Positions 1-64,000 of a stretch of 64,000 nt of DNA are shown here, piece by piece. Below the pieces are notes generated by a model. That model did not search any database, was not told where the DNA came from, and was given only the letters and a program-made list of their open reading frames with translations. This DNA comes from Apostichopus japonicus (taxonomy: Eukaryota; Echinodermata; Holothuroidea; Aspidochirotida; Stichopodidae): contig NC_092562.1 in NCBI RefSeq assembly GCF_037975245.1, positions 21,409,054 to 21,473,053 on the forward strand, written 5' to 3'. The translations under genes and the position numbers were made by a program. Every line of letters starts with the position of its first letter. The stretch's first letter is position 1.

Positions 1-3000
1 CTAAGGTCAATGAGGAAGCTAAGGTCAATGAGGAAGCTAAGGTCAATGAGGAAGCTAAGGTCAATGGGGAAGCTAAGGTCAATGGGGAGGCTAAGGTCAA
101 TGGGGAGGCAAAAGTCAATGGGGAAGCTAAGGTCAATGGGGAGGCTAAGATCAATGGGGAAAAGAATAATACCAGCTGTAGTGAGAAAGAAAAGCACAAA
201 GAGGAAGAAAAAGCTGAACATAAAGAGAAAGATGAGACAAAGGATGATGGAAAAGATACCACAAAGACTGTGGAGGCAGAAGGTCAAAAGAAAGAGGTCA
301 AAGGTGACTTGCATACATTATGTGGTTGCCATGGCCCGACATGGCTCATTTGATGGACAAACACATTCACTGTTTATGGTTGTGATTTTGGTTTGACATG
401 ATTGTCTAAAATAACACTTGTTTTAATACTGAAACATTGTTACATTGTCCAACATTTCATCATTTGTCACTGGATGTTTCACTATAGAGGCTACTAATTT
501 ACATATGCATAGGCTTAATGTTCCACCATTAAACTATTACTTAACGTCTCGCGAATAATTTACGTATGCATAGATCCGACTAACTCGAAGTTTGTTTTCT
601 GTGTTTGGTCAAGGTGAAATAAGTGTTTGTACCTTTTGTGAACTGTTAGCTTTTGCAAAGCAAGCTACTATTGCACATAAAACTTGTATATTTGAACCCA
701 ACTTAAAACCTGGTGTAATTAATCTTGATAGAGGTGAGAGTGAAGCAGTTGCGAAAATTTACCACTAGATTTAAGTACAATGAACTTTATGATTATCAGT
801 TACAGTGTTAACTGATCTTGTAAACAGCAGATGTGTATAAAACCAAGGCTGTTGGTGGCAAATGAAGGAATTGCAAAATGACTTTACTTGAGTGACTGAG
901 CATGAGTGTAGGCATGATTAAAACTCTTTCTAATCACGGTCTCTTGTAATGTTTTCACTCTGTTAGTTACTCTCGTTAACAGGTACTACACAAATAACAA
1001 ACTGTTTACACTCCACACTTTGTGAATTTCATCATCACCTTCATTGCACAGAATTTCTTGCAGGACGCCAATATGGCTTTGAAAAGATGTGAGTAGCAAG
1101 ATCTATGCCTGCCTCGTCAATTTGCTTACAATTTGAATTTGGACTAGAAACATATTAATGTTGCTGATTTTGGAGGCTTTAGTAGCTTACATAGGTTTAG
1201 TGCCAAAATACAATATTTCACAAAGAAAGGTAGCCAACCTCCATTTTGAATATGAATTGTTTCCGAAGAATGCAGTATTTTACTTATTTACATTAATAGC
1301 AGGACTGAAAATGTATCGATGTCAAAAAAGGTCGTTGCCATTTCTTTTGGTGAGAGAAATTAGATTTTAAATTTTGTGCATCAATTTTGAAGTATATGAA
1401 CTTAGCTCTATCTGTAAATATATTGTGGACAAAATCTGCTACACCTCGCTGTCTTTCAAGTTGTCATAGCAACCTGTATTTCTTTGACCAATTGGGTGAA
1501 TTTCCAGGCCTCAAACAGCTTTCTTGTCTGTTCCACCGTTTTTTATCAGATACGGGTGCAGGTACCACTGATATGGGAGAGGAGGCTGGCAGCACGGAGG
1601 AGGATGAGGACTCAGAAGATGAAGGGTCGGCAAATGACACAGGAGATGAAAACGTGAGCATCATTAATTTCCCGTTTGCTGAACTCTTCTTCGAGCCGTC
1701 TCTACAACTTGAAATTTTTAGTATGCATGCTATAACAATAAACTGCAAAAAAAACCTCACAGAACTTGGCAAGATGTAAGATGCAGGACCTTGTAGCTTG
1801 TAATAAGAGATTCTTGGATGTCAGTTAATAATGTCAACGTAGCTGCTTATGCTATTGTATTTGCTCTTAAGCCATCCTTTCTTTCATCAAACTTTCCCTA
1901 TTTTTTTTCTTCAAATTTTAATTGACAGAAAGAGGCCAACCCAGATGACATTCCAAACTTTCAACTCGCTTGGGAAATGTTAGAGCTTTCAAGAGTTATC
2001 TTCAGCAGGTAATTTTTTTCGGAATTTGTCTTTAATAAGGCTTTCATGAACAGGATAAATGGATTGCACTGCCCCTTCCATTTCCCCTTCCAACCACCCC
2101 TGCATTTGGTATTCTCAGAAGCCAAGGAAAATCTTGCACCTATTTTGATGTGGGCTTTAGATTTCTTTCAAGAAGTATCTCATGGCACTCTGCATAGTTC
2201 TTTGTCTTTAGCGTTGTTAAAATGACTGGCTCCCTCAAAATGTGTTTAAAAAATTTCTTCCATCTATTCATAGAAAATCAGACAAAGAGCATAAGCTGAA
2301 GGTTGCTCAGGTTCATTTCAAACTCGGAGAACTCGGTCTCGAGACAGAACAGTATGCACAGAGTTTGGAAGACTTCAGTAAATGTTTGGATATTCAGAAA
2401 ACTCACTTAGAACCAGAGAGCAGATTAATTGCAGGAAGGTAAGGTCATATCAGTTTTAATGAACATTTCTTAAGCTATTAATTTCCTTTGTTTCCTCAGT
2501 AATCCCACCTGCAAAACACTACGGTGAAGTCACAGACCAGCAAACAATCAAGCTTTTACCTATTTTTTTACTCTTTCACACCTTCCCCTCCCTGTCACCC
2601 CTCCCTGTCACCCCTCCCTGTCACCCCTCTATTTCTCTTACCCAGTATGACTCTTTCCTTAAAGAAGTTGGTGAATAAAATTATAAAAGTCCCAGAATTA
2701 CTTTCACTCCTTTCCTGTGGGTTCAAATCTGCGATTGGATAGGCCCACCTGACATGAAATGTTAAATGCTTCTGGATGTGTTCTCCATTCAATGACTTAA
2801 AGGCTGCGTGTTTTAAAAATAACTGCTCTCCAAAGTATATCATTTTTCTGGAAATATCAGCAGTACATGGTTTCTGATGACAAAAATACATGTGAGGTTT
2901 AGGCTTTCAAATTTGTGGAATCATATGTAGACTATATTTTGCAGTAAAATGGAGTTTCAATTGGAAGACAGCTATAGGAGCAAACTGTATCCATCTTTTT

Positions 3001-6000
3001 ATGAGTATTGTTTGCTTTGTTTGGAAAGTTCATAATGGCATAAGTCCTACCCAGGGCAGTCAGTCTAAGTCTGTTGGTGAATTTTGAAAGCAAAATTACT
3101 GTTATTGATTGTCTGTGCTCCATCTGTTCAGACATTGGCATTTGTGCCTTTCTTATATGCCTTGTTGGATTTCATACCAACCTGTGCTTTAAACATGCGA
3201 ACACGATTTTATTTTTTTTCCTCTCCATAGCCATTACAATCTTGGTCTGGCTTTCACATTCGATTCCAAAATGGATAAAGCAGTAGAAGTGAGTTCTCCA
3301 CCTTCATTCAACAGTTCTCACTTCTAAATGTTGGTGATATGCCCCAGTTGAAAAATTGTCAAAAAATAAAATGTACGTGTGTCGGGAGGATAAGATGCCA
3401 GCTAAAAGTTTGTTTGCCAAAAGAGCAACATTCAAATGCTACAAATTCCTACGATGGAAACTATCAAATTTCCTGTAGAATACATGTAGAGTATTTCATG
3501 AATTGGAATGGTTTTGTCATTTCAACTCACTTGTTAAGTGGAAGCATTTGGTTTGGTTTTATCTTTGAATTGACATAACTATATTCCACTTGCCGGCAGT
3601 GCTGTACAAAGTTACTGTCCGAAAACCATCACAATTGTGTATACAAGAAAAGGTGCATTTAGCTGTTAATTTGCAATCAACAGTTAAAACATTTGGATAT
3701 GTATGCTGTGTTGTTGAAAGCAAAAGTTAATGGCCTGTTAAAAGTAAAAATGTGTTGTTTTGTTTTTTATCATAAATGGAACGATAAGTAACTATATGTT
3801 GTGCTCAAATGTGTGCATGGCTGTATGTGTAATGCTCCAAACACAACCAGATTTTATTTAGCCCAATTCCTTTACTCGATCAGCATTTCAGTGCAGCAAA
3901 GAAGACCATCGAAGTGAGAGTAACCAAATTAGAGAAAGATGTCAAAGAAGCAGAAGAAAAGAAAGGTAATTGGTAACCTTTGGATTAAATAGATGACTTA
4001 ACAACTGCTACTTAAATATTTGAAAATAACCTTGACCCCTCGCTCATTCACTTTGGCCAATGAGATGGTAGGATGTTAAATACCACATGAATCTATGATC
4101 AGTCGATTAGTCAGAACGCATGGATTGTACAAGGCTCAATATATGAATTTAGCATTGAGCAGGGTTACCATGCTGAAAAATGGGACACTGCATCCCCCCT
4201 CCCTTTTAAAAAAGGGCTACATAGCTATTCCTGGCAAGTTTATAGGGCTAATATGCAGCCATCGATCATCTTTGTGTTGATATTGGATTATATCATGCTT
4301 CCAAAACAGTTGCGTATAATTATGCGAACAACATGTCTTTTATAGTTTGTGTATTTTAAAGTGGTGATATTATAGAATCAGTAGTTTGCAGACAAAATAT
4401 TTTCGTTGCAAAAACGGGACGATCCATATATATTGTTACGCATGGTAACCCCAGCATCGAGTGAATCTTTGGTATGCTTGGTCTGTAATCAGCTGTACAG
4501 TTCCGAGCAGCAGTGAAATCATGCAGCAACAACATGATAGGTGGACGCATGGTTACCAGCAGCGAATAAATCTGTGGTATGCTTTGTCTGTAATCAGCTG
4601 TACAGTTCCGAGCAGCAGTGACATCATGCAGCAACAACATGAATACATGATAAATGGACGCATGGTTACCCTAGCAGTGAATAAATCTGTGGTATGCTTG
4701 GTCTGTAATCAGCTGTGTAGTTCCGAAGCAGCAGTGACATCATGCAGCAACAACATGATAAATGGACGCATGGTTACCCCAGCAGTGAATAAATCTGTGG
4801 TATGCTTGGTCTGTAATCAGCTGTATAGTTCCGAGCAGCAGTGACATCAAGTTGTTTGGTTTTCGTGCCCAGGCTCTATCTATCTTGGGACAACTATTCT
4901 TTCAAATTATCCTGTTGGCTGTCATATTATCATTAGCCTATAATTGTAGCCTATACACACAGTAGTTAAAGAGTGTAGGCTACACTCGAGTTAGTACTTT
5001 CAAATTGTCCCCACTATCACACTTGCTTGTTTGCTCATTTTCATTTCAGAAGAGAATTACGAAGAAGCTGTTAACAAAATGAAGAAAGAAATAACTGAAT
5101 TGCAAGAACTCATTCCAGATATCTTAGCCAAGGTAAGTAAGTTCCAAGTTAGGACAACCAAAAAGGTCTTTGGCAATAATGTACAGTATTTGGTCCTTTG
5201 CATACCTTGTCTATTTTGGAAACCTAATCCCCTGATAAATGTTTGGACATGCAATAAAACATGTTTACTAAATCTTATCAAACACCTGTTGATTTTGCTT
5301 GGAGCGCCATTTGTACATTTACCATAATGTGTAAAATTTTCGTTTCAGATTGAAGATGCCAAGGAGAGTAGAGCTGAGCCTATGGGCGAGACATCATCTG
5401 CTTTTGATAAACCATCTTCGTCCTCTGCAGCAGCAGGTTCTTCCTCGGCTCCAGTCCAAGCAGTAAGTCCTCCCAAGAAGTTAAAATCAAATGAAAGTTT
5501 GTCATTTGTGGCGCTTTTGTTCTGCTATTATGGCTATTTACTAAGGGTAATGCATTAATATGCTCATATTTGAATGTGTGTTTGTTGTCAAAGGCATTTT
5601 CAAGTCTAACATAGTAATGGATATTACAATCCCCCTCAGAGCAAAAGCTCCAAAATATATATATATTTTTTAACTTCTAAGATCATCACAATGCTTCCTC
5701 TCCCTAACCCTCCTCTCTCCTACCCTTACCCAAATATGCTAGAAAAAGGGAAATAATGGTCACATGTGCTCAAGCTTAGTTGAAGTTTTACTGCAACTGT
5801 CAGAGCATGCACCAACACCAACAGAATTACTTTAGATTTCTGTTAATAATTTGAAGGTCTAGAAGTCGGTAAGGTAGTACTTTTGATTAATTTATGTAAC
5901 TATTTACATCTGTAAAGTTTAGGCAATATCAACCTTTCTGATTTGTCTTCCAGATTCCAGTAATAAGTGTCAGGTTCAGCAATGTAGTAGATGTTTGTTG

Positions 6001-8490
6001 TGATTTAAGTAATCATTAGATTGCTCAGGCAATTCTAACCTTACTTGGTTTCTCTTCCAGCTTCAAGTGAAGAGGAAGCCAGATGCTGTTGCAGTCTCTG
6101 ACATCTCTCATCTTGTCAAGAGAAAGGTAAGATTTAAATTATCTTTTTGAGCTAAACACCAACTTTTTTAAAGATATCTTCTTTCTTACTGCATGACTCA
6201 TCAGGCTGTACTGCCTCTTGCTATCATTTGTAGCAGCTGTTCATTGTCAACAGTAAAAATTTGATTTCTATTTTGTACTTAAAATAAACGCAAAAAGAAA
6301 AAATAATCTGCACAATTAGATGTCATTCTGTGATCATGAATAATGAGCAATTATCTAATTTCCTTCAGTTAGCTTTTCCCACTTGATGACTATGATATGA
6401 GCAACATGTCTGGGTAAAAGATTTCCAGTCAAATGTTGGTTTTTACTAAATTACTTGCTAAATTGCTGTTGCTTTTAAAGTAAAATTACTGCATTCTGCT
6501 CCACAAAGATCACCAGTTCACTTGCAACAGACAAGTTTAGTTTTCATACCTGCATTTTGTAATGTTCAACAAGGTCTAGACTCTTAATTTGATGGCTTAG
6601 TGTTTGCCAAGTCATAAAGTTGTCTATTTAATGCAGTATTTTCAAACATTCATAGGCTGTATACCTCTATGCCATGCACTTTATATCATATGCTGACCTC
6701 CCACACACTCCACTGTTGCATGAACAACCCTCCTTCCTGCATATTGCATACCTTTTCCTCATGTATTATGTATACAGTAGTGTAAGTTGATCAGAAAACG
6801 TACCACTGAAGGGAATTCTTATGTAAGTTTTGTGGTTGTGCATATTGTTGACAAATTAGGTAGGTGATAAACGATATGACATCCAGAAAGGAGGGACCAC
6901 ATCAGGATATATTTAGTGTCTCATGGGCATGATTGATAAATTTTTTTTTTTTTTTATTTACCAAATTTATATAGCACTCTTTTCATGCTTAAGCATGTTC
7001 AAGAGCGCTTTACAATGACAACAAAATGACAAATATGAATATGAAGAATAAAATTGATGCAGCTTAAATATTAATATAAAAAATATATATATATATATAT
7101 ATGAAGGAATAATTTTAAAAATTATATAGATTTACAATGAAATTCCTAAAAAAAATATATAAAAAAATGTTTACGATAATCATTCAGCATGCAGCTGTTC
7201 CAACTTGGCAATAGTTCTAGTCGTGCACAAGGTCTTGCACAAGGTTGTAATCACTACTGTGCCGCATGACCCACGGTTGATGTTTTGCTCTTTGACAGAG
7301 GACAGAGGATGGGGGCAGCAATAGCACGAGCGATGACGCTGCGGAGAAAAAGCGAACAAAACAGGAGACGGGTGATGGAGATGCAAAACCGGTCAATGGC
7401 AGCTCAGAGGCAGATAAGGTACCTCTGATTTGATTTGACATTCTTGATGGTGAAAACTGGGGGCTTTCTGCCAATAATAGTTGTCTGTAAATTTACCCAT
7501 TGCATAATATCTGAAAAAAGGCCATGAAATTTATGAAACTAACAGGATTCTTCCATATCTCAGCCGAGCTGGAAGATTGCGTATTCTTTTCTTGCATACT
7601 TTCAAGTCATGCTTGATGCTAGTGGTGGCAGCAATCTTTCTACATATTCATTGCTTTGCTTGCTTGGGCAGATATACCACTACTTTCATGCAATATGTTG
7701 AGGGGTTTGCAGCATGTGGATAGGATGCTCTTTACAAATAAATGAAACTAAACAGAAGGTCGTTGGGTCGAGAGTTATGTTCCACAGTGGTGTTGCTTTT
7801 CAACATTGAAACTCTCCCTACTTCAGATGTCGAGCTTGAGGCTCTTTTGTAAATTATTCTAAAATTGGCCATCTTTTTGTTGTATGCAGTCTTCTACTGC
7901 GTAAATGTTTTGTTACTCTGTTACATTAGTGCTAAGAAAGTGTACTCGGGTCGAGAATTTGATGTTTCACAGAGGTGTTTCCTAAATTTCCTTTTCAACA
8001 TTGAAACACTCCCCTACTTGTGCTCGAGGCTGTCTTGTAAATATTCTAAATTAAATTCTAAATTAAAATGTATTGTTAAGATGTTGCATTAGCACTGAGA
8101 AAATGTGTTATCACAGACTGTCTTCATGGGACCATTAATACCTTAACATTGACCTATGCACATTCTCCTTGGTTGGTAACTGGTTAGGCTTATGATCAAA
8201 TGACTGCATCCTAACAGGCAGGAAATTCTTCCTATATAGCATGTTTAAGACAGAGAACTGGCAGTAGTTTCGCAAAGGTTGCAAGTTTAGTAGTGAAATG
8301 CAACTAGGCATTGACATTATCCATACCCTTGCCCATTACAAGATCTATTCAGCAAACCCTAAATATTCTCAATCAAATAATAGCTCATGAAACTGCTGCG
8401 ATCATATTTCTGGCGACGTTTAATGCCATTTTCTTCTCTTTTTTTCTGTGTTAGGATGAAAAAAAGGACTCGACCATGGAAACTTCCTGA
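1..8490 (+). CDS. NASP: NASP, histone chaperone (3' part; 11 coding exons seen)
   Basis: Nuclear autoantigenic sperm protein, a TPR chaperone for linker histone and H3-H4. Coding exons read: <1-303, 1550-1653, 1929-2008, 2274-2438, 3231-3288, 3884-3965, 5050-5132, 5349-5462, 6061-6126, 7299-7418 and 8455-8490 (TGA). All junctions are GT-AG and the phases agree. The first two exons are acidic; they correspond to the acidic insertion in TPR2 of the family. Exons 3-6 then give TPR sequence (LAWEMLELSRVIF, KLGELGLETEQYAQSLEDF, HYNLGLAFTFDSKMDKAVE, HFSAAKKTIEVRVTKLEKD). A coiled coil follows (MKKEITELQELIPDILAKV), then a Ser-rich linker, the conserved SDISHLVKRKR basic motif (probable NLS) and a Lys/Glu/Asp tail ending TSMETS. 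The true frame of exon 1 begins at base 3, not at the apparent ATG at 10. The 5' exons and start codon lie outside the window. Identity is firm; the exact exon 6 acceptor (3882-3883) was chosen by homology. Confidence 0.93.
3..164 (+). repeat. 18-bp coding minisatellite in NASP acidic region
   Basis: Nine head-to-tail 18-bp units, each encoding Lys-Val-Asn-(Glu/Gly)-Glu-Ala. The first three carry Glu at the variable position and the next six Gly; the last unit is KINGEK. The unit length is a multiple of three, so copy-number change keeps the frame and only lengthens the acidic histone-binding stretch. Confidence 0.9.
2583..2637 (+). repeat. short C/T-rich tandem repeat in NASP intron
   Basis: About three and a half copies of a 14-bp unit containing CCCTCCCTGTCACC. 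It lies in the intron after the exon ending at 2438. Confidence 0.7.
4439..4850 (+). repeat. ~110-bp tandem repeat, 4 copies, NASP intron
   Basis: Copies begin at about 4439, 4546, 4659 and 4767, each opening with CGCATGGT(T)ACC and containing TCTGTAATCAGCTGT and CATGCAGCAACAACATGA. Spacing is 107-113 bp and the last copy is incomplete. The reading frames across it are by-products of the repetition. Confidence 0.88.
6938..7165. repeat. AT-rich dispersed repeat with hairpin and (AT)n tract, NASP intron
   Basis: A run of T, then an 'atttatatagcactctt...agagcgctttacaatgac' type segment, then poly-AT. The segment holds the perfect 14-bp palindrome CATGCTTAAGCATG and the GCGCTTTACAAT word often seen in the 3' ends of CR1/L2-like retrotransposons of marine animals. 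No coding part remains. Assignment to a family is a guess. Confidence 0.4.
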
Positions 8491-9345
8491 AGGTGAAGAC
8501 CAAATGTTTGAGAGTGTTCTTTTCATCAAATGAGAAGCACTTTCTATATAAATAGCAAGACGAGACGATTCTAGAACGTCTCTAGAGAGACGACTCTAGA
8601 GTTCGAGAATGAAAAGGATATATGATATAGAACACGATGTTACTTCTGTAAATAACTTTATTAACGCTGTCTTCGTAGCAGCAATTTTTTCTACCTTAAT
8701 CTTATTAAGCGTCATAATTTCTAGCACATATTGTATTGAGCACATAAGTCTGTTTAGTTGTTGAATGTAGGGCAAATTTTTAGGGTAGGTCTGGTCGTCT
8801 GAGACCAAGTTTCTCTACAGACAACCAAGATCAGCCGCAGACGTTGCATTGTAACTAAATACCCCCCAATAGGTAAAATGATATGGCCCCCAAAGCTGGG
8901 TTTTCTACTCACCACACCTACAGTGTACGTGTTGGTCGTTGGTTTCCTAGTTTTTCAGACTACCAAATTTGTTGTTTGAACAACCAAAATGCCAGGCCTG
9001 GTTGTCCGAGGGTACAACCAGAAAAAAAAATGGTCCTTAAAAATTTGCCCTGGAATGTATTTTGTGTAGTGATAATTTTGTTGAATCGGGCCAGAGTTCG
9101 AGAACAAAGGAATTTATTGAGAGATTGGGATACCAGAGGAACAGGTATGCAGTACTTAGGGGATTGGAATATGAGGAATTGGGAGTCATAGGGGAGATGA
9201 ACATGGCTTGTTACAGCAAGGGTTCTGAACTATATGTGAATGATTCATCAGGAGAGGTTAAACATGCAAACTCAATGCTACTCCTTTTTTTGTGTGTATA
9301 ATTTCAGACACTTTTGGTATACAATAAACAGGAGATTGCAAATAA
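8491..9345 (+). other. NASP: NASP 3' UTR, with poly(A) signal at 9323-9328
   Basis: Non-coding sequence after the NASP stop. An AATAAA hexamer at 9323-9328 is the first good poly(A) signal in the sense direction. A short hairpin (CGTCTCT-AG-AGAGACG) lies near 8576-8591. No reading frame here looks genuine. Confidence 0.5.
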
Positions 9346-10135
9346 CTTGTCGATTCTTTATTCAGTTCTTGTACATTGATTAAATTATACAGTAGTGTGC
9401 AAATGCAGTCTGTTTATGAAGACGCAGGCATAGTATATAGAGGCAACGATACTTCCAACAACAAAAATCAATACATACTGTAACCACTTGTGTACAGACA
9501 GAGACAAGAAGGCTTCGACTGGATATTTACATCTATTGCATCCTTGAAAACTACAAAAAATATATATATATTTACATATATAAGTTCTCAATTAATGTAC
9601 AAAATATCTTACAAAAATAATCGATACATTGCAAGCAGTACAAAACATTAAGTATCACATAAACACTAGAAAATGCAACGCAAACCTCAAAGACACAACT
9701 CAAATAATTTCTACAATTACACATTTAAAACTCCATAAACCATAATAGTTAAAACGTACCTCTTTGGTATCTTTTAATCCTCACACAAATTTGATGACAA
9801 TTAAAGGTCACATAGTATCAGTATGGGTAGTATACAGGCTGCCACACCCTGGCATAAGTAACATGTAAAGTATGCAGCAGAACTCTGGTCATAAAACTGA
9901 CCCTATGAAGATCAAGAATGCTAATGAGCCCTTTGATCTCTTTATGCCACTTGAAGGAATGATCAGACAATAGAATGCATGACCATACCTACTGAATAAA
10001 GATGGGGCACTTTCTCATTGGCAAAGAAGATACACTCTTTCACATATGTTGTTGTTGCTGGAAGACATATTAATGTATGTGTAAGAGTGTCTTTGACAAA
10101 TAGCTTCTCAACAGTAATATTCCATTCATATCAAT
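9346..10135. other. non-coding spacer, nothing recognised
   Basis: AT-rich spacer between the NASP 3' end and the retrotransposon fragment at 10.1 kb. Short reading frames only, no family match, no clear repeats. Confidence 0.5.
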
Positions 10136-10142
10136 TGGTAAT

Positions 10143-10920
10143 GTTCAGGTTCGCCCGTCCACTCATGCGCGTAATCTTGGTGTAATTTTCGATTCCAATA
10201 TGTCTATGAAACGCCACATTTCCAAAATAACAAGTTCTGCTGCATTTCATCTCAGAGGCATCTACAAATTACGAAACTATTTAAATGATAAGGCAACTGA
10301 ACAAATTGTACATTCTTTTATCACTTCAAGGTTGGATATGGGCAATTCCTTACTCCTCGGTCTTCCACATGAACAGATTCATAGACTCCAATTAATCCAA
10401 AACTCAGCTGCACGTATTGTAACTCATTCTCATAAGCGTTGTCATATCCACCCTGTCTTAAAAAACCTGCACTGGCTACCTGTAAAATATCGTATTATGT
10501 ATAAAATTCTCCTTATTGTTTATAAATCACTTAAAGGACATGGTCCAATGTATATTTCTGACTTATTACATATTTATGTCCCCTCTCGTAATCTAAGATC
10601 CAGCTCTCAATTTTTATTATCTGAAATTAAGTCCAAACATTCTTGGGGGGATAGGTCATTTATTGTTTCTGCCCCTCGCTTATGGAACCAACTTCCCTTA
10701 AAAATCAGAAAAACATCTACTCTCTCTAACTTTAAGAAGAGCATAAAATCCCACTTAATGACAAAGGCTTTTATATGATCTTATACCATTAAGTTTTTCT
10801 TCTGTCATTGTTTTGTATTATTCTGTATTATTTGTATCATTTCTCATTGTCATTTGCGCCATGAACATTCTTTGAGTGGTGTGTGCGCATTATAAGTCTT
10901 ATTATTATTATTATTATTAA
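10143..10920 (+). mobile_element. non-LTR retrotransposon 3' end (CR1/L2-like), 5'-truncated
   Basis: An open frame from about 10143 to 10778 encodes the C-terminal end of a reverse transcriptase ORF2: LGVIFDSNMSM, then SRLDMGNSLLLGLP, RLQLIQNSAARIV, HWLPVKYRIMYKIL, YISDLL, APRLWNQLPLKIR and FKKSIKSHL. This series is the standard tail of CR1/L2-type ORF2 proteins. The palm and endonuclease are missing, as expected after 5' truncation during insertion. A short 3' UTR follows and ends in a (TTA)n tail at about 10898-10920, typical of this group. The frame is intact over 210 residues, so the insertion is probably fairly young. Confidence 0.85.
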
Positions 10921-11353
10921 CACAAAACAGCATATATGCACAGAAGCTAGTCTTAAAGTATTTAGTGGTGAATTTCTCTCAAAATAGAGCCTAGGTCAAA
11001 CAGCCCAGTCCCCTTAAAAATGTCTTTAGATGCTTTAATATCGTCAGTGGCATATACCATACAGTATCTAGTCACACATTCAAATACTATAGCTAGACAA
11101 TTATTGTATTACTGTTTAATAGCCTGTGTCCCCATGGCTACAATATAACAGTTGCCTTTAGTTTCCCTCCATGGTGCTATAATGTACAGTACTACTATTA
11201 GCTGATGCTTGTAGCAAACCACAGCTCATGGATGAAATATAGCCTTGAAAATGATGAGAGATGGATGGGCAGGATGTTGGCCATCTCTTGTGTATAATTT
11301 TAAACCACAGTTACTGTGTGCCTTTGTTCTTAAAGGCAACAGCTTGATCAAAA
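10921..11353. other. non-coding, nothing recognised
   Basis: Spacer between the L2-like tail and the SINE. No supported gene. Confidence 0.5.
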
Positions 11354-11570
11354 GGAGAGTTAGCTCAGTGGTTAATGCTGGTGCCTTCAAGTTAGTCACT
11401 CCAAGATTAATGTATGTCGTCCAGTAACAGAGTTGTTGACAATTCATAATCATGGACGTTAAATATGAATGTAAGAGACTGACTTTGGTCAGCTTGCGGC
11501 TTTGATAAGCCAATGAGGCTTCTTCACGAGTTCCTGCTTGCAGGATCTAATATACAAACATACAAAATAG
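11354..11570 (+). mobile_element. tRNA-derived SINE, copy 1 (head deleted in part)
   Basis: A Pol III A-box region (GTTAGCTCAGTGGTTAATGC) is followed by a shared body (AGAGTTGTTGACAATTCATA, CATGGACGTTAAA, AGAGACTGACTT, CTTTGATAAGCCAA) and the palindromic CCTGCTTGCAGG near the end. Compared with copies at 13.8 and 41.3 kb, about 20 bp of the tRNA part including half of the B box is missing. The 3' end has a short (ACAA/ACAT)-like tail. Confidence 0.8.
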
Positions 11571-12200
11571 AATTGTATATTATACTCTTAATGGAGACAG
11601 GTTGTATGGCTTGGGAAGCTACTTAATCTAGCTTTTTTGGCTACCTTCCCAGCCAAAAGAATCACTGTGTGAATACAGGTCTTGTCTAATTAATATTCCA
11701 CTTTTAGTATTGACCAATCTAGAGAGTTCATGAATAATTATGTTTACTTAGACCAATGAGAAAAGTGTATAACAGTAGGATGTGCTGCTTGTATTGTTTC
11801 AAGAATAAGAGTGAGCACCCAGCCCATGCTCTACTCTCTCCTTTACCAACAGTTACCGATTAGGTCAACATCTCTCTCATGACTCCCAGTTAACAATGTC
11901 AGCAACTTCTGTGCTACACCTAGAGTCCTTTGCAAAAACTGTTTATAGTAATATTTTTCCAACTTTACAGTGGAAGTCTGGTTTACCAAAATAATATATT
12001 ATACCTGTATTTGTATCCAAATAATTTGATTTTACAAATTAAACGAATTAATGCACAGACAATCTAAGTGTTATAAGAAAATCTACTCTTTGATGACATC
12101 TCACATTGAAGAATAGAAATGACTCTGATTTGCTACAAACTATACAGGTGTGATTATTAAAGGAGACCAGTGTAATGAATCAGGAGTGTCAAGATCGCTA
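11571..12200. other. non-coding, nothing recognised
   Basis: AT-rich spacer upstream of the non-LTR ORF1 fragment. No supported coding frame or repeat. Confidence 0.45.
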
Positions 12201-12204
12201 TTGA

Positions 12205-12717
12205 CTGAGTATATTTGGAGTTCTTTCTTTCATGGACGATGAAGAATTAACTGAGGAATTGGAAGAATATGGATGTACCATAAAGGGAACATGGCATGGG
12301 AAGACATATACAGAATACCTGAACATTGGAAATGGTATACGATATGTTCGTCTGGAGCTCCCATCATCAGTCCAAAGCCTATGTTATGCCATTGTCATCA
12401 ACAAAGTTCGTATGAGACTGAAGCACAATGGACAGTCTAAAGTTTGCAATTTGTGTCTTAGTGATGACCATATCATGCGGAACTGTCCTAAATATTTATG
12501 CAAAATCTGCAACACACAAGGACACACAGAATCTCATTGCCCAAACGTAGAATGCTTTAATTGCCCTCAAAATAATGAGAATGCACAGGATGAGAACAAT
12601 GACATGAACCCAAGTAACACAAAGGACGAAGAGGAAATTAGCTCAAGCGAATCATTCTCACGATCACCAGATACAATAGAGGAACTAAAGGACTCCGTAA
12701 AAGAACCAGCACCATAA
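12205..12717 (+). mobile_element. non-LTR retrotransposon ORF1 (zinc-knuckle) fragment, copy 1
   Basis: The open frame (first ATG 12232) encodes a gag-like ORF1 protein. It starts inside an RRM-like nucleic acid binding domain (FGVLSFMDDEELTEELEEYG) and continues to VRMRLKHNGQSK. Two zinc knuckles follow, CNLCLSDDHIMRNC and CKICNTQGHTESHC. A third knuckle is broken: CFNCPQNN lacks its His and last Cys. The tail is acidic. The 5' third of ORF1 is missing. Alignment by eye with the copies at 16.6 and 32.5 kb shows one family. It lies 0.4 kb upstream of an endonuclease on the same strand, so both may belong to one insertion. Confidence 0.8.
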
Positions 12718-13129
12718 AAGGAGCATACAGGGACTGCATGATCTAAAGCAACTGAACTGGGACAAAAGGCACCAACGGCATCCATGACTACGAGAAGTAG
12801 TATTACTCAAACTCCTAATCCTAAGCCTCTAAAGAGAAGAAGTGTCATGTGGTGAAGAGTTCCAACTGTACAATAAGGACAAACTTATTGAATCAAAGTA
12901 AACTTACAAGAAACGTTAATAAACTGAAAAACCGTAAAGAAATTATGCCAAAGTGATCAGTGTTGCTGTTTATATAATATTACTTACGATATTTCACACA
13001 TATGAAAGAGTGGATAACGCATCATTCAATTGCCTTCAACCTTTCAACATGGCTTCTCTTATGAATCCATAGTCTATAGTCATGAGTTCATGACACTATT
13101 ACATGTCAAACCAACGTATCATGTAAGTA

Positions 13130-13770
13130 CTATGATATTGATACATTCAATAATTTACCACAACGTAATTCTGCATCCATATTCCACCTCAACAGTATAA
13201 ATTCATACATTACAACACTAGATGAAAATTTCTCAGTTATTGGGTTTACTGAAACTTGGCTTGGCAAAAATATTTCCCCCTTATCAACATGGAGAATTAT
13301 ACACTTGAAGAAAGACACAGAGAAACCAGAAGGGGTGGCGGAATCTGCCTATTTATATGTAATGATGTTAGTTATAAATGTAGACCTGATCTATCAATAT
13401 TTAATGAATCTATTGAGTCATTGTTTATTGAAATTACAAAGCCATGTAAACGTGAGAATTCCATCATCGGTGTAGTGTACAGACCACCAAATGGCTCATT
13501 GGCTGATTTTAACACACACATGATAAACATATTGATCACTATAACCAATCACCAGAGTACTACGTATATTATGAGGGATTATAACATTAACTTGTCCAAT
13601 TTTAGTAAGTCTAGAGATGTTTTGAACATAATGTACTCCAACAGTTTTTACCCATTTGTAGGACATTTCTACAAAAAAAGGTGTTGGTGGGCAGACTGTA
13701 CCATATGTTGGGTATACAGAACTAGCCAATTTACCTTTCCTTCAGAGTTCAATGCTACAGAAAGAGTTTA
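13130..13770 (+). mobile_element. APE endonuclease domain of non-LTR ORF2, frameshifted
   Basis: Reading from about 13136 gives FSVIGFTETWLGKNISP, which holds the catalytic Glu region. A frameshift near 13275 leads into GGGICLFICNDVSYKC, SLFIEITKP, SIIGVVYRPPNGSLADFN and DYNINLSNF. These are the ordered motifs of the AP-like endonuclease of CR1/L2-type retrotransposons. The usual GD(Y/F)N motif reads RDYN here. The frame decays after about 13670 and no RT follows, so the element is truncated. Confidence 0.82.
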
Positions 13771-13819
13771 GCCCACCCTAACACTTGTTGCAAACAACAT
13801 CAATTATGTAACTATTTCA

Positions 13820-14030
13820 GATCCTCCTGCAAGCAGGAACTCGCGAAGAAGCCATCATTGGCTTATCAAAGCCGCAAGCTGACCAAAGTCAGTCTCTTAG
13901 ATTCATATATAACGTCCATGATTATGAATTGTCAACAACTCTGTAACTAGACGACATACATTAATCTTGGAGTGACTTGAACCGGGGACCTTATGATTGA
14001 AAGGCACCGGCATTAACCACTGAGCTAACT
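13820..14030 (-). mobile_element. tRNA-derived SINE, copy 2
   Basis: Reverse complement of the SINE family. On the minus strand it reads AGTTAGCTCAGTGGTTAATG (A box), CGGTTCAAGTCACTCC (B box), then the shared body ending in CCTGCTTGCAGG. Both Pol III boxes are intact, unlike copy 1. Confidence 0.85.
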
Positions 14031-14540
14031 TTTGATTATGTGCCAATCACTGTGGGCATGACCTCAATGGTCATTGTCGAGCAGAGTGCAGGGGAGTATA
14101 TGGGTCCTATTTCCTACACCATGTCCACCCCATACAGATCCTTGAGTGAGGAGGAAAAGGTAGGTAGAGTTGGGCAGTTAGGGACTGTCCATTGTCCAAG
14201 CTCATCTAATACGGCCACAAGTAATTTAACCAAACCATTGTTATTGGAGGCAAACTCAATCGCACAAGGAGAGGCCTTTCCTTTCAGACAGTTATGGAAT
14301 CCCTATTCTACCTACACGAATGTAGACCACAGCAGCAGACACAGGCTGAGAGTCAGCTTATGTTATTCAACCAAACCAAATAGTGGATGACCCTCAATTA
14401 ATGCAGTTCACTGAAAAACCAGGCACAGTGTACATGTCATTATTACATATCTTGTAAGACGTGTCTCATCTTTTCAACATTTTTTCAACGTTAAACTATC
14501 GTATCGAAACTTTTCATACTTGGTGAATTAACTCGAAACC
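14031..14540 (+). other. unrecognised sequence with a 116-codon frame (14040-14390)
   Basis: A frame of 116 codons contains SAGEYMGPISYTMSTPYRS and no motif I recognise. It is Ser/Thr-rich with no domain, signal peptide or membrane segment visible. It sits between retrotransposon fragments and may be part of one. A host gene is unlikely. Confidence 0.25.
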
Positions 14541-14975
14541 TATAGTCAGCCTTATTTGACGGCTGGGAATTGCTTTATTTTGTGGACAAATGTTTTAGGA
14601 ACAAATACATTAATGGTTAAAATTGGCAAAACCATTGATCCATTGTGCACTTTTTGTGGTGTGGCAGATGAGAGTTTAATTCATTTATTTTGGGAATGCA
14701 GCTTTACCCAGAAAGTATGGAGGGATTTTCAAATCTGGGTTCAAATTAAATTGAATAACAATATTGCAGTTAGTAAAGAGCTTGTTCTGTTTGGAAATTA
14801 TTTGTACAAAGACTATGTGTTTAATGACATCCTTCTGGTTCTGAAATTTTGTGTTTACAAAAGTAAGGTTAAAAATGAGAAACCTTCCTTTAACTATGGT
14901 AAAATTAATTTAAAGAATTTTTATTTAAAAGAAAAGTTTATGTATCAAACTAATTGTAAGCAAAACAGCTTTTGA
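14541..14975 (+). mobile_element. Tx1/L1-like ORF2 C-terminus (zf-RVT) fragment
   Basis: The frame encodes the Cys/His segment found after the RT of Tx1/L1-group elements: PLCTFCGVADESLIHLFWEC, with the C-x2-C-x7-H-x4-C spacing of zf-RVT. It continues with a KVWRDFQIWVQ helix and a basic tail up to the stop at 14973-14975. Everything upstream of about 14541 is missing, so this is a 3' remnant of a separate non-LTR family. Confidence 0.75.
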
Positions 14976-15072
14976 TATCAGATGGCATAAGTGGAAATCT
15001 TAATTTGATGTTCATTCATACTTAGTAAAGATTCCTAAATCCTATTGGTCCATTCAGGTCAGCTGACCGTGG

Positions 15073-15094
15073 TTAATCCTGTGAGTAACGCACG
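15073..15094 (+). repeat. left 22-bp direct repeat flanking Crypton
   Basis: Identical to 16502-16523. The repeat is embedded in an imperfect hairpin: ACCGTGGTTA upstream pairs with TAACGCACGGT. Confidence 0.75.
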
Positions 15095-15195
15095 GTAAAA
15101 TTACCGGCGGATGAATACAATTGTTACCATGTTACCATGTTTTGTCGTCTGCTTTGATGAGCTATCGAAATACATCAAAAACACAAAATGGCTAA

Positions 15196-15834
15196 TATAA
15201 CGAAGCAACTAAAAATCACCCTGGCGACCTCCAAGACGACTTCCAATCCCGGAAACGTATGTATGCCACAGATGATGAAAAATGTCCAGTGAAGGCGATC
15301 AAGAAGTATTTGCAAAAGCTGAATCCAAACTGCGAACACTTTTTTCAACGGCCAAAGGTATCTGTTGCTGAATCAGACCAAGTATGGTATGACAACCAGC
15401 CGCTGGGGGTTAACACCCTTGGCAAAATGATGGTGAAGATCTCCGAAAAAGCAAAGCTGAGTCAGAAATACACAAACCCCTGTGTTCGTGCAACAACTAT
15501 TACAACACTCAGTAATGCTGGCATCGAGACACGGGTCATTATGGCCATGAGTGGACACAGAAACGAGAGCAGTATAAAAAGTTACTGCCAAGATGCATCT
15601 AATTCACAGAAACGATCTTGTTCAAAAGTCTTACAAGATGCCATCAGAGGTAAAGGACGCGAAAAAATGGATCCGCACTCGAGTCTAGGCCAAAGTGTAG
15701 GCTGCACAGCTGAAGCCTCCAACAATGACATTAACGTTACTGCTGCTGTTAGGGCTGAAACGTCTAACATGTCCAAACTGTTTTCCAAATGTTCTTTCCA
15801 AAGTCCTGTGAATGTTTACTTCCAAAATTCATAG
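15196..15834 (+). CDS. Crypton tyrosine recombinase (C-terminal part)
   Basis: Open from 15196 (after TAA at 15193); first ATG 15259; stop 15832-15834. It encodes the catalytic half of a Crypton-type tyrosine recombinase, the DUF3504-like family also found in domesticated vertebrate genes. Visible landmarks are RKRMYATDDEKCPVKAIKKY, then WYDNQPLGVNTLGKMM, YTNPCVRATTITTLSNAGIE (second Arg of the R-H-R-Y tetrad), MSGHRNESSIKSYC (His-x-Arg and the nucleophile-position Tyr), and a Ser-rich tail. The N-terminal DNA-binding part with the first catalytic Arg is missing, so the copy is probably inactive alone, or a 5' exon has been lost. The retained frame has no internal stop. Confidence 0.8.
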   Translation, partial: YNEATKNHPGDLQDDFQSRKRMYATDDEKCPVKAIKKYLQKLNPNCEHFFQRPKVSVAESDQVWYDNQPLGVNTLGKMMVKISEKAKLSQKYTNPCVRATTITTLSNAGIETRVIMAMSGHRNESSIKSYCQDASNSQKRSCSKVLQDAIRGKGREKMDPHSSLGQSVGCTAEASNNDINVTAAVRAETSNMSKLFSKCSFQSPVNVYFQNS

Positions 15835-16455
15835 TTATATCCATATTAAAACACCAAACAGTTGTGGATGCTTTGAGTTTAAATATATTCAGTATCTATC
15901 GTTCGCAAGGCCGTTATGTTGCTCATAGTGTTATAAATTTAAAGTTAAACGACCGCAGTGCCAAGCACTGTGTAGTGTGTACGTTCAAGTGAGTGTACGT
16001 ACGTAGGTACGGTACGTACCGTACGTGTTCAATACAAGGCCTACTATGTTATCGTATGACTGTATACCATACGTACATGTTTGTCCCTAGAATGGTTGCT
16101 ATGGGAACCAGAAGCTGTAGGGTATTGATATGATGAAGCCAACTAGTAATTGTTTGTAGTTCCTTGTTATTGAGACCTTTCAAAAATAGTTTTATGGCCG
16201 CAATATTGCCAAACATTAGTTAAAATGTTTTATGGTTCATCTTTTATGAATGACAGCCTTTCAAAGACGTTTCCTTTATATTTATTCACTATCGTTCAGT
16301 ATTACTTTATAATTGCACATGTACATTGTTATGCTGGTTGTTAATCGTTAATTCGACTTACGGGGCATCACTTTAATAAATCTTTGGTTATATGTAACCA
16401 AAAATGTTTTGTTTTATGATTTTTCCCCCACACAAATGGTAGTGTATGAATGAAC

Positions 16456-16543
16456 GGGGTTAATCAACGGTGCATTGCTTGCATTATCCCCCGATCGTGC
16501 ATTAATCCTGTGAGTAACGCACGCTAGACCGTTGATTAACCCC
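16456..16543. repeat. perfect 16-bp inverted repeat around right Crypton repeat
   Basis: GGGGTTAATCAACGGT at 16456-16471 is the exact reverse complement of ACCGTTGATTAACCCC at 16528-16543. The 56-bp loop contains the right 22-bp direct repeat. Confidence 0.85.
16502..16523 (+). repeat. right 22-bp direct repeat flanking Crypton
   Basis: Identical to 15073-15094. It lies within a larger inverted repeat and within its own near-hairpin (CGTGCATTA / TAACGCACG, one mismatch). Confidence 0.75.
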
Positions 16544-16623
16544 TTATTTAATGATTTATTTGTTGTTATCGATAATATTGACTATTGGTCATAAAGTATA
16601 TGTTATTATGAATTGTACATTGT

Positions 16624-17275
16624 TTGGACTCTTGTTGGAATGATGATAAAAAATATAAAAAAATAAAAATAAACAGTGTTAGAGTATTTGATAATGGCTA
16701 CAGCTACGCTGACATAGTAAAATCGATTCACGCTAATGTCGGTAACAAGAGAATAATAGGTTGTGTCAAAACGTCTGGACAATGGATTGTTACTTTGAAG
16801 AATGGAGCAGATGCTGAACTGATTCAAGAAACCGGATTAGAAATTAAAGGAGAATTAAGTAATAGTGATATTAACAGTAAGCCTATACGGTATTCCAAGT
16901 TATATCGAGGATGCAAAACTCTCCTCGAAACTTGAAGAATATGGCTGCGTGGTGAAAACAGATTGGACAAGGAATAACTACGAACAGTTTCCAGAGATTA
17001 AAATGCCAACCAACGCCAAAAGCCTACCATTCGCAGTGACTATTGACAACATACACATGAGAGTCAAGCATAATGACCAAAGATAGGTGTGTAATAACTG
17101 CCTAAGTGAGAAACACACGATGAAGGAATGCTCGAAATACATTTGCCGACTTTGCCGAATACAAGGACACACAGAAAAGTGTTGCCCGAAAGTGAAATGC
17201 TTTCAATGTCAGCAGTTTGGACACAAAAGCTTTGAATGTACGGAAGAAATTGACCCAAATGAAAATGATCTGTAG
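16624..17275 (+). pseudogene. non-LTR retrotransposon ORF1, copy 2, broken
   Basis: The longest of the three ORF1 remnants. 16624-16862 encodes the N-terminal RRM-like part (YADIVKSIHANVGNKRIIGC, then QWIVTLKNGADAELIQETG). A frameshift near 16862-16866 moves to VSLYGIPSYIEDAKLSSKLE and on to MRVKHNDQR. An in-frame TAG at 17084-17086 follows, then the knuckles CNNCLSEKHTMKEC, CRLCRIQGHTEKCC and CFQCQQFGHKSFEC, all with complete Cys/His sets. The 3' end is cut off by the Gypsy gag that starts at about 17271. One frameshift, one stop and a short deletion mark it as dead. Confidence 0.82.
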
Positions 17276-18020
17276 CCTAAAGGAGTGGCTGGAAGAATTC
17301 GAGCAGCTGTTAGGTCCTCTAGCTATGAGTGACACAGAGAAGGCTCATGTCTTAGTGGACCATCTGGGTGGAGCAGTCAGGGAGGAGGTCATGTGCTTGA
17401 CAACAGAGGAAAGAGAAGACCTTAAAAAACTTTGCTTCTCCTCATCCGATACATTGCAAAGCCTGACTACAACATTTCATAACAGGAAGCAGGGTGACAG
17501 AGAGAGTTTGGCAGACTTTAGCAGGTCACTGATGAGGATTTATGGAAAAATGCAAGTCAACACTCCCAGTTCAGAAGGAGCAGAGGCATTGGCAAAATTA
17601 CGAGACCGTTCGTTGAAGGCACAATTTGTAGGTGGGGCTAGAGATCCGTCTGTACGGCGTGAATTGAGGAGGATCACTCTCTCGAAGGAAAATGAGTCAT
17701 TTGTAAAGATGAGGCAAGAGGCCTTGTATCTTTTCCAGGAGACGAGTGAACCCACAAAGTGTCAGTGTAAGGGAAATTTGGGCAGATGAGGGACGTGAGT
17801 TAGCGGCTGCAACTGTGGAGTCAAAAGAGTCTCTATTGGCCAGCCAAAGCCAGCTGTCTGCCGAGGTAGCAGCCTTGAAGGAGGAGTTGTTTGCTCTCAA
17901 AGGGTCACAAGTAGAAATTGGGGACCTTATATCATCTATCTACAGAGCGGAGGCCCAGGACGAGGAGCATCAGCAAGTCCTGTCTGCTATAGTTTTCACC
18001 AGCCAGGCCACTTTGCCAGT
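17271..18020 (+). mobile_element. Gypsy-type LTR retrotransposon gag, copy 1, broken
   Basis: The frame 17271-17760 encodes a capsid-like gag: SLKEWLEEFEQLLGPLAMSD, AHVLVDHLGGAVREEVMCL, DRESLADFSRSLMRIYGKMQ and ELRRITLSKE. This is the PNMA/Gypsy gag fold as I recall it. A frameshift near 17755 leads to a coiled coil (SQLSAEVAALKEELFALKG). A decayed zinc knuckle at about 17985 has its second Cys replaced by Phe (CYSF...GHFASVC). The element has no visible pol directly downstream. It abuts the ORF1 remnant and was probably inserted into it, or joined by deletion. Confidence 0.75.
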
Positions 18021-18259
18021 GTGTGCCCAAACTGGACAGCACAGACGAATATCCAATCAACACCAGAGAGAAACAGATTCAGCCCAACAGTATCAGGTTT
18101 TGCAATTTAGATATTTTTCTAGGCCTAAGCCTCACAGCATCAATTGCTTAAACATATATTAATTTTGTACCCTATTGTAAGACTCTATCACAGGCCCTCA
18201 ATCCAGCAACGTGAGTACTGTAGATCTCCAAGCCATGAGTCCGTTTTTTTAAGAGGGCC

Positions 18260-19205
18260 ATGGGCCTTCATGGCAGTCCACAGGACGGTTAGCCAAGTTC
18301 AACGGGAACATGGTCGACCTGGGGAACCGACGCTCAGAGAGTGGCTCGATGAATTTGAGCAGATCGTAAGCCCTCACAGTTTGGAAGAGACTGCTTAAAC
18401 AAGAGCACTGATCGACCACCTGACTTGGACCGCGAAGGATGAGGTAATGTGCCTTCCAGAACCAAAGCGCACCAAGTATGTCGAGGTGAAGAAGGCTCTC
18501 TTGCTATGTTTTATCCCAACAGAGACAGTGCAGAGTCTGAACAGCACACTTCATAAGAGAGTGAAGTCCAGGGACCAGGAGAGTCATTGGCAGAATTTAG
18601 CAGGGCTTTGATGCCTTTATACGGACAAATGGAGAGCATGGCCGAAACCCAGAAAGAAAGGGAGGCTTTAAGTTAACTTAGAAATGGCACTCTCAAAGAG
18701 CAATTCGTTCGAGGAGCCAGAGAAGCATGGGTGCAGGGAGAGTTGAGACGGATCGCTATGTCTCAGTCAGAAGATGACTTTTCCCGAATGAGTGAAGGGG
18801 CTATGCTGCTCTTTCAAGATTCACGACCCCAGAGAAAGACCCACATCAGAGAGGTGACAGCTGGAAGCCATCAGACAGAAGCAGACGAAGCTTCACAACC
18901 AATGAAGACCATGATGGAGAGCCAGCTGAAGTTGCTGGAAGAAGTTGCCAGTTTGAGAGGGGAACTCTCCACTCTGAAGCCACTGGCATCAGAGGTGGAG
19001 GCACTTCGTACAAAAGTAAGGAAACTAGAATTGAGTAGGCCGAGAGCAAACCGTGGGAATCCCCGATACTCTGGAAGGCCAAGGTACAGCACTCAAGACA
19101 GACCACCAGCCGGGTCCTAGATGAGGTAGAGTGCTACAACTGCCACCTAAAGGAGAATTTTGCAAATGACTGCCCCACTGTTCCTGTGTCTTCCTTCCCC
19201 GAAAA
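18260..19205 (+). mobile_element. Gypsy-type gag, copy 2, broken
   Basis: Same gag family as copy 1. Landmarks are TLREWLDEFEQIVSPHSLEE, an in-frame TAA at about 18396, LIDHLTWTAKDEVMCLPE, TETVQSLNSTLHKR, then after further breaks ELRRIAMSQSEDDFSRM and a coiled coil (QLKLLEEVASLRGELSTLK) with a basic RPRANRGNPRYSGRPRYS tail. The zinc knuckle at about 19129 reads CYNCHLKENFANDC, with the metal-binding His replaced by Asn. Stops and frameshifts show it is a relic. Confidence 0.72.
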
Positions 19206-19502
19206 TGGACCACAGCAGGGAAACTACTGACCTCTGTTGTGGAGGGCAGTACAGCAGAGCGTAAAAAGTTTAATCAATTGCCCATTGTAAATCTTAACCT
19301 GGAAGCGCCTGAATTCCGTTGCCAACAGGTCAGATGTTAAAGTATCGTCAATGCAGGAAGTTCTAGTAGCAGAGGTAGAGGCTGAAAGCAGAGAAAACAG
19401 TGAATTGGTCCTCTTAGCTTACGTGGTCTCTGACTAAACTGCAGACGAGCCTTCCGTTTTGTTAGCGCCTCTCTCAGCGCTCCCTCCTATATCCTTTCAC
19501 TG

Positions 19503-19741
19503 ACAATAACCTGCTGACTTATATTTTGACAACTGCTAGACTCAGTGCAACAGGACATCGGTGGGTTGAAGAATTAGCTGGATATCCGTTCAATATTAGA
19601 TACCGACCTGGGAAGAAAAACCAGGATGCTGACACTCTATCTAGGATACCTTTAATAGGACACATAGAGACTTACATTCAGAGAGAGTGCACACAAGAGG
19701 TACAGAATTATCAGAAGATCTCGCTCCTAAGGGATATTTGA
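19503..19741 (+). mobile_element. Gypsy pol RNase H C-terminus fragment
   Basis: DNNLLTYILTTARLSATGHR, then WVEELAGYPFNIRYRPGKKN and QDADTLSRIP are the characteristic end of the Gypsy RNase H domain. It is probably the pol remnant belonging with gag copy 2, the rest of pol having been deleted. The last 34 codons form the first unit of the tandem array that follows. Confidence 0.85.
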
Positions 19742-20492
19742 CTTATGACGGACCAGGATCTCTATCTAGGATACCTTTAATAGGACACATAGAGACTTAC
19801 ATGAGAGAGTGCACACAAGAGGTACAGAATTATCAGAAGATCTCACTCCTAAGGGATATTTGAATTATGACGGACCAGGATCTCTATCTAGGATACCTTT
19901 AATAGGACACATAGAGACTTACATTCAGAGAGAGTGCACACAAGAGGTACAGAATTATCAGAAGATCTCGCTCCTAAGGGATATTTGACTTATGACGGAC
20001 CAGGATCTCTATCTAGGATACCTTTAATAGGACACATAGAGACTTACATGAGAGAGTTCAGACAAGAGGTACAGAATTATCAAAAGATCTCACTCCTAAG
20101 GGATATTTGACTTATGACGGACCAGGATCTCTATCTAGGATACCTTTAATAGGACACATAGAGACTTACATGAGAGACTGCACACAAGAGGTACAGAATT
20201 ATCAGATCTCGCTCCTAAGGGATATTTGACTTATGACAGACCAGGATCTCTATCTAGGATACCTTTAATAGGACACATAGAGAATTACATGAGAGAGTGC
20301 AGACAAGAGGTACAGAATTATCAGAAGATCTCACTCCTAAGGGATATTTGACTAATGACGGACCAGGATCTCTATCTAGGATACCTTTAATAGGACACAT
20401 AGAGACTTACATGAGAGAGTGCAGACAAGAGGTACAGAATTATCAGAAGATCTCGCTCCTAAGGGATATTTGACTTATGACGGACCAGGATC
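19630..20492 (+). repeat. ~121-bp tandem array grown from Gypsy RNase H-integrase linker
   Basis: Seven units, marked by GACGGACCAGGATCTC (or one variant) at about 19747, 19870, 19995, 20116, 20235, 20357 and 20477; spacing 119-125 bp. Each unit begins CTATCTAGGATACCTTTAAT and ends with CTCCTAAGGGATATTTGA. The first unit is in frame with RNase H (LSRIPLIGHIETYI). Later units carry a 4-bp deletion variant and stops. Confidence 0.9.
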
Positions 20493-21613
20493 TCCTACCC
20501 AAATTCAAACTGTCACTGTTCAAAACCCAGAGTGTTATGTGTCAAAATTTGGTAGTGCCCAACAACAGAGATACAGGAATGTCAGGGACTAAAAGTAATG
20601 TAGTGATTTGAAAATAGTGCCCTAGCATACTATTGGCATGGTACTAGTATTTGACTGACTCAGCATGTGGTCAGGAGAACCCCTTTGTCTACATAATTGT
20701 AGTAAAGTGAAATTTTGTAGTGCACCCGTTTAGTATTTGCATGTATTATGTAATATGCCGTAACAGTCAGTTTGTTAGCGTTAGTTGTTTGCACGTGTTT
20801 TGTTGTTCAGTTTCTGTATACGTTGTTGAATGGCGAACATCGTCCCTGCAAAGCTCCGGGGTTCGCCTCGTCAACCCCTTATTATTTCATCATATTTATT
20901 AATCTTGGGTCGTCATTAGCCCAGATTTACTCTATATCTTTACTGCCTGAAGTCCGTGAGGAGATGTCACCCTTCTCAGAGGCAGGATGCCTCAGGTTTT
21001 GGATGGTTCGGCTTCTGGCTCGAAGCCACTGGTTTCCAAGATGGCGGACCATACCAACATACTGTATATTGGCAAACGTTTTGTATTATTTATGCACATT
21101 ATATCATTATGTTCATTTTACATTGTTTATTTTACACTTCGTGTAGTTATTGCGAGATTTGTATTTCGAAGCTTTATTTATGGTACAGATAGAGTTCTGT
21201 TATTGGTATTTCACAGTATGAGTATAGGTGCTGTGCATTTCATAGGTTGAGTATAGGTTCTTCCCCGAGTCAGGATAGTTTTATTAAGAGTAAAGAGTCC
21301 GTTAAGCCATTTGAGTTGATTAAGCCATTTACTGTATATTGTCATGTATCATGATTTGTTCATATGTATATTATCATTTTATAAGAGTTATTTTGTAGAG
21401 TTTGTAATAAAAGTCAGCCGTTGTTTCAACGCAAGAACACTCTTGCATCCTCATTTATAACTTATGAGTTCGAAGCGTAGGACCCTAAATCCGGTAATTT
21501 CGCCCGCCAACCGGGGTTCGCTTCATAATCACAGCCCAGGGAGTGCATCAAGCTGTGGAATGCAACCAATCAGTTTGATTTTGAAGCGATGAGCCAAATT
21601 TTTTAAGCTGGCA
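20493..21613 (+). mobile_element. probable Gypsy LTR region
   Basis: Non-coding region between the array and gag copy 3, where an LTR is expected. A possible LTR start (TGTAGTGC) is at about 20716. A poly(A)-like AATAAAA is at about 21406, followed by a probable U5 and a leader up to the gag start. I could not find a second copy in the window, so the borders are unproven. The overlapping short frames at 20.7-21.2 kb are not genes. Confidence 0.4.
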
Positions 21614-22221
21614 ATGGGTTTCCATGGTATACCCCAGGGGAGGCTAACAAAATTAAGAGGTGAACCAACGTGGCAAGGAGAGTTGAGTTTCAGGGAATGG
21701 TTAAGCGAGTTTACACAGATTGTGGCACCATACCATTTGATGAATAGAGAGAAAGCCCAGCCTTAGTAGACCACCTGGTTGGTTCTGCCAGAAAAGAAGT
21801 GATGTGCCTATCCGACAAAAAGAGAGCAGATTATACAGAAGTTAAGAAGGTATTGTAGCTTTGTTACACTGCGTCAGGTGCGGCCCAGAGTGTCAGTGTG
21901 GAGTTCCACAACAGGAGACAATGGGAGCGAGAGTCTCTTGCGGACTTCAGCAGGTCTCTCATGTACGGCTGTACACCAAGATGGAGACTGCCGCACCGAC
22001 GGAAGAAGAGGCGAATGCTCTTGGAAAGTTGAGGAACAGGTCGCTCTGAGATCAGTTCTCTGAGGGAGCAAGAGAAGCTTGGGTGCTGAGAGAATTAAGG
22101 AGGATATCCCTTGCCACTGAAGAGGAAGGATTTGAGGAGATGCGGAAAGAGGCCCTCTATTTATTTCAAGACAGTAGTACCACCAAGAAAGACAAAGAAA
22201 AGAATGAAAGGAAGAAATATT
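21614..22221 (+). mobile_element. Gypsy-type gag, copy 3, broken
   Basis: Starts MGFHGIPQGRLTKLRGEP and ELSFREWLSEFTQIVAPYH. The frame breaks near 21760 and several more times. Recognisable pieces in shifting frames include RELRRISLATEE-like sequence and EALYLFQDSS at the end. It matches copies 1 and 2 over their full length. The leading Met-Gly segment defines the gag start for the family. No pol follows. Confidence 0.7.
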
Positions 22222-22590
22222 GAATGGTCACCTGTGATCTCGTTTTTAGAATTAAAAAGACTGATTCAGTTTTTTAATTAGCACCTAAAGACATAAAAAA
22301 AAGGAATTAGCAAAAACTTAAATCACAGATTATAGTTAATTGCTGGTTTCTGTACAGTATTTACCAGTTGCATTCACTAGAAACCTGTTCAGTAACACTA
22401 GTACATTCTTTGATGCTTGAAGTTAGGCCAAAATATTTTTTTCCACAATTTTTTTCTTTTTATTGGTTTCATGTTTAAAGTATGAACTTTTTCTTTACGA
22501 TAAATTATTATTTTTTAGTTCCCCTCTTTATTAATCGTGTCGTTCCTTCCATTAATCTCTTTTATGGCACAGATAATCCGATTATATCTC

Positions 22591-22647
22591 TGCAAAATTG
22601 CCATTATGCAATGTTACACCAAGTTTTTCTTGTTCTCTCTTCTCTAG
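22591..22647 (+). repeat. 57-bp direct repeat, copy 1 (LTR-like)
   Basis: Nearly identical to 23496-23552, starting TGCAAAATTGCCATTATGCA and ending CTTCTC(T/C)AG, with a few mismatches. It is probably a piece of the R-U5 part of the BEL-like LTR. Confidence 0.75.
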
Positions 22648-22734
22648 GTATTAAATCCTACCTTTTGACTAAATCAAGTACTACTTCTAAGCCCATCATA
22701 AATGTTTAGAGGTCTAAAATATATTGGTTTTATG

Positions 22735-23595
22735 TGTGGTTGACCTGGTGTTAAGTAGCAAATAAGTAAGAAATAAACTGTATTATTTGTGAAAGTTCTA
22801 ATTATGTATCGTAGTGCATGCCTGAGCTCATGCCCGTTAGGTTATTAGTTTACTGTGTGTGTGCATGCTAACTAAGCCTGATAACTACCGTAGAGTACAT
22901 GGGAATCGCAGTGTTCACAAAGCTGAAGGGTTATTTTCCGTCAGGAATTGTAAGCTATTTTAGTGGGAGAATGGATATAGGATGAAGGATTACAGTTATT
23001 ATTAATTACAGTTGATAGCAATTAATTATAATTATAATTAATTAACATAAATGTTATTATGTTAGAGTTTTGGTATGACGCAGGAGTGACCATTTTGAAG
23101 ATGTTTGTGTGCAGCATTTGTTTGTACGTGATAAAAGTGTATAGCTTTATGATCATGGCGGCCATAGCAGCATGGTCACTGTTAGGTGACATCAAGATTG
23201 ATGTCGTCATTTGGGGAATCCCCTGAATTGCGTCGTCTGCTAAGATTGTATTACTAGTGCATGTAGTTCAATTGAATTATTCTGAGTGTGTGTTAAGAGT
23301 TTTAAGACCTCGGTAAGTTAATACATATTTCCTTGATAGTAGGGAAAAGTATATATGTAAACTAGGTGAAATCACCTAAAAGTCCTGGATTCAGATCATG
23401 AGTAAGTCAGATGCCAAAGAATGAAGATATCTAAGGAGGGCGAGTTAATATTTCATATGTTCCTGTTATTGAGCTGACATGTTGAAATAAACTGTTGCAA
23501 AATTGCCATTATGCACTGTTATACCAAGTTTTTCTTGTTCTCTCTTCTCCAGTCTTCTCAATTGTAATAGTTCAGTGACCCGCCCCTGTGTAACA
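22735..23595 (+). mobile_element. probable BEL/Pao 5' LTR and primer site
   Basis: A non-coding stretch with a poly(A)-like AAATAAAC at about 23484, the 57-bp repeat at 23496-23552, and a likely LTR end TGTAACA at 23589-23595. The next bases, TTTTGGCTACCCTGCCAGGA, look like a primer binding site leader of LTR elements. The 5' border is unproven. Confidence 0.45.
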
Positions 23596-23775
23596 TTTTG
23601 GCTACCCTGCCAGGACAAGGCATCTGACTGCAAATCAGGAGATTCCAGGACCTCTTAACAAAAAATGGGCCAACTGATTTAATACAAAGGGTTTTGTTGG
23701 CCAACACGCTGTAAATCACGGTTAGACTGCTCATCACTTCGTGCATTCCTTTATGAGCCAATAGCTATTGTTAAT

Positions 23776-24261
23776 AGCCGAAAATTGACCGACCATTGAC
23801 TGTGGATAATCTGAATGACCCTAATGGACCAGAACCGCTCACTCCAAACCGCCTGTTGACCACTAGGTCAGAATTGATCTTATCACTGTTAGGTGAATTT
23901 GTGAAAGAGGACATCTACACTAAGAAAAGGTGGAGACAAGTCCAGTTCCTGGCAAACGAATTCTGGACCAGATGGAGGAAAGAATACTTGCAATCCTTAC
24001 AATCGAGAGCCAAATGGGGTAAAGTTAAACGAAACCTTGAAGTAGGTGATATTGTACTCCTCAAGGATAAAGAGCTGGTACGAGGAAACCTAAGACTGGC
24101 ACGTATTGTCGAGACTAACCAGAGACAATTTGGTCAGAAAGGTCAAACGTCTAATGGCAGATTCTGATTTGAATAAGATGGGCAAACGAGTAAAGGAACC
24201 AGTTTATCTTGAACGACCTGTTCATAAGTTGGTATTATTTCAAGAAAGGGAGCAGTTTTAA
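23776..24261 (+). mobile_element. BEL/Pao integrase C-terminus, remnant
   Basis: From VNSRKLTDH through LTVDNLNDPNGPEPLTPNRL, KRWRQVQFLANEFWTRWRKE, RNLEVGDIVLLKD and LARIVET, this is the classic C-terminal integrase/DUF5641 region of BEL/Pao. A frameshift near 24130 restores VKRLMADSDLNKMGKRVKEP and ends at TAA 24259-24261. Gag and most of pol are missing between the leader at 23.6 kb and here. The element continues after the hAT insertion with GGGAGTTGG... at 27.9 kb. Confidence 0.88.
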
Positions 24262-24265
24262 AGTG

Positions 24266-24273
24266 CTCTTGGG
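24266..24273 (+). repeat. 8-bp target-site duplication, left
   Basis: CTCTTGGG, identical to 27892-27899 on the other side of the hAT element. Confidence 0.92.
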
Positions 24274-24939
24274 TAGGGTTGTGTGGGATCCCGGTAGTCA
24301 GGTGAATCCCGGTATCTCTCGGTATTGACTAATCCCAATCACAGTGCAATGTGTAACTACTACCGGTAGTGGGAAACAACCGGTTATTATATTTGTTTCT
24401 GTATCATTCCCGGGAATTCTGGACATAATAAAAATATCTACGTGTTACTATTTGAAATAAAGAAACAAAACACAATTCCTTTGGTGTCTCTGTTCTTAAT
24501 TAAATTAACATACTTATCAATTTACTGACCTAACGTACTGACCTACACCTATAATTTAACGAATCAACTTTTCACGTAGTAATTTGGACCAAGGCTACAT
24601 CAAATATCTAACTTTACTTGGGCTTAGCACGTTGCTGTTATTTGTCGTTATTTGTTATTCCTTCAAATGATGATTGTGAAGGTTCCCATGTACAAAATCT
24701 TACCCTTTTGTATTTCACCTCATTTTGGTATAACAAGGGACGAAATAGTTTTAGAGAATTGATTAGCAATAATTGCTCGACAATTCTTGGAAATAGCAAT
24801 TAGCATTAGCAGGTACTGCATCTTTTGCTAATCAAAAGTAATACTGATTAGCAACTGGCAATTCTTGGGTAGCAAATTGCTATGCGAACCCAGTTATTTC
24901 GTTCCTTGTATAATATAGTAAAGTGGGGTAAAAAAACAC

Positions 24940-25544
24940 CAGGGGGTCTTCCCAACCTCCCAAGCGCAGAAAGATGTCCATGCATGGCTCCATTCTCACT
25001 GATAGAGAGTTCAGAGCTCAGATCAAAGAGAAAGAAGAAGAGGAGGAGAGGAAACAGCAGAGGAGAACTGCGAAGAAGGATGCAACTGCCACAAGGAAAA
25101 GACAAAAAGAAAAAGCCAGCAGTGTCTTCTTCCTCTGAATCAGAATCAGATACTGAATCTGACACAGAGCCACCACCCATTTCCCTCACTGAGAAGGATG
25201 TAGGCCGTTACTATGCAGTATATTGGGAGAAACCTTGGAGTTACTACTGGGGAAAGATGACGAAAGTCTTCACCCACGATGAAGAGGACAACGATGCAGA
25301 AGAGGCGGAATTCAAATTCCTACACAAAAGGCCAGAAAATGGTATTGACGCCGATGGCATCTTGTGGGACTGGCCGACAAAACCAGATATTGATATCGTC
25401 AAGGCCAAACAGATCTTGTTCGGACCGACTGATGCTTTGCTGACAGATGCCCCTCGCGGGATATCTCACTTCCAGCTTCCTGCCGTGAATGTGGTGATGC
25501 AAATGTTCAAGAATAAGGATATGATTTTGAACAATTCAATTTGA
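24940..25544 (+). CDS. transposon-associated protein fragment of unclear family
   Basis: A Lys/Glu-rich stretch readable in one frame as TDREFRAQIKEKEEEEERKQ resembles the charged C-terminal tail of pogo/jerky-type DDE transposases. In the next frame follow a Ser-Glu-Asp tract (SSSESESDTESDTEPPP) and VGRYYAVYWEKPWSYYWGKM, FKFLHKRPENGIDADGILWD and WPTKPDIDIVKAKQILFGPT, ending at 25542-25544. The two parts are one frameshift apart. The Trp/Tyr-rich domain is well formed. I believe similar domains occur in other transposon proteins, but I cannot name the family. It lies inside the hAT element and may be a nested or captured piece. Confidence 0.45.
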
Positions 25545-25697
25545 AAACGGATCAGATAAACATAGGCATTCATCTATAACCTGGTTTTTCAATTGTTGCT
25601 ACAATAATGGAGTATTATTAAAGAAATTCCAAATGATCTTAATAATTGCAAATCGCAATCTGAATTATATTTCCCTTTATTTCTTTATCTTCACAGG

Positions 25698-26527
25698 AAA
25701 GTGTAACACTCATGAAGAGGCAGTTAGATGGGTGCTTGCCATGGACCCCAAGACCAGCCACCTCTTACCAACATGGCAGGACATAGATGTCCTCGAAAGC
25801 ATTTGTAGCGCCCTAGAGCAGGTCTCCAAATTTACGGACATGATTTCTGGGGAAAATCAGGTAACCATTAGTTCAGTAATTCCCACACTTGCACTCTTTG
25901 AAGCAGAGATTTTTGCCGCAAAGGAAGGGGACACGCAACTCACAAAAGACATGAAACGACGAATGTTAGAGGACTTCCAGTCTCGCTACGAAGGGAAAGA
26001 CTTTGTCACTTTATTGAAAATAACATGTTTTCTAGACCCGCGGTATAAAATCGATTACCTCGATGAGGATGAAGTACTAGAAGCAAAGAACTGTATTATT
26101 GCAGAATGCAGAGGTAACATGGAAAAGAAAGTCAAGAACCCTTTTATTCTTAGTGAAGGGGAATGTCATCCAGGGAAAAGAAAGTTTGGAGATCTGCTGC
26201 AAAAGGCAGAAAAAGCGGGGGCAAGTTGGTGGTGTTGGTGGCCAATATGCTGATCTTAACAATGAGGAAAAAATCAAGAAAGAGATTGGGACATATCTTG
26301 CCACCGATTCGATTCAATGGGAGGCCGACCCACTGGAGTGGTGGAAAGGAGAGGCAGTCAAGTTGCCTTGGCTTGCTCTCTTGGCAAAAAATATTTGTGT
26401 ATTTGTGGATCAAGTTCCTCATCTGAGCGACTTTTTTAGCACAGCTGGGAACATTGTTACTGCAAACAGAAGTAGGCTGCAGCCAGAGAAAGTTAGAATG
26501 TTTACGTTTTTGGCAAAAGATCTATGA
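25698..26527 (+). CDS. hAT transposase (C-terminal two thirds), one frameshift
   Basis: Follows a good 3' splice site (TTTCTTTATCTTCACAG ending at 25697), so it is probably a downstream exon. Landmarks are EEAVRWVLAMDP, HLLPTWQDIDVLESICSALE, FTDMISGENQVTISSVIPTL and FLDPRYKIDYLDED. This is the ZBED/hAT-Ac catalytic core, in which the Asp of LDPRYK is conserved. A frameshift at the GGGGG run near 26216-26220 leads to the dimerisation domain: DPLEWWKGEAVKLPWLALLA, then AGNIVTANRSRLQPEKV and the end at TGA 26525-26527. The N-terminal BED finger is not seen. Confidence 0.85.
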
Positions 26528-27879
26528 ACTTGAACAAAATAATGTACTGTTAAATTCTAAAATTTATATCAGAGCAGTTTGTATGCAAAATTAAATATCA
26601 TATTAACGAGGTCCTTTAAAGAACAACTTAACTCTTAAGCTAGACATTTCTGAGGCTAGCAAAATTAAAATTCATGCTAACTTGTAACCTTAAAGCCAAA
26701 ACACTAACTGTGATTTTGTGAAGAAAAAAAAAAAGACTGAGGGTAAAACCAAAGTAAAATTTAACATGAATATTTTTTGTTGGTATGTTAACGCAAACTG
26801 AGTAAGCGTTTTCTTCCGTATGAGTTTGACATCAGTTGGAACGATTTTCTTATCTTCCTTCCTCGATGTTTCATTTGTTCGATGATTCAGCTATCCGTTG
26901 CCATCTTTTCATTCACGTTTGTATTCTTTATTGTTCTTATTATGACTCTTTTATTTTTATTCTACTTTTAGCTTTTGTATTTCAGGGCCTCGGGTGAGAT
27001 GAGCATTACGCTAACCGAGTTTACCCAGTAAAAGGAGTTAATGTTAAATAAACAAATAAATATCACACATATTTCAATTTCTACAACTTCTCTGTGCTTA
27101 GTGTTAAGTATCGGCGCTCTCGGATGCGACGAAAGACCGCAGAGCAAACTTACCCCGAGTTGACCTTTGTACCGAATGTTACTTATACATGTACACATGG
27201 CAGCAGTGGTATAGTCTAACATGCACCTGTGAGAAACTTTTTGGAAGAATGCCAATATTTACGTAACCCAAACGCGCTGCACGTGTACCGTAGTCTTTTT
27301 AGTACGTCACACCACAACATAATACCACTGCACTGCAGTTGGTTTATGCGTATTGTACACGCTAGTATTCAGTGTGTGGTAGTTTACAAACGGAGTATTG
27401 CCAATCGATGTTTGTTTCATGATATCGGAAGTTTCGTAAGTTCAACTTTTAAAAGCTTGTAAGAAAGATAAAATATCTTTTAACATTTCATCTTAATGTA
27501 GCTACTCTAAACTTCGAAAATTCGAAAAAGTGTCAGAATTTTGCATCAGCAAATGAAATTATTTTTTATCACCACCCACGCAAATATATCAACATTTTCA
27601 GGGGGCTTTGCGCCTGGACCCCGACAACCGGTCCCACCCCTTCACCCCGCCGGGGCCCTAAGTCAAGCCCCTAGACCCCACGCCATATGCTCGCACGCTT
27701 CGCCTGCTTGGTGTCTTCGCTGTTCGCGCGAAATCAAACAGGTTTTCCAACACTGCCACGTGGTGGCTTGTTGATTTTAGTGCTTTGAACAATAGATGAA
27801 ATTTTGATGAAAATACCGGTTGTAGTTATGATACCGGTATTCACGTCGCAACACTACTTGTTGTGTGAATTTGCACTAT
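26528..27879. other. hAT 3' non-coding region
   Basis: No genuine frame. From about 27240 to 27740 it resembles 44580-45070, including TTTGTTTCATGATATCGGA and GGACCCC(G/A)C stretches. ACCGGT repeats lie near 27815-27840. Confidence 0.6.
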
Positions 27880-27891
27880 CGCACAACCCTA

Positions 27892-28075
27892 CTCTTGGGT
27901 GGGAGTTGGTTGTGTTTAAGTGTAAATTGTACCTTATTTTTGGTGGGAGTGTAAATGTAGTATTAACCTATTATCTTTATGTTATCTTTATATTCTTTAA
28001 TCGCGCCCTCAATTGCCACGACTTGAAAACTTTCAGCACCAGAGAAGTCGTATAAGCTTTTATAATGTAATTTCA
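27892..28075 (+). mobile_element. BEL/Pao 3' part: polypurine tract and LTR start
   Basis: Begins with the right copy of the 8-bp duplication. GGTGGGAG at 27942-27949 looks like a polypurine tract directly before TGTAAATG, a plausible 3' LTR start at 27950. The LTR is not complete, since gag-like sequence begins by about 28.1-28.3 kb. Confidence 0.4.
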
Positions 28076-28275
28076 GTGATTAATCGTTCTTTGATTGAAG
28101 CCTGGATTGCCAATATTATTAACGGAAACCTACAAGCAGTGAAACATCTTTACTTTCAGCAGAGAAACTCAGAAAGGTAATCAAGTTTTCACTTTGATGT
28201 TTAATAAACCAAAATATCATCAGTAAAGAAATCCTATGTCACCATTTCTGAGTCACTAACTGCTACCCTGTTCTT

Positions 28276-28760
28276 GAAGAAGCCAAGACGGGATTGGGAA
28301 AGAACCACGGTCGGAGAGACTTTAAAATCTTTGGTCAGGTAGGTGACCAACACCAAAAGGACAGGCTGAGTTTAACAAGTTTAAATCACCAGATCGAGAT
28401 AGAGCTAAAAAGGGGATACACCCTGGATGAGGTTACCGATGCGATCATCAGAGCTATCAATCCAGGTCTTAACCTCCGAAATTATTTAGAAGGACGACCC
28501 AGTATAACACTACCGAAGCTAAGACACCTTCTCTGCACTCATTACCAGGAGAAGAGTGTGACAGAACTCTATCATGAACTGTGTAGTTTGTCCCGACACC
28601 AAATGGAGGCAGCACAAAACTTCATGTTTAGGGCTCTTGACCGTCGACACAGAGGGTTCTGCAAGCATCCAAGGAAGTGGCAGCCCCCCAACAGTATGAC
28701 ATAGACCTAGTAAAGAATATTCCATTCAATCCGTCGGCAAGGTACCTCATGTAAAGAGGC
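28276..28760 (+). mobile_element. LTR retrotransposon gag fragment (second family)
   Basis: The frame from 28294 encodes RRDFKIFGQVGDQHQKDRLS, LNHQIEIELKRGYTLDEVTD, AIIRAINPGLNLRNYLEGRP, SITLPKLRHLLCTHYQEKSV and TELYHELCSL. I recognise this pattern from LTR-element gags, but it is unrelated to the PNMA-like gags at 17-22 kb. A frameshift near 28650 continues RVLQASKEVAAPQQYDIDLV until about 28755. No LTR or pol of its own is visible. Confidence 0.65.
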
Positions 28761-29100
28761 TAAAGTAACTAGTGTTAAAGGAGCCTTCCAATTTCTTTCT
28801 AGATAGTAAAACTAGAGCAGTGTTACCTTTGGTGAATGGAAAGACTACTGTTTTGCAGTTCATTAAGAAAATATTTAAGTGGTCTTCTTGTTTTCTTTTT
28901 TCACTTTAGAGCTCGCCAGTGGGGAGCGTAATATATTGTACATGCAATTAACCAACCTATTACTCTGGTATTTGTGTCACCCCATCTCCCCTCATGGGTG
29001 TCACCACACCGACAACATGAGCCCACTCCTGGCTTTACATTTTGGTAGCAAGAGTGGGGTAACATACAGATGACAGGACTTAGGAATTTTCGAGGGATAA
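28761..29100 (+). other. possible LTR end and leader before next Gypsy element
   Basis: Non-coding. GGCTTTACA followed by TTTTGGTAGCAAGAGTGGGG at about 29030-29058 looks like an LTR end plus primer site. The borders cannot be fixed. Confidence 0.3.
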
Positions 29101-29116
29101 TCTTGATGTGTAGTTG

Positions 29117-30460
29117 AGGATGGCAGACTTGGACGAGATGCCTTAACGCCTAAATGAGATGGAGAAGGAACTATCGGAGGCGACGAGGGGTGGTTCCGAA
29201 CGCCCTGGAGTAGTCTACCTCTTGCCCAAGGAGAAGAAGTTAAGATCGTTCTCAGGGGTAGAAGATCAGGTGTGCTTTCCTTTATTGAGGAAGCAAAAGG
29301 AGCTCTGCAATTAAGGAAATTGGAAGACCAGGATGCCTCAGAGTTTGTCATCGCACATCTTGAAGGGAGTGCCCGACAAGAGGTAAGGCACCGGCCACAG
29401 AGTGGCGTATCTGAGCCAAAGAAGCTTTTCACGCTCCTTCAGGAGACTTTTGAAGAGAGGGGCTCTCTTAGCTGCCTTATAAGGGAGCTGTGCAACAGGG
29501 TACAGAGGGATGGGGAGTCAATGTACGCTAGATGCGTTCTCCCTGATGAAGCTGTCGGACAAATTAAAGGCCTTCCATGGTGCTCCGAACGTAGAAGGTA
29601 CCCTCAAGGAGCAGTTTAGAGATGGCCTGTCAGAGATTGTCCTCAGGAAGGAAGTAAAACGTTTGATGAAGGATCCCTCTCTTTCATCGCTCTGAGAGAC
29701 TGGGCCTTAGACATGTCCGAGGAGTCTAGCAACTTGCCCGGCGCAAAGCCCAGAAGCCTGGGGTATATGGGATGGAAGTTATTCCTAACCCTCAATTGTC
29801 TGCTATTCTGGAGACACTTGTGAACACTGTAGAGAAGCAGACAGGGATTCTTCAGGAATTGGAGAATGATCAGGCACTGTCGAAAAGAGTTGAGACGCTG
29901 GAAATGACAAACAGACTAACAGAAAGTCGTCGAACCAGACAAAGAGGTGATAAGAGTCAGGTAGAATGCTATCGCTGTCATGAGCATGGCCACTATGCCA
30001 GTGAATGCCAGAACCCATTGCCGGTACCAGGACCCTCAACCAGGACAGGACAGGGAAACTAGAGACACCCAGAACCAAGAGCCAGGAACTGGGTGCAATT
30101 GGTAGGTCTGAAGGCTCGATGGTGGCAAGTCCAGTGATTGTGGGGAGGAGTCCTACAACAACAGTTAGGATGCACAGGGTTAATTTTGTTGCTACTGTGG
30201 ACACTGGATCAGATGTTACCACCATGACCGAGGAATGCTTCCGACGTAGTTTCTCAGGTGTCCCACTTGAACAGCTGAGTTGGCTGACCATTACTGCTGC
30301 AAATGGAGGAGAGCTTCCGTACATTGGGTATTTTGTGGCAGACATTCATATCGATGAGTTCATCATTCCTTGGCGTGGTATAATGGTGGTGCGAGTGAGC
30401 AAGGATGTTCCCATGTTGCTGGGAATGAATGCCTTGAAGGAGCTGCCACCTGACGTGTAA
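29117..30460 (+). mobile_element. Gypsy gag-protease, broken
   Basis: Gag begins MADLDEM with an early stop. VVYLLPKEKKLRSFSGVED follows, then after a frameshift FIEEAKGALQLRKLED and FVIAHLEGSARQEVRHRPQ, LLQETFEERGSLSC, and another shift to LSDKLKAFHGAPNVEGTLKE and DGLSEIVLRKEVKRLMKD. The 29772-30062 frame carries a coiled coil and an intact zinc knuckle, CYRCHEHGHYASEC. 30122-30460 is a retropepsin: FVATVDTGSDVTTMTEE with the active-site DTG, and LLGMNALKEL near its end. No RT follows. At least three breaks make it inactive, although the protease frame itself is open. Confidence 0.82.
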
Positions 30461-31115
30461 GTAAGTAAACTGATGGTATCCAAAGAGAAGTTGCCGGTTG
30501 ATACACCACCCACCAAATTAGTAAAAGGGTTGGTACGGGTTGCAGGAAGAAACAAGGTCAGGATTGTGGCTAGACCTGTTATGGCAGTATGTGGTTCCAG
30601 GACTTACAAGTTTATTGGTACACTGGTAACTCTGTAGACGACTTCACTTTTATAAATTGGAAGTGATAATAACTCCATCAATGTCATGACTCATGCTGAG
30701 TCAGAAGACATTGGTTTCAATAAAACCATGGATAGTTTTGTTCTTACGAACGATAAGTGAAATCTTTCTCACAGTGAAAGAACATATAGCTTACTTACGA
30801 CTGCGATACTTGGATTACAACATTCAACGACTGGACAACGATATTATATATTTTACGACGAATTTACGCTTGAACGAAAAACCTTTATTTTTTTTCCGTT
30901 TTTATTCATATCAAATGGGATATGCGTTGCCCCTGCTTCCGGGCGAATAATATTGTTTTTATGGATAAGGATTATTCGAGATTGTGTTTTGTGTTTGGAG
31001 CCTGTCTGTAGTGTTCTTACTCCGGAACATTCATAAAGATTAATGAAAGGAAATGTCGAGATGGCAACCTAGCGCAAAAAGGACTACTGTGTTTGAGGTG
31101 AGTGACATAATTACC
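30461..31115. other. decayed Gypsy sequence and spacer
   Basis: The first ~110 bp may extend the protease region (VKGLVRVAGRNKVRIVARPV in frame); the rest has no supported feature. Confidence 0.35.
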
Positions 31116-31119
31116 ACCT

Positions 31120-31345
31120 AATAACCCTATCATCCAAAACTCCAAAGAAGCTTTCAGAAAAGATGTATGCAGAAATAATCAAACTGGTCACAGAACATGA
31201 ACACCCAACTCCTAGTCCAATTGTGCAGAGGTTCAAGTTCAACTCGAGAAACCAAAAGGAGGGTGAATCATCGTTTGCCAACTATGTCGCCAAACTCTTT
31301 AATCTTAATTTAAGAATGATGTTGTCTATGAAAGGTACGGTTTGA
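31120..31345 (+). mobile_element. Gypsy gag fragment (third family)
   Basis: KMYAEIIKLVTEHEHPTPSP, IVQRFKFNSRNQKEGESSFA and NYVAKLFNLN match the common Gypsy gag motif in which 'RFKFNSR...GES...F/YVAELR' occurs. It is cut off at 31345. It resembles the gag N-terminal piece at 33.25 kb in style, so both may come from the same family. Confidence 0.75.
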
Positions 31346-31495
31346 TTTTACGTCACAAAATTACGTCACAAAATTGTAGTACAAGTGGGGTGCAAGATTC
31401 TGGAGTTCTGCTGATGAAAATTTATTGCCGACGTTGATGAGTGATCAATCCGTGAGCTGACAACTTACAGCATTGGAAATTGCTGATACTCAGTG

Positions 31496-31876
31496 ATGAC
31501 TGAAATGGACGAGATGAGGAAGAAGTTGAGTGAAATAGAGGAGCAGCTGAGACGTTCAAGGCAAGTTGGCCATGGTGAACACTCAGGGGCCGTCTATCTT
31601 CTTCCCAAAGAAAAGAAATTGAAGTCATTTGCTGGGACAGAAGGGTAAGATGTTCTTGGCTTCATTGAGGATGCCTTAGCTGCCATCAAGCTGCGGAAAC
31701 TGGAAAGGATTGAAGCTGTAGATTTTATAATCGCTCACCTGGAGGGATGTGCTCCGCAGGAGATACGCCATCGTCCTATGTCGTCAGTTGCAGACCCCGA
31801 AAAGTTGCTGGATATTCTCCAGGAAATATTTAGAGAACGGAGGTCTTTGGGAGGAGGACTGGTGCGGGTGGTGTAA
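31496..31876 (+). pseudogene. Gypsy gag, same family as 29.1 kb, with one stop
   Basis: In one frame: MTEMDEMRKKLSEIEEQLRR, AVYLLPKEKKLKSFAGTEG, TAA at 31646-31648, then VLGFIEDALAAIKLRKLERI, FIIAHLEGCAPQEIRHRPMS and LLDILQEIFRERRSLGG. It can be matched line by line with the gag at 29.1 kb and helps define that copy's frameshifts. It is truncated after the capsid N-terminal half. Confidence 0.78.
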
Positions 31877-32460
31877 CGGGAAACAGTTTAGTTTGTGTTG
31901 GTACACTACGTACGATGGTAGTCTACAGAGTTGAACTACATGTGTTCTTAAGGTTGAAGTTTGTTTATATTTTCATATTATTTCATACTGTGCATGTAGG
32001 TAAAATAATTTTCTTTTCATTTAGCATTAGTAGCTGTTCACTTTCTTTACTGTAATAGCCTCTGGTTTGAGGACAAACCTAATTTAAGCCAGGGAGAATG
32101 TAGAGCCATGCCATTTTGGCATAGCTGGCCTGCGTTAGATTTTAACTCCACCGGAACTTGTCAAACCCTTCCGCTCAGATTAGGAGACCCCTCAGGGCGT
32201 GGGGTAGCCTTGAAATCGATTGTTCTAAGACACAACGTTACTTTTACTAGTTAACACAACACCCTCAAAAATTCCATTTATCTTCTATGTTTTTGTCTGC
32301 TTTTGCAGCATATGGAGTTGTTTCTTTAATAGCTCTATGAGGTAATTACATAATTTCTCTTCTTTTTTATATCTTTTAAGCAAAACAAGGGTTCTGTAAT
32401 TCATAATATCGATTAGATTGTGTTACTCTCGATCAAGTTCAAAGTCACGGTTGGCCCATT
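31877..32460. other. non-coding, possible LTR fragment
   Basis: GCCAGGGAGAATGTAGAGCC near 32090 looks like a polypurine tract and LTR start, with a small hairpin (TGCCATTTTGGCA). No coding sequence. Confidence 0.3.
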
Positions 32461-32469
32461 TGTGCTGTT

Positions 32470-32945
32470 AACCTTACTACAATGGTAGGCTACTGCCTGA
32501 GTAGTATAATGCGTGACTGTTCACACTATTGTTGTCGCTCATGTGGTCAACAAGGACATACCGCAAGCCAATGTCCAACAATAAGATGCTACAAGTGTAA
32601 CAAAGATGGTCACAAAAGCTTCCAGTGCCCTGAAAACAGAAAGGAGGACAACCTAACCGTCACTGGTAATCCGAACAAGGAAGAACAAAACAAAGATGAA
32701 ATGCAACAAGAAGCCAGCCCTATTGTAACCGAAATGCCTACGGAAACCAGTTCTGAACTGAATCACGAAGCAAATGCAGCCAATGAGAAACATGCGACCA
32801 GAATAACAGAAGATAAAACCAAGCCAGAATCATCCAGTAAAACTGAACATTAATCAGCATCTCAGCCATCAATTAGTACAGCAAGTAGAACTCCTGAACC
32901 GACTGGAATGAAGAGAACAATCTCAAGCGAAGACGATACTAGACT
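32470..32945 (+). pseudogene. non-LTR retrotransposon ORF1, copy 3 (knuckles and tail only)
   Basis: YCLSSIMRDCSHYCCRSCGQ retains most of the first knuckle. CRSCGQQGHTASQC and CYKCNKDGHKSFQC are complete. An acidic, Glu/Asn/Thr-rich tail follows to TAA at 32851-32853, with SISTASRTPEPTGMKRTI still readable beyond the stop. The RRM-like half is missing. It is closest to copy 2 in the knuckles (KCNKDGHKSFQC against QCQQFGHKSFEC). Confidence 0.78.
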
Positions 32946-33247
32946 ATGCTAAACTTTTCAGCATACTTCGTAGCTTTTCAATTCAATATTTCTTTAAAAT
33001 GCTGAGTTAAAATTTCGTAAATATTAGTATAAGTATATACTTGTACATATATATATTCCATAAGATACACCTACCCCGAGGTCACCTATGTCATATCAGA
33101 TATACCCGAACCACCAAATAGACCACAAGTATGTTCTCACTCACGCGTATTGAATGTGTCTTATTAGTGGCGACGAGGATTATTTTTCTAACGGAAATAA
33201 TTTTTCTTCGCCTTCTATATCTTTTATTATGTCTCATGGCTTTATTT

Positions 33248-34021
33248 GGGTTTCGAGAACGCAGGGAGGAATGGATCCAATATGTTGAGCATTTCTTCGC
33301 AGCTAACAATGTTGCGGACGAAACAAAGACACGTTCCATGTTAGAACACAAAATGGAAAACGGCTCAGAGCAACCGATTGGGTTTGCTTCACGCACATTG
33401 TCGAGAGTGGAAAAGAATTATGGGGTGATAGGGGGCAGTGGTAATATGTCCAGTGCCATTCATTTCAGGAAACTTCAGGAAAATAAGTGCAAGTGGCATA
33501 AGTCCAACTGAGGACAAAATTATGGCAATTAAAGATGCCACAGCACCACAGAATTTTACTCAGTTGAACCATTTTCCTCATTTTTTAGACAATATTGCAA
33601 TGGTTGTTGAACCATTGAAGAGGTTACTTAGGAAGGATTCCAAATGGAATCAGGAAGAGGCAGAATAGAAGGTAATTGAAAAAGCAAAAAGTATGCTGCA
33701 TTCTGAAACCCTACTAGTTCATTTTGACAAGAAGCAGGTGGTACTGTCATGTGATGTTCAAATTATGGGATATCGGCAGTATTGGCAAATCCTACGGAAT
33801 GGTCCTAGGCTATTTGAGACAGATTCGGCTAGACTGGTCAGCTATTAACCGTGTACACAACTGTCCGTTAGAGGACATTATTGCAGTCCACAGTGGAGCT
33901 TTCCGTGAGGGACTCGGAACACTTAAAGGAGCAAAAGCGAAAAAATAAATGTTGATTCCACGGTGACTCCTATTTATTGTAGGCCGCGTTCTGTGCCATA
34001 CGCTATGAAAGAAAAGGTAAA
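33248..34021 (+). mobile_element. scrambled Gypsy gag/pol fragments
   Basis: Domains appear out of order. FRERREEWIQYVEHFFAANN is the gag N-terminus. It is joined in frame to an RNase H middle piece (GSEQPIGFASRTLSRVEKNY, 33360-33420). Next comes the RT thumb/connection (GISPTEDKIMAIKDATAPQN, then VEPLKRLLRKDSKWNQEEAE, a stop, and LVHFDKKQVVLSCDV, 33500-33760). Last comes the RT N-terminus (LRQIRLDWSAINRVHN, GAFREGLGTLKGAKAK, and RPRSVPYAMKEKVNAEL, 33800-34030). Several frameshifts separate the parts. It resembles the K02A2.6-type Gypsy pol. The RT start leads directly into the satellite array. Confidence 0.78.
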
Positions 34022-37000
34022 TGCAGAGCTGAACAACTTCAGTCCTAAGGAATTATAGAGCCTGTCCAGTAACAATCGTATCAGACAATGGTGCTACATT
34101 TACTAGTGCTATTTTCAAAGAGTAAATGCCAAGAAACTCAATCACATAGCCCAGTCCATAGCCGACTCTGTCAGAATGGGTTATTGAAAGCCTGATACTG
34201 CAACAATAAATCAATGTTGTTTTAATTTTCTTTCTCTGAAGTTCTTTGGCCAGAAAAAACCAGTCAACTTGATCTACAGTCTGACAAATGGAGCTGAGCA
34301 ACTTCAGTCAGAAGGAATTAAAGAGCCTGTCCAGTAACAATCGTATCAGACAATGGTGCTACATTTACTAGTGCTACTTTCAAAGAGTTAATGCCCAGAA
34401 ACTCAATCACATAGCCCACTCTGTCAGAATGGGTTACTGAAAGCCTGGTACTGCAACAATAAATCAATGTTGTTTTAATTTTCTTTCTCTGAAGTTCTTT
34501 GGCCAGAAAAAACCAGTCAACTTGATCTACAGTCTGACAAATGGAGCTGAACAACTTCAGTCAGAAGGAATTATAGAGCCTGTCCAGTAACAATCGTATC
34601 AGACAATGGTGCTACATTTACTAGTGCTGATTTCAAAGAGTTCATGCCAAGAAAACTCAATCACATAGCCCAGTCCATAGCCGACTCTGTCAGAATGGGT
34701 TATTGAAAGCCTGATACTGCAACAATAAATCAGTCTTGTTTTAATTTTCTTTCTCTGAAGTTCTTTGGCCAGAAAAAACCAGTCAACTTGATCTACAGTC
34801 TGACAAATGGAGCTGAACAACTTCAGTCAGAAGGAATTATAGAGCCTGTCCAGTAACAATCGTATCAGGCAATGGTGCTACATTTACTAGTGCTATTTTC
34901 AAAGAGTTAATGCCAAGAAACTCAATCACATAGCCCAGTCCATAGCCGACTTTGTCAGAAGGGGTTATTCCTGATACTGCAACAATAAATCAATGTTGTT
35001 TTAATTTTTTTTCTTTGAAGTTCTTGGCCGGAAATACCCAGTCAACTTGATCTACAGTCTGACAAATGGAGCTGAACAACTTCAGTCAGAAGGAATTATA
35101 GAGCCTGTCCAGTAACAATCGTATCAGACAATGGTGCTACATTTACTAGTGCTATTTTCAAAGAGTTAATTCCAAGAAACTCAATCACATAGCCCAGTCC
35201 ATAGCTGTCTCTGTCAGAATGGGTTACTGAAAGCCCGGTACTGCAACAATAAATCAATGCTGTTTTAATTTTCTTTCTCTGAAGATGTTTGGCCAGAAAC
35301 AACCTGTCAACTTGATCTACAGTCTGGCAAATGGAGCTGAGCAACTTCAGTCAGAAGGAATTAAAGAGCCTGTCCAGTAACAATCATATCAGACAATAGT
35401 GCTACATTTACTAGTGCTATTTTCAAAGAGTTAATGCCCAGAAACTCAATCACATAGCCCACTCTGTCAGAATGGGTTACTGAAAGCCTGGTACTGCAAC
35501 AATAAATCAATGTGTTTTAATTTTCTTTCTCTGAAGATGTTTGGCCAGAAACAACCTGTCAACTCGATCTGCAGTCTGGCAAATGGAGCTGAGCAACTTC
35601 AGTCAGAAGGAATTATAAGGCCTGTCCAGTAACAATCCTATCAGACAATGGTGCTACATTTACTAGTGCTATTTTCAAAGAGTTAATGCCCAGAAACTCA
35701 ATCACATAGCCCAGTCCATAGCCGACTCTGTCAGAATGGGTTACTGAAAGCCTGGTACTGCAACAATAAATCAATGTTGTTTTAATTTTCTTTCTCTGAA
35801 GTTCTTTGGCCAGAAAAAACCAGTCAACTAGATCTACAGTCTGACAAATGGAGCTAAACAACTTCAGTCAGAAGGAATTATAGAGCCTGTCCAGTAACAA
35901 TCGTATCAGACAATGGTGCTACATTTACTAGTGCTATTTTCAAAGAGTTAATTCCAAGAAACTCAATCACATAGCCCAGTCCATAGCTGTCTCTGTCAGA
36001 ATGGGTTACTGAAAGCCCGGTACTGCAACAATAAATCAATGCTGTTTTAATTTTCTTTCTCTGAAGATGTTTGGCCAGAAACAACCTGTCAACTTGATCT
36101 ACAGTCTGGCAAATGGAGCTGAGCAACTTCAGTCAGAAGGAATTAAAGAGCCTGTCCAGTAACAATCATATCAGACAATAGTGCTACATTTACTAGTGCT
36201 ATTTTCAAAGAGTTAATGCCCAGAAACTCAATCACATAGCCCACTCTGTCAGAATGGGTTACTGAAAGCCTGGTACTGCAACAATAAATCAATGTGTTTT
36301 AATTTTCTTTCTCTGAAGATGTTTGGCCAGAAACAACCTGTCAACTCGATCTGCAGTCTGGCAAATGGAGCTGAGCAACTTCAGTCAGAAGGAATTATAA
36401 GGCCTGTCCAGTAACAATCCTATCAGACAATGGTGCTACATTTACTAGTGCTATTTTCAAAGAGTTAATGCCCAGAAACTCAATCACATAGCCCAGTCCA
36501 TAGCCGACTCTGTCAGAATGGGTTACTGAAAGCCTGGTACTGCAACAATAAATCAATGTTGTTTTAATTTTCTTTCTCTGAAGTTCTTTGGCCAGAAAAA
36601 ACCAGTCAACTTGATCTACAGTCTGACAAATGGAGCTGAACAACTTCAGTCAGAAGGAATTATAGAGCCTGTCCAGTAACAATCGTATCAGACAATGGTG
36701 CTACATTTACTAGTGCTATTTTCAAAGAGTTAATGCCCAGAAACTCAATCACATAGCCCAGTCCATAGCCGACTCTGTCAGAATGGGTTATTGAAAGCCT
36801 GGTACTGCAACAATAAATCAGTCTTGTTTTAATTTTCTTTCTCTGAAGTTCTTTGGCCAGAAAAAACCAGTCAACTTGATCTACAGTCTGACAAATGGAG
36901 CTGAACAACTTCAGTCAGAAGGAATTATAGAGCCTGTCCAGTAACAATCATATCAGGCAATGGTGCTACATTTACTAGTGCTATTTTCAAAGAGTAAATG

Positions 37001-40000
37001 CCAAGAAACTCAATCACATAGCCCAGTCCATAGCCGACTCTGTCAGAATGGGTTATTGAAAGCCTGATACTGCAACAATAAATCAATGTTGTTTTAATTT
37101 TCTTTCTCTGAAGTTCTTTGGCCAGAAAAAACCAGTCAACTTGATCTACAGTCTGACAAATGGAGCTGAGCAACTTCAGTCAGAAGGAATTAAAGAGCCT
37201 GTCCAGTAACAATCGTATCAGACAATGGTGCTACATTTACTAGTGCTACTTTCAAAGAGTTAATGCCCAGAAACTCAATCACATAGCCCACTCTGTCAGA
37301 ATGGGTTACTGAAAGCCTGGTACTGCAACAATAAATCAATGTTGTTTTAATTTTCTTTCTCTGAAGTTCTTTGGCCAGAAAAAACCAGTCAACTTGATCT
37401 ACAGTCTGACAAATGGAGCTGAACAACTTCAGTCAGAAGGAATTATAGAGCCTGTCCAGTAACAATCGTATCAGACAATGGTGCTACATTTACTAGTGCT
37501 GATTTCAAAGAGTTCATGCCAAGAAAACTCAATCACATAGCCCAGTCCATAGCCGACTCTGTCAGAATGGGTTATTGAAAGCCTGATACTGCAACAATAA
37601 ATCAGTCTTGTTTTAATTTTCTTTCTCTGAAGTTCTTTGGCCAGAAAAAACCAGTCAACTTGATCTACAGTCTGACAAATGGAGCTGAACAACTTCAGTC
37701 AGAAGGAATTATAGAGCCTGTCCAGTAACAATCATATCAGGCAATGGTGCTACATTTACTAGTGCTATTTTCAAAGAGTTAATGCCAAGAAACTCAATCA
37801 CATAGCCCAGTCCATAGCCGACTTTGTCAGAAGGGGTTATTGAAAGCCTGATACTGCAACAATAAATCAATGTTGTTTTAATTTTTTTCCTTTGAAGTTC
37901 TTGGCCGGAAATACCCAGTCAACTTGATCTACAGTCTGACAAATGGAGCTGAACAACTTCAGTCAGAAGGAATTATAGAGCCTGTCCAGTAACAATCGTA
38001 TCAGACAATGGTGCTACATTTACTAGTGCTATTTTCAAAGAGTTAATTCCAAGAAACTCAATCACATAGCCCAGTCCATAGCTGTCTCTGTCAGAATGGG
38101 TTACTGAAAGCCCGGTACTGCAACAATAAATCAATGCTGTTTTAATTTTCTTTCTCTGAAGATGTTTGGCCAGAAACAACCAGTCAACTTGATCTACAGT
38201 CTGGCAAATGGAGCTGAGCAACTTCAGTCAGAAGGAATTAAAGAGCCTGTCCAGTAACAATCATATCAGACAATGGTGCTACATTTACTAGTGCTATTTT
38301 CAAAGAGTTAATGCCCAGAAACTCAATCACATAGCCCAGTCCATAGCCGACTCTGTCAGAATGGGTTACTGAAAGCCTGGTACTGCAACAATAAATCAAT
38401 GTTGTTTTAATTTTCTTTCTCTGAAGTTCTTTGGCCAGAAAAAACCAGTCAACTAGATCTACAGTCTGACAAATGGAGCTAAACAACTTCAGTCAGAAGG
38501 AATTATAGAGCCTGTCCAGTAACAATCGTATCAGACAATGGTGCTACATTTACTAGTGCTATTTTCAAAGAGTTAATTCCAAGAAACTCAATCACATAGC
38601 CCAGTCCATAGCTGTCTCTGTCAGAATGGGTTACTGAAAGCCCGGTACTGCAACAATAAATCAATGCTGTTTTAATTTTCTTTCTCTGAAGATGTTTGGC
38701 CAGAAACAACCAGTCAACTTGATCTACAGTCTGGCAAATGGAGCTGAGCAACTTCAGTCAGAAGGAATTAAAGAGCCTGTCCAGTAACAATCATATCAGA
38801 CAATGGTGCTACATTTACTAGTGCTATTTTCAAAGAGTTAATGCCAAGAAACTCAATCACATAGCCCAGTCCATAGCCGACTCTGTCAGAATGGGTTATT
38901 GAAAGCCTGATACTGCAACAATAAATCAGTCTTGTTTTAATTTTCTTTCTCTGAAGTTCTTTGGCCAGAAAAAACCAGTCAACTTGATCTACAGTCTGAC
39001 AAATGGAGCTGAACAACTTCAGTCAGAAGGAATTATAGAGCCTGTCCAGTAACAATCATATCAGGCAATGGTGCTACATTTACTAGTGCTATTTTCAAAG
39101 AGTTAATGCCCAGAAACTCAATCACATAGCCCACTCTGTCAGAATGGGTTACTGAAAGCCTGGTACTGCAACAATAAATCAATGTTGTTTTAATTTTCTT
39201 TCTCTGAAGATGTTTGGCCAGAAACAACCTGTCAACTCGATCTGCAGTCTGGCAAATGGAGCTGAGCAACTTCAGTCAGAAGGAATTATAAGGCCTGTCC
39301 AGTAACAATCCTATCAGACAATGGTGCTACATTTACTAGTGCTATTTTCAAAGAGTTAATGCCCAGAAACTCAATCACATAGCCCAGTCCATAGCCGACT
39401 CTGTCAGAATGGGTTACTGAAAGCCTGGTACTGCAACAATAAATCAATGTTGTTTTAATTTTCTTTCTCTGAAGTTCTTTGGCCAGAAAAAACCAGTCAA
39501 CTAAATCTACAGTCTGACAAATGGAGCTAAACAACTTCAGTCAGAAGGAATTATAGAGCCTGTCCAGTAACAATCGTATCAGACAATGGTGCTACATTTA
39601 CTAGTGCTATTTTCAAAGAGTTAATTCCAAGAAACTCAATCACATAGCCCAGTCCATAGCTGTCTCTGTCAGAATGGGTTACTGAAAGCCCGGTACTGCA
39701 ACAATAAATCAATGCTGTTTTAATTTTCTTTCTCTGAAGATGTTTGGCCAGAAACAACCAGTCAACTTGATCTACAGTCTGGCAAATGGAGCTGAGCAAC
39801 TTCAGTCAGAAGGAATTAAAGAGCCTGTCCAGTAACAATCATATCAGACAATAGTTGTACATTTACTAGTGCTATTTTCAAAGAGTTAATTCCAAGAAAC
39901 TCAATCACATAGCCCAGTCCATAGCTGTCTCTGTCAGAATGGGTTACTGAAAGCCTGGTAATGCAACAATAAATCAATGTTGTTTTAATTTTCTTCCTCT

Positions 40001-40590
40001 GAAGATGTTTGGCCAGAAACAACCTGTCAACTCGATCTGCAGTCTGGCAAATGGAGCTGAGCAACTTCAGTCAGAAGGAATTATAAGGCCTGTCCAGTAA
40101 CAATCCTATCAGACAATGGTGCTACATTTACTAGTGCTATTTTCAAAGAGTTAATGCCCAGAAACTCAATCACATAGCCCAGTCCATAGCTGACTCTGTC
40201 AGAATGGGTTACTGAAAGCCTGGTACTGCAACAATAAATCAATGTTGTTTTAATTTTCTTTCTCTGAAGTTCTTTGGCCAGAAAAAACCAGTCAACTAGA
40301 TCTACAGTCTGACAAATGGAGCTAAACAACTTCAGTCAGAAGGAATTATAGAGCCTGTCCAGTAACAATCGTATCAGACAATGGTGCTACATTTACTAGT
40401 GCTATTTTCAAAGAGTTAATTCCAAGAAACTCAAGCACATAGCCCAGTCCATACCTGACTCTTTCATATGGGGTTATTGAAAGCCTGGTACTGCAACAAT
40501 AAATCAATGTAATTTTAATTATCTTTCTCTGAAGTTCTTTGGCCAGAAACAACCAGTCAACTTGATCTACAGTCTGGCAAATGGAAACAG
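34022..40590 (+). repeat. satellite: 25 units of ~265 bp derived from Gypsy pol
   Basis: The marker GCCTGTCCAGTAACAATC recurs 25 times, from about 34061 to 40353. Most spacings are 264-266 bp, with 251-258 bp in a few deleted units. Read on the + strand, each unit opens with AEQLQSEGIIEPVQ, the start of a Gypsy RT, followed in another frame by IVSDNGATFTSAIFKEL, the integrase core around the second catalytic Asp. The remaining ~150 bp are full of stops. Adjacent units differ by diagnostic variants that recur at longer periods, giving a higher-order arrangement. No monomer can make a functional protein. Confidence 0.93.
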
Positions 40591-40985
40591 GTTGGTGATA
40601 AGATGGTAAACGTATGTAAGGATCATCATGGCCCATGTTTTGTTAATTAATATACAACAGTGAAAACTGGTGTTCAGAAAATGTCAGATGGTTCTTTGCA
40701 ATCAGGTTATCAAGGTGTCTGTTTAACTACAGAAACTCTCCACATGCCACAACAGGGGGTCACCCCAGCCACTGTTATGTTTCAGAGGACACTTCAAGTC
40801 CACCGTAGTTTGGCTCAACCTAACACTAAGGGGAGAGTTTAAACTCGGCAGGTAAAATAGAAAGCATATCATCATGTGCATACCAAAGACAGAAAGTTTG
40901 AAAAGGGAGGGATGACGTAATTGTACGAAATTTCCTGAAGGGTCCTATGTGGATCTTAGGTGACGAACTTAATGTTCTCAGTGAC
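40591..40985 (+). mobile_element. Gypsy integrase C-terminus fragment
   Basis: GVTPATVMFQRTLQVHRSLA, then a TAA where an Arg-rich linker is expected, YHHVHTKDRKFEKG and, one frame over, DDVIVRNFLKGPMWILGDEL. This is the end of a Gypsy integrase (the 'F.GR.L...L' and 'G..V.VRNF..G..W..G' motifs). With the RT N-terminus at 33.9 kb it brackets the satellite, so the satellite occupies the middle of one degraded pol. Confidence 0.8.
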
Positions 40986-41288
40986 AAATTGTATTTAATA
41001 TTGCTATCTGATGGTGAAGGTCACACAAGGATAACCCTGACAATGATTGGTAGTCTGATCATCACCATGTGTCATGTACAAAAAGTGTTGTGTAGCAACA
41101 AAATAAACCATAATAATGATCGAGTCTAACCTCAATTTGACTTTCGTGTAATCGCACCAACATGTGAGCTGATCGCAACGATAACATACCCTGGTTTGTA
41201 TATGGTTGGCCACAACAGACAAACTTCAAATTAACTACAATATATGGTACCATTAATTTAAGCCAATCAAAAAACAGTTTGATATGAT
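40986..41288. other. non-coding, nothing recognised
   Basis: Spacer between the integrase remnant and the SINE; possibly Gypsy 3' sequence. Confidence 0.4.
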
Positions 41289-41540
41289 AGGAGTGTTAGC
41301 TCAGTGGTTAACGCCGGTGCCTTCCAATCTTAAGGTCCCCGGTTTAAGTCACTCCAAGATAAATGTATGTCATCCAGTTACAGAGTTGTTGACAATTAAC
41401 AATTCATAATCATGGACGTTAAAAATGAATCTAAGAGACTGACTTCGGTCGGCTTGTGGCTTTGATAAGCCAATAAGGCTTCTTCGCAGGTTCCTGCTTG
41501 CAGGATGATCTAAAATACATACATACATACACACATACAT
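41289..41540 (+). mobile_element. tRNA-derived SINE, copy 3 (most complete)
   Basis: The head folds like a tRNA: GGAGTG at the 5' end can pair with CACTCC at the end of the tRNA part. It has an A box (TTAGCTCAGTGGTTAACGCC) and a B box (GGTTTAAGTCACTCC). The body is shared with copies at 11.4 and 13.8 kb, and includes the palindrome CCTGCTTGCAGG. The tail is an (ACAT)n run at about 41515-41540. Confidence 0.87.
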
Positions 41541-42090
41541 ATTGATTATATGGTACCATGGCACAGAGGTCACTATTCAGTGTTCATGTTCAACTATGTT
41601 ACAAGCAAGTTTCAACATCAATGTTTGCATTGTTAGCAGGATGAACACTTGCCACATATGATCAACGGAGCCAAAACATTATTAGCCTTGTCAACATTTC
41701 TCTCAAAGACGTGTTTAAATTTTCTACTATTTAAGCACTGTGATCTTTTGTAGAGTGCTCTATCAAATACGTAGTACTAATAATAATACTATTAGGCCCT
41801 TCTCTACAAGACCCTTCTCGGTAGCTGGACATGACTTGAACTGACCAAACCTTGAGGACAGACCACTCCAAGCCATTTCTAAGAAACCAGAGTAAAAGTG
41901 TGATTCTGACTTTGACTACCATAAAGTCAACCCTGATGAAAGTCATCCCCAACCCCCTTTAAGCCGTCTTGACTTAACTAGAATTTCAGGAAACTTATGG
42001 GTATCTTTTCCATCTAATTTTTCTTTATCATTTCAAGTTGTTGAGGTTTGTGACATTACTACAAATGAAATAGTTCCTCAATTCAAACCT
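41541..42090. other. non-coding spacer downstream of TOE1
   Basis: No supported gene. 41568-41600 (GGTCACTATTCAGTGTTCA) resembles 45141-45175. Confidence 0.45.
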
Positions 42091-42092
42091 GT

Positions 42093-42098
42093 TTTATT
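42093..42098 (-). terminator. TOE1: TOE1 poly(A) signal
   Basis: AATAAA on the minus strand, only about 13 bp past the TOE1 stop codon. If used, the 3' UTR would be extremely short. Confidence 0.45.
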
Positions 42099-42111
42099 TT
42101 AGGCGTTTACA

Positions 42112-45100
42112 TCACCTGCCCTCTGATGAGCTTAATCTCTCCATCTTCTCTCTGTGAGCCTGAGATGACTTGGCGTAGGAACTCTTCATGATCAGCATCG
42201 GGATGTTCTTGCCTGTCAGGGCTAGTTTGTTTGCTTCTCTACTCATGCCGAATCCCTCCAGTTGCCTGCCCTCCTCTTCTTCTCCCTCCGAGGGGAACTT
42301 CCCTTGCTCGTTGACGATGCAAGCCAGAGCGAAACCAGTCATGAAAGCATCGAACCCTGCTCGATGACTGCCATGTTGCCTTGGTGACACGCTGCTGTTT
42401 TCATTCGCCTTTCCCAAGGCCAGGCCTCCGTCGTTAGTCATACTCACTGCAGGACCATTTTCTGCCTTTCCTAACTTCCTCGGCGGTTCGTCTGCCTCTG
42501 CTGCATCCATCTGTGAATCGCTTTCAAGGACAGGGGATGGAGATGGTTCATTTTCTTTACTCTCTTCATCCAGCTGTCCCTCCTCTGTCTTCATCTTTCG
42601 CTTTCTCCGTCTCCGTTTCTTTTTCTGTTCCGTTCGGGTTTGGTCCGCATCGAGGATTACATCAAGGTCGTGGGAATCTTCACAATTACTTTTCTTACAG
42701 AATCCAAAGGCCTGAACAGGGGAGAAAAATACATCATGCAATCAATATCATATAGAACTGATTATCACCTTCCATCGAGATGTAACAACATACGTCTTTT
42801 ATACTTGGAAATATTGCCAAAATGCGTTTTCATGACCAACCCCTTTCATCCAACTGAATTCCAGAGTGTCGGTCCTACGGTGCAGTCTAAGTCTAACCTA
42901 CATTAACAAACCCCATTTACAAACTGACATAGTAGGCAACAGTAAAATAACACATATAGGGAACTTTCCTTCACAAACAATAACCAGTATATATAGCAAC
43001 TTTTGCAAAGATTGAAGTACTCTCACTGTTGTAGTACATAAAAAAAAAAAATTACTACTAAAAACAGTATACAAGAAATACTCACAGAATATAGATGGCA
43101 TATTTTCTTTTTATGTTCAGTTTGAATCCCTTGGTTGGTCTCAGGAAGGGTACAAGGATGATACTCTACAAATCTGGACCCATCTGGGTACTCTTGGAAT
43201 GTAAGTGTGATGTGTCTCTCCTCACAAGCTGTGTGGTTTGAGTTATCACGTAGACTGTGGGCAACATGAAAATGGGTGCACATAAAAATTATCAACCCTC
43301 CATGGCACATGTAGAATGCTGATGACTTATGTTTTCAACTGTGCATATACTGTATATATATATAATGTATAGATGTGTACAAAACAGACTTAAAAAGAGT
43401 CTGTTCTTTTACAATAAACCTTTGATGCACACACCACAATGATGTATTTGTACTTGAACTCATGCTCCTACTGATACAGAGGAAATTCTACTTGAACTCC
43501 AATTCTCACGTTTAAACGTGTAAACGAACGAAACATCGTTTAAACATTTAATAAAACCCGATGAACGTTTAAACGAAACTATGATATCAACTGAAAATTA
43601 AATTATTGGCAAAAATCACGTATCAATTCCCGTGTTTATTTTGTCTACTACGCGAAATAACAACACAACTTACGATCAGTCGAATCATAAACCGCGAATG
43701 TAATCCTACTTTTGTCCCCCCCCCGATGTATCCGGCGATATGAATGGCTTAAACTTGAACGCTGTTATCCTTTTGTGAAAACTTCCTGATTCGCGGCACA
43801 AGTGTACTTTATATGGAGCCGACAGCGGCGGCGCAGATAATCCAGTCAATGCATGTTTGATTGAAATGATTACAATCCCTGTCCATCACGTTGAACTCTC
43901 CGACCAGACAATACCGGGTCGAATACTTGACTTGGTAATAGTTGTTCAAATACATGATCAAAGGAAATGTATCGATTGGAGATCGTAAAAAAAAACTCTG
44001 AAAATCAGTAGAGAAATTACCAATTGTGTACGAAAAGTAAGTTCGGTCCTTTCAAATTTTACGAAAGATCCAGCAAAACACTTTCGAAAAATTCACGCGG
44101 AACTGGCATATCGTGCTAAATGCAACTAATGTCATGTAAACATGGCTCTAGTACACCCATTTATGAATAAACCGTAAGACCACATCTGGTGTTAAGCAGA
44201 GGGGGGGGGAAGAAAGTATTTTCTAGAATTTCCAAAATACGGAAAAAAATAATGTCCTACCATAGTTAAGTGTATAGCAAATAGCCTAACCACCTCGTCT
44301 GTTACTGATCTCACGTAACTACAAAAACACAACTAATTGTATTTTGAGAACTTGACGTTTTCTACAAGAACATGGAAATAATGTTTAGCATTAGTTAATC
44401 ATGCCGTGTGGCCTAAAACATATTTTATTCCAAGGTTTACTTTCATAAAGATGGCCATAGCTTGATATCTTGTGCTGCGTGTATGAACTGTGCCTCGTGT
44501 ATCATGGGGAATACTCCATGAAACGTTTCTTGGAAACGTGCCAAAAATGTTAACAAACAGGTGTTAGACAGGGAATAAGCGCACAGTTGTTTGGCGAGGT
44601 ACCTGGGAAAATTCCGAGCACATGTACAGTATCCTACCGTAGTATTTAAGTTCGGTTAAACCGTACTGCAGTTGTAAACTGATGTACGTTTAGTGCGCGC
44701 TATTCATTGTTAGGCAGTCTAGAAACGGGGCTTTGCCAAACTTTTTTTGTTTCATAATATCGGAGGTTCTGTAAGTTAAACTTTTTAAAGATTGTACGAC
44801 AGATTAAATCTCTTTTCATTTTATAACATAATATAGCTACTCTTACTTGTCATTTATAATTTTTCATCAGCTTCGTGACAATTTAAATTAAAAAAGTTGT
44901 CAGTATTTTGCATCCTCAACTGCGAATTTTTTTATCGCCAGACACGCAAAAATTTGCTTTTCCTTTTCCGGGGTCTTCGCCCCACCAGGGCCCTAGGGCA
45001 GTACCCTGGACCCCACGCCTCTATGCTCGAACGCTACGCATGCTCAGCGTTTTCTCGCGATTTTCGCGAACGTTTAAACGAACGAAAAATCGGCCGTTTA

Positions 45101-48100
45101 AACGTTTAGGTCTTTAAACGAAAACTCACAGCCCTACAAAGGTCACTCTTCAGTGTTCACATTCAACTGTCATTTTCTGTTTTAGCACCATGGCACGAAG
45201 GGTACAGTGATACGTACAGTAATACAGTGATATAAGTATTTATACTGTACAGTGATACAGTGATATTGTATAGTGATACAGTGATATACTGTATACTGTA
45301 CAGTGATAATGTAGTTTAATAATTCAGGGAATAATTTTCCTGTCAACACATATCAAACTGGACCAAGCCTTTACTACACAAATGCAAAGATGTACAGTGC
45401 TTTGTCTGTACATGCAGCCTATATTATTTTTGTCAGTACTTTATAAACTTCAATTGACCAATTACCAAATTTATTTACATGAAAATAGAATCCTCACTAT
45501 CTTTACTTCAATACCTTCTGCTATTCTTTTATGGGAGGAAATATAGTATCTTGAAGAGGTACTCATCTCAAACATAGGAGTACATCAAAAGAGATGTAAA
45601 CACATCTGTTGATCTTTACTGCATGTGAATGAGTTATTTGTGATCTGCCACTCCTTCATCAAGCTAAATATTTACACAATATGAGTGTCTATATTATAGC
45701 ACTTTATACAAGCAATAGGTCTCATAGCGCTTTATCATACAGAGACTACTCAAACTGTTTGATAGTTAATTATAAAGAAACTTTTTGAGTAGATCTTGAT
45801 AAAGTGGTCAGTGCTATTTGATACTGGAAATCCATGACAATGTAGGTTAGGTACTTGACTAGTCAAATTTTTGATTTCCAATGATGAAGATGACATTCAT
45901 AATTCGGAAAATTTCTTATTTGCTGTTTAGGAGTGAATTTAATGCTAATCTACAAAATGTGTCTGGCCTATGAAATGTTTCGGATCCTATCGATTTATAA
46001 GAACTTGTTTGCAAAGATTTAATTGGTAGAAAAAGTTGGAAGAGTTCAGAAAATAATTTAGAGTCCAAATATTTTGAAGCAGTTTTTAACAGGATCTGAA
46101 TTTTGTCTCTATAAAAATGCTATGGTTCCTGTGTAAAACAAAGTACAATACATTTTTGAACTTGAATAGCAACTGGAACATTTTGCTATGCGATACTGGA
46201 TAAATTATTCCCTGAAGGTTACTTTGTTTGATCAGTTGTAGTCTTATTTTAAGGAATTTACTTGGTACGGTTGATGAAAACATTGCCAATCAAATGCAAA
46301 ACACTGATATTGCTGGGTGCAAGAATTTCTGTTACAAATAATGACTATGAAAGAACCATTCAAGTCATAATTTTCATGTTTCAAGTTACATTGTGCCATA
46401 ATTTTTTAACCTATAAATTTAAAATTCTGCCAAAATTCCTATTTTTGCAATTGCTTGTATGCCAACCGTACATGGTCTTGCACAAACATGACACAAATCC
46501 AAGTATATTAATTTTACCCTGTATCAGTTAAATATATTTTATCTTTGAACTTACCATTTTCTGAAAACATATTCCAAATAAGAAGATGGCATCCTGGCTG
46601 TGAATTCAGCCAAATACTTGGTATCAAACAGACCCCCCTTGTACATCTCGCTCAAGTCCACCAAAAACTGAGAAAAGGACGGTGGGAGGTTGGTGTAAAA
46701 GTGTTGGTAAAGAAACGCCATGTCGATGAAACCATTGTGAACCACGACTGGTTTGCAGCTCATCAAGATCTCTCCAAAGAGATTACGTATAGAGATGTCA
46801 TCTATTTCACTACCCTTAGAATGGAAGGATGAATGGAATAATTAGGAATCATGAAAATGCTAGATATCAAACAACCACTCTCTAACTTCTCAATGACTTA
46901 GATCTGTACATAGTGTATATACATGCAGAATAGAATCTCTTTGTAGACAACACAAGATACTCTACATTAAACATGTGAGCTTGGACTCAAAACTTAAGGC
47001 TATGAAATATTTTGAAACTAAATTTCAGAATCGAAGACATTATTTACAAAATCACTAATAAAATCACTTAAAACACTTCTTCTACAAAGACTTCTCATAA
47101 AATATTCTAGTGTTTACACAGGTCCAAAAATCGGGAACCCGGGTATCCAGGTACCTGGAAAAAAAAATTGTTTACCCTCATGTATCGCGATTTTCAAGAT
47201 ACTACATATTGGATGCTATACTAAATGAATAATATCCTCCACATGTTTTCATGTTCAAATAAGTGTAAGATAAGGTATAAAACCTTCCTCAGTAATTTCT
47301 ATTTGCTTCTGTTTCTTTCATTAACTTGTTAATAACTTTATATAATTAACATCACTACTTATATGACACTGCCGACGCTGCTAATGTTTGTTCTCCACCT
47401 CTATTGGATTAGACCATATAAATATCCAATTTAACTCTTAAACAGTGTTTACTACTACTATCTACTATGCAGGCCCAGGATTCGCATTAGCCGTGGGATT
47501 GCGTGATTCCCGCAATTTCATCGCATTTGGAATAAACGTCAGTACAAAGCCCCTTGCGATTATTATTTTTTAGTAATCCAATCTATAATCCATTAGTAAC
47601 ATCTCATAAATTTCCTTGTCAGTCTTTCCTTCTATGCAATTAACGAATGAAAATATAATAAGTGTGAAAATTCTTTCAATAGCCTAACACCAAACTAAGT
47701 CAATGGGGAAATTTAGCCAAACCATCTGTTTATTCGCTGAAATTGTGGCGCAGTTATAAGATATCCATGAAATACTTTCATTATTGCTGAACATTATCTT
47801 CGACCACATGGTAGCCTAACACCACGCTAAGTCAATGGGAAAATCTTGTCTAACCACCTGTTTATTCGCTGAAATTGTGACGCAGTTATAAGATATCCAT
47901 GGAATACTTTCATTATTGCTGTTATGTTTGACCACATGGTAGCCTAACACCGCACTAAGTCAATGGAAAAATCTTGCCTAACCATTGGTCTGCAAAAAAA
48001 AAAAAATCACACTTTGTGTAGGATTCAGGTAATAAATTAGGAACCGGGTAGTATCGTGTCGGGTGGGTACCCGGATACCCTGTGCAAACACTACAATATT

Positions 48101-50316
48101 TGATACTTTCCCTTACCTTATCTGGACCGGTATGGTAAAGAATCCCTTTGGAATATTGTTTATTGAAATCGAACCCATGTTCGACTAAAAACTGGAGAGC
48201 TGCTGGCTCAACCATATAATCTTGATCACAGAGGGTAGTGATATTATAAGTCTGGACTGCAAACTGGCTCTCTTTTCTCGATGAGGGTTTATATTTGAAG
48301 CAGGATATCCCCAGGGAAAGGACTGCTCGGGTCTTTGCAACATCGCAGACTAATTTGTACCTTTCATTCAAATCTCTGAAAATGGAGAAAACAACAGAAC
48401 ATGAGAAACATTTTTGATGGTTAGAATGTATTTCCACATTGAACATTGGAGGATAATGCTGTACATGTAAACCAAGAATTAAGGAGCATAGCATTCAACG
48501 TTAATAACTCTTTTGGTGCATTACAATGCTTTCAACTTCTAGTAAACTTACTATGAAGCACAAATTGCAAAAATATTTTAGTTTCTAATTTATCTTTTTA
48601 CAGGCGAATATGCTCAATACAAAATGACTGTGGATCCTACCAAGTAGGCCCTACCATTATCCTATGTAGGCCAAGGTAAAGACCAAGTTTAAAACAATTG
48701 TCTGGTGAAGTCTTCTATTGATCAACTTGATGCTTATGATTGAAATTTAAGGCTGTATGAGTTTCCAACATTATGATACTTTCAAAATGCAACTATTTAA
48801 ACTTAAGTTAAGCGACGCTTATGCTGCATTTACACTAGACCACGATTCCCACGATCGCCACGATTTTTCAAAAAGCGTGGAGCTCCACGATATATTAATG
48901 TTTTTTTTCTTTTTCCACGCTTTCAGACGCTTTCAAACGTTTTGTTACGATTTATAACGCTTTGCTAGGAAACCAGTGCCTTCCGGTCAAGGCCTGCGAC
49001 GATTTTCATTACGTTCCCTCAAGTTATCTTACAATCACCACGATAAGCTCTCGCGTTCTGCCACGTTCTGCTAAGTTCTGTTGAGGTCCCTCAGGTTCAT
49101 CAAGTTCTGTTAAGATCTCCTAAGATTTATGTACACGATTTGACTAAAATTACCACGCTTGAATCCCGATTGGGGTATAAAGAGGAGGCCGGGGCCACTC
49201 TCTCATTCGTTCCAGAGAAACAATGAGGAAGCATGCTTCCAAGAGATGAAGAAGATATTGAATTGGCAATTCTGGTTTATGCTTATATTGTCGCTAAAAA
49301 AAGAAGGCAACGGCAAGAAGAAGAGGCAGAACGGAGCAGGGTGGAAAAGAGTGGAAGGCTGAGGAGGCCAAGGAGAAGACCTAGAAGGTGGTGGGTGAGA
49401 CGGTGGTTAAGTGCAGAAAGAAGGAACCAGTTGGGGCACCATCAACTTCTTAACACAACCTGGGTCCTAAAACACAAGACAAATAAAAGAAACTAGGCTA
49501 TAGCTGGTCTCAAAGGTCAGATGTTTTCGTGTGAAGCGCTCAAATGGCAATGAATCTTGGAGAGCGTGGGGGCCCTTTCATATGCAAAATCGGAATCGTG
49601 CGGGGACCTAACCTAACGTGTCAGATCGTGGGAGCCAAACGCGGCGACCGCAGCAGATCGTAACAGAGCGTGAATAAATTACTCACGCTTCTCAAAGCAT
49701 CTTGACGAATCGTAGTAGAGCGTGTTCCTCACGTAGTGAATCTTGAGGATATCGTGTTTCAAAATCCAGCAAGATCCCCTGCGATAGTGCACCAAGGTCT
49801 GTTTCGCTCTGTTATGCTCAGTTCAGCTGTACTACGATTCCCACGTTCTTTCACGCGCTTTCACGGTTTGGTCTCAGATCGGGACAATCGTGGGGAAATT
49901 TTTGACTGTCAAAAATTTTGTCACGTTCATGACGATCATCACGATTCAACCAAGTTCCCTCAAGACCACCACGATTCTGTCACACGACCTCCCACGCTCC
50001 TCACGATTCTCTCAAATTGTGGGAATCGTGGACAACGTGGCCTAGTGTAAATGCTGCATTAGTGTAGCCTAGGCCTGACGTTCCACTACGATTAAAGTTG
50101 TCTTCAATGTACACGTGCGCTGCAACCACGGTTAGGCTCGAACACTTACTTTACAACAAGATTTTTCCTCGGCCCTAAGCCACTTAGTTCCACATCTACT
50201 GCAATAAAACTTGCATCTTTGCAAGCAAATAATATCGAAGGCCAAAAGCTGCGAAAGTTATTCCTATGGACGTCAACGACGGGAACTTTTTCAAAGCTTG
50301 AGGCTAATGTTGACAT
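42112..50316 (-). CDS. TOE1: TOE1, target of EGR1 / nuclear 3' exonuclease (complete, 5 coding exons)
   Basis: A DEDD-family 3'-5' exonuclease (CAF1-like) that trims poly(A) and snRNA 3' ends in Cajal bodies. Exons on the minus strand: 50316-50150, 48375-48117, 46814-46555, 43254-43086 and 42711-42112. All are GT-AG with matching phases and total 1455 bp (484 aa; human is 510). Catalytic residues are D41 and E43 ([12 protein letters not shown]), D173 ([12 protein letters not shown]), and H401 and D406 ([11 protein letters not shown]). A CCCH zinc finger (C281, C290, C295, H299) spans the exon 4-5 junction. A basic [15 protein letters not shown], lies at 315-326. I took ATG 50316 because it precedes the conserved [11 protein letters not shown] block. 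Three introns hold DNA transposons. It is head to head with MUTYH. Confidence 0.95.
43503..45136. mobile_element. hAT-related non-autonomous element in TOE1 intron 4
   Basis: Both ends carry clustered CGTTTAAACG motifs: 43509-43580 on the left, and 45068-45121 on the right. The right end, CTCACAGCCCTA, resembles the TAGGGTTGTG terminus of the 24.3-kb hAT. 44580-45070 matches the 3' region of that element. No transposase is present. The left terminus is eroded, and no clear target duplication is seen. Confidence 0.6.
45137..46260. other. TOE1 intron sequence with AGTGATA minisatellite
   Basis: 45202-45311 consists of imperfect copies of TACAGTGATA. The rest is AT-rich intron without a recognisable feature. 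Confidence 0.6.
47108..48093. mobile_element. hAT-like non-autonomous transposon in TOE1 intron 2
   Basis: The left end TAGTGTTTACACAGG (47108-47122) and the right end CCTGTGCAAACACTA (48079-48093) are inverted repeats with one mismatch. Flanking 8-mers AAATATTC and CAATATTT match at 6 of 8 positions, compatible with an aged hAT target duplication. Both sides carry CGGGTA(C/T)CC motifs just inside. The 986-bp interior has no transposase. It ends 24 bp from the TOE1 exon 48117-48375. Confidence 0.6.
47681..47991 (+). repeat. ~130-bp tandem repeat, 2.4 copies
   Basis: Units start at 47681, 47813 and 47941 with AGCCTAACACC and contain AGATATCCATG(A/G)AATACTTT. They lie inside the hAT-like element. 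Confidence 0.85.
49176..49183 (+). promoter_or_regulatory. TATA box of Harbinger ORF
   Basis: TATAAAGA, 57 bp upstream of the ATG at 49233, followed by an initiator-like CTCTCATTC. Confidence 0.5.
49233..49496 (+). CDS. Harbinger transposase N-terminal fragment
   Basis: 87 codons: [20 protein letters not shown], a charged coiled coil ([20 protein letters not shown]), and [20 protein letters not shown]. The last matches the 'RRWWVRPWL..R...G.Y..L' segment near the start of Harbinger/ALP1-like nucleases. The frame then ends in TNKRN, whereas the family continues for about 300 residues with the DDE domain. Internal deletion is the simplest explanation. Confidence 0.65.
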   Translation: MLPRDEEDIELAILVYAYIVAKKRRQRQEEEAERSRVEKSGRLRRPRRRPRRWWVRRWLSAERRNQLGHHQLLNTTWVLKHKTNKRN

Positions 50317-52232
50317 GTTGTTTGTCTGTTTTCCTATACTGTCTCTAAAGGTTGAGCCCTTCAATCAAGAGTGTATGGTAAGCCAAATGCCCAATAAATA
50401 GAAAAACACGGTGTATCGGCCGATAATCCAGGTATAATATTAATTCATGCGGTAATGACCAAGTGTTTCGTCCCGATCTTAATTTCGGTTTCTGCCCAGA
50501 ATGAACTGATGCTTGTGATTTGCCAAAGATACATTTGGCATAGTACAGTGCAAGTTGAAGACCTTTTGTTGTCACATAATTGATAATTAGAAATCTCTTA
50601 TATAATTATATGGAATCATTTGAAAACTGTTAAGGCAAGTGAAACCATTCTTATCAAAATTTGCTTTGTTAGAAATGACCATTTTTTCCCCCGCACTTTT
50701 GACTTGTCGTAATGAGTATGAAAATGTTAATTTAGGTTATAAAAGCTACCGTACAATCGTAGTTTAGTAAACAAACTTGAAACACCTGAAACCAAACGAA
50801 CTGGCCGGCGGGAATTGGTTACATAATATAACATGGCCAATACTATTGCCAATTTTGCTGCAAACATTGTTGGGTTTCTCTGAAAAAAATCTCAGCTTCT
50901 GGTACATAGCGTAAGTGATACATGTGGGACCCTCATTTTTTTGTTCAAACTATTCACTTTCTATCAACCGTTAACGTTAACCAAAAATGTCTTACCTTCT
51001 TGTTTGTATAAATTATACAGTATATAACTAGGCCTGCTAGGGCCTGCTATTTTCGTCTTGAATGTTGTTACTGTACATATCTTAGGTCATACTATTCGTA
51101 ACTTCGTTTAACGGAACGCAGGCCTAGGACATTTGAGCTAACGTTAGGCATAGGCTAGCTGGCCTACATTGATTGTGTTGATTAGACCTATACTATAGGA
51201 GGTTGGTTGTGCGAAGATGTTTTCGCTACACAAGTAGTCTATACTCAGTCTCAGCGACTTGAAAATAGGCCTTGGCATATATCTGTGATAAAACTTACTG
51301 ATAACTAAAATTTTGAGACTTTCAAGTTTCAACTTAGAGTCCAAGTGGAAGAATAACTAGGAATGGATAAGGTGACCATATATTCCAATGATATTCTGAC
51401 ATGTTCATCCCTCCCCATGTATGTTGATGTGATCGGTTAATAAGAAGGGAGGGGGAATTTTAAGGGTCTAACATTGTTTTGGCGGTTATATGTTTCATGG
51501 GAGAAAACTAAGAATGCCCCAGTTTGTAACACCAAATCCAGAAGTGATTTGTCCCCTCAAAAATTCCAAAATAGAAATCCGTGAACGAGCATCACTTAGT
51601 GTAAAAAGATGTTTTTCATGTGAAGTTCAGGTTGTGAAAATTATTCAGTGATCTGGAATACTTTAAATGTGAGCTATGAATGAACGCTACATTTGTAGAA
51701 CTTGAATACAGTTGCAGTTCAAGCTATTTTCACTGAAAACTCAACAGGTACAGGGTAAAATATAAATGATTCTGGAAAGTTTTAAATATTCAGAGATATT
51801 CGTGGTACAGCATGTAAAGTTCGGGGATCAGGGACATTTCCAGGGACACTTTTACATCCAAAGACGGTACATGAAAACCGGGATTGTCCGGGGAAATTGG
51901 TGAGATCTGATCACCTTAGCCATGGGGCATATATGCTCATTAAATTCAACCAAACTGAGATATACTGGGACAACTAAATCAATGAAAAAAATAATAGGTA
52001 TCTTAGTGTATAATGTCTGTGACATGCGTGATATCATCAACTTAATCCTTAAGTGCCACAAGAATTTCACTCTACTTTCATCATCTTTGCAGATACAGCT
52101 AGTGTTCATGATTGCACCGGCTGAAGCGGTCAATGTTGAACCAACAAAATATCACCATTTATTAAGACTACATCTAAAATAAGGTTAAGGGCAATCTGGT
52201 CGGTCAGCTTGAGGGAGGCAGCATTGAACAAC
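50317..52232. promoter_or_regulatory. TOE1-MUTYH divergent intergenic region
   Basis: 1.9 kb between two divergently read start codons, with no credible coding frame. It should hold the promoters and 5' UTRs of both genes. A TATAAAAG at 50738-50745 on the + strand is the only core-promoter-like word I noticed, and it may be chance. Non-coding 5' exons of MUTYH could also lie here. Confidence 0.5.
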
Positions 52233-55200
52233 ATGAAAGAAAAGAAAACCAAGAAAAGTTTGACAGTCTCATCAGTCGGAGATACATCAAGTGGTCATCA
52301 AAGCTCAGGTGACCTTGTCATGAATTTGTCATTCATATTTGATTATTGCTATCAGGGAGCTTTAAACCTCCTCCTCCCCCCCCCCCCCTCCCCCACCTCT
52401 CCTGCAGATTGGCAGCCGACTACGACAGTATTAAAACAAAAACTAGTGTTTCTGATAGTTGATCCTGACTGTTCTCAGTTGCAATAGATCTATAATAATG
52501 ATTATGTGCCTGATGACACTATGGTAAACAGGTTTTTTGTTAAGATATGTAGTAGGTGGGTCAAGTTGAAAAGTAGGCGGGGCTGTCTGTACGCGGACAT
52601 GGGGGAGTCTAAGGGGAGGGGGTGAAAATTGGAATTTAAAGTCTCTAGAAGCCAATGGTGCAATATACAGCTGTTTGGTCAATGATCAGGGGGGGGGGGT
52701 CAATCACACCTTTCATCTGTCCTATTTTTCACAAACAAGAAACAAACTCACGTTGAAGTTTCAATCACACCTGACCTGGTTGTGGGTATTTATTCCTCTT
52801 GATTTTTTTGCGTCATTTTTTATATTTTTTTTTAGCCGGGTCATGTACGTCCAGTAGGCAGGTCATTTGACCCGGGTCCCAGTAACTAACGAAAACCCTG
52901 GTAAATTCATAAACTAATTTCAACAAAAAGAAACCGGTTGTGCATAGTAGTCAGCTTCATAAGACCTCTTTTAGTTGCATTATGGGTAATCCTGGCTTTT
53001 CACCTTTAATTGCTTTTAAAATTCAGTTGTGGTGAATTAATGCATCCAGAAATTAATCCAACCAATTGTAAGGTTTTATTGCAGTTGACCAGTTTGTTCA
53101 AAGGAGAGATTCCCACCACCTAGAGTAATTGGATGGAGAGGTGAACTTACCTTGCTTGAGGAGGAGTTCGGTTGTTTAATTAATGTTTTAATTAATGTCA
53201 TTTTAAATTAATTAATTTAATTTATGTCATACACGTCTTCAAATTCTACTTATCACATGAATCTCAATTACCACAAGTACAACCAAACATTTGCAGTCGT
53301 CATTATTTTTGGAAGTCAGGGTTTTATTTTATGGTGTTCCTACATTTTTTTAGAATTTATGTAATTCTGCCAAAACAGGCATTTCCATTTTGTTTTGTGG
53401 AACTTCAATTCATTGATGATTCCAGCTTTCTACATTTTCATTTTTGTGAATTTGAAAGCATTTGTGTCAAAGGAATCACAGTAACTTATTAGACATATTT
53501 CAAAAGTGCGAATTGCAAGGATAAATATCCCTGTACAGAGACCATTAGATAATTGTTGCCAACATTATTGTGATCCCTAAGGTATTCATTCGTGAAGCAA
53601 TGGAATATTGTTCATTTATAACTTCTCAAAAGTATTGAAAATCATTCCGTTGATTGAAAAGTTCTATGAAAATTGTTTCCATTCTGTTTTTTGCAGAAAG
53701 TTGTTGTGCCTGCCATTCCTTTCAAGATGCAGACGAAACCCGTTTGATTCGTTCCAGTCTCCTAGAGTGGTATGATGAACACAAAAGAGACCTCCCATGG
53801 AGACAGGTACCTTAAAATAAAGTATCATTGATAAGTGATCCTCGTAAAGAAAAAAATGAATTTGCGGATTGTGTTGAAATGTATCAAATATATTCTATAA
53901 ATTTTTTCAATCACTAGGTGAAAATGTACAATGTGGCAGCATGTTGATTCTTTTCTTAAACTATGTGAAATTTTTGATAAGACATTTAATGCAGTTTATG
54001 TCCTTTCTTTATACCCCCCAGTGTTCCCATGACAACCAAAACAAAAGGTTGTATGAAGTCTGGGTGTCAGAGATCATGTGTCAACAGACACAAGTGGTTA
54101 ATGTCATCCCATACTATAATAAATGGTTGAAGGTTGGTACACTATATTTCTTAATCATCCTTCCCCGTATCTGTACTCTTCTTATTGTTTTGTTTATTTT
54201 CTTTGGGTATTATAATTTGGAGAAAAGGTTTGTAATCATGAATTTCTAACTAGCTAGAATTTGATTGTCTCAACAGATGTAACAAAAATAACAAAGACGA
54301 ATATGTAAACTGTAGGAGAGATGTGTATAGGTTTGGTGAATAGAACAGCAATATGTATACTGTAGGAGAGATTTGTAGGATTGGTGAATAGAACACCAAT
54401 ATGTACACTGTAGGAGAGATATGTAGGTTTGGTGAAGAAAACAACTTTTTTGGTAATACAGACAATGGTATGTTGGCACTCTTTCAATTATTCATGCAAA
54501 ACTGCCAGTTGTGGTCCATTGGCTCAGTATGTCACACCCAACCCTTGAAGGCCTCTGGGCGTTGGCCTAGTTTTATGAACCTGTTATTGCTATGCCTTTA
54601 AGGAAAAAATGTTACACTTTTCATTGTGAATCCATGCCCACTTATTATTCTTGTGATATCATGGATGGTTTTCTTGTTTCCGCAGAGATGGCCCACAGTT
54701 GAACGGCTCGCTAAAGCATCAGTTGATGTAAGTTTATATTTTGTTCCTGTGTAAAGTCAAAGAATATAAATCAAATGTAATCAAAGCCATTCATTAACAC
54801 TAAAGTCACTGAATAAGCAACCATATTTCCGCTTCAAAAAAACAAAAGCATTCAAGAATAACTCCATGGAATTACTGCAATGCTCTGTTCGAATATTATG
54901 ATGTATTATATATTATTATATATTGTCTTTGAAGAATATACAGTTAGCTGACAAAATAATAGAATTTGCCAATTATTGACAATTACAACTTCTGTCCCAT
55001 TTTGGAATATGCAAAGTGTAACAGAAGGTGTCTGAAATAAATAGACTATTTGTAATTCATCATTTTGCTTTAAACATATTGCAGAAACCATTAAATCATT
55101 TTCAAAAGCACATATCAAATCAACTATCAGTCCATCCATAACATAATTTGTTCTTTGTTGGCTAAATTTATAGAAACATAGTATGTTTGATAATCCCTTT

Positions 55201-58200
55201 TTTATTAACTTACCTCTGCAGCAAGTCATAGAGGCATGGGCCGGTCTAGGTTACTATTCCAGAGGTCGTCGCCTCTTGGAGGGGTCACAGGTCGTCATGA
55301 ATGACCTAGACGGGAAGGTACCCACCACCTCGGCAGATCTCCTGAAACACCTCCCTGGAGTGGGTAAATACACTGCTTGTGCAATAGCGTCCATCTGTTC
55401 AGGAGAGGTGAGAAATTATTTCTGTGTTTACAAGGAAGCAAAGCCAACAAATATCTATCAACTCACCAAACATGGCTGACAATTGTTCTGAGGGCAGCAG
55501 CATCTAGGGGCCTAAATCTTTGAAGTTACTGTTGGTTATGGGGAGCTCCCCTTGTAAAAAAACACTTGTTATCCCTATTAGTCCTTGTGCCACCATACTG
55601 CACACTTCTCATACCCACTACACAACACACTACTGACACAGCCCAAGAAGGAACCACAAAATTGATAATCAGACCCACTAGAGCTAACATTATTATGGTT
55701 CAGAGTGATAGACACACTTGTCTTATGCCACTTTAAGATAGGACAGTTTCAATGTTTCTTCACACACAAGTCTGAAGACTTGAGCAAGTCTAATATGACA
55801 TCATTGAGACAAATCTACTTGAATTTTGTAAGTCTTCTTTTGTTGTTTATTGAAATGTTGTTTATTGAATTGATTTACTGCAATAGCAGATTGGTTTTAC
55901 AAATACTGATTCTAATTAAGTATTGTTATTAATGTATATTAAGTATGTTATTAACATGGCTCATTGCAGGGACTGGTTTTGGTTTGATGTCAATACTGGT
56001 CACCTTGGAAATGTTAAAGGGGAAAGTAAATGTTTCACCATCCTAGTGACAAGATGGTATCACCCATTGACAAAATGGCAACCCCTCTTGACATGATTCT
56101 TGTACCCTGACATCAACCAAACAAAGTAGGATTTTCCTAAGATATTTGGGAGGGTATATATCTGTATCATATGAGATGGAGACAAATGGTTGGTTCGCTT
56201 CCTACAGTATTTAATTTAAAAATATTTTTAAATTATTTGTCAACTTCTATGCAACTTTCTCTAAAAGGGTATGTTTGTAATCGGTTGTCAGTAGTATCAC
56301 ACCTACCTAGAATTACACAAAATGAAATTGTAATTGCTTAAAATTTAGATCCCATGGTTCAATATTGGAATTTTCTTGTGAATTTGACATCGCCAGTGAT
56401 ATAAAGGAAATCAAATAAACAATATAGCCAAAACTAATTTATATATTGCAGAGCAATTTGGAGGTGTGCTTCAGCAGCATCTCTGTTTTTCAGTTAAGAT
56501 GATGCTTTTATTTTGCTATCCTTTAAACTTTTACTGAACGGGCAAAACTGGCAACATACCCTCATCCCATAATTGCAATGCAAAGTAGTCCCATTACCTT
56601 TACAAGGTCTTCTACTGTTGAAACGTAGTTTTAGAGAACAACTGGAAACAAAAATGTTATCGTTCAAATGTTCGTTTTTAATGAACACATAGCACAATAG
56701 CATCTATTGTTTTATTTTCACAGCCTGTCGGAGTAGTTGATGGGAATGTTATAAGAGTACTAAGTAGGCTGAGGTGCATAGGAGCTGATGTTTCACAGCC
56801 ATCTACAATGGACTCTATGTGGTATATATTTTACAATGAAATTTTTATAATGAATCAGGTTTGCAAAACTGCTGTTGTTTTCTAAAATTGTGTGTTCTTC
56901 AGACGTACTTCAAGTCAAGTGGCCACTGATATAATATTCTTTCATATATGAAATATGAATGAATATGAAATATTGCTGATTATAGTTAAATTTAAATTCC
57001 AAGAGTGACCAGCTTTGAAATGCTCTACAAATATGATTTCTGTTTTTTAATTAAAAATTTGTTTTGCAAGAGAACATTTGAATTATAGAGAGCATAAGAT
57101 ACTCTCAGACTGTATTAAAATTCTTAGATCATTGGTTTTACTTGATACTTTAATAGCTTTCTTATGGCTTTTGTAGATTAATGCATTTATACCAAGTAGT
57201 CAAATTTTTGGGGAGAAAAGGATGCTGAAACCATGTTTTTTGTTTTGTGTTAATATAACTATCGGTGCATAGAGATGAATTCATAGTTGCAAAAACTTAA
57301 CACTGAAACTGTAATAGTTCGATAGATTCCATATTTACATGTTTACATTTTCATTATTTATTATATTATTTATTTACATTATTTACATTGACATGTAATT
57401 CGTAAATTTGCAATGGATTTGTCTTTTCACACTTGTACCATTCAGCACTTTTCACATAAACTTTACATTAAAAACTCCTTTTTTTTCTTAAGAATATTTT
57501 CTTGCTATTTGTTTGTACCGTGTTTGTCATCAGGAAGCTAGCCCATACCTTAGTTGATCCTGACAGGCCGGGAGATTTCAATCAAGCTATCATGGAACTT
57601 GGTGCCACGGTCTGCACCCCCAAGAACCCTTCCTGCTCATCTTGTCCAGCCAAAGAATCCTGTAATGCCTTTAAAAAGGTACGTTTTACATTCCTCTCCA
57701 AGACCTGTCCAAGCCCTCTTCCCTAGGATTCTTACTGCTCCTCCTGTCCCTTCAAAGAATTCTTTGTAAATACTTTAAATAGGTTATCTTCCTCTCCACC
57801 TGTCCAACCCTGTTTCCCTTGGACCCTCACTGCTCCCTATCAGGCATTAAGCGGGGTAAGCATGTCTTCCACCCTGTACCTCTTGTACCTCTCCCTCTAA
57901 TATCCAGTCAGATAATCGGGTCAGGTATTTAAGAGGGGGAGTTTACCTTCCTCTTACATCTTCCCTATCCCCTCCCCCACCCTCTTGTTGAAATCTTTCC
58001 CGCTTATGCTTTCTTAGTCAAATAATCCTGTCAGGCATTTAGAAGGGTAAATACAAGTCCACCTCTCCCAACCCTGCTCTGTCACCCCTCCCATGGACCC
58101 CATCTTGTCCATCTTATCTGGTCAGAGAGTCTTGTCAGGGCCGGAAGAGTGAAAGAGTTAAATAATTGGAATTCTTGCTTACTTCTCAATGTAGAAGCCT

Positions 58201-61200
58201 TCATATTCATATGAACGCAAATTTTTGTAAGAATATGGTTTCTTATGTGGAAAAAAGAACTGCTAGATGAGTCCCCCCGAAAAAGACATTTTCAGGTCGC
58301 TTGTCATGACGTTGTCACTGACTCTGTTGTTAAGATTCACAAAAGTTCACACCAAACTTATAAACTTTTGGTATGAATCATGCTATCTGGATTTGGTTAT
58401 CGTATGATAGTACGGAAAGTTAAAGGAATTGATCGAAAGGGCCAACAGTGAATATTGAAATATCCCTGCCATCAATTAGCATACATTTTGCCAGTCGACA
58501 AAGAAAAGGATGTGACAGTTTTCTGACAGTAGACATTAAGAACATTGTATGTCAATTTACAACCGTCAGTCGAAGAATCAACATGATTTCCTTACCTACA
58601 GGAACATGAGCTCCATATTACTACTTATTATCAGCAAGTATTCATTTATTGTACTGCTCTCAAAAGTCAGTACAGATGATGCATGTTTTTATTTCATGAA
58701 AACTGCTAATGAGAACTTGATTTTAGCCACAACATCTTTTTAAAAACTTGTATTTTTTTTTTGCAAGTTGCTAAAAAGTGTGAAAGTTTAGGCCTTGGCA
58801 TCGGACACCGACAGTGATAAGGTTTATCTTGAGTGTCATATGCAAGTTATGTTGAATGGTCTAATGACATAAAATCTTGACATTTTCATGCTGTGAAGAA
58901 TATTATTTGGGAAATTTTTTGTATGACATTTAAGGTAAAGATTATCCTCATGAGGTCTTAAATTGGCACTTTGAAGGGATTTAACACACATTTTGAAACA
59001 AATATAGCAGACCCTCACTAATGCTGTTGTGCCCTTTACCTTTTCCCTGATGGTATTATTACTTTGTAAAGACCAGCAAGTGTTTTCAGTTGAGTTGATA
59101 TAGCAGTGCTACCAGAACTTGAGTGGTTAGGATTAACACACTTTTTAGTTTCATTTATTTTGTTTTATTTTCCTCTTGTATCGTTTAACGTAAACACTAC
59201 GCCCGGTGACCTTTTCTTTCCTATTCTCAGGTGGAAAAGGAAAAGAAACTTAAGCCAGAGACAAAATCGCTGAAGTCCGTCGATGATAACAAGAACATCA
59301 CAGATGTAGAAGATCGTGAGTCTGTGACCAAAAAACTTAATCTGAGCCGCTTTTTAAAATGTTAATGTTGTAACGGACTTTGGTTTCATTTCTAAAATTA
59401 CATAACAATATTCAAGATGTAATCAATAGGTATAAAAATCCCACAATTTTTTTCCCCCAACCAAATAGGGCAAATTGCTGATAAACCGGCCATTGCAGCT
59501 AATTGCATAAACAACTTTGCCCAAATTCTTCTATTCAAATTAGGCTAGTGCTGGGTCCTTTTGCTGTCAAAGTGTTTTTTTCGGCCCAGGTTAATCATTG
59601 ATGTTTGAATTGAGAGATTACAGTTTCTGCAATGAATTTTTTAACTCAATCTGGGCACTTTTGGCCAATATGAATAGAAAAGGAGTTATAGTAGTTTTGT
59701 GGTTCCAAGTCTGGTCGAGCGATACGAAGAGAAAGCATGAATCTAACTTTATATTAACCATAACTAGAACAGAACTAGAACAGATTAGAGCTTAGGGAAT
59801 TAACTTTGAATGTTCTAGTCGCATTGATTTCTACACACAACATTGTATCGCTACGGATACTAGTGACTTTTGAATCTATAATCTACTCTTATTTTCAGAA
59901 TTATGAAAGATTTAATTACTCTTATATTAACAGTGAAGGTTTATCTGATATAGACGAGCTTATCATGACAGTTTGCTTCTTTATTTCTTTCGTAATTCGT
60001 ACAGTTGTTCGGTGTCCTTTGTGTCGTCCTTTGGAAGAGCCTGGGGATCCAGACCAAGGGGTGATGAACTATCCTCATAAGGCCAAAAAGAAGCCACCAA
60101 GGGAACAGAAGGTGACAATTAAAAGGAATTTCTCTCTGTTTCTTCTTCTTAAAATATGTGGCTATGTTTTTACCTGAATATCTTGACTACAGTAGACAAG
60201 AACTGCTGACTTTTGTAGCGAACGATTTCGCTTTTTCGGAAGAAATCTTCTTTAGCAGCTATAATTATTATTATCATTTATTTAAAAATAAATCAACTTT
60301 TTTTAATGTTTAACTTGTGAATATTTTAAATAATTGCTATGGTTGTAGGGTACTGCACAAAATTCGGTAGCTGAGGACTTTCTCATAATGAGGTTGTTTT
60401 GGGGATTATTGTTGGTCAATTCATTGAAAATATACAAGTAATCTTCAAGTTTTTTTAACTCATATGAATGACATTTGACCTAGTAGTTTAATCTTCTCTG
60501 TGGAGGTTGCAATCTTTGGACATTTCGTAGTTTGTTTGAACCGATTGTTGAACGGAAGGTAACATTCTATTTACCTTCAAACAGGTTTGTTTCCTTTTCT
60601 AGAAACACAAAACATATTATGTCCAAGAAAAATTCCAATATGTGGATAACAACACTTTGGTAGTTTCTCCAATTAGAACTAGTCAGAAGATGATAGCTTT
60701 GTTCTGTGAATAATTTAGTTTGGTATCAAAATAGGCAAAACAGGTACTATAATGATTCAAGTTGACCACAGCATTTCTACACAACTCTCTTTCTCAATTT
60801 CAGAAAATACTAATTACTAAATTACTAATTAATACTTAAATTAGATCCAAAAATAGAATATGCACCAATATAACTAATGCACATCCTCTCTTCCCCTTTT
60901 ACCCACACAGGAATTTTGGTTACAGTACTCATTTTGGTTTATATTTTATTTTATTTATTTATTTATTTTTCTTTAAATGGTTTCAACGTTTTCCTGCCTT
61001 TTTTCTAGAGTGGTGTCTGCTTAGTTCAAAAGATGACTAATGAGGGTCAGATTAAATATCTTATGGTACAGAGGCCAGAGAAAGGTAGGTAGAGAACAGA
61101 ACAGAACTGAAATCTGAAACTATTTAATTATCTATTTAACAAATCCTTCATGATTCTGTGACACCTAAAAGTTATACTGGACGATTCTTGCTGTCCCACA

Positions 61201-62626
61201 TTTGACCAGACATTGTATATTATACATCTCTGTAAAGTAGAATTGGTAGTTATGCAAAGACAAGTTGCAGTGTTTACATTCCCAAATCCGAATATCTTTG
61301 TAGACTGGTTGTGGCCTCCTGATATACATTATGATGTTAGGCTATAGGAAATTGCTATGCCAAGGGTTTGTATACACTCTAATAAGTAACAAACCCAAGG
61401 GTACCCGTTAAACTATGTGAGGGCATCACAATGTCTGTCTACAGTTGGAGATATAATCATTATTGCAAACGTTGCTGCACAGTGCTCGAGTTAAGTGGTA
61501 TGTTCTTGAATAATCATTACTTGATTTCTGGACAGAGTATTCATTAACTTATTACTTTATCTCTTTATTAGTATTTACTAATTTTAGTGACAAAAAGTAT
61601 ACAGGATTTATAATGATCTGCTATCGGCATTGTCTTCGCCGAGAACATGAGAAAACTTACACGAGGAAAAATGAAAGGAAGGTGCAAGGTTTGACCTCTG
61701 TCTTGCACTATGACATCATACAGTTGGAAGAGTAGCGACCCCTTGACATATATAACTCTCAGTCCATGACGTCTACAGTTATAGTTTGTGTTTTACTACT
61801 TTCAGGCCTCTTAGCTAGCATGTGGGAATTCCCCTCAGTTGAACTCTCTGCAGACTGCACTCAGAAGCACCGCAAGGAAGAAGAAGACAAATATCTGAAA
61901 AACAAGCTGGGGGTCATAGTTCAAAAGGTCAACCAGAGAACCTCACTCGGAGATGTGAGTACTGTTAAAGAAACAGTCTAAGAATCATTGATTGGGCCTT
62001 CTGTTGTCTTGGTTGTGTTTGCAACGTTTCACTATGTTGCACTGGATGTAAAATCATAGGACATACTTTTCATAATGTAAGTAATGTGTCCTGAAACTAA
62101 ATTGAAGTTTTGTATGTAATGGAGATAGTTCTCCAAACTTTTGATGGAATGGAAAAACAGAAAGTTATGAAAAATATTGGCAAATATTATCCAAGCAAAA
62201 TTTTTTTGACATTTTTTGGCAAAGATTTTTTGTACATCTTAATGGAATTGAATTAATTGTGGGACAAAGGTTTTTTATTAGGAATTTTTTCTCTTATGAA
62301 ACCGCACTCCTTAATTTTTAAAATATGTTAAGATTGTTTGAAACAATACATCTTTTGAGATCCTAATTCCACCATGACATGCAAATCTCTGTTGATTTTC
62401 AATCTAGATTGTCCACATATTCACGCATATACGTCAAACTTACGAGATTGATTTGGTGGTCGCATTCGAAGATGACATCTTGGAAACATCGCCCTCTATC
62501 GAGCAGAACGTTACCTGGGTAACGCAGAAAGATATGGAATCCATGGGTGTGTCGACAGCAATGAAGAAGGTTTTTGCTTGTGTTGATGGTAACACAACCA
62601 GTAAGGTTAGCAGATTTTCCAGTTAA
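52233..62626 (+). CDS. MUTYH: MUTYH, adenine DNA glycosylase (12 coding exons)
   Basis: Removes adenine mispaired with 8-oxoguanine (base excision repair). Exons: 52233-52308, 53697-53806, 54022-54132, 54686-54727, 55222-55407, 56724-56821, 57534-57678, 59231-59315, 60005-60111, 61009-61084, 61806-61954 and 62408-62626; GT-AG, phases agree, 467 aa. Seen: catalytic E79 ([13 protein letters not shown]), [11 protein letters not shown], helix-hairpin-helix LPGVGKYTA (157-165), catalytic D181 (GVVDGNV), and a 4Fe-4S cluster C235-x6-C242-x2-C245-x5-C251. The interdomain connector keeps only a CPLC pair (288-291). A NUDIX-like 8-oxoG recognition domain follows ([17 protein letters not shown]). The first exon is inferred from phase and position; an upstream exon is possible. 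The 3' end may instead splice at 62605 to 62991-63029. Confidence 0.93.
55757..55815 (+). repeat. dispersed repeat in MUTYH intron, copy 1
   Basis: CACACAAGTCTGAAGACTTG...AATATGACATCAT, shared with 62770-62815. Confidence 0.6.
57629..58150 (+). repeat. decaying tandem duplication of the MUTYH iron-sulfur exon end
   Basis: The exon end and splice donor at 57629-57722 are repeated at about 57728-57820. The repeat reads [11 protein letters not shown] against [11 protein letters not shown] and is followed by matching CCTCTCCA(A/C)...CCTGTCCAA. Three or more poorer copies seem to follow to about 58150 (words such as AATC(C/G)(T/G)GTCAGG(C/T)ATTTA and GGGTAAA). Confidence 0.65.
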
Positions 62627-64000
62627 AAGCTCAACCTTACAATACACAAATCCTACTATCATTTTTGATCTGTGTTATAGAATTAATTGTCAGGAGCAAA
62701 ATTCACCAGACAGCTAAAGAAAAATCATATTCCGTTTGGTTGCTATGACAGATATAATGTTCCTTAACACACAAGGCTGAAGACTTGATAAAGTCCAAAT
62801 ATGACATCATCAATCAAGCCATGTGTGTTTCAATTTCTTATGTTTTACTTTTATTTAATGCAATATATATACTTTCTGTCATGGAAATGGGTTTTGCAAA
62901 TGTAAACTATCGAAGCTATTATTAAACATGAACTAATTATGGCATTGGTTTCATTTTCAATAATTTTAACATGTTACCTTGAAAATATAGGAAAGGAAAA
63001 GAGAAAGTAGAAGGCTATTCAGATCCTAGTAGCATTATGACATAAGAGATTTACAGCAAAACAGCCTCTCGGTAACAACTTTTAAAAATAGGATATCTTC
63101 GAAACGAAACAAGCTCTTGTCTTAGCTGTTTGTGGAAGCTGTTCTTCCCAAGGTTTGCCTTGTGCCTCTTGTTAAGAAAAAAAAAGGAATATAAAGATAA
63201 AACACCAAGATAAAAATAGATCTCTTATATAGAGAATGTAAATGAAAAACAATTCTTCACAGCTCTCAGTTTCGAAGCTTACGCTGATGATCGCCGAGAT
63301 ACTAATCATAGATACATACTGATATTAAATCACCAATAACCGTTCATCCATATGACATCCTTGACGAGCAATCAGGTAAATGAGAGGTGATAAAATACTG
63401 ATTACAAATGTTATTGTAATTTAAATTAATTATAATGAAACAAAGTCATCAAGAAAGTATTCTTGCATTCTTTGTACTTTCTCTTGTTTTTTGCTGTTTT
63501 GAACTTTTAAGGTTTGTTCACCTTTCAAGTGATCGTCAAAATGTATTTCTCAATATCTAAATGGCTAGCCAGGTTCCCATATTTTTCTCACAGGGTGTTA
63601 GAATTAAACATTAAAATGATTATTTCCTGCTTGTTCAAAAGGCATTTTTGGTAAGGAGGTTAACAACATATCTCCCTCATGTTATCTTCATTAATAAGAT
63701 CTTTTAATATACTCCTTTGCACTAGAGAAATCCAAAAAGGCCCCCCCCCCCACAAAAAAAAATAAAGATCTCCTATTGCAAAACTTTGTTCTATTTCACA
63801 TCTGTAAAATGGTATTTTAAGCATCAAAGTATGATATGTGAAAAAATAGACAGAAATTAGTAAGTAATAATCAAGAAATTACCATCGCTTGGAAATATTT
63901 GTTACCTAAATTGACCCACCTTCCTCAGTATTGGGAGAAACAATATAGAGACTTAGAAGCCCCCTCCTCCTTCCATCAGCAAGTTGAACATGTTTAATAT
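62627..64000 (+). other. MUTYH 3' region
   Basis: AT-rich, no second gene. A possible alternative last exon is at 62991-63029. A repeat matching 55757-55815 lies at about 62770-62815. An AATAAA at 63761-63766 follows a poly-C and a poly-A run. Confidence 0.45.

Follow-up and report, generated by a model that had tools for sequence, protein, structure and literature searches.

How a satellite begins is seldom visible, as the origins of satellites are mostly inferred from old, homogenised arrays in which the founding joint has been lost. The window analysed here, a stretch of 64,000 nucleotides of the Apostichopus japonicus genome, contains a tandem array embedded in a Gypsy pol gene, and raises the question of which DNA formed its repeat unit and by which events that unit was multiplied.

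The Gypsy element surrounding the array

As yardsticks for the element we used three Gypsy relatives (L018, L019 and L020), taken from 28 non-self protein matches, with 150 of 207 candidates scored; not all pieces were matched by all three. Searching with the relatives' pieces by tblastn, we found gag, RT, RNase H and integrase around and within the array (Table 1), at 25 to 62% identity, with L019 matching pieces on both sides of the array. The pieces do not follow the usual gene order between two LTRs. Instead, the gag N-terminal piece is followed by RNase H, an inverted integrase fragment, the RT thumb, the RT N terminus and the integrase core. The inverted fragment is shorter and less well supported than any other piece, with 13 to 20 residues matched by one relative, and the borders of the pieces were partly set by eye. 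A primer-binding-site-like TGGCGACGAGGAT is present at 33167, ahead of the gag N-terminal piece; a similar motif precedes gag in L019, whereas L018 and L020 gave none. The search for an LTR pair between 32501-33300 and 40851-42500 gave a best match of 44 bp at 75% (E 0.004), which is not an LTR pair.

In Pfam searches, the RNase H piece matched RT_RNaseH with an E value of 3.3e-5 and a score of 24.4 bits, just short of the cut-off (24.8), and the remaining pol pieces gave no retroelement match at E <= 1. The integrase protein search, a weak one with a frameshifted query, recovered only itself among 18 candidates, and a DNA search with the RT flank yielded no near copy.

The order of the pieces and the one short inversion would fit a chromothripsis-like shattering of the element, with overlaps of a few codons at most as judged by eye. 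In particular, the end of the RT thumb piece lies within about 3 codons of the RNase H start in the relatives, though the two are swapped here, and the integrase core and middle pieces likewise abut as in the relatives (by eye), suggesting that a single element was cut up. Since the relatives are distant, the pieces may also come from two elements of one family, the two flanks may belong to one Gypsy family or to different ones, and the gag middle piece located upstream may belong to the same element or to a neighbour.

Table 1. Positions of the Gypsy-derived and other pieces in the window, in order of their start.
Feature	Position	Strand	Basis
gag middle piece, upstream of gag N-terminal piece	31142..31306	+	L020 47% aa, E 6.7e-11; L019 too
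Gypsy gag N-terminal piece	33241..33343	+	L019/L020 matches 33251-33343
Gypsy RNase H piece, moved upstream of RT pieces	33344..33442	+	L018/L019/L020, 38-59% aa; matches begin at 33314-33335, overlapping gag match; border by eye
Gypsy integrase middle piece (NGTGHITTAPYHP), inverted	33422..33460	-	L018 only, 33481-33422, 50%/20 aa, E 4e-4
Gypsy RT thumb/connection piece	33480..33792	+	3/3 relatives as far as 33770, best E 4.6e-13; final 22 bp by eye, other frame
Gypsy RT N-terminal piece, left flank into unit 1	33811..34070	+	L019 only (1/3 relatives): 33954-34055 at 47% aa, also 33811-33846 and 33945-34055; flank part 33811-34027, unit 1 part about 34028-34070; EPVQ assigned by eye as far as 34070
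Tandem array, 25 complete units of 252-266 bp, uniform orientation	34028..40585	+	joints read AAATGGA/GCT
Gypsy integrase core piece, unit 1 (recurs in units)	34066..34143	+	L019 only, match 34033-34143, 50% aa; left border by eye; out of frame with RT
C18-like piece, unit 1	34138..34209	+	73 bp at 84%; placed on unit 1 by position
C16-like 83 bp closing unit 1 and every unit	34210..34292	+	L021 best of 24 C16 copies
Full 152-bp C16-like piece	40503..40654	+	83 bp closes unit 25, 69 bp in right flank
Gypsy integrase C-terminal piece, right flank	40655..40872	+	L018 25%/71 aa; L019 38-59%/17-39 aa

Structure of the array and of its unit

The array occupies 6.6 kb at a single locus. The first-pass annotation, made from the letters of the window, had counted 25 units within a range (33800-40985) that does enclose the array, and the same number of complete units was obtained here. 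The units are arranged head to tail, have a length in the range of satellite monomers and show a mean pairwise identity of 95.1% (25 units); TRF called 34410-40585 with 92% matches. The joint is identical at all 24 internal boundaries. Furthermore, blocks have been duplicated within the array, as units 2-3 equal units 13-14 at 100% and, as a single-unit block, unit 6 equals unit 9 at 100%. Counting against the history proposed below, the units at the edges are not the extremes of divergence: unit 1, with 98.1% identity to the majority, is not among the most diverged, and unit 25 has 94.3%, yet unit 23 is lower at 93.2%.

Both RT (words EGIIEPVQ) and integrase (words VSDNGATFTSAIF) are recognisable in the unit, which is thus homologous to a transposable element. 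Since the two occupy different reading frames, they are fused as DNA without forming an open reading frame, and it is at the DNA level that the RT::integrase core monomer proposed in the annotation could be confirmed. Recognisable Gypsy sequence (RT and integrase pieces) makes up about 42 to 45% of the unit, while the rest consists of about 73 bp resembling a locus on contig C18 and 83 bp resembling a locus on contig C16. A stretch of L018 (3789-3902) that does not fit the integrase core gives two further matches inside the array.

The genome search for further arrays that had been suggested did not find arrays at many unrelated loci, and no full unit outside the array was found in the 671.6-Mb genome, some stretches of which were masked as N, either among the 30 best candidates of the DNA search or in a scan with a 33-base pattern, which gave 24 matches in the array, 1 on C18 and 0 for the control. 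The presence at several loci, in long arrays or in abundance, that is typical of transposon-derived satellites is thus not seen, the window holding the one array found. A repeat built into a Gypsy family, of the Ogre/PisTR-A type, would lie at the same position in many copies of the element, but no other copy bearing the unit turned up among the same candidates or in the same scan, nor did a near DNA copy of the RT flank; on these grounds we rejected a repeat shared across the family of an active Gypsy.

The pieces matching C16 and C18

The complete C16-like piece of 152 bp is 93.4% identical to L021 (C16:23043466-23043616), one of at least 28 places on C16 at which this locus was found among the 30 best candidates in each DNA search. 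We compared 24 of these 28 places. Among the 24 copies, L021 is the best match for every one of the 25 units in a comparison that allows gaps. The base that all 24 copies have at position 75 of the C16 part is kept in unit 25 and nine other units, and not in the remaining 15, in an ungapped comparison in which units 4 and 15 are shifted by an indel; the best-match comparison was repeated with gaps.

The similarity of the window to the C16 copies ends at both edges of the 152 bp in 24 of the 24 compared. To the left, 15 to 20 of 33 to 40 bases are alike between window and copies, against 30 to 38 of 33 to 40 between the copies and L021; to the right, the corresponding values are 9 to 12 of 26 to 32 and 18 to 38 of 28 to 39. 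The window therefore holds an internal fragment of a distant locus whose donor is still present, as in a templated insertion, which argues for copying from C16 into the window. Insertion of the C16 piece as a whole transposon was rejected on the same observation. Splice-site-like edges of the C16 locus might point to an exon with intron flanks; Pfam gave one match on four open frames of the locus (L008), far below the cut-off.

The C18-like piece, measured on units 11-12, matches 73 bp at 84% on the minus strand at C18:10708344, the sole match to it found outside the array. Since the match amounts to 84% over 73 bp, it may reflect copying in either direction or the common ancestry of both sequences in a repeat that has since disappeared.

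The founding breakpoint

The left flank (aaatgcaga/GCTGAAC) and the right flank (aaatgga/AACAGG) are the two halves of the unit joint, and share a microhomology of 2 bp ('GA', within a looser AAATG..GA match). Beyond the array, RT sequence continues on the left only and C16 homology on the right only, at the same C16 places (at least 28) as the part within the unit, so that the right flank carries on the sequence that ends unit 25. It had been proposed that an RT N terminus runs into the first unit and that an integrase C terminus directly follows the array. The former holds, with 33811-34027 leading into unit 1; the integrase C terminus does follow, although not directly, as 69 bp of C16-like sequence (40586-40654) intervene. 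With the founder breakpoint readable from both flanks and no second array of this unit found among the 30 best candidates or in the pattern scan, the proposed amplification in place is supported.

Origin of the array

We consider that the locus is a short, local and probably functionless satellite at its start site, founded on a repaired, broken Gypsy element, with a probability of roughly 0.78. An old, already decaying element would have been broken at several points and its pieces rejoined in the wrong order, one of them inverted, while the gap between the integrase core and C terminus would have been filled by DNA copied from the C18 locus and from the repeated C16 locus. The repair would thus have left a single-copy series of RT N terminus, integrase core, C18 piece, C16 piece and integrase C terminus. 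A tandem duplication may then have tied the middle of the C16 piece to the RT N-terminal piece through the 2-bp 'GA' microhomology, yielding an initial pair of units, each about 265 bp long, and unequal exchange or conversion in blocks of one to several units would have brought the array to 25 units. The array, its one breakpoint, the continuity of the flanks, the non-Gypsy pieces, the disordered Gypsy pieces and the duplicated blocks are direct observations; we infer the order of the events and the break-repair mechanism, and scrambling may have taken place once or several times. It is possible to hypothesize, tentatively and with the odds against it, that one catastrophic repair event founded the satellite, the element being shattered and rejoined with filler from two contigs and the scar seeding the array; more boldly, and in view of a second array in the window (see below), satellites may arise generally in this genome from repair scars within dead Gypsy elements.

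The uniform joints and the single orientation would also fit an extrachromosomal circle that was copied by rolling-circle replication and returned as a concatemer into the homologous locus, and block duplications fit any concatemer. However, such a history requires reinsertion exactly at the locus of origin with both flanks in register, and neither a further array nor an isolated full unit turned up among the 30 best candidates or in the pattern scan, so that we regard it as improbable. If selection maintained the array, it could act on an expressed peptide repeat or on a chromatin element, for instance; in favour of this are 15 minus-strand frames of exactly 82 codons that overlap the array (TTG start, bacterial table). 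In the units with a length of exactly 265 bp (16 of 25), however, variable sites number 14, 13 and 13 at codon positions 1, 2 and 3, and the changes comprise 31 nonsynonymous and 11 synonymous ones, compared with 572 and 175 possible, figures near the level of no constraint; on these raw counts we rejected a coding function of the recurring frame, and selection in general appears very unlikely.

The annotation had favoured one internal deletion in a Gypsy element that created the RT::integrase junction, followed by amplification in place. RT and integrase core do adjoin in the unit and Gypsy sequence flanks it on both sides, but the pieces matching C18 and C16 are more than half of the unit, and the element is shuffled, with RNase H and RT wrongly ordered and a short integrase fragment inverted. 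A single deletion is thus not borne out, and we give it slightly less credence than selection. An assembly artefact, by collapse of repeats or chimeric joining of unrelated sequence, appears the least probable of all: array length can be misjudged in assemblies, but the variation among units is structured, with copied blocks, and the flanks bear both halves of one breakpoint, which is unexpected from a random misjoin.

Comparison with known satellites

Satellites derived from transposable elements are already known, and a monomer of mixed source that has stayed at its founding breakpoint adds a variant to them. Ogre-type tandem repeats (PisTR-A, Lathyrus) spread along with the element, and E3900 and D1100 form large arrays on the rye B chromosome. 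The locus described here lets the founding breakpoint be read together with both source flanks and the likely filler sources, and therefore breakage, filler capture, microhomology duplication and block expansion become testable steps.

A parallel may be sought in two tandem repeats of maize, CRM1TR and CRM4TR, which arose from centromeric Ty3/gypsy elements and share Gypsy-born monomers, few loci and local homogenisation (PMC3648361). According to that source, their monomers derive wholly from CR elements (LTR and UTR) and, as stated in a supplement legend, have no short direct repeats at the junction, whereas the present unit joins pol to two pieces matching non-Gypsy loci, has a 2-bp microhomology at its joint and, unlike the maize repeats as described there, sits in a dead element (PMC3648361). 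PisTR-A and the Lathyrus satellites derive from tandem repeats within Ogre Ty3/gypsy elements, and show, as here, that such repeats can seed satellites (PMC9659126, PMC7004042); those repeats occupy the 3' UTR or a region near gag, unlike the present one, which sits in a broken pol at one locus (PMC9659126). The monomers of the rye satellites E3900 and D1100 also contain transposable element fragments, but the accounts drawn on here give no founding locus, which in the present case can be read (PMC9659126, PMC6947457).

Microhomology-initiated end joining or unequal exchange has been proposed as a route from transposable element to satellite, the same mechanism as argued here, although in general terms in the parts of these sources drawn on, whereas joint and both source flanks are readable in the window (PMC12628747, PMC9659126). 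Finally, filler DNA captured from distant sites at repair joints and tandem duplications at breaks are described for double-strand-break repair, different from the present locus in that the presumed repair scar has been amplified to 25 copies (PMC2567098, PMC8355091).

The bolder idea that such scars generally give rise to satellites draws on a second array in the window, located at 19635-20494 at a distance of 13.5 kb from the first. It consists of about 7 x 122 bp, and full units of it were found nowhere else. It also begins within a Gypsy-like pol remnant, and the homology to other copies of the element to which that remnant belongs ends inside the first unit.

Structure and composition of the array

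The window (G000:C2:21409054-21473053, in a genome of 671.6 Mb and 35 contigs) contains a tandem array in which TRF and a repeat finder recognized ~265-bp units. Cut at the joint between neighboring units, the array comprises 25 complete units (34028-40585; u01 to u25 from left to right) of 252 to 266 bp each in a single orientation, with a mean pairwise identity of 95.1% when gap columns are left out. Some copies within it are 100% identical (u02-u03 to u13-u14, u06 to u09, and u18 to u22), and the array is not a chance product.

Starting from the joint, the unit carries an RT piece of ~43 bp with the EGIIEPVQ words, followed by an integrase core piece of ~75 bp (VSDNGATFTSAIF and onward) in a different reading frame. 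The third piece (~73 bp), which shares a few bases with the end of the integrase piece, is 84% identical to a single place on contig C18, and the last one (83 bp) matches a multicopy locus on contig C16. The first-pass annotation had placed the array at its birthplace, and the distribution of the unit agrees with this: in a genome-wide search for other arrays, full-length units were confined to the present array among the best 30 candidates scored, and partial whole-unit matches outside it, among the same candidates, concerned the C16 piece (at least 28 places) and the C18 piece (1 place). Furthermore, a 33-base pattern from the C18-like piece, with up to 3 mismatches, matched 24 times in the array and once on C18, against 0 for the control; the unit lacking a match, u04, presents a 6-bp deletion at that spot.

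Flanks and founding joint

To the left, RT sequence extends beyond unit 1 (33811-34027); to the right, C16 homology extends beyond unit 25 by up to 69 bp (40586-40654), matching the same places (at least 28) on C16, so that u25 and the right flank together represent a C16 fragment of 152 bp, to which L021 (C16:23043466-23043616) comes closest among the copies, at 93.4% identity. The joints between units are identical in 24 of 24 cases (AAATGGA followed by GCT), and the flanks read aaatgcaga before GCTGAAC on the left and aaatgga before AACAGG on the right. It follows from the agreement of these sequences that the joint is the right-flank C16 half fused to the left-flank RT half, with GA common to both. 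This pattern is the trace expected of tandem duplication in place.

The fragment was compared with 24 of the 28 C16 places. The window agrees with the C16 copies at 15 to 20 of 33 to 40 aligned columns left of the fragment and at 9 to 12 of 26 to 32 right of it, whereas beyond the fragment the other C16 copies resemble L021 at 30 to 38 of 33 to 40 columns and 18 to 38 of 28 to 39, respectively. Since the window loses similarity at the fragment ends and the copies keep theirs, the fragment is an inner part of the C16 locus. Of the 24 copies compared, L021 matches all 25 units best. Ten units, u25 among them, carry at position 75 of the C16 part the base of 24/24 C16 copies, the other 15 differing.

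The C16 locus occurs at no fewer than 28 places (2.05-2.67 Mb and 22.8-27.4 Mb; L005, L006, L008-L010, and L021-L040), in both orientations, with ~30 to 215 kb between copies within clusters. Translations of some frames resemble one another from copy to copy, a Pfam search of four open frames of L008 found no family, and the locus may represent a gene family that expanded in tandem.

Gypsy sequences around the array

The Gypsy relatives found at protein level are all distant: the best of 28 non-self matches, with 150 of 207 candidates scored, is 46% over 61 residues. A genome search with the RT flank gave no close DNA copy, the matches being the flank itself and array pieces. Tiles of three distant relatives (L018, L019, and L020) were mapped against the window.

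Features mapped around the array
Feature	Position	Evidence or remark
Gag middle piece	31142-31306	Upstream of gag N terminus
Zinc-knuckle frame	32482-32853	Upstream of gag N terminus
Primer-site-like motif	33167	Like that in L019
Gypsy gag N terminus	33251-33343	Relatives' tiles
Gypsy RNase H piece	Ends 33442	After gag N terminus; relatives' tiles
Inverted integrase bit	33422-33460	Short; L018 match only
RT thumb/connection	33480-33792	Relatives' tiles
RT N terminus	33811-34070	L019 match only
Integrase core		After RT N terminus, before array in mapped order; L019 match only
Integrase C terminus	40655-40872	Right of array; relatives' tiles

Gypsy elements usually have the order gag-RT-RNase H-integrase, and the matched pieces keep it within the relatives; in the window they are scrambled. 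By eye, the thumb piece ends within ~3 codons of the start of the RNase H piece in the relatives, their order being swapped in the window, and the inverted integrase bit likewise adjoins the core piece of integrase to within a few codons. With the relatives' tiles, the RT palm, the remaining RNase H, and the spacer had no match nearby. An LTR pair was not found; between the two flank stretches that were compared, the strongest match covers 44 bp (75%, E 0.004). We read the arrangement as one element that would have been cut up and rejoined; the gag middle piece and the zinc-knuckle frame may belong to another.

Proposed origin

We suggest, with a probability of about 0.78, that a mixed-source unit was born in place. 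Break repair, in one event or several, would have left a single-copy scar made up of pieces of the Gypsy element and of filler that had been copied from C18 and C16; two units would have arisen when a duplication spanned this scar by way of microhomology, and unequal exchange would have raised them to 25. In the recurring minus-strand frame, counted over 16 of 25 units, variable sites number 14/13/13 by codon position, and 31 nonsynonymous and 11 synonymous changes stand against 572 and 175 possible, as raw counts. From these we see no clear coding constraint and take the array to be neutral.

Satellites from transposable elements, Gypsy among them, are well documented (PMC9659126, PMC12628747, and PMC3648361), and the reviews PMC9659126 and PMC12628747 already propose a route through microhomology-initiated end joining and then unequal exchange. 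Different from the present unit, the maize CRM1TR/CRM4TR repeats are stated in PMC3648361 to be wholly element derived, and its supplement legend gives short direct repeats as absent at the junction. In the accessible text of the mostly open-access literature, we noticed no mixed-source monomer still between both halves of its founding joint. The array is a clear, testable instance of satellite birth, ordinary in kind.

A second array (19635-20494; ~7 units of 122 bp by TRF) has full units, among the matches found, only at this place (7 of 9 matches); C7 and C1 each gave one partial match. On the left, the end of a Gypsy-like RNase H runs into unit 1 and shares 83 to 84% identity with the copies on C7 and C1 (19499-19703), with homology ending inside the first unit; no right half-joint was recognized. 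Two arrays within 64 kb thus start inside broken pol remnants. That one catastrophic repair event took place, or that scars serve as a general nursery, we consider possible but less likely than not.

Other elements in the window

Pfam matches to DUF3504 and to Phage_integrase (tyrosine recombinase) mark an open frame at 15259-15834 that is perhaps part of a mobile element. A DUF5641 match (23796-24167, E 2.7e-19) is of a domain typical of BEL/Pao integrase C termini, and hAT transposase remnants (25633-26527) comprise the dimerisation region and an RNase-H fold, the latter slightly below cut-off. A weak PNMA-like gag frame (17217-19120; E 7e-4, under cut-off), whose tail appears by eye to be repeated at 18731, and a separate aspartyl-protease frame (30005-30460) are probably remains of other retroelements. 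ARAGORN called zero tRNAs over the window; 41290-41345 resembles, by eye, a tRNA-derived SINE head. TRF also found short tandem arrays at 4438-4849 (~105 bp x 3.8) and 47680-47984 (~132 bp x 2.4).
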